From the IMG/VR virus record IMGVR_UViG_3300020171_000126, positions 1-25,422 of that record: 25,422 nucleotides of DNA. One strand, written 5' to 3'. Position 1 is the stretch's first letter. The number at the start of each line of letters is the position of its first letter. Shown piece by piece: positions 1-25,422 of the stretch. The stretch is from a virus. The translations under genes and the position numbers were made by a program. The notes beneath the pieces were generated by a model that ran no database searches, was not told the DNA's origin, and worked only from the letters and a program-made list of their open reading frames with translations.

Positions 1-651
1 AACTCCGTCAACGATTAAAAATCCGGGCCTCCAAAAATATCCATCTGAATATTGTAGCCATGCACTTGCAGAACTGCTCCATTCAGAAACCATTCCTCCG
101 AGACGCATAGTCCCATCAAGAATGTTTTCCCACTCTGTCTCGCTACTTACTTTCAGCCATTTTTCTCCGTCCTGTGGAGTTGCCGGTGGAGAGTCCAGTG
201 AATTGAAATAGTCAATATCACTGACCATTGATAGTTTTTTAATGTCACCACTATGATCCAAAAAATTAGCATTATTAATCGTCTGCAATCCGTCAATAAT
301 ACCCGGATCAGCAAGATAAGCCCCAGAAATAATAATTTGTGCAGAAGCTCCGGTTCCTCCCTTTCCGGCAACAAGCGTTTGGCAATGCGTGCCACAGACA
401 TACAGGGTTTCTCCAGCAGATATTGCATCCCAATCTATATTTGCGAACCCGTTAAACGCATTAGTATAATTCGCCCCGTCAGCCTGCCCATAGCTACCAC
501 CAAGAGGACGGACGTACCAAATGCCGTGTTCAAGATCAATCCACGCAGCAGAAATATACTGGGTAGCAACCGCTTCTCCGAATGAAGCAGATAGATATTG
601 CCGTGGAGTTGACCTTACAAAAGAATCTGTTTTATAAGTTCGTATTATCAT
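1..651 (-). CDS. Tailspike / beta-helix fibre protein, N-terminal part (runs off the window)
   Basis: This frame is open for 217 codons from ATG at 651 to the window edge with no stop, so the C-terminal part is missing. The start overlaps the stop of the preceding gene as ATGA, indicating translational coupling; no strong SD is visible. Residues ~45-120 read like the entry to a right-handed parallel beta-helix: the short motif WYVRPLGGSYG, then DGANYTNAF, then GETLYVCGTHC, then a Gly/Ile-rich turn pattern ending ADPGIIDG. Phage tailspikes and pectate-lyase-like fibres commonly carry this pattern; many bind or cleave host surface polysaccharide. A catalytic site would lie beyond the edge, so enzymatic activity cannot be judged. 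Its position after the other fibre genes fits a receptor-binding role. The beta-helix assignment is from motif recognition only. Confidence 0.72.
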   Translation of the reverse strand, partial: MIIRTYKTDSFVRSTPRQYLSASFGEAVATQYISAAWIDLEHGIWYVRPLGGSYGQADGANYTNAFNGFANIDWDAISAGETLYVCGTHCQTLVAGKGGTGASAQIIISGAYLADPGIIDGLQTINNANFLDHSGDIKKLSMVSDIDYFNSLDSPPATPQDGEKWLKVSSETEWENILDGTMRLGGMVSEWSSSASAWLQYSDGYFWRPGFLIVDGV

Positions 652-974
652 GCTGAAGAATCAATCCATACAAGCCCCTCAAACGGGGAAGTTGGTTCTG
701 CCGTTCCCGTACACACCGCAGGGGAACACCTTATCCATCGTTTAGTGCCCGCATTACTGTCAGGAGAAATCACATCAGGAGAAGATTCTGCTGTTGCCGA
801 ATCCGCATCTAAAAGGAAGTCAACCCGAACAATATAATTGCCTACGCTCTTATAAACTGATGCCGTATCTCCATCTTGAAGAATTGCGCCGTCTATAGAG
901 TCCAGACAATTATCTGTACCACCGATAAAATCGTCTTTGTGAAAAACCTTACTTGCTACGAATATGTCAATCAT
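648..974 (-). CDS. Small tail-fibre-type domain protein (108 aa)
   Basis: The product contains the pattern SIDGAILQDGDTASVY, then YIVRVDFLLDADSATAESSP, then ISPDSNAGTKRWIRC. This is a recurrent small beta-rich module of phage tail fibres, usually a segment inside a longer fibre protein. Here it is a free-standing gene with its own SD (GGAG, six bases before ATG), starting just after the stop of the upstream gene. It overlaps the following spike gene by ATGA, so the two are probably made in matched amounts. No membrane segment or signal peptide is seen. I infer a fibre-associated or spike-adaptor role; the exact function of this module is not established to my knowledge. Confidence 0.68.
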   Translation of the reverse strand: MIDIFVASKVFHKDDFIGGTDNCLDSIDGAILQDGDTASVYKSVGNYIVRVDFLLDADSATAESSPDVISPDSNAGTKRWIRCSPAVCTGTAEPTSPFEGLVWIDSSA

Positions 975-977
975 TTT

Positions 978-1358
978 TTACTCCGTTGTCGCATCTCTTA
1001 ATTCAACAATATCAAAAGCTGGGAAGTCATACGTTGACCCACTTGACACGCCCTTCTCGGCATGGGTCTGAACCGCAAGAACCAAAGAATTATTATTATC
1101 CCAAATTACATATCGCTTCGATGTTCCGGTTCCCGATGCCGTAATACTCTGAGCCGTAAGGGATAATTTTCTACCTGATGTGTCCCCGTTGGCGATCACG
1201 AAATCTCCCATACCATCACCCGCAGTCAAAGCCACATTGCCAAGCGTATTGGTTACATTCGCCGGGTCTGTTGCATCGCTTACTATATGTAAGTGGGTTG
1301 CATTATCCGCTATATAATCAAGAGCAGCGTCAAAAGCGTTATCGTGTATTGTTGCCAT
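978..1358 (-). CDS. Small phage virion-associated protein (126 aa)
   Basis: The start ATG at 1358 has a good SD (AAAGGAA) lying inside the end of the upstream gene, which it overlaps by 20 bases. The N-terminal pattern NAFDAALDYIADNATHLHIV followed by VTNTLGNVALTAGDG belongs to a widespread type of small phage protein found next to tail-fibre genes; its structural role is not known to me. The rest is Ser/Thr/Gly-rich and beta-like, with a C-terminal FDIVELRDATTE end. It is followed after three bases by the next fibre module. I infer a tail or fibre accessory protein. Confidence 0.68.
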   Translation of the reverse strand: MATIHDNAFDAALDYIADNATHLHIVSDATDPANVTNTLGNVALTAGDGMGDFVIANGDTSGRKLSLTAQSITASGTGTSKRYVIWDNNNSLVLAVQTHAEKGVSSGSTYDFPAFDIVELRDATTE

Positions 1359-1617
1359 TTATTTTCCTTTCTAAGTCTCTGTATTGTTCAATCGGAACGA
1401 TTGCATAGCCATCTAAATTGCAAATGACAGGCGATAGTTTATTTTTACCTATACATTGGTAAAACAAGGATCCTTTTAATCCCGCCCTTGGAACAATTAA
1501 ACAATTTACTAATTTACTTGCGTCAATAACCTCTTGCGAAATTTCTGGGCTATTATCCAGTAAGGCAGCACAGTTTTTAAACGTACTTTTTTCAATACTT
1601 CTTTGTAAATTTTCCAT
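1339..1617 (-). CDS. Hypothetical protein, 92 aa, in fibre region
   Basis: A near-perfect SD (AGGAGG, five bases before ATG) supports this gene although it overlaps the next one by 20 bases. The product is unlike its Ser/Thr-rich neighbours. It is charged, with an N-terminal helical stretch (ENLQRSIEKSTF), four cysteines, and a C-terminal pattern LDGYAIVPIEQYRDLERKI. That C-terminal pattern faintly recalls the end of the DNA-binding domain of Phd-type antitoxins, but the N-terminal half does not match and no toxin partner is adjacent. I do not recognise the family. Its location inside the fibre cassette suggests either a virion accessory or a non-structural passenger gene. Confidence 0.62.
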   Translation of the reverse strand: MENLQRSIEKSTFKNCAALLDNSPEISQEVIDASKLVNCLIVPRAGLKGSLFYQCIGKNKLSPVICNLDGYAIVPIEQYRDLERKINGNNTR

Positions 1618-1632
1618 TTAATCCTCCTAAAA

Positions 1633-2061
1633 TTATCCGTACCAAGCTGAACCGTCAAAATATAATGATATAAAATCAATCGAAGCTGCCGCCGTTTGCA
1701 GCACTGGTTCCGTATCGCCTTTCCAATTCACGGTTGTCCCCCATGTCACCGTTCTACTCCCTGTTGCGTCCTGAACCAGTTTTAATTGATAATGACCAAC
1801 CTGTGCTGCTGATAGTGTGATTGTAATATTACCACCGAGCGTTATTTTTTGGTTGATGCCATTCATAAAACCAACTGCCTCAGAAGTCGCCTCTGTGCCG
1901 CAATCATATTCAGCCGCCATAAGGGGAGTAGTGCCTATAACTACCGACCCTGAAAAGGTATTGCTCCCTGTCCATGTATTGTTCGTAACAAGCAGATTTA
2001 TCGAGGAGGCTCCAAATAGGAATATTGAGACAATGAGTAAGAATAGTAATTTTTTAATCAT
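1633..2061 (-). CDS. Tail-fibre-like domain with N-terminal signal peptide (142 aa)
   Basis: The gene follows its neighbour by ten bases and has a very strong SD (AGGAGG, four bases before ATG). Residues 1-20 form a classical Sec signal or membrane anchor: MIKK, then a hydrophobic run of Leu, Ile, Val and Phe, ending in GASS. After it come NTWTGSNTFSG and a beta-rich C-terminal module with LKLVQDATGSRTVTWG and a final SLYFDGSAWYG. That module is a familiar receptor-side segment in phage tail fibres and side-tail proteins. A signal peptide on a fibre segment is unexpected, since virion proteins normally assemble in the cytoplasm. Options are export to the host envelope, anchoring to the inner face of the membrane, or use of the hydrophobic helix as a virion anchor. 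Confidence 0.72.
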   Translation of the reverse strand: MIKKLLFLLIVSIFLFGASSINLLVTNNTWTGSNTFSGSVVIGTTPLMAAEYDCGTEATSEAVGFMNGINQKITLGGNITITLSAAQVGHYQLKLVQDATGSRTVTWGTTVNWKGDTEPVLQTAAASIDFISLYFDGSAWYG

Positions 2062-2071
2062 ATTGCCTCCT

Positions 2072-2605
2072 TTATGGCGTTGAACCAGTCCACAACCCAG
2101 GCTGCATTGTTGTCCATGAACTCAAGGTTACACTCCAACGTAGCCATATTTCACCACCGAGGGAACTTCCGGTTAACAGGGTATGCGCTGAACCTTCATC
2201 ATAGATCGCTCCTGAAATACACGGATTGCCTGTATCTGCTTTCTGAAACCCGATTATCTGCCCGTCAGTAGTCCCGTTTCCGAGTGTGATAGCGACATCA
2301 GTGGCGTAGTCAATTACGTGGAGTTTCCCAACATCTGAGGCTACCGTAACCACATAGGTTGCGTCTGTATGAACAACAACGGTATTTGGGATATCGGGGG
2401 TGTAGGAGATAGCGGCAGGTGTATATGTTAAAACAGCATTTGATATAGACGTTGTGCCATTCGGGAGTATCATTTTGTAAACAGCTACACCGCTTGGAGT
2501 TCCGTCAGGTTCGCTAATCAGCGTCAGCCCGATACTAGCGCATTGCACATACCCGACAATAGCGAATGTTATCCATAATGTTAATGCAAGAATTAATTTT
2601 TTCAT
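2072..2605 (-). CDS. Fibre-like secreted or anchored protein with signal peptide (177 aa)
   Basis: The N-terminus is MKK followed by a hydrophobic segment (residues ~4-20, LILALTLWITFAIVG) and YVQCAS, a typical Sec signal. A cysteine lies in the cleavage region, but YVQC is a poor lipobox. The mature part is Thr/Val/Ile-rich beta structure. Its C-terminal half (DVGKLHVIDYATDVAITLG, then IIGFQKAD, then GGEIWLRWS and SSWTTMQPG) resembles fibre end modules and is similar in style to the next gene. The SD is modest (AGGT). The two adjacent signal-bearing fibre-like genes look like a functional pair. The subcellular location is inferred; a non-cleaved anchor cannot be excluded. Confidence 0.68.
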   Translation of the reverse strand: MKKLILALTLWITFAIVGYVQCASIGLTLISEPDGTPSGVAVYKMILPNGTTSISNAVLTYTPAAISYTPDIPNTVVVHTDATYVVTVASDVGKLHVIDYATDVAITLGNGTTDGQIIGFQKADTGNPCISGAIYDEGSAHTLLTGSSLGGEIWLRWSVTLSSWTTMQPGLWTGSTP

Positions 2606-2612
2606 AATTTAC

Positions 2613-2897
2613 CTACTTTGGACCAATTAATACATTAAGTGTTCCGCCACCGAGTACAGAAAGGTTGAACCCTTGGCGTACAATAGGCTCATTAAAATTA
2701 AAGGTCTCCCTTCCTGCGGGAGAAGCCGCAATAGACGTTGTTGTCGGAATTATTTTATTGCCATTGTTGTCAATAATGGTCAAAGTTCGGGCTGCTGCGT
2801 CAGGGTCCCATGTAATCATTCTAATGGTGATATTGTCCGTATAGATTACCCCTGCCGTGTCTAATTCCCACATTCTGCCTGTTATGTCGTTTGCCAT
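2613..2897 (-). CDS. Small phage structural-type protein (94 aa)
   Basis: The start ATG at 2897 follows the giant gene's stop by two bases, and its SD (GAGGT) overlaps that stop. Sequence features are MANDITGRMWELDTAGV at the start, IRMITWDPDAAARTLTIIDNNGN in the middle and a Gly-rich C-terminal beta segment ending NVLIGPK. Small proteins of this kind, about 90-100 aa with a WxLDTAG start, recur in podovirus-like structural clusters. They look like a single beta-sandwich, but their function is not known to me. No membrane segment is seen. I infer a minor virion or fibre-base protein. Confidence 0.66.
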   Translation of the reverse strand: MANDITGRMWELDTAGVIYTDNITIRMITWDPDAAARTLTIIDNNGNKIIPTTTSIAASPAGRETFNFNEPIVRQGFNLSVLGGGTLNVLIGPK

Positions 2898-2899
2898 AA

Positions 2900-5800
2900 T
2901 TACCTCATTCTTTCTGTTTTACTTGGTCTGAATGACCGTTTTAAGTTTGATTTAATAGACCTCGGTGTTATTAATGGAATCCTGTTTGCAATTCCTTTAC
3001 TTTGTACTCGTTCGTTATATTCTTGAATTGCTAATAGAATATCAGCATATTTATCCTTGGTTCTTTCATGGGTTGGTTGAAGGTAGAATTTTTTCAATTG
3101 AGCGTATAATTCCTGTCTCTTATCCGAGTATTTATAATTAATCTGTTTTTCTTTCCATTGCTTTTCACGAATCCCGGCCATACGAGCCGGGTTAAATGAT
3201 AGCGCCCTGTAAAACGCATCAAGTTCATTCGCCCTTAATTGCTCATTCCCATAGAATACAGGCACGTTTGAACCTGTTGTAACGCCTTCTGTGCTTTCCC
3301 TAATTGCTTTCAATGGCGCTCCCATTGATAAAGGCAAAATCTTCTCAAAGCCCTTGCTTATATCCCCCTGGATAAGATTTTTCCCACCGACAAAGATATC
3401 AGACATAACACTCCCAGGCGCTCCAAAAACATCACTTAAATTTGTTGGTATATCGCCTATTCCGATAGCGAGTGACCCTTTAATAGAAAAACCGTACCCG
3501 CCAAGCCCAGCTACACCATAACGAGCGTATTGACTCATGGTTTCGCCATGTTTGTTTTCTAACCATGAATACAATTCTTCTTCCGGGTCATCCATTCCGG
3601 CAGCTTTCAACATTGCCGCAATAACCGGAGTGAGAACAGAAGAACCGACTCCCGCTATCACGGCAGGGGATAACGCCATATATAATGCAGCCTTTGCCTG
3701 TCTTTTATTATAACCAAGATCCCACATAGTCTGAAGATAGTTGTGAGAAAACTTTCTAAATACATAATAAGCCCTTGCAATCTGAGCGCCTAAATCCTTA
3801 CCCCTTGCGAAATATGGAAGTGTGGCTTTTCCATAAACTCCATGCCCCCTGTCTGACACTTTTTTTGAAAGCTTCATGGCGACTTTATGGTCTTCTTCCG
3901 TCCATTTGCCCTTATGCATATCTTTAATAGCTTTATATGTTCCGGCTATTGTAGCCACACGGTTTAACTGTTCCGTAACTCCAAACATTTTCATAGACCA
4001 TTCTGCGAAGTCACTATATCCACGCCCAAACTTAGACTGAAGAACAGAAAGAGCCTCCTTGTTATATTGTGCAGTATGCCAGCCCTTATCTTCGATTTCC
4101 TGAAAGACTCGAAGCATGTCAGGGCTTAAAGTTTCTTTTTTTCCGAACTTATATTTGCCATAAAGAGCAGACCCAATACCGATATATCGCATTGTTTTAT
4201 GAAGTGGTATACCGGCGTATCCGTTCATTGTGGCTGGTACACTCGTCACCAAGGCAGTTAAATTGACAAGCGGTGCAGACACCCTGAATCCAAGATATTT
4301 AATAACCGCAAGCCCACGAATGGAACCCATAATCCTATCAATACGCTCCTCGTTTCTAAGCATGTCTTCCATGTAAACCCTTGCTTCCCTGAATGCGTTT
4401 TCCTGTTTTTCAGGGTCAAGTCTGCGTTCTTTTACAAGGTCAAGGTATTCACGATAGTAAGACTCTCTTAGTTCGGCCAATTCTTTACGCTTTGCGTCCT
4501 GCTCGGTTTTTGTTTTTTTACCGGCAAGCTCTTTGATTTGCTGTTGGAATTTTTTAATCTTTAATTCATTCTCATGCCCGTCTTTGAAATTATCCCAAGA
4601 TATATCGGTTCCGGTAACGACCTGAGCCATTTCTATTGCCATTTGTTTTTTTGCAATACCGGCAGCTAAGCCTCTTGCGTATTTTACGGAGTTGATTAAT
4701 GGATCTTCCTCGTATCCCATCCAAACGTCCTTACCGACCTTTTCATCACGCTTAATCATGGACGATCTAAAACCACGGCCACGAATAATATTGGCTACCT
4801 GATTTGCTAATTGTGTTGCAAACAGAAGGTCTGTATCGGGCGTAATCCCTGCGGTTTCAAAAATCTTATCAGTGAGTTTTTCCTCTATGTCGGCCTGTGC
4901 GTTCTTGAGTTCCCATTCAAGCCTGAACTCTCTGCCCTTTAATCCTCTCGGATGGGATTTGAATCCTAACGCTTCAAACACCTGAGTGTATTCAAGTTTC
5001 GGTCTGTCAGCCACGGCTATAAAAGATTTAGAACCGTCAGCGAAGTCTCTCCATTCTGTCTTAATACCGATTTCTTTTAGTTCTTTAATGCCCTCGGAAG
5101 AACCGATTTTGCTTAAAGCCTGATTAATTAAAGCCTGCGTACCTATCGTATTACCGGCAATCTCGAACACATCTTCGGGCATTTTACCGGATACGTCTTT
5201 TTTAACACTGTATCCCTGTTTTCTGAGTGCATTCTCTCGGACTGAAAGTACGGCTTTGGAGTCAGAAAACTCCATGATCGGGTTAGTGCCTTCCTTGGTT
5301 GCGATAAGTTTGAACTTACCCGGGGGTCTTAACCGTGGGGCATAAAATCCTTTCATTTCTCCCATCTTGGCAAGGGCCGCTTTCAAATCTATTTTAACGC
5401 TCTCACCGTCCATTCTGACAGCGATTTCAGGCAAAGGCATACCTAAATCCTCATACTTCTGTATAAGATCTTCCATGTCCTGCTGAAGCAACTCAAGACC
5501 GTTATCCATGATCTGACGATATGCCAACCAAGCATCAGCGCCTTGCTCTGTGAATACACCCTGTTTAATCATGTCGGACGCTGTCATAGCCGTAGTGTAA
5601 TCCCAAGCGTCACGCTCTGTTTTGAACCGTGCAATAGGTTGAGCATCCTTGCTTCGCTTGGCTTTATACACTGAATATATATCACCACCGGAAGGAGGGT
5701 TGACTACATCATATGGTAATCTTGTCTTGTTCCGGTCGGATTTCGTTATGAAGCCCTGGACTTCCTGGAATTGAGACTTGTCCTGCTTTTTAAGGATTCG

Positions 5801-8800
5801 TAATTTATGAACGTAATCTTCACCGCTTTCAGACTGTGTAATTCGGTTAAAGGTATGATGGTATGCGTCAGGACGTTTTAAAGCTGTCTCATAAAGTCTT
5901 TTAAGAGTCGGTATTTTCCAAAATTCAGGGGTTCGGAAGATCTTACCAAGCAAGGTTGTGTCTTTCTTTCCCTCGTATCCTTTGTTGATATTCTTAACTA
6001 TATCAACCATATCACCAAGAAAGCCATTAAAGTGTTTTTCTTCTTCCTTAATTTTTTTAACAACTTCGGCAGGCGTTTCTTTTTTTGTTTCATACCGTTC
6101 CAGAAACTTGTCTGCGAAATCGGAATGCTTTGTCGAATACAACGGCATCCCTTCTTGAGCCGTTTTACTCCCTTCCTGATTAAACACTTTGCCCGATTCA
6201 ACGCCCTTAATGACGTTTCTTGAGGTCCTTGCAATAAGGCTTACCAGACCATCAATAAAGTCTGCAATCTTCTGTAGCGTCCTACCAAGGGCCGTGTGTC
6301 GATATTTTGCCCTATTCTCAAGTTCCTGCGCTATATAAGACGCTCTTGCTTCCTGCGGTGACAAACCCTTAAATTTATCAAATCGCCTGACACGCCTGTC
6401 TAAAATCGTTAAATCCTTATTGGTTAGAAGCCCGGTATCCTCAAGCCAATGCCCGAACATTTCATGCGCTACCGTCCATTTATCGCCAACGTCTGATATT
6501 TTGACAACATTGCCCTGATACGACCCGGCAATGATTTCACCGCTTTCCTGTTCTTTCTGATACCCGATATTAAACGCTTCCTTGTTCGGTTCAATCGTGT
6601 CTGTAAACTCAACGGTTAATGCATGACCGTTCTTGGTTCGTACCCATACGTTTCCGTTTTCTGACGTGCCTACTGATACGCCATGAGACTTAACAGCACC
6701 GGAAAGCAGGGATTGAATGTCTTTGACGAGGTTGGTTTTGGCAGACAAGGGCGAGGTTTTGGTTGAATACTGTGTCTCGAATTTTCTTGAATTGAATCTT
6801 TCCGATAATGGGATTATCTTACCCATTGAACTTTTAGTTACAACATCAACTAACTTTCTATTATTCTTGGTATTTTTATATGCGTATTCCTTCCCGTCAT
6901 CATATCCAAATTCGTTAATTGAGTTTGTATCCCACCAGACATCGGAAATATTAACTCGTTCCGCAATAACCCTGTATCCTTCTGGAATACCAAGACCTTC
7001 ACTCTTTGCGTACGACCTTGACGGTGAAATCCAATCACCATTCCTGAATTTAGAATCCTTTATATTTTTAGGAACTGCCCGATACATCCATATTTTTGTA
7101 GGCCTTGCAACTCCATCAGCTATTCTTTTTTTCTCTCTTTCTATCGCTGATTTTATTTTATTAAAAGACGAGTATTCGTCATTGTCAGCTTGATAATATT
7201 GTGGCTCTGTCCAATAATCATTGGGAACGGTATCTGAATCCATAAGTTCGGAAAGATTAATATTTTCTCTATCAGGTGCTTGGTGCATCATCCGGTAATC
7301 TTCACCGGAAATATACCCGGCTTTCCTTGCGGCATCGTCTACCATTTTTTGTGCTGATTCCATATCGCCTGATTCTACGGCCTTGAGATATTCAGCATCT
7401 TTTGTTTTGTCTATTTTCTTTACCGCATACTGTTCTTTCTTCCCCTCGGCTTTGGATGGTTCGGCCTGATTACTTCGTTTTATTTCATTAATAACTTCTT
7501 CTGATGCACCATTAGATAACAGCCAATTATCAAGATAGTTAAGCGGTATATTAGCGAACTTTTTATCAGGATTTTTTTCCTCGGTATTTAACTTCTTCTT
7601 AGCGTTTTCAATTCGGTCTTTTATACTCTGAATATCTTCCGGTTTGAATTTCTTTATATCTCCAACAAGTTCCTGAATCTTTTTATCACGCCCTATATAA
7701 TTGATTTGGTCGGTGCTTTTAAACCTAAATGAAGGAACGGTCTTCACTGTTGGGAAATTCTTACTGACTTGCTGCTTAAAAGCCACAAGGGTATTGCCAT
7801 CAATTTCAAATTCTCCATCGCCAGGAACTTCAAAGGTGTAATGTCTGCTTTTGTCCCATCTTTTTACAATTTTATAAAATTCTTCAACGGCTCCTTTTTC
7901 GAGTTCATTATCTTTTTCATGTTGTTCAATCGCCTTATCAATCTCTGCCAGCAAGTAAGCCTTTTGCTCTTTCGGTGACAGAGCATCGGCTTCTTTCTTC
8001 GGCATATCAACACTGACGGTTTTTTCTTTGTCGCCGGTGATTTCTGCCTTTTCCTTCACTTCCGCTTTCTGCTTTCCAGGTTCGGTGGTTGGCGATTTCT
8101 GAGATTCCTGATATTTTATCTGCTCGGTTTTAAAATATTGTTTAGACTCCGGTGCTGATTTGAATATTTTGCCTGGGAATACCTCGTTACGTGTTCCGGT
8201 AAAGAATAACTTAAATTTGCCATCAGCTTGCTTTTTTGCCGTTGTCCGGCTTACCGACATATTTTGTGCGCCGACAAATGGTGAATCAACTTGCTTCTCA
8301 GGCAAGGATTCCTTGACGGGGGGAGGGGGAAGCGCCTTAATATTAGTTATCTTTGATAAATTTATTGGTTTAATATTTCGATTTTTCGCTATTGCGTTAA
8401 ATATTGCCTCTGTTTTTCGCAATGCCTCTTTGTCCCATTCCGTTGTGATCAAGTCGTCATTATAGGCTCTTCCTTCCAGCTTGAGATTCTCTACTGTACC
8501 ACCTATTCTAAATTCTGAATGGTCGCCACCCTCTGAAAAATGATTATATAATTTACTCAGGGTTGACGGTAAACTCTTAGTGATATTTTTCAACGTGTCT
8601 GCGGCAAAGTAAACAGAGTCATCTTGACCTTCTTTAATATTAATAGCCGCCAAAGCCTTAGATGCTTCTGTTTCGGACAATCCAGTATCTTTTTTAACCT
8701 GAGAAACGAAATCAGACAAATCGGTTTTATCTATTACATCACGCTTATCATAAAGGTTCTGAATGTGTGACAGTTCTTCTTTAGTTAAAGGCGTATTAAT

Positions 8801-10399
8801 TTTTTCATTCTTTTGAGCATAAACAGGTATTTCAATATCCTTACCATACTTACCATAAAGTTCGGTTTCGTAATCATCAATGGCGGCTTGCGCCCCTTCG
8901 CTCGTAACGCTCTCACCCTTCGCAGGTTCAACGATCTCAGGCTTGGCTATGGTAGGCTCTGCCTGTTCCGCTTTAACGCCCTCAATAACTTCAGGTATAA
9001 CTCCGGTATCGGCTTCCGCTGCTTTAACCGCTTGTGTATCTTCAGTAATAATCTCGTCAGAAGTTGCTTTCTCATTTTCAACCTCCGTTAAAGAAGGGCT
9101 TGGAATACTCATACCGTCTTTTTTGGCTAGGGGTGCGATATTTTCATCCAAGCCTAAATCTTGTGTTTTATTAACTTTCTGTATTTCTTGGTTAATCTCC
9201 TCAATCGCTTCAGGTTCATTCGCCCTTCTGATTTCTTCCTGTAATGCAACAGGGTCATCAAGTTTAGCTGATTGATGGTCTATGATAATCTTGTTAATAT
9301 CATCAGTTGCACCGAGGGCAGAAACCTTCGGATGGGAGGCAACGGATAAAGCATCATCGACCGTCATTTTTCCTGATTGAAGCCCGGCTGTTACGTCTTT
9401 AATAATATTATCTTTTGTAAACCCGATTGTCTGCTCACTGGCTTCGTTAATGCCTGCCTGCAATTCATCATCTGAAACACCCGCTTCCTTGGCCTTCTGA
9501 TAGCCCTCACTGAGCTTATTGTTGGCAGTGATAGCACCCATAGGCCCACCCATCCCAAACCCTCCTATGAAGCCTTCAATGACACCCTCGGCTAAATTCC
9601 TCGAATCGTCATAACCCATTTTGGCTATAATGTTCTGCCAAACGGACTGAGTGGCTTCCTGTGCGCCTTCCTCAAATGCGCCTTTTATACCACCGGCAAT
9701 TCGACCACCCTTAAACGCAAACATTCTCCCAAGAGGTACAGATTCAAGAATGGCCGTACCAATGCCTGAAACCCCACCGTGTAATGTGGCCTCGCTTACC
9801 GTACTTCCGGCTTCTCTGGACTGTTCGTAATCTCCGGCTGCTTCTGGAGCAGCTATGGAAGAACCGCCAAATATAGCTGCCGCTTTCGGGCCAAGTCCTA
9901 AAACTTTCATACCAAATCCGGTTGCGCCCATACCCAATGCCATAGACGGAGCAGCTTCACCTACAATTCCAACGCCTCGTTTTAATGATGGATTTTCTAT
10001 AAAAGAACCACCAAATGTTTTAGGATGCTGTGCTTCCCAACCTTCCTGAGCTTCCTTTTTCCAAAAGTCGGAAACCATCTTACCCTGTTCGGCAAGACCT
10101 TCCGACCCTGCAACCTCACCAGCCCAACGCATACCGGAACCAACACTGCCTGCTAAACCCTCAGCACCCCTCGCTACACCTTGAGCGAATGTTTTTGTAT
10201 ATCCTGGTTCAGGACCGGGATCTTCTGGAATGTTTAAAAACCCAGCAAGCGCGGCATCTTTATCATCGTCAGATAAATTTTTATATTCCTTCGTATCGCC
10301 AAAATTAGAATGAAACCATCCTGCCTTGGCATACGATTTGTCCGTATCCGGAAGGTTTTTGTATTCCTCAGAAGATGCTATTTCGTTCCAATCTTGCAC
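2900..10399 (-). CDS. Giant polyvalent virion protein with ADP-ribosyltransferase-like and metallopeptidase-like regions (2499 aa)
   Basis: This single open frame of 2499 codons starts at GTG (10399), with AGGT nine bases upstream. Residues ~10-55 hold two copies of a YKNL-D-DK-A-AG motif. Residues ~136-185 are Gly/Ala-rich and hydrophobic. Residues ~400-560 are an acidic, Glu/Ala-rich linker. A segment near 1000-1025 (AVESGDMESAQKMVDDAA) is the usual lead-in to ART domains of phage polyvalent proteins. The ART-like set follows: YRA (R1107), WISPSRS (1123-1129), and SDVWWDTNSINEFGYDDG with E1163. HEMFGH at 1312-1317 is an HEXXGH zincin-like motif, with E1359 or E1361 as possible third ligand. 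Residues ~1940-2020 are charged coiled coil. Hydrophobic stretches near 2030-2060 and 2235-2265 precede a basic C-terminus, in the style of large polyvalent-associated domains. By family knowledge such proteins are packaged and injected with DNA to modify host targets; ejection and enzyme activity are inferred. Confidence 0.85.
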   Translation of the reverse strand: MQDWNEIASSEEYKNLPDTDKSYAKAGWFHSNFGDTKEYKNLSDDDKDAALAGFLNIPEDPGPEPGYTKTFAQGVARGAEGLAGSVGSGMRWAGEVAGSEGLAEQGKMVSDFWKKEAQEGWEAQHPKTFGGSFIENPSLKRGVGIVGEAAPSMALGMGATGFGMKVLGLGPKAAAIFGGSSIAAPEAAGDYEQSREAGSTVSEATLHGGVSGIGTAILESVPLGRMFAFKGGRIAGGIKGAFEEGAQEATQSVWQNIIAKMGYDDSRNLAEGVIEGFIGGFGMGGPMGAITANNKLSEGYQKAKEAGVSDDELQAGINEASEQTIGFTKDNIIKDVTAGLQSGKMTVDDALSVASHPKVSALGATDDINKIIIDHQSAKLDDPVALQEEIRRANEPEAIEEINQEIQKVNKTQDLGLDENIAPLAKKDGMSIPSPSLTEVENEKATSDEIITEDTQAVKAAEADTGVIPEVIEGVKAEQAEPTIAKPEIVEPAKGESVTSEGAQAAIDDYETELYGKYGKDIEIPVYAQKNEKINTPLTKEELSHIQNLYDKRDVIDKTDLSDFVSQVKKDTGLSETEASKALAAINIKEGQDDSVYFAADTLKNITKSLPSTLSKLYNHFSEGGDHSEFRIGGTVENLKLEGRAYNDDLITTEWDKEALRKTEAIFNAIAKNRNIKPINLSKITNIKALPPPPVKESLPEKQVDSPFVGAQNMSVSRTTAKKQADGKFKLFFTGTRNEVFPGKIFKSAPESKQYFKTEQIKYQESQKSPTTEPGKQKAEVKEKAEITGDKEKTVSVDMPKKEADALSPKEQKAYLLAEIDKAIEQHEKDNELEKGAVEEFYKIVKRWDKSRHYTFEVPGDGEFEIDGNTLVAFKQQVSKNFPTVKTVPSFRFKSTDQINYIGRDKKIQELVGDIKKFKPEDIQSIKDRIENAKKKLNTEEKNPDKKFANIPLNYLDNWLLSNGASEEVINEIKRSNQAEPSKAEGKKEQYAVKKIDKTKDAEYLKAVESGDMESAQKMVDDAARKAGYISGEDYRMMHQAPDRENINLSELMDSDTVPNDYWTEPQYYQADNDEYSSFNKIKSAIEREKKRIADGVARPTKIWMYRAVPKNIKDSKFRNGDWISPSRSYAKSEGLGIPEGYRVIAERVNISDVWWDTNSINEFGYDDGKEYAYKNTKNNRKLVDVVTKSSMGKIIPLSERFNSRKFETQYSTKTSPLSAKTNLVKDIQSLLSGAVKSHGVSVGTSENGNVWVRTKNGHALTVEFTDTIEPNKEAFNIGYQKEQESGEIIAGSYQGNVVKISDVGDKWTVAHEMFGHWLEDTGLLTNKDLTILDRRVRRFDKFKGLSPQEARASYIAQELENRAKYRHTALGRTLQKIADFIDGLVSLIARTSRNVIKGVESGKVFNQEGSKTAQEGMPLYSTKHSDFADKFLERYETKKETPAEVVKKIKEEEKHFNGFLGDMVDIVKNINKGYEGKKDTTLLGKIFRTPEFWKIPTLKRLYETALKRPDAYHHTFNRITQSESGEDYVHKLRILKKQDKSQFQEVQGFITKSDRNKTRLPYDVVNPPSGGDIYSVYKAKRSKDAQPIARFKTERDAWDYTTAMTASDMIKQGVFTEQGADAWLAYRQIMDNGLELLQQDMEDLIQKYEDLGMPLPEIAVRMDGESVKIDLKAALAKMGEMKGFYAPRLRPPGKFKLIATKEGTNPIMEFSDSKAVLSVRENALRKQGYSVKKDVSGKMPEDVFEIAGNTIGTQALINQALSKIGSSEGIKELKEIGIKTEWRDFADGSKSFIAVADRPKLEYTQVFEALGFKSHPRGLKGREFRLEWELKNAQADIEEKLTDKIFETAGITPDTDLLFATQLANQVANIIRGRGFRSSMIKRDEKVGKDVWMGYEEDPLINSVKYARGLAAGIAKKQMAIEMAQVVTGTDISWDNFKDGHENELKIKKFQQQIKELAGKKTKTEQDAKRKELAELRESYYREYLDLVKERRLDPEKQENAFREARVYMEDMLRNEERIDRIMGSIRGLAVIKYLGFRVSAPLVNLTALVTSVPATMNGYAGIPLHKTMRYIGIGSALYGKYKFGKKETLSPDMLRVFQEIEDKGWHTAQYNKEALSVLQSKFGRGYSDFAEWSMKMFGVTEQLNRVATIAGTYKAIKDMHKGKWTEEDHKVAMKLSKKVSDRGHGVYGKATLPYFARGKDLGAQIARAYYVFRKFSHNYLQTMWDLGYNKRQAKAALYMALSPAVIAGVGSSVLTPVIAAMLKAAGMDDPEEELYSWLENKHGETMSQYARYGVAGLGGYGFSIKGSLAIGIGDIPTNLSDVFGAPGSVMSDIFVGGKNLIQGDISKGFEKILPLSMGAPLKAIRESTEGVTTGSNVPVFYGNEQLRANELDAFYRALSFNPARMAGIREKQWKEKQINYKYSDKRQELYAQLKKFYLQPTHERTKDKYADILLAIQEYNERVQSKGIANRIPLITPRSIKSNLKRSFRPSKTERMR

Positions 10400-10404
10400 T
10401 TTAA

Positions 10405-11643
10405 TTACCTGTTAATTTTACGGAATGGAATACTACCTTGCATCCGTTTCCCAATTTCCAAATAAGTCTGAAGTTGATTTTCAGTCTTCCCTGTCTGTGT
10501 TTTAACTTCTTTTTTTGGTTTAACTTCCGGCTTAACACCCTCAATCTTATCCATCATTCTTTGATATTTCTCACGCTTTCTTACCTGTTGCATTTTTTGC
10601 TGTGGCGTAAGCTCTACTTCTTGACCAAGACTGGTAATAATAGTTCCCCTTTCGAGAATCTCCTGCGCCTTGTTGTATTGTTTTAACGCATTGCCGAACT
10701 TAGCCTTATCGACATCAGACAGCTTTTCAACATCAACTTTTTTAGCCCTTGCTTCGGCTGTTTTTTCTTTAGCTGAGACTTCTCGCTCTTTAAAACCCTT
10801 GTCAATTTTCTTTTGTTCACCAACCGTTAAAGACTTTCTATCAGTTTTAACAAACCCTTGTTTTTTAACATCCTCGACCGTAACCGGGTTTCCTTCCTTG
10901 TCCGTCAAAAGCCCACCGTTCTTATAGAAAAACCATTCCCCTGAACTTTTATTATCTTCCGGTGATCGTTTAAAAAAGTAACTCCCTTCAATTACATCCT
11001 TGCCGTTTGTATAAACACTTGGATTCAACATTGCCTCTTTATTGTGCGCTCTTGTATTTTCAAGATCGGCTTTAGCTAATACCGGAAACTTTTCCTCATT
11101 GATTTCTTTCGCTTTCGCATAGGCTTGAAACAATGTCATTTCACCAACATCTTTTTTTTCACCTTCCTCGGTCATTGTTAATTTCATTTTGTTGTCTTTG
11201 GTTAATTCAGCGGTATATGGGCCAGGTGCTTCACTGATGGTTTTAACCATTGCTTTAAGAGCTTTATTGTCATCACCTGCTTTCATATGAGATTCAGCAA
11301 CGCCAAGATTTTCCACGTACTTTCTGTAATCAACCTTAGTTCTTTCCATGTCGTTTTTGTCAATGCCTGCTTTAAACTCTTGATTTTGTTTCATACTTTC
11401 AAAATATGCAGCAAGCCCCTTTTGAGCAGACAAAGCATCTGTCTCAGGATTATATTCTTTTTGAGACACTTTTAAATCAAAGTTTTTAGGGTCTAAGGTT
11501 CCGTTGGCAAATTTATTAAAAAATTGCTTTACACCTTCATCTTCGGCTCTCGCGCTCTCCCTTGCGCCGATCTCGCTTACCGCATTAATCCCTTGCGTTA
11601 ATCCCATCCAGTCTCTATATTCCGGTCTACCGTATTGATCCAT
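10405..11643 (-). CDS. Putative internal virion / DNA-ejection protein (412 aa)
   Basis: The ATG at 11643 has a GAGGA SD four bases upstream. The product is almost entirely hydrophilic and helical. An N-terminal DWMGLTQGINAVSEIGARE segment is followed by long Lys/Glu-rich stretches (residues ~270-390, e.g. KKIDKGFKEREVSAKEKTAE), typical of coiled coil. No catalytic motif, signal or membrane span is visible. Its place between small glycine-rich internal proteins and the giant polyvalent protein matches the ejection-protein block of podoviruses such as T7 gp14-gp16 or P22 gp7/gp16/gp20, though sequence similarity to those is not evident. The gene ends five bases before the next start. I infer a role in the internal core or ejectosome. 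Confidence 0.65.
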   Translation of the reverse strand: MDQYGRPEYRDWMGLTQGINAVSEIGARESARAEDEGVKQFFNKFANGTLDPKNFDLKVSQKEYNPETDALSAQKGLAAYFESMKQNQEFKAGIDKNDMERTKVDYRKYVENLGVAESHMKAGDDNKALKAMVKTISEAPGPYTAELTKDNKMKLTMTEEGEKKDVGEMTLFQAYAKAKEINEEKFPVLAKADLENTRAHNKEAMLNPSVYTNGKDVIEGSYFFKRSPEDNKSSGEWFFYKNGGLLTDKEGNPVTVEDVKKQGFVKTDRKSLTVGEQKKIDKGFKEREVSAKEKTAEARAKKVDVEKLSDVDKAKFGNALKQYNKAQEILERGTIITSLGQEVELTPQQKMQQVRKREKYQRMMDKIEGVKPEVKPKKEVKTQTGKTENQLQTYLEIGKRMQGSIPFRKINR

Positions 11644-11652
11644 AATATCCTC

Positions 11653-11907
11653 TTAACTCATTAAATATGCGCCAAGTCCTAGAATTAACCCGCCTATCCC
11701 AAATGTACCTGCGGATGAAGCCATGCCTAATGCATTGGCAGCAGCTATGCCGGTCATCCCACCACCAGCGGCATTCATCATGCCACCGCCAACCGTTTTA
11801 TCAGGAGGAATGATCTTTGTTCTTTTATCCATACTCCCGGTAATACTTGAAGCTTGCCCGGTCATTTGCTGCGCCCTGTCCATAGGGTTTTGAATATTAT
11901 ATAACAT
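11653..11907 (-). CDS. Small Gly/Ala-rich hydrophobic internal virion protein (84 aa)
   Basis: The start overlaps the upstream stop as TAATG, with a GGGAG SD. The N-terminal half is polar (MLYNIQNPMDRAQQ). From residue ~38 it becomes VGGGMMNAAGGGMTGIAAANA and then a hydrophobic helix of about 20 residues (FGIGGLILGLGAYLMS) reaching the C-terminus. Small proteins with this Gly/Ala-rich membrane-active end sit in the ejection block of many short-tailed phages and probably help form the channel through the host envelope. That role is inferred from composition and position. A holin is less likely, because there is one good span only and no lysis neighbours. Confidence 0.62.
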   Translation of the reverse strand: MLYNIQNPMDRAQQMTGQASSITGSMDKRTKIIPPDKTVGGGMMNAAGGGMTGIAAANALGMASSAGTFGIGGLILGLGAYLMS

Positions 11908-13031
11908 TAATATGCTCCCATCATTGCTTCACGTCTGCGCCTGAATGTTTCTTCCTCGGCTGCTGTTCTCGCTCCGGTTCTTGCTCCGGCAAGCGTTTTA
12001 CCATATTGTAAACCCGTCTGACTAAATTCGTTCTTGCCCCTGCCGGAGTTTGGGTTTATGCCGTACTTGGCTAAATTTCTAGCGGTTCTTTGTTCTGCCC
12101 CGGCAAACCCTGCCGCAACATCACCTGAAGCCTGGTTGACTTTCTCATTAACATCTACTCCTTTGTCTACTTCTGCGAAATATTTATCTCGAACAGGTGT
12201 ACGTAATGCTATCCCTGCTTTATCGTATTTATATTTATCGGTTTCGTATCCATATTGCGCCCTCATTGTATCTGCCCAAGGAGCTATAAGCCCTGTGTCA
12301 GCTTCAGCTTTAGTTTTGCCATATGTGTATTGAGCGCCTTCCTGACCCTCCATAAGAGGTCTTAACCTCGCAGCCTTGCCCATTTCTTCATTGGCCGCTT
12401 CATTCTCAGCACCAAGCCTTGACCTCGCGTAAGCGTCACTCATTGCAGCAGTATCAGCGGTTTGTCTTTCAAGTTGATATTTTGATTTAACTGCTGCAAC
12501 TTCATCATCAACAAGGTCTCTTCCTTTTTCAGACCTAAGTGCGGCAAGTTCGGCCTCGGCTTTGGCTTGTCTTGTCTCGTATGGAAGCATTTCCATATTT
12601 GCGCCAATCTGTTTAAGTTCAAGATTTGCATAGCTTACATCGGAGCCGTCTGGATTTTTTAAACCACCAACACTCGATCCTTCCGTGCCGCCTGTATATT
12701 GAATATCAGCCCCAGGTGCGAGACTTACATTAGAAAGATTTCCATCAAGATTGACTTCGTGGGTTTTACCATTAGCGTCTTTCCATCCGCCCGGCGTTCT
12801 TGTCCACAGGTTCCCGCTTTGGTCGTGATACTGTCCTTCTGGTAGATCCCTATGCCCCTTGGATGTATAATTACCAGTATCAGTGCCTTTATCGCCAGGG
12901 GTTTCAAACGACCCTGTTTTATAAAAATTCATAAACTCTTTAGCCCAACCGCTTTGTTCCTCTGCAAGTTTAGCCATTCTTGCGTTATAAGCATAATCCG
13001 GTTCTTGACCGCCGCCGCCGCCGCTTGACAT
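11907..13031 (-). CDS. Putative internal virion protein (374 aa)
   Basis: The ATG at 13031 has an AAGGAG SD that overlaps the end of the upstream GNAT-like gene. It opens MSSGGGGGQEPDYAYN and then AEEQSGWAKEFMNFY. Residues ~45-130 form a Gly/Asp-rich insert with GQYHDQSGNLWTRTPGGWKD. The second half is Ala/Arg/Glu-rich helix (AYARSRLGAENEAANEEMG; GAEQRTARNLAKYGINPNSGRG; final EEETFRRRREAMMGAY). The NLAKYGINPNSGR pattern and this layout are typical of podovirus proteins annotated as internal virion or DNA-transfer proteins located after the nozzle gene. No enzymatic motif is seen. It is translationally coupled to the small hydrophobic gene downstream. Confidence 0.66.
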   Translation of the reverse strand: MSSGGGGGQEPDYAYNARMAKLAEEQSGWAKEFMNFYKTGSFETPGDKGTDTGNYTSKGHRDLPEGQYHDQSGNLWTRTPGGWKDANGKTHEVNLDGNLSNVSLAPGADIQYTGGTEGSSVGGLKNPDGSDVSYANLELKQIGANMEMLPYETRQAKAEAELAALRSEKGRDLVDDEVAAVKSKYQLERQTADTAAMSDAYARSRLGAENEAANEEMGKAARLRPLMEGQEGAQYTYGKTKAEADTGLIAPWADTMRAQYGYETDKYKYDKAGIALRTPVRDKYFAEVDKGVDVNEKVNQASGDVAAGFAGAEQRTARNLAKYGINPNSGRGKNEFSQTGLQYGKTLAGARTGARTAAEEETFRRRREAMMGAY

Positions 13032-13035
13032 AACT

Positions 13036-13545
13036 TTACTCCTTCACTGAATAAAACATCACACCATCAAAGTGTTTCTGTAACGTATCGTTATAAAAAT
13101 ACTTTGGCATTACACATGCTCTCGTAAGTTTAATTTTCTCACAAAATTTTAAAGCAAATTCGTTATCTATCGGAACAACCCCGTACATCATGGAAAACTT
13201 TAATTCATGAAGCTGTCTGTAAATATCTATTGAGGCATCAACCGTTTCCGGCTTTCCCCAAAATTCTGAAAATACGCAAAAATGAAAATCGCAATGATCC
13301 CACCTGATATTATCGCAAAGCCCAAACCCGGCTAATTCATCGTCTACGGTTACAGCAAAAAACAAAGTGTCTAATTCTGTTTTAAGTTTAGATAAAAACA
13401 TTTCTTTCGTATATTTAGAGTCACCATAAAAAATAAGACTTAAAACTCCGTCTTTCCCGGCCCTATCTAAAAGGCTCATGATAAAGCTGTCAGACATTGT
13501 TCTGACACCGTCTATCTCTACATAGTAATGAAGACCGACTTTCAT
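13036..13545 (-). CDS. GNAT-like acetyltransferase-fold protein, comparable to T7 internal virion protein A (gp13)
   Basis: The product has the strand-helix order of a compact GNAT fold: early strand and helix (SFIMSLLDRAGKDG), strand FFAVTVDDELAGFGLCDN (the usual 'is it useful to me' strand with a Gly turn), FHFCVFSEFWG, and a final segment ALKFCEKIKLTRACVMPKYF. The classical Q/RxxGxG/A acetyl-CoA loop is not obvious, so enzyme activity is uncertain. T7 gp13 and relatives, encoded next to tail and internal protein genes in podoviruses, share this fold and are thought to serve in virion assembly rather than catalysis. The ATGA overlap with the 60-aa gene upstream shows co-translation with tail genes, supporting an assembly role. 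The sequence is rich in Cys and Phe compared with neighbours. Confidence 0.6.
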   Translation of the reverse strand: MKVGLHYYVEIDGVRTMSDSFIMSLLDRAGKDGVLSLIFYGDSKYTKEMFLSKLKTELDTLFFAVTVDDELAGFGLCDNIRWDHCDFHFCVFSEFWGKPETVDASIDIYRQLHELKFSMMYGVVPIDNEFALKFCEKIKLTRACVMPKYFYNDTLQKHFDGVMFYSVKE

Positions 13546-13724
13546 ATCGGATTACCGCTATCGTCCAGCCTTTTCCCTGCTGAGTTTATCAGCCCGTATT
13601 CGACAAGGTCTTGCTCGGTTATAATTTTAACCGCATTCTTTTGACGCTCTAAAATTCTCTTTAGGGCCACGAAAAAATTAAATAGTCCGTCTGGTAAAGC
13701 TTTAGGAATATCAGGCAGCTTCAT
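13542..13724 (-). CDS. Small conserved phage protein (60 aa)
   Basis: The start lies inside the end of the nozzle-like gene (14-base overlap) and the stop overlaps the next start as ATGA, so translation is coupled both ways. The sequence begins KLPDIPKALPDGLFNFFVALK, continues with ERQKNAVKIITEQDLVEYGL, and ends in a polar tail. Short proteins with this LP-D-P start, amphipathic helix and 'T-xx-DL-xx-GL' end recur directly after podovirus tail genes. Their function is not established to my knowledge. I infer a tail assembly accessory. Confidence 0.62.
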   Translation of the reverse strand: MKLPDIPKALPDGLFNFFVALKRILERQKNAVKIITEQDLVEYGLINSAGKRLDDSGNPI

Positions 13725-15672
13725 TCAGTTCCCCCGGTGTTGTGGCAAATTCAATCGAAAATGTTGGAATATACCCCGAAAGTTCATATTGAAATTTTCG
13801 GTATTTATATCCTGCCGGGAGCTTCCCAATTCCGCTTTCGGTTATGTCCTTTGTGAATACAGGAGTTGTCGACCCGTCAATATAAATTCTCAGCGTAACC
13901 GTATCGGATATACTAAGCCCTGACTGTGTATAAAGTTTTGTTCCACCTATAGGAATTTCACCAATAGCGTCATCCCCGATTGCTCCTCCAAGTGAAAGAT
14001 CAGCGATCATTGCCGCATTCAACGCCTGAAGTTCAGCGGATATTCCAGATCCGCCAACAACCGTTGAATAAAAATTATCATCCAGGAATATTCTGAAAAC
14101 ACCGAGATTAACATGCCCTCCAAGGTTATATATTTTAGAATCCCAAACATATCGTTTGTAATTATACTGCTCACCAGCCCATTTTTTAATTTTATACACG
14201 TAGTCTGACGAAAGATCGTTCGGATTTTCCCTTTCATAAACAACAATATAAAATTGTGAATCCGAGTAAGACACATACCCCGCATAAGCGATATCGGCAT
14301 TTAGTCTTGTGAAATCGTTTGTTTGAAAATCAAATATAAATGCTGTTCCGGCAGATGGGTTAAACCCAAAATACTTGTCATTAAAAATATGTCCATTAAT
14401 ACCTGCTGGGACAATCTCTGCCCAATCTATAATGGAAACAAACGGACCAGTAACATTTGCAATTCCGTTCTGGTTTAAAAGCATCAACCCTTCATTCGAT
14501 GAAAAGGGAACTCCTCGCTTAGAAACAGTAACACTTCTTTTTGAAACACACGGTTGAAAATCATCCATATCAATAGACATCATTTCTTCTGGCGCGTTAC
14601 CGATTACTAAAAAATGTTTTGCGTCCGTTAGAACTACAGTCATTTCGCCGAGCTTCGCCAGTGCCACAACTGTATATGGAAAACTCATATCCTCATCAGG
14701 CCATGCATGAGGAAGCCAAGGTTCGGAGAAAACAACTTTATTGTCAATAAACCCTGCGAACATTCCATTTTGAACAGCGATAAGACCCGTCAGCCCGGCT
14801 GGAGGAGGAAGATAAGTCTCTGACGAAAAGACCTCACCACTGTCTAAACTCGCCGTGTCTATATCATCAGTAACCGTGTACCATTCCCAATAATCAGTAC
14901 CGGACCCGCCTATCCCGTTCGTAGCATCATCGGGATCACAGGTCGTATTATCGTTAATACATTTATAAAGCAGAGTGTTCCCGCCATCGGTCCATTTATA
15001 ATAATGGTTGTTCATGGCGGTTGTCACTGCGCTAGTAAACGTCTCTATGGTCGGAAGCGTAACAACCTTTACAAATACATACTCTGTGACATCTTCCGAC
15101 CCGGACATTGTTCTATAAAGGTTTAATTTGGTTATCCCTCTTGTTATTTCAGGGGCTTCTATTCTGGTAATCAGCCACGTTGCGCCTGTAGGCTTTGCAG
15201 TCTGAACAGCCGTAATAGGCGAAGAAGATCCTTCCTCTACTCTCGAAGTAAGCCACGCATAAAAATAGCTTCTTTGTTCATCCGTTCCCGTTCCGGCAAC
15301 TGAATTTGTCGCAATCGGTGTATATGTAGGAAAATTTACACCGAGTTTATAATAAGCCGGCGGAACGTCAGTAATATCGTGAACTCTTGGTTCTGCCTTG
15401 CCGGAATAATAAAGTCTTACATATGGATCTGAGGCTATCGGAGAACGGACATAATCAAGGTCTACTGTGTCAGTTAAAAAATCACTATCGTATTCATTTA
15501 AAGACAAAACAGAAGCGTCTATAAGAACTTCTTCTTCAGAAGAACCGTTCCATGCCCGAAGATCGCCACGTGCCATATCGCAATTATAGGCAAGGTTGGC
15601 ATCGTTGGCCTCTAATAGGTTGTCGGTAAGTCTTGGGGTTTCGCCCTTGAATGAATATGTGCCTATCTTCAT
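13711..15672 (-). CDS. Tail nozzle-like / tail tubular protein B-like protein (653 aa)
   Basis: The gene begins by TAATG overlap with the fibre gene upstream. Its N-terminus (GETPRLTDNLLEANDANLAYNCDMARGDLRAWNG) is the hallmark start of nozzle or stabilisation proteins of short-tailed phages: a Pro-Arg, a Leu-rich element, an 'NA-xx-A-NC' turn, then a short strand leading to beta-propeller repeats. The remainder is beta-rich, with AYFYAWLTSRVEEGSSSPIT-like propeller strands, a central KLGEMTVVLTDAKHFLVIGN region, and the C-terminal FQYELSGYIPTFSIEF end. Length matches the family (about 550-800 aa). It would form the distal end of the tail tube through which DNA exits. Sequence similarity to T7 gp12 itself is not claimed. 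Confidence 0.78.
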   Translation of the reverse strand: MKIGTYSFKGETPRLTDNLLEANDANLAYNCDMARGDLRAWNGSSEEEVLIDASVLSLNEYDSDFLTDTVDLDYVRSPIASDPYVRLYYSGKAEPRVHDITDVPPAYYKLGVNFPTYTPIATNSVAGTGTDEQRSYFYAWLTSRVEEGSSSPITAVQTAKPTGATWLITRIEAPEITRGITKLNLYRTMSGSEDVTEYVFVKVVTLPTIETFTSAVTTAMNNHYYKWTDGGNTLLYKCINDNTTCDPDDATNGIGGSGTDYWEWYTVTDDIDTASLDSGEVFSSETYLPPPAGLTGLIAVQNGMFAGFIDNKVVFSEPWLPHAWPDEDMSFPYTVVALAKLGEMTVVLTDAKHFLVIGNAPEEMMSIDMDDFQPCVSKRSVTVSKRGVPFSSNEGLMLLNQNGIANVTGPFVSIIDWAEIVPAGINGHIFNDKYFGFNPSAGTAFIFDFQTNDFTRLNADIAYAGYVSYSDSQFYIVVYERENPNDLSSDYVYKIKKWAGEQYNYKRYVWDSKIYNLGGHVNLGVFRIFLDDNFYSTVVGGSGISAELQALNAAMIADLSLGGAIGDDAIGEIPIGGTKLYTQSGLSISDTVTLRIYIDGSTTPVFTKDITESGIGKLPAGYKYRKFQYELSGYIPTFSIEFATTPGELNEAA

Positions 15673-16643
15673 TAATTTAGCTTTGTCATTGTAAAAAACG
15701 TTGCCTCAGTTGTTCCAGTGATATTGTCTATGTTGTCAACATTCCAAACGGTTACATGCACCGTATCCCCAGCTACAAGTTTAAGCACGCCGGTGGCCTG
15801 AACTATTTCACCATTGGTACTTCCAGAATCGTGTTGATTTTGAATGGCGGTTGTTCCATTTACCTTGATCCTTACAATAAGCGTGTCTGCTGCTGCCGTA
15901 ACATCGAACATCGCACTTGCTGTAGCCAAGTACACTCCGTCTGATTGAACTGTAGCTGTCCATGTGTCTGTGTTAAACCAATTTCCAGTGTCCCAACCGT
16001 TCGCACCGGATTTATCATTAAACCGTAAAGTGCTTTCTCCGCTTATCGCCCACGCAACATTTCGCCACACTCTAAAACTTAGCTGACTTGTCGCGGATAC
16101 TGAAATAAAATCATCGGCATAAACATTTTTAAATCTTTTTACAGAAGCACCAAGATCGACATCAGAATCCTGGTAGGGCACAATCGTACCATCTGTAGTT
16201 TTCCATTGTCCGGCCCCTCCGACCGTCACACCAAGCTCGTTTGCAATGGCACTATATAACCCGGTATCAGGATCGTCTACAAAGCTTATAGAAGGCGCTG
16301 AAGATGCACCAGCGTTAGCCAAAACAGTATGAAGCCCGTCCTCAAACCTACCCAAGGCGCCTCTGGTTAAATTTATCGAACACACAGTAACCGGGCTTGC
16401 CGTATGAGCTATACCGCTTGTACCCTCCTGCGCCCTTACAATCGTGCATGATGTTCCAGTTCTGGCCGTGACCTTGACAATCTCGATATCACCGTCAGAC
16501 TGAACAAGGTGCATCATGTGCCAATCCGTCCCGCCTATGGTCGGGAACCCCGTTGCACTTGTAAGAGTCAATGCAGTTACAGAATTATTTATGTCGGCTG
16601 CAAGCGTAGTTTTTACATTGTTTGCGTAAAGCTGTTTTGCCAT
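15672..16643 (-). CDS. Tail fibre protein with C1q/TNF-like C-terminal head (323 aa)
   Basis: The start overlaps the adaptor gene's stop as TAATG. Residues ~1-90 contain a common fibre base module: VTALTLTSATGFPTIGG, then WHMMHLVQSDGDIEIVKVTA and IVRAQEGTSGIAH. Residues ~120-185 are fibre shaft, with FVDDPDTGLYSAIANELGV and DVDLGASVKRFKNVYADDF, a pattern found in trimeric fibres where a virtual 'image' repeat precedes the head. Residues ~190-323 look like a C1q/TNF-like beta-sandwich, including the end LVAGDTVHVTVWNVDN and ATFFTMTKLN. Such heads often bind host surface ligands. It sits between head-tail adaptor and nozzle genes rather than with the distal fibre cluster, so it may be an appendage fixed to the tail hub. 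Confidence 0.7.
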   Translation of the reverse strand: MAKQLYANNVKTTLAADINNSVTALTLTSATGFPTIGGTDWHMMHLVQSDGDIEIVKVTARTGTSCTIVRAQEGTSGIAHTASPVTVCSINLTRGALGRFEDGLHTVLANAGASSAPSISFVDDPDTGLYSAIANELGVTVGGAGQWKTTDGTIVPYQDSDVDLGASVKRFKNVYADDFISVSATSQLSFRVWRNVAWAISGESTLRFNDKSGANGWDTGNWFNTDTWTATVQSDGVYLATASAMFDVTAAADTLIVRIKVNGTTAIQNQHDSGSTNGEIVQATGVLKLVAGDTVHVTVWNVDNIDNITGTTEATFFTMTKLN

Positions 16644-17323
16644 TATCTTTCCTTCGGCTTATTGGTTCTTTCAATAAGATCTAACCTGCCCAAAGCCGTT
16701 AAAAATAAATTGTAATTAAAATTCGATCTTTCCCATGCGAGTTGAGACTGATCCGCATCAATCGCATACGCCCTGTACAGACAATAAGGCTCAATAACCG
16801 GAGTTGCGTAAATATCGTCAATCGTAATTGCTACGGTATAGACAGGCCCGGAACCAGCAACAATATCAGCAGGGATCACTGAATATATTTCCTCAACATA
16901 CCCGAAACCAGAAGCAGGCTGCGGAGGCGATACATAAAAATGTTTCGGATCTCGCTCGTCAAAAATACACTTTTCTACCGTTGCGGAAGCCGTCGACGTA
17001 TGCCAGGAAGGATTCATGAGATTAAAGTTTTCAATATCATCAACCATTCTAATGATATTCCCAACTGTAGTCCCGGTTGTTCCCATATTCCGAACAAGTT
17101 TTATAAGCTGAATGCCCGCTGTTGGGATTGTCTGCTTTGTCCCGGCAACAAGAACCACCGATACGTTTGCCACGCTTATATCAGGTTTTAAAATCACTGC
17201 TTCTCTTTGAGCAGCATTGATATAACCAAACAGGTCGGCTTCGGTAGTTCTCCTGTCGGTAGCCTCGTCCTGCAATGTCTTAGCCACACTGGCTATAATC
17301 GTTGATGCTAATATAGTTCCCAT
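16643..17323 (-). CDS. Head-tail adaptor protein, DUF6682-like (226 aa)
   Basis: The start overlaps the upstream stop as TAATG. Motifs in order: DRRTTEADLFGYINAAQREAV (residues ~20-42), then ILKPDISVAN, LVAGTKQTIPTAGIQLIKLV, RNMG, RMVDDIENFNLMNPSWH and DERDPKHFYVSPPQP. The 'W/TEadL-xx-yiN-xx-qre', 'lv-aGt-kQ-xlP' and 'dP-xx-fyv-xPP' signatures define a podovirus family annotated as DUF6682 and interpreted as head-tail adaptor. It would form a ring beneath the portal. Its helical C-terminus (SQLAWERSNFNYNLFLTALG) fits the packing helix of gatekeeper or adaptor folds. Confidence in the family is good; the exact ring position is inferred. Confidence 0.75.
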   Translation of the reverse strand: MGTILASTIIASVAKTLQDEATDRRTTEADLFGYINAAQREAVILKPDISVANVSVVLVAGTKQTIPTAGIQLIKLVRNMGTTGTTVGNIIRMVDDIENFNLMNPSWHTSTASATVEKCIFDERDPKHFYVSPPQPASGFGYVEEIYSVIPADIVAGSGPVYTVAITIDDIYATPVIEPYCLYRAYAIDADQSQLAWERSNFNYNLFLTALGRLDLIERTNKPKER

Positions 17324-17970
17324 TAATCTTCCAAAAAAGCGTTAAAGTCGATACCCTCAAGCTCGGTCGGAGTTGTATCCTCATTGGCGAACAATCTTAA
17401 ATCCGCAATGGCTTTATCAAACAAAGCGTTATGGTATAGTGTTTTTTTCTCGTTATCTTTATCTGCAAAAATATCCCTGCAAACGTAATTGACAAGCAGC
17501 GGTCTGACAAGATGTTCAGGTAAACAACTTGGAGAGCTTGACACAAGAGTTAAAGCTGTCGGCATCTTATAATATTTAATCATAAGACTTTCTGCCGCTA
17601 CCGGTACTTTTTGATAATAAAGACTCAATGTTTTAACTGCCACCCCGTAAACAGGCCCGGCTAAATCAATCTGACTGAATCGTTTAATTAAATCGCTATA
17701 CGAATAATAAACCTTGATAATCCGGTTCCTGTCGTTCGAATAACAATAATAAAGATTTCTATGATAGTCGGTAGGTAGCGCAACATAAGCCGTTGCCGCT
17801 GTTGTGCTAAGAGCATTGTTCGCTGTTTCCAGGGCCGGAAGCAACACCTGCCCTGCAATGTATTTCAATGCTTTATTTAAGACACTCAAAACATTTGCGA
17901 AGGAATAGGAGCTATCTTTAACCTTTTGTTCTATCTCGGTCGATAGCTCCTGTGCGGTTTCGATTGCCAT
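17323..17970 (-). CDS. Head-tail connector / phage adaptor-like protein (215 aa)
   Basis: The start has a GGAG SD overlapping the previous stop region; the gene's own stop overlaps the next start as TAATG. The N-terminus is helical (LSTEIEQKVKDSSYSFANVLSVLNKALKYIA), followed by TAYVALPTDYHRNLYYCY, where 'v-LPtDy-hrnl' is a recurrent strand-turn in phage adaptor proteins. Then comes VYYSYSDLIKRF, and after it YKMPTALTLVSSSPSCLPEHLVRPLLVNYVCRDIF, in which 'P-e-hl-xx-pll-xx-y-a' is the closing helix of this family. Next to the DUF6682-like gene this gives a two-ring neck, as in many short-tailed phages. I infer it binds the portal or the second adaptor. Confidence 0.68.
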   Translation of the reverse strand: MAIETAQELSTEIEQKVKDSSYSFANVLSVLNKALKYIAGQVLLPALETANNALSTTAATAYVALPTDYHRNLYYCYSNDRNRIIKVYYSYSDLIKRFSQIDLAGPVYGVAVKTLSLYYQKVPVAAESLMIKYYKMPTALTLVSSSPSCLPEHLVRPLLVNYVCRDIFADKDNEKKTLYHNALFDKAIADLRLFANEDTTPTELEGIDFNAFLED

Positions 17971-17971
17971 A

Positions 17972-18226
17972 TTAGGCTCCTATGGCAATAAAAGCACCGT
18001 CTATGTCTGCGCCGCTCGCTACCGTTACAGCCGAACCAGCGATAGGAAATGTTTCTGCAACCGTAGTGTTCCCGGTAGCTGTAGAGGGAACAGGAATCAA
18101 GATTTCACAAATATGAAGCCCGGTAGCAATATCACCGCCATTATCCCCGCCTCCGTCATACGTTCCGATTACTATTTTCTTATTGCCGAATACAGTCCGG
18201 CTAACAATCGTTGAAGTAAATGCCAT
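17972..18226 (-). CDS. Small conserved virion-type protein (84 aa)
   Basis: An AAGGAG SD lies ten bases before the ATG. The sequence MAFTSTIVSRTVFGNKKIVI followed by GTYDGGGDNGGDIATGLHIC and a C-terminal AVTVASGADIDGAFIAIGA is a recognisable small beta protein of phage structural clusters, about 80-120 aa long, located between capsid and adaptor genes. It has alternating hydrophobic residues and no charged helix. Family knowledge suggests a virion component of unknown role, perhaps decoration or neck. No membrane segment or metal site is seen. Confidence 0.66.
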   Translation of the reverse strand: MAFTSTIVSRTVFGNKKIVIGTYDGGGDNGGDIATGLHICEILIPVPSTATGNTTVAETFPIAGSAVTVASGADIDGAFIAIGA

Positions 18227-18240
18227 TTTATTTTATCTCC

Positions 18241-18948
18241 TTAATATGTCACACATGGTTGATAAAGCGGTTTCCCGCCTGTTAATTTAAGATAACTCTG
18301 ATCTCCCCACTGGTAGGCTCTCTTAATCCATTCGCTCATTGTCTCGGACACTTGGGCAATGTCTTGAGGAACATCCTTTATTCCCCATCTGAAGTTTTCA
18401 AAAACAATCTTTTCCGTTTCAAGTTGTTCGGGAACAACCCACCATTTGTCAGACGGGCCATAAATTTGTTCATACTCAGTACACCCTCTTTTGAGAATGA
18501 CCTGAATATGAGTCCCTATACGTTCATCAACTTCTTTACGGATTAACTCTTTTCTTTCCCTTCCTTCTTCCAACCCGACATTGTAAACATACCCTGCATA
18601 AAGTCTGTTTGTGTTTACCCTGTTGCCATCCAACCCACACTTTGACGGAATATTTAATCGCTTTAAAATGTTATACAAATCAAATAGTTCCGCAACTGTT
18701 GGGATTGCAATTACTACCTTGTAACAATTAAAACATGGCGAAGGGATATACTTTTGTCCCAAAGCAATGTCGAATAAAAGATCATGCCACGTCCCACAAT
18801 CAAACCTTGTCTCAATAGCGATATGGATAAAGTCATGATTGAGCCTTTTCCATTGAGGGTAGGCGCAGGTGATCACGCCGTTATCGACCTGAAAACCTGC
18901 ACCTGTTAGACGGTCTGTTACCGTCTTAATGATTTCATCCTTCTCCAC
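18241..18948 (-). CDS. Conserved hypothetical protein (235 aa) inside the structural block
   Basis: The gene starts at GTG (18948) by TAGTG overlap with the upstream stop. Mixed alpha/beta sequence with several cysteines: ETRFDCGTWHDLLFDIALG, then YIPSPCFNCYKVVIAIP (C-x-x-C), then IPSKCGLDGNRVNTNRLYAG, and LKRGCTEYEQIYGPSDKWW, followed by a C-terminal helical part with WGIKDVPQDIAQVSE. I recall similar unnamed proteins with the 'P-C-xx-C-yk' and 'rGCTEYE' motifs in phages, but no function. The style is of a soluble enzyme-like or metal-binding protein, unlike the beta-rich virion genes on both sides. No nuclease or methylase motif was found. It may be a virion-bound factor or a passenger gene. 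Confidence 0.6.
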   Translation of the reverse strand: MEKDEIIKTVTDRLTGAGFQVDNGVITCAYPQWKRLNHDFIHIAIETRFDCGTWHDLLFDIALGQKYIPSPCFNCYKVVIAIPTVAELFDLYNILKRLNIPSKCGLDGNRVNTNRLYAGYVYNVGLEEGRERKELIRKEVDERIGTHIQVILKRGCTEYEQIYGPSDKWWVVPEQLETEKIVFENFRWGIKDVPQDIAQVSETMSEWIKRAYQWGDQSYLKLTGGKPLYQPCVTY

Positions 18949-19721
18949 TATGAATCCATAGTAAGAAAAATTGGGTTATACTCAGTGTTCTTGCCTGCCG
19001 TGCCAAACACATAACCAACAATCGGCTGAAGATGCAGAGCAGTTATTGTGTATGTCGCACTTGTCAGGGTCATGGTGTTTAGACAACCCGTTACTGAACC
19101 AGCTACGCCACCAAGCGTAACGTTCGCTCCAACTGCCGGAGTGCCAGCGGTCAAACAAATTGCAACACCGCCTGTCTGCGCCCAGTAGTAATAAGCTGCC
19201 GTAACAACAACCGGGGCTACGCCTACCGGCATGCTTTCCTCAACGGCTGACTCGGTTACGCCATACCAAGGCGAATGAACCAGGGTAAAATCAGAAGCCG
19301 TTGTTAAAGCTACTTTAAGCCCAGTCTCAAGGGTGACAACAATACTCGTCCCTGATGCCGAAATAGCTGAGTTGCTTACAATCGGATACTGATACCCTTC
19401 TCCGACATTATCATTGATGTGCAGATACCCACCGGCAAGCTGATTTTCAACAATCGCTGTACCCGCTGTAACGGTAAGGGTTACATTTCTTGACCCAATC
19501 GGTGTTGCAATACACCCGGTCTCGTCCATGTGAGCCGCGTCAATAGCTGCCGCAACACCCATTTTCCCTGCGGCCAGAGCCGAAGCACCAGCCTTCGCAT
19601 AACGGAAAATCCTGCCATCGTTTGTGATTCGTTTCGTGCCAAGGGCTTCCTTCGCTGTTGAAGAAATGTCATAAAGCCCCTGCCGAAATCCTATGTTTTT
19701 CAATCCTGCATTTGCTCCCAT
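18948..19721 (-). CDS. Capsid decoration-like / minor head protein (257 aa)
   Basis: The ATG at 19721 has a strong SD (GGAGGAG, eight bases upstream) and is preceded by an 8-bp hairpin. The sequence contains ITNDGRIFRYAKAGASALAAG near residue 35, then beta-rich repeats: SRNVTLTVTAGTAIVENQLAGG, LHINDNVGEGYQYPIVSN, and later YYYWAQTGGVAICLTAG. The 'tdGR-xF-xYa-xx-Ga-xalaaGk' start and the 'GYL-hI-nd-xx-GeGy-qYpI' turn are typical of proteins next to major capsid genes in podovirus-like phages. They are thought to be decoration or minor head proteins. Ala/Thr/Val-rich composition and absence of charged helices support a stable beta fold on the virion. Exact location is inferred. Confidence 0.66.
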   Translation of the reverse strand: MGANAGLKNIGFRQGLYDISSTAKEALGTKRITNDGRIFRYAKAGASALAAGKMGVAAAIDAAHMDETGCIATPIGSRNVTLTVTAGTAIVENQLAGGYLHINDNVGEGYQYPIVSNSAISASGTSIVVTLETGLKVALTTASDFTLVHSPWYGVTESAVEESMPVGVAPVVVTAAYYYWAQTGGVAICLTAGTPAVGANVTLGGVAGSVTGCLNTMTLTSATYTITALHLQPIVGYVFGTAGKNTEYNPIFLTMDS

Positions 19722-19736
19722 TTTTTATACTCCTCC

Positions 19737-19762
19737 CCTGTTTGATTCAAAAACCAAACAGG
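19737..19762 (-). other. 8-bp inverted repeat (mRNA hairpin) between capsid and decoration genes
   Basis: Arms CCTGTTTG and CAAACAGG pair perfectly around a ten-base loop, within the only gap of note after the capsid gene. No T-run follows on the minus strand; instead the SD of the next gene (GGAGGAG) begins right after the 3' arm. It is therefore not an intrinsic terminator. In phage late transcripts such hairpins can mark an RNase processing site, stabilise the upstream capsid message, or tune translation of the next gene. The structure is seen; its role is inferred. Confidence 0.55.
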
Positions 19763-19788
19763 ATTTAAAATTAAAATTTATCAATCGT

Positions 19789-20766
19789 TTAGGTCAAACC
19801 ACTGTGCGCTTTGTGCGCTCTGCGATTGTTACAAATCGTGTTACCGTCAACAAAGATTTTCATGGTCTTGTCTTCCGGTGAACCTTCGATAATGTGCCAA
19901 GGTGTTCTTACGAACATTCCTTTCTTGTGAATGGCAAATCCGAAATGCGAACTGTTAATCCCGAAAAACCACCCGGAAGGACAGCCCTTTGACGGAAAGA
20001 TATCCATTTCCTCAAACCGAATGCCGGTGAATCCTGCCTTAACAGGAGCCGACTCTGTGTTACTCACAAACCGTTGCTGTACGGCAAGCTGAGAAACCAG
20101 GGAGTTATAAAGCGTCTCGGTTGTTGCTCCAAGGTCTGGCTTACTTTTTTTCCCAAGGCCATAATTCGCATCAGATCTGAGTGTCCGCACAACGTCAGCC
20201 GTAAGAAACTCTGCGGTTGTTTTGGTCATACCTTCCCATACGTATGTCCCGTCCTCGGACAGAACTTCGGCTTCAGTGATCCCGCCATACGCCGTGGTCG
20301 TGGTTTCGTTACACATCGCCCTTACGCCGGTGAACCGTTCAGTAGATCCGCCAACATCATCAAAAATACTCTCTGCGAGTATCTGTGTGAGTGACATCTG
20401 CGCTCCGTAAAGTTCCTCCCAAACCAGGTCAATGAACTGCTCTGCCCCTGCGTTCAAAAGGGTGTCGATACGAAGAATGGTTGCATTACCATAGCAATGT
20501 CTCCACTCAAACAGGGCCGCTGTGATAGCGTCTTTTTTGTCTGAAGAAATCGTGTCGCCTTTGGAATAAAACCCTGCTGTGTTTCCGTCGTACCGAATCG
20601 GAACACGGATCTTTAACCCTCCGCCGGGTCTTTCCATAAGACCTTTTTTGTTTTTCAAGAAATGATCGAGCAAAAACTCTGACTCAAAATAAAGATCATT
20701 CGCCTTTTTATCATCGACCATAAAATAGTCGTTTGTAGTTGCTTCCAACTGTCCCAACATTGTCAT
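19789..20766 (-). CDS. Major capsid protein (325 aa)
   Basis: The start is the first of two close ATGs (ATGACAATG), because the AAGGAG SD is eight bases from it. The sequence has the order typical of HK97-fold capsids of short-tailed phages: an N-terminal arm (TTNDYFMVDDKKANDLYFESEF), an extended strand pair (GGGLKIRVPIRYDGNTAGFYSKGD), a spine helix (DAITAALFEWRHCYGNATI and TLLNAGAEQFIDLVWEELYGAQ), and a beta-rich C-terminal end (FEEMDIFPSKGCPSGWFFGIN and FVRTPWHIIEGSPEDKTMKIFVDGN). It lies directly after a scaffold-like gene and before a decoration-like gene, the standard order. A separate protease is not seen. It should be the most abundant virion protein. Confidence 0.82.
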   Translation of the reverse strand: MTMLGQLEATTNDYFMVDDKKANDLYFESEFLLDHFLKNKKGLMERPGGGLKIRVPIRYDGNTAGFYSKGDTISSDKKDAITAALFEWRHCYGNATILRIDTLLNAGAEQFIDLVWEELYGAQMSLTQILAESIFDDVGGSTERFTGVRAMCNETTTTAYGGITEAEVLSEDGTYVWEGMTKTTAEFLTADVVRTLRSDANYGLGKKSKPDLGATTETLYNSLVSQLAVQQRFVSNTESAPVKAGFTGIRFEEMDIFPSKGCPSGWFFGINSSHFGFAIHKKGMFVRTPWHIIEGSPEDKTMKIFVDGNTICNNRRAHKAHSGLT

Positions 20767-20781
20767 TTGATACTCTCCTTA

Positions 20782-21696
20782 TTAGGTATCGCCTTTCAGC
20801 CTGTCTATAAGCCTCTTGATACCAACGGCTTTAGGCCCACCGTATTTGTTTGAATTTATTAACTCATCGTCTGTGTTCGGAGCCTCACGTCCAGAAAGCC
20901 CAGACGATAAACTCTTTACGTTCCCTTTTGCCTTAATGTTCGCAAGAATACGGGCCTCTATTTCCTTTTCTTTCTTGGAAAGCTCGACCTTAAGAATCTC
21001 ATCTCGCGTCAATTCATGGTAGGCAGATATGGCATTGTGGCCTGGATGCTCATCCATAAACTTCTTAAGTTCACCTGAATCCCATCTTTCGTTAAAGTCA
21101 GAATGTGTCTCGGCAAAACTTTCAAACGTGTCCGTTACTTGCCTGTCCCTTAAAGCCTGTTGCTCTTTCGTTAAGGCTTCCTTTTGGGTTTCTGTAACAT
21201 CCTGAAGAATCTCACGCCTTGCCTGTTGAAGCAGGTTTGCGTAAAACCCTTTGGGGTCGTCTTCCATCATGTCCCGAATATCATCCTCTGATAAATCAGC
21301 TATGTTGACTTCGGGTTCTTTGGTGGATTTCGTCTGTTGTTCCTCAAGAACTTTCAGCCTGGTTTCGGTCTCGATAAGCCTCTTCTGATATTCATCAGCT
21401 TTCTTCGCCTTATCGTTTAATTCTCGAAACCGTGGATGCTTATCAAAGCGGTCGGGGTCGTCTTTCTTATCGTCAACCTTAACATCGGTTTCCGCTCCGC
21501 CCGCTTTCGTGTCATCCTTTACTTCTCCGTCTACCTTCTTTTCCGATATGTCGCCTTCAGTTTTATTCGCCCCTGCGGGATCGGTTATCTTTTCCATCTC
21601 GGAAGACATGGTTTCGATAAGGCCGTTATCTATAACTGCTGACGTGGACGAAGTATCAACATCATCGTTTAGCGTCCCAAAATCTGATTCACTCAT
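20782..21696 (-). CDS. Scaffolding protein (304 aa)
   Basis: The ATG has an AGGAGAG SD and is separated from the capsid gene by only 15 bases. The protein is highly charged. Residues ~1-95 are acidic and probably disordered (Asp, Lys, Thr-rich, e.g. KTEGDISEKKVDGEVKDD). Residues ~95-250 are long helices with coiled-coil character (KADEYQKRLIETETRLKVLEEQ; DLSEDDIRDMMEDDPKGFYANL; DGEIL-like KVELSKKEKEIEARIL). The end is basic and helical (KAVGIKRLIDRLKGDT). A basic C-terminal helix that binds coat protein is a known feature of P22 and phi29-type scaffolds. It guides procapsid assembly and is then released. The gene is the first after the terminator, so its expression may have a separate control. 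Confidence 0.8.
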   Translation of the reverse strand: MSESDFGTLNDDVDTSSTSAVIDNGLIETMSSEMEKITDPAGANKTEGDISEKKVDGEVKDDTKAGGAETDVKVDDKKDDPDRFDKHPRFRELNDKAKKADEYQKRLIETETRLKVLEEQQTKSTKEPEVNIADLSEDDIRDMMEDDPKGFYANLLQQARREILQDVTETQKEALTKEQQALRDRQVTDTFESFAETHSDFNERWDSGELKKFMDEHPGHNAISAYHELTRDEILKVELSKKEKEIEARILANIKAKGNVKSLSSGLSGREAPNTDDELINSNKYGGPKAVGIKRLIDRLKGDT

Positions 21697-21719
21697 TTCA
21701 ATTCTCTCCTGATATAGGT

Positions 21720-21742
21720 TCTCCGGGTTGCGAGTCCGGTTA
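21720..21742 (-). promoter_or_regulatory. Candidate phage-type promoter before the scaffold gene
   Basis: Hand alignment of these 23 bases (minus strand) with the T7 RNA polymerase consensus gives 15 identical positions. These include TAA at the 5' end, the recognition core GACTC and the start segment GGAGA. The TATA melting element (-4 to -1) is replaced by AACC and +1 is C, so it would not be a good T7 promoter as such. The site lies between the terminator and the scaffold start, leaving about 29 bases of leader with the SD, which is where a capsid promoter would be useful. Only one copy was seen, and no phage RNA polymerase gene is in the window. Coincidence is quite possible. Confidence 0.25.
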
Positions 21743-21750
21743 TCGCCAAA

Positions 21751-21792
21751 TAAAAAAGCCCGACAAAGGAATTTCTTCCTTCATCGGGCTTT
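21751..21792 (-). terminator. Strong rho-independent terminator
   Basis: On the minus strand AAAGCCCGA pairs with TCGGGCTTT, then after a two-base mismatch AAGGAA pairs with TTCCTT around a GAAA tetraloop, followed by TTTTTT. The stem of 15 paired bases with a T-run is a textbook intrinsic terminator for the transcript carrying portal and the small genes. On the plus strand the tail is TTTCTG, so it is weaker in that direction. It ends the upstream block about 54 bases before the scaffold start. Confidence 0.85.
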
Positions 21793-21824
21793 CTGTAACC
21801 TGTTTTACAGGGCTTCCAGTAACC
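21786..21824 (-). repeat. Imperfect 15-base direct repeat before the terminator
   Basis: On the minus strand GGTTACTGGAAGCCC (21824-21810) is repeated as GGTTACAGAAAGCCC (21800-21786), identical at 13 of 15 positions. The second copy supplies the 5' arm of the terminator. A small hairpin CCTGT-AAA-ACAGG (21811-21799) lies between them. The AAGCCC of the upstream copy could pair with the GGGCTT of the terminator's 3' arm, giving an alternative fold. This looks like a possible attenuator or a duplication scar; function is inferred. Confidence 0.45.
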
Positions 21825-21842
21825 GATTATACTACTTAGTTT

Positions 21843-22001
21843 TTATAACTTCTTTAATTTCTTCTTTTTTTCTACTATATAGCCTTCCGCTATCGTTCCG
21901 TTTGAAATATTTATTTCAAAATTAACCCTAACTGTCTCTTTATGAGACAGTATATTTGATAATTCATCAGAAATCAATATAAATAATTCTTGAAGCGTCA
22001 T
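21843..22001 (-). CDS. Small hypothetical protein (52 aa)
   Basis: The gene starts at ATG 22001, overlapping the stop of the FmdB-like gene as ATGA, and ends TAA at 21843. It encodes MTLQELFILISDELSNILSH followed by KETVRVNFEINISNGTIAEG and a very basic tail (YIVEKKKKLKKL). The layout is one amphipathic helix, one beta hairpin and a Lys-rich tail, which could bind nucleic acid. I do not recognise the family. The ATGA coupling, a frame filling the only sizeable gap, and its end 50 bases before the terminator make it a likely real last gene of this transcript. Confidence 0.65.
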   Translation of the reverse strand: MTLQELFILISDELSNILSHKETVRVNFEINISNGTIAEGYIVEKKKKLKKL

Positions 22002-22399
22002 ACCCCGCCAACGCCCAATGCGTTCCTTTTGACATACTGTTCTTTCATATACTTTGTTGTTTTCTGCTTTATATCCGCTTTGTCCGGTCCCTTTGGTATC
22101 GACTCATTATCGCCCATCGGCCTCAATCCTTCTTTCTTCATCCACTCGTGATAATTTTTCCGGTTAGGATTCTTGAGCATTTCAACAACGTGAGTCTCTT
22201 TGGAATCTTTCGATATAACCTCGCATACAGACCTTATCCAGGGAGCGTCCTGATTTGCTGTAAATACTCCTGCGCATGTGATAATCTTCTTTGCCCGACT
22301 CCCGCAAGCACAGTCGATATACTGAGGGCATTCATTACTGTTAAATATCTGCTCAACAACCTTTTGACATTTAACGCACTGGAAATCATACAGTGGCAT
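21998..22399 (-). CDS. FmdB-type zinc-ribbon protein (133 aa)
   Basis: The start overlaps the upstream stop as TAATG. Residues 1-40 match the FmdB regulatory zinc-ribbon style: MPLYDFQC-VKC with C8 and C11, then C30-A-C32-G followed by SRAKKI. The second knuckle is C-x-C instead of the usual C-x-x-C, with C24 nearby as an extra possible ligand. The C-terminal ~90 residues are hydrophilic and helical (KNYHEWMKKEGLRPMGDNE; TTKYMKEQYVKRN). Phage proteins with this ribbon plus an 'LRPMGD' segment occur close to portal genes. They are probably small nucleic-acid or protein-binding factors; the role in head assembly or late expression is unknown. Confidence 0.7.
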   Translation of the reverse strand: MPLYDFQCVKCQKVVEQIFNSNECPQYIDCACGSRAKKIITCAGVFTANQDAPWIRSVCEVISKDSKETHVVEMLKNPNRKNYHEWMKKEGLRPMGDNESIPKGPDKADIKQKTTKYMKEQYVKRNALGVGGV

Positions 22400-22674
22400 T
22401 AATCTACTCTCATTTTCATTAATCTCATCCCGATACTTTGAGTTTCACCATCAGAGCTATCAGATTGAGAAATATTATTAATCTTGGCAATTGCTGTTAA
22501 GTTAACAGTATCACCTACGCTCAAATTTTCAATATCCATACCGAGTTTTTTTATTTCTTCGATTTCAAGGTTTATACCTAAACCCCAAGGATATTCTTCG
22601 TTTGAAGGATTTACGGTTTCAACTTGCTTGCGTTTTTTTTTAGACATCTTCATGTCTATTAATCGTTTAGACAT
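22399..22674 (-). CDS. Small capsid-associated protein, capsid-staple-like (91 aa)
   Basis: The ATG lies inside the end of the portal gene (8-base overlap) with a weak SD, so translation is probably coupled. After a basic start (SKKKRKQVE) comes EEYPWGLGINLEIEEIKKLG, then VGDTVNLTAIAKINNISQSD, and at the end the strand IGMRLMKMRVD. The 'YP-x-GL-x-I-x-L-xx-E-xx-KLG ... vGd ... a-x-A-x-v ... l-x-m-x-v' pattern belongs to a widespread small phage family located near portal and capsid genes. Some databases annotate it as capsid staple protein. I recall that annotation but cannot verify it here. A clamp or staple between capsomers or around the portal is plausible. Confidence 0.62.
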   Translation of the reverse strand: MSKRLIDMKMSKKKRKQVETVNPSNEEYPWGLGINLEIEEIKKLGMDIENLSVGDTVNLTAIAKINNISQSDSSDGETQSIGMRLMKMRVD

Positions 22675-24817
22675 TATTACTCACCAACCCTCTTTCCTGA
22701 TACGGTCCTTGTTTATTACTCTTAACTGAAGAAACAATACTGTTTAGAGTTTTTACCCTTTCGATTCTACGGTTTTCATCGTTCGCCTTCAATTCCTCAA
22801 GTATCTTAGTACGCTCGATCTTTAACTTTTCCTCATCAAATTCAACACCTTTAATCTTAACTTCCCGTTCCAGCCTTTCAGTAACAATCTTTTCCCTGAT
22901 TAATTCAATCTCGGCATCAATCTTTCTCGCGTTCGCCATCTTGACTTCAACCTCCGCACCATCGACCGGGCTTGTCTGAGGTTGTTCAGACTGGCCTTGT
23001 AAACTCTGTATAATCTGATCAAACAACGGAAGCTCACCAGACTTCACGGCTGATTCAATGTCTTTTTCTTCCATTCCTGCTATATCCTGAAAATACTGAA
23101 GCATACCTTCAGGAACACCTAATTCTGTAAGTTTTTTAAATAATTCACCGAACGGGCCCTGTTGCATTCTTTCAAGTATTTTTTTATAATCAGGGAAATC
23201 AATCTTTTCAAGCAGCGCTTCCTGATCTATCGCGCTCATCTTAAATAACTCAATAGATTCTTCTCTTTCCTGAACCTGCGACCTCGGCATCGTAGACCCT
23301 GAAACAACCGTTAGTTTGGCAGGAATAAGAAGAGACTTGCCATTAATTCTTCCAGTGTTTTTCTTCCCGTTTTTTTCGTATGTTATCCAGCGGTCCTCAG
23401 TGTACCAATTTTGACCATGTGAAATATACATCCGGCCGCGCTCTCGGATCATCTTTGAATAATTTCTAATTTTATCCTTAAGCATCCGGGATACATTTTC
23501 AAGTAAAACAGCAAGCGCCTTATACGCAATCACGTTCCTTCCGGCTGAATCGGCCTGATCTAAATCAAACGTACCGGCTATCGTGAAAAATAAATCCTTG
23601 TAAATCGTAAGCGCCTGAAGCATATTAGCGTCAAGTCTCGGAGGCTCAAGCCACTTCAAACCACTTGCGGTAAAGGTCGATGTCGGTCTAATAATTGCCG
23701 GACCACCCAAAAAATGAGTATCAGGAATACCTGAATCTTTAGGATTAACAAATTTTAAAGCAGATCCTTTGTCTTTAACTAAGGTAATCGCTGAAAGTGT
23801 TTTATTAACCTCTATATTTAAATCCTCAAGCTGCTCGTAATCGGCCATACCGAAAGGGCTTGCCGTATCGGTTACACTATAATTCTTTGAAAACGGATAT
23901 TTATCCCAACAATACGTCTTTATCGCGTCTTCTACTGAAAGTTCCGGGTTAATTGACGGGTTATTATCATCAGAAAACACTATCTTCCCACCGCACCCGG
24001 CGATAATCCTTCGGATATTACCGAAATATTTAGCTTCTCCGCCAACTTCCGTATAATCTCTTACCCAACACTCAACCATTAAAACATTCTCGTTATCATC
24101 AGAAGCAACGGCTCCCGAACCGACCAAGTTTTTAATGATCCCCGCAAACGTGGCAACGTATCCTTGATGCTTTTCTCCGAGTGATATCTCAGACCTGGTA
24201 TCTCCAAGCTGCTTTAAATAATCACTGTCAGCCACTATCATGTCTTTAAACTTTGAAAACTGCCGCTTAACTTTACGTACAGACAGAGGAAAAAAATGTA
24301 ATACTGCTTCACACTCCTGGATGTCCCTTTCCTTAACCGGATACCACCCAAAATTAAACATCGAAACCGTTTCTGCGTCTACCTCACCGTATGGAAATTC
24401 CTTATCAATATCGAACGATACCTTTTCAACCACAGTACCGTAAAGCTCACCGTCACTTACCGACTCATAAAAAACATTCTGCTGCTCCTGCTCAGTCCAC
24501 CAATTTTCACAAGTCCTCAGCATGCTATCTAAAGCTTCCGGGTCTGTTTCTCCGGTCTGAACAGCATTGAATGTTGGATTATTATCCGTAAGCATATTAA
24601 CTGTGTTGTGATGCGATTTCCCTAACAGATTCGCCGTTAAAAGCGTATGTTTAGAATTTTTAGGCGATTTCCAATGTTTATTGCGCCGAAGCTCGTAATA
24701 TCTATTCCACGCCTTCGTCCTCCCGGAATTTTCACGGTATTTCAAAATCTCGTCCAAGATTTCAAACACCCTGTACCCGACCTTCGGATCGCCTTCTTTT
24801 GGTATCAATTCATCCAT
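22667..24817 (-). CDS. Portal protein (716 aa)
   Basis: The start overlaps the zinc-protein gene by eight bases with an AGGAAA SD. Length and motifs fit the large portals of short-tailed phages. An N-terminal helix pair contains GRTKAWNRYYELRRNKHW, then NLLGKSHHNTVNMLTDNNPTF. A wing and stem region contains FYESVSDGELYGTVVEK, then EVDAETVSMFNFGWYP. In the centre are MADYEQLEDLNIEVNKTLSA and AGRNVIAYKALAVLLENVSRMLKD, a clip/stem helix pattern. From residue ~625 the protein is a long charged helix (EVKMANARKIDAEIELIREK onward), resembling the coiled-coil barrel at the end of P22-type portals. Twelve copies would form the DNA gate; the terminase gene normally lies just upstream, outside the window. 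Confidence 0.82.
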   Translation of the reverse strand: MDELIPKEGDPKVGYRVFEILDEILKYRENSGRTKAWNRYYELRRNKHWKSPKNSKHTLLTANLLGKSHHNTVNMLTDNNPTFNAVQTGETDPEALDSMLRTCENWWTEQEQQNVFYESVSDGELYGTVVEKVSFDIDKEFPYGEVDAETVSMFNFGWYPVKERDIQECEAVLHFFPLSVRKVKRQFSKFKDMIVADSDYLKQLGDTRSEISLGEKHQGYVATFAGIIKNLVGSGAVASDDNENVLMVECWVRDYTEVGGEAKYFGNIRRIIAGCGGKIVFSDDNNPSINPELSVEDAIKTYCWDKYPFSKNYSVTDTASPFGMADYEQLEDLNIEVNKTLSAITLVKDKGSALKFVNPKDSGIPDTHFLGGPAIIRPTSTFTASGLKWLEPPRLDANMLQALTIYKDLFFTIAGTFDLDQADSAGRNVIAYKALAVLLENVSRMLKDKIRNYSKMIRERGRMYISHGQNWYTEDRWITYEKNGKKNTGRINGKSLLIPAKLTVVSGSTMPRSQVQEREESIELFKMSAIDQEALLEKIDFPDYKKILERMQQGPFGELFKKLTELGVPEGMLQYFQDIAGMEEKDIESAVKSGELPLFDQIIQSLQGQSEQPQTSPVDGAEVEVKMANARKIDAEIELIREKIVTERLEREVKIKGVEFDEEKLKIERTKILEELKANDENRRIERVKTLNSIVSSVKSNKQGPYQERGLVSNNV

Positions 24818-25214
24818 TTTTTTTCCTACAGGCTCTTTCGTGGTTCAATAGAGCTGTTTTGGTTTTTATTCCACGACCGCATATCAAACATATAAATTTT
24901 GGCTTAACCGAAATTACAGACTTCCCATCAGGTGCTAACACTACTAATTTGTTAGCTTCACTATTTTCCAATGCTTTAAAAAAACTAATCGCGCAAGGAT
25001 GCGTCATAGCTCTGCCTCTTTCCTCGAATGGCCTGTAATTACAATACGGGCATTTCAGATTCTCCCACAGACACTCTGCCGGGAAAAGCGGAGGTATTTT
25101 ATGATCGGGCATTAACGACCCTATCATACCGCCGACAATCGGCTCCTTGAATGTTTCCGGGTCAATAATTCCTATCGGGCTTTTGCACGTTTCGCAGTAT
25201 ATTTTAATTTGCAC
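24810..25214 (-). CDS. Zinc-binding protein with ribbon and finger (134 aa)
   Basis: The best start is GTG at 25214, overlapping the upstream stop by 11 bases; the SD is weak. Two metal sites are visible. C7/C10 with C55/C58 form a zinc ribbon (YCETC and KCPYC). C109/C112 with H125/C129 (CLICGRGIKTKTALLNHERAC region) form a C2HC finger close to the classical C2H2 spacing. Between them is a hydrophobic helix with SFFKALENSEANKLVVL. Such small zinc proteins next to portal genes are of unknown role; nucleic-acid binding, or a packaging or transcription factor, is an inference. Confidence 0.64.
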   Translation of the reverse strand: MQIKIYCETCKSPIGIIDPETFKEPIVGGMIGSLMPDHKIPPLFPAECLWENLKCPYCNYRPFEERGRAMTHPCAISFFKALENSEANKLVVLAPDGKSVISVKPKFICLICGRGIKTKTALLNHERACRKKNG

Positions 25215-25413
25215 CCGTGTCTATCCTTTCATCCATCATTGCAGCGCTAAATGGATCTTGGTCTATCTCGTAAGGCTTTACTTTACTTGAGGTAACAACC
25301 CCTATCGGCTCACCCCTTGTTTGCCTTCCCATCCAAAAACCGAAATAAATTGACAGGAAGTTACTCAAGACAAAAACCATAATTAAAACAATATAGAATG
25401 TTTGTTTATCCAT
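25204..25413 (-). CDS. Small single-span membrane protein (69 aa)
   Basis: The ATG at 25413 has a GGGGAG SD right at the window edge. Residues ~6-28 are strongly hydrophobic (FYIVLIMVFVLSNFLSIYFG), followed by positively charged WMGRQTRGE, so the polar tail probably faces the cytoplasm. The tail holds YEIDQDPFSAAMMDERID. The gene overlaps the zinc-protein gene by 11 bases. It could be a membrane tether or a late regulatory peptide; nothing marks it as a holin or spanin, and no lysis genes are adjacent. Function unknown. Confidence 0.62.
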   Translation of the reverse strand: MDKQTFYIVLIMVFVLSNFLSIYFGFWMGRQTRGEPIGVVTSSKVKPYEIDQDPFSAAMMDERIDTGAN

Positions 25414-25422
25414 ATCTCCCCC

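What the first reader, a model, noticed from the sequence alone, without database searches (positions are those of the whole stretch)
2900..10399. 2499-aa packaged polyvalent protein combining ART-like, metallopeptidase-like and membrane regions
One uninterrupted gene, nearly a third of the window, is placed after the ejection-type proteins and carries enzyme-like motifs in the middle of low-complexity and helical segments. In family knowledge, polyvalent proteins of phages and conjugative elements deliver several effector domains into a new host together with DNA. This protein would be such a cargo: a toolkit acting in the first minutes of infection, possibly against defence systems. The exact domain combination may be undescribed.
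Basis: partly seen in the sequence, partly recalled or inferred. Interest (0 to 1): 0.78.

Follow-up and report, generated by a model that had tools for sequence, protein, structure and literature searches.

The report
Cysteine-free phage cargo protein
A short-tailed phage encodes a single 2,499-residue protein that is probably packed in the virus and pushed into the host with the DNA, carrying a protein-cutting module and a probable protein-modifying module on a conserved carrier end; the general design is known, but this module combination is new and the protein's complete lack of cysteine gives a simple sign of ejection.

Summary
In detail: one uninterrupted 2,499-aa ORF occupies 2900-10399, but on the MINUS strand (GTG start). 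In transcription order it follows three ejection-type genes, the place of P22 gp16. It is a modular polyvalent protein. (i) The C-terminal 1,065 residues are a conserved carrier, always at the extreme C-terminus of about 30 viral giants; its last 480 residues pass the NCBIfam PLxRFG cutoff. (ii) Residues 1207-1430 form a zincin-type metallopeptidase module (HEMFGH plus invariant Glu1350; predicted fold fits). (iii) Residues 995-1210 form a module absent from Pfam, with invariant Arg1107, Ser/Thr1125 and Glu1163, resembling an R-S-E ADP-ribosyltransferase; fold search was not significant, so this stays probable, not shown. A published survey says polyvalent ARTs are H-Y-D type. The membrane claim is weak. 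Strongest evidence for ejection: no cysteine in 2,499 residues, nor in its three upstream neighbours. The same holds for the ejected proteins of N4, T7 (one Cys), P22, SP6 and phiKMV, and 60 relatives are about 24-fold depleted. This was published for N4-like virion RNA polymerases; I found no wider statement. Anti-defence function is untested. New variant of a known kind.

The parts
2900..10399 (-). 2,499-aa polyvalent protein, GTG start, no cysteine
9500..10207 (-). residues 65-300: Gly/Ala-rich N-terminal stretch with mildly hydrophobic segments (best 19-residue mean 1.26)
7727..8149 (-). residues 751-891: small module shared with L002, L009, L021, L022
6770..7417 (-). residues 995-1210: ART-like module, invariant R1107, S/T1125, E1163; core 1034-1171 also occurs as a stand-alone 129-aa gene
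   Evidence: phrog_2579 E 1e-19; alignment A7; L012
6110..6781 (-). residues 1207-1430: zincin-type metallopeptidase module
   Evidence: alignment A8; model
6449..6466 (-). HEMFGH (residues 1312-1317), HExxxH form of the zinc motif
2903..6097 (-). residues 1435-2499: conserved C-terminal carrier, mostly helical, always C-terminal in relatives
2936..4375 (-). residues 2009-2488: NCBIfam NF032893 PLxRFG match, 103.5 bits, cutoff 100
3608..3664 (-). residues 2246-2264: the only clear hydrophobic, transmembrane-like segment
10405..11643 (-). 412-aa ejection-type neighbour, no cysteine
11653..11907 (-). 84-aa ejection-type neighbour, no cysteine
11907..13031 (-). 374-aa ejection-type neighbour, no cysteine; weak match to phrog_8003 virion structural protein
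13711..15672 (-). phrog_511 'internal virion protein' family (context)
22667..24817 (-). P22-like portal (context)

Best explanation
It is the third, gp16-position ejection protein of a P22-like short-tailed phage, enlarged into a polyvalent cargo protein. Proposed working: it is packed in the capsid, threaded through portal and tail and across the periplasm at least partly unfolded (hence no cysteine), and refolds inside. The 1,065-aa C-terminal carrier provides the constant packaging/ejection function. The zincin module either cuts the protein to free the modules or cuts a host protein. The ART-like module modifies a host target with NAD+ in the first minutes. Shown: ORF, module boundaries, motif conservation, constant carrier position with swapped cargo in relatives, absence of cysteine. 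Inferred: packaging, ejection, all catalysis and targets.
For: Gene order portal, scaffold, coat, head/tail genes, three ejection-type ORFs, giant (P22 order). C-terminal carrier constant and cargo swapped in about 30 relatives. PLxRFG cutoff passed. Zincin residues invariant and on the expected helices. ART-like invariants. No cysteine in 3,369 residues of the giant and its three neighbours, as in ejected proteins of N4, T7, P22, SP6, phiKMV and in relatives.
Against: No virion proteomics for this phage. ART fold match E 0.2 only; hhalign with T4 ARTs not significant. No structural match for the carrier. Putative scaffold proteins can also be cysteine-free (window 20782-21696; P22 gp8; phiKMV gp31), so cysteine absence is not exclusive to ejected proteins.
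Confidence: 0.72

Rival explanations
1. Ejected but not an enzyme cargo: the whole protein is an ejectosome or tail-extension part (a giant T7 gp16), the zincin module only processes it during assembly, and the ART-like module is a binding or structural domain.
For: T7 gp16 and P22 gp16 at the same place are conduit proteins (PMC8954989). The ART fold is not confirmed. PHROGs and several records label the module 'ParB C-terminal domain'.
Against: Catalytic-type residues R, S/T and E are invariant over diverse hosts; the module also occurs alone as a 129-aa gene with no conduit context; relatives carry plain enzymes at the corresponding place.
Confidence: 0.2
2. Not packaged: a late-made or early enzyme acting in the producing cell, for example on assembly.
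For: Nothing here proves its presence in virions.
Against: Late structural gene order, the cysteine-free block, and 'structural protein' annotation of some relatives. JC1 gp69, a DarB-like giant at an equivalent place, gave 51 unique peptides in CsCl-purified virions (PMC9144972), although its homology to this carrier was not detected.
Confidence: 0.05
3. The absence of cysteine has another cause, such as life inside the capsid or a highly charged helical composition, and says nothing about passage through the periplasm.
For: Putative or known scaffolds are also cysteine-free. Relatives are rich in Lys and Glu (ratios 1.64 and 1.55).
Against: Head-packaged proteins of contractile phages keep cysteine: P1 DarB 9/2,255, T4 Alt 3/682. 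Cysteine depletion (ratio 0.04) is far beyond that of any other residue (next 0.72).
Confidence: 0.3

Closest known systems
Polyvalent proteins of phages and conjugative elements (Iyer et al. 2017, PMC5512222)
   Same: Several unrelated modules in one late phage protein, zincin including HEXXXH forms, swapped enzymes, predicted delivery with DNA.
   Different: ART-like module is of R-S-E type and outside Pfam; Iyer et al. [quoted passage not shown]
PLxRFG / 'DarB-like antirestriction' giants of 60-kb podoviruses (F116, SopranoGao, Pavtok, Skulduggery)
   Same: Homologous C-terminal carrier, gene placed next to lysis or late genes, no or almost no cysteine.
   Different: Those carry mostly helicase, methylase or transglycosylase modules and are larger (1,649-5,000 aa); about 24% identity to the window's carrier.
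N4 virion RNA polymerase (gp50)
   Same: Ejected giant, HExxH domain followed by about 1,100 helical residues (PMC12633501), cysteine-free.
   Different: No RNA polymerase module here; no detectable homology of either C-terminal domain.
P22 gp16 and T7 gp16 ejection proteins
   Same: Same place in the late operon, cysteine-free.
   Different: Four and two times shorter (609 and 1,318 aa); no homology tested or detected by family search.
T4 Alt / ModA / ModB ADP-ribosyltransferases
   Same: R-S-E type residues; Alt is injected with DNA.
   Different: Only one short stretch aligns (YRAVP with LWRGVP), not significant; Alt contains cysteine, 3/682.

Membership tests
Polyvalent protein | Two or more unrelated modules in one polypeptide | tested here: met
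   ART-like, zincin and carrier blocks have separate distributions in relatives
Polyvalent protein | Encoded among late structural genes of a phage or conjugation genes | tested here: met
Polyvalent protein | Known LPD or polyvalent Pfam domain in the protein itself | tested here: not met
   No Pfam match in the window protein; LPD1, LPD5, LPD23, LPD38 and InPase occur in relatives
Polyvalent protein | Delivered into the host with DNA | not testable with these tools
   Only indirect: cysteine exclusion and gene position
PLxRFG domain protein (NF032893) | Score above the curated cutoff of 100 bits | tested here: met
   103.5 bits, residues 2009-2488
Zincin metallopeptidase of polyvalent type | HEXXH or HEXXXH plus downstream Glu, on two successive helices after a small sheet | tested here: met
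   Invariant in 23 sequences; helices 1307-1322 and 1348-1367 in the model
Zincin metallopeptidase of polyvalent type | Significant fold match to a solved zincin | tested here: not met
   No PDB match at E <= 0.001 for the two-module model
ART-PolyVal (PF18760, H-Y-D) | Pfam match and H-Y-D residues | tested here: not met
   No member of A7 matches; residues are R, S/T, E
R-S-E ADP-ribosyltransferase | Invariant R, S/T and E in the ART order | tested here: met
   R1107, S/T1125, E1163
R-S-E ADP-ribosyltransferase | ART fold | tested here: inconclusive
   Best PDB match is an ART, E 0.2; hhalign with T4 ARTs not significant
R-S-E ADP-ribosyltransferase | NAD+-dependent transferase activity | not testable with these tools
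   needs protein
Schitovirus vRNAP-type ejection protein | Homology to the vRNAP C-terminal domain | tested here: not met
   hhalign probability 1%; zincin against N4 C1 probability 5%

The most novel reading that the evidence does not exclude
The module is a new clade of R-S-E ADP-ribosyltransferase delivered inside polyvalent virion proteins, carried on a PLxRFG C-terminal block that is a general ejection vehicle; and near-total cysteine exclusion marks essentially all proteins that short-tailed phages push through the Gram-negative periplasm, so ejected cargo can be recognised from sequence.
Probability: 0.4. Interest if true: 0.75.

Novelty: new variant of a known kind. Interest (0 to 1): 0.52.

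Why it matters
The function of the PLxRFG domain is described as uncharacterised (PMC13028781). Here it is the constant end of giants whose other modules are swapped, which suggests a vehicle that could be tested for carrying foreign cargo, as the N-terminal 30 residues of P1 DarB do (PMC9024508). If the ART reading holds, it adds a second ART class to polyvalent proteins. The cysteine rule turns 'is this protein ejected?' into a quick sequence test with a mechanistic prediction about oxidative passage.

Tried and rejected
Pfam and PDB sequence searches of the whole protein: nothing above cutoff. Plasmids: no match. Relation of the carrier to the N4 vRNAP C-terminal domain: hhalign not significant; Foldseek of the carrier against PDB gave no match at E <= 0.001, and weak MotA-like matches there (E 0.3-1) were not pursued. 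Common N-terminal targeting motif ([WY]xxL..): 11 of 53 giants against about 8-9 expected, rejected. First combined fragment alignment A6 misplaced the zincin rows and was replaced by A9, checked motif by motif. Three calls with out-of-frame coordinates failed. Bcep22 records were not in the collection. Membership in ART-PolyVal: rejected. Several transmembrane regions: only one clear segment.

Full report
OBSERVATION. The window is a 25,422-base linear virus record. On the minus strand one ORF runs from 10399 (GTG) to 2900, 2,499 aa without a stop. The gene lies 5 bases after a 412-aa ORF and follows, in transcription order, a P22-like portal, a putative scaffold, coat (phrog_9953), head-completion-type genes (phrog_399, phrog_2941), a phrog_511 'internal virion protein', and three ORFs of ejection type. 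In P22 the order is portal, scaffold, coat, 4, 10, 26, 14, 7, 20, 16; the giant stands where gp16 stands.

MODULES. No Pfam family matches the protein. PHROGs gives one match, phrog_2579 at 1027-1171 (E 1e-19). NCBIfam gives NF032893, PLxRFG, at 2009-2488, 103.5 bits against a cutoff of 100. Searches of viral contigs and genomes with single modules brought in relatives, most of them giants of 1.5-5.6 thousand residues. Iterated profiles of ten segments against their ORFs found four blocks with separate distributions: a small module 751-891 (4 relatives), ART-like 995-1210 (44 proteins), zincin 1207-1430 (24), and a C-terminal block 1435-2499 (about 30, always at the extreme C-terminus). No relative carries both the ART-like and the zincin module of this protein in the sets examined; short ART fragments in L074 are the only overlap of ART with the carrier. 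Relatives fill the middle with inorganic pyrophosphatase, helicase plus methyltransferase, GNAT, transglycosylase, ddrB-ParB, LPD1, LPD5, LPD38 and ART-PolyVal. This is the polyvalent-protein plan of Iyer et al. (PMC5512222).

ZINCIN. All 23 aligned sequences keep H, E, H and a downstream Glu (E1350); the window protein and L002 have HEMFGH (HExxxH), the others HExxH. In the predicted structure (residues 985-1445, mean pLDDT 81.8) the motif is on helix 1307-1322 and E1350 on helix 1348-1367, preceded by strands and a long N-terminal helix, as described for these zincins. HEXXXH forms were already reported there, so this is not new. There was no significant PDB fold match.

ART-LIKE MODULE. In 28 sequences R1107, G1121, D1122, Y1130 and E1163 are invariant and position 1125 is S or T throughout. 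Predicted order: strand with R (1102-1110), strand ending at S1125, helix 1128-1135, strand 1142-1150, short strands, with E1163 just before strand 1164-1166. That is the layout of R-S-E ADP-ribosyltransferases (general knowledge), not the H-Y-D type reported for polyvalent proteins; Iyer et al. [quoted passage not shown] Against this, Foldseek's best PDB match is an ART only at E 0.2, hhalign with T4 ModA/ModB/Alt aligns one short stretch, and no member hits ART-PolyVal. The module folds as an independent unit: 129-aa mycobacteriophage proteins consist of it alone (a 129-aa BFVD entry matches with TM 0.72 by target length). I put the ART reading at about 0.65.

CARRIER. The C-terminal 1,065 residues align in 29 sequences with about 40 invariant columns and give a compact, mostly helical model (pLDDT 78.5, pTM 0.74) with no significant PDB match. 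54 isolate records carry a similar block, in phages of Pseudomonas, Klebsiella, Erwinia, Serratia, Ochrobactrum, Sinorhizobium, Agrobacterium and Pseudoalteromonas, annotated DarB-like antirestriction, PLxRFG or structural protein (the last few are at weak E-values). N4 vRNAP has the same plan, an HExxH domain then about 1,100 helical residues, but no detectable homology.

CYSTEINE. The protein has no cysteine, and neither have its three upstream neighbours: 3,369 residues with none, while all ORFs other than the giant average 1.1%. At that rate, chance for the giant alone is about 7e-13. The proven or accepted ejected proteins of N4 (0/4,294), T7 (1/2,261), P22 (0/1,309), SP6 (0/2,487) and phiKMV (0/2,416) behave alike, against 0.6-0.8% in other proteins of N4, T7 and P22. 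Sixty viral relatives have 112 cysteines in 201,989 residues (0.055%) against 1.30% in other ORFs of the same loci, about 24-fold; the next most depleted residue is threonine at 0.72. Four isolate giants have 0 in 17,495 (two of them were read without their first residues). Contractile-tail phages differ: P1 DarB 9/2,255, DdrB 2/995, DarA 1/639, T4 Alt 3/682. The absence in N4-like vRNAPs was noted before, with the proposal of passage through the tail and/or the oxidising periplasm (PMC3715699; PMC5795418). My searches found no wider statement. Caveats: scaffold proteins can also lack cysteine; relatives are not independent; the contractile-tail sample is small; ORF calls are mechanical.

CONCLUSION. 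Ejected polyvalent cargo protein: probability about 0.72. Zincin module: well supported by motif and model. ART: probable, unproven. Membrane regions: one candidate segment. Anti-defence role: open.

Noticed in passing
window 2900-13031; L002-L010, L100-L102, L107-L112: Whole ejection blocks of short-tailed phages are nearly cysteine-free, including N4, T7, P22, SP6 and phiKMV; published only for N4-like vRNAPs as far as I found.
   Followed up: partly
L012 2495-2884 (Mycobacterium phage Pumpkin gp129) and about 150 other mycobacteriophage and actinophage records: Stand-alone 129-aa version of the ART-like module, annotated 'ParB C-terminal domain' in some records; probably a misnomer.
   Followed up: partly
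window 13036-13545 minus strand: 169-aa ORF at the T7 gene 13 / JC1 acetyltransferase place, just before the ejection block; looks GNAT-like by eye, no Pfam match; 5 cysteines, so by the rule not ejected.
   Followed up: partly
window 21998-22399 and 24810-25214, minus strand: Two small zinc-ribbon / zinc-finger-like proteins beside the portal gene, both below Pfam cutoffs.
   Followed up: no
window 15672-16643 minus strand: 323-aa protein with a weak C1q-like C-terminus (E 0.006, below cutoff), perhaps a tail or fibre tip.
   Followed up: no
L002 3-3623: 1,203-aa cysteine-free upstream neighbour built of many near-identical repeats of about 40 residues (ELANRKE...ELAAQERMA).
   Followed up: no
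L025, L026, L027: Relatives lie in Desulfobacteraceae/Desulfobacterales metagenome-assembled genomes, a hint at the host group of the window's phage.
   Followed up: no
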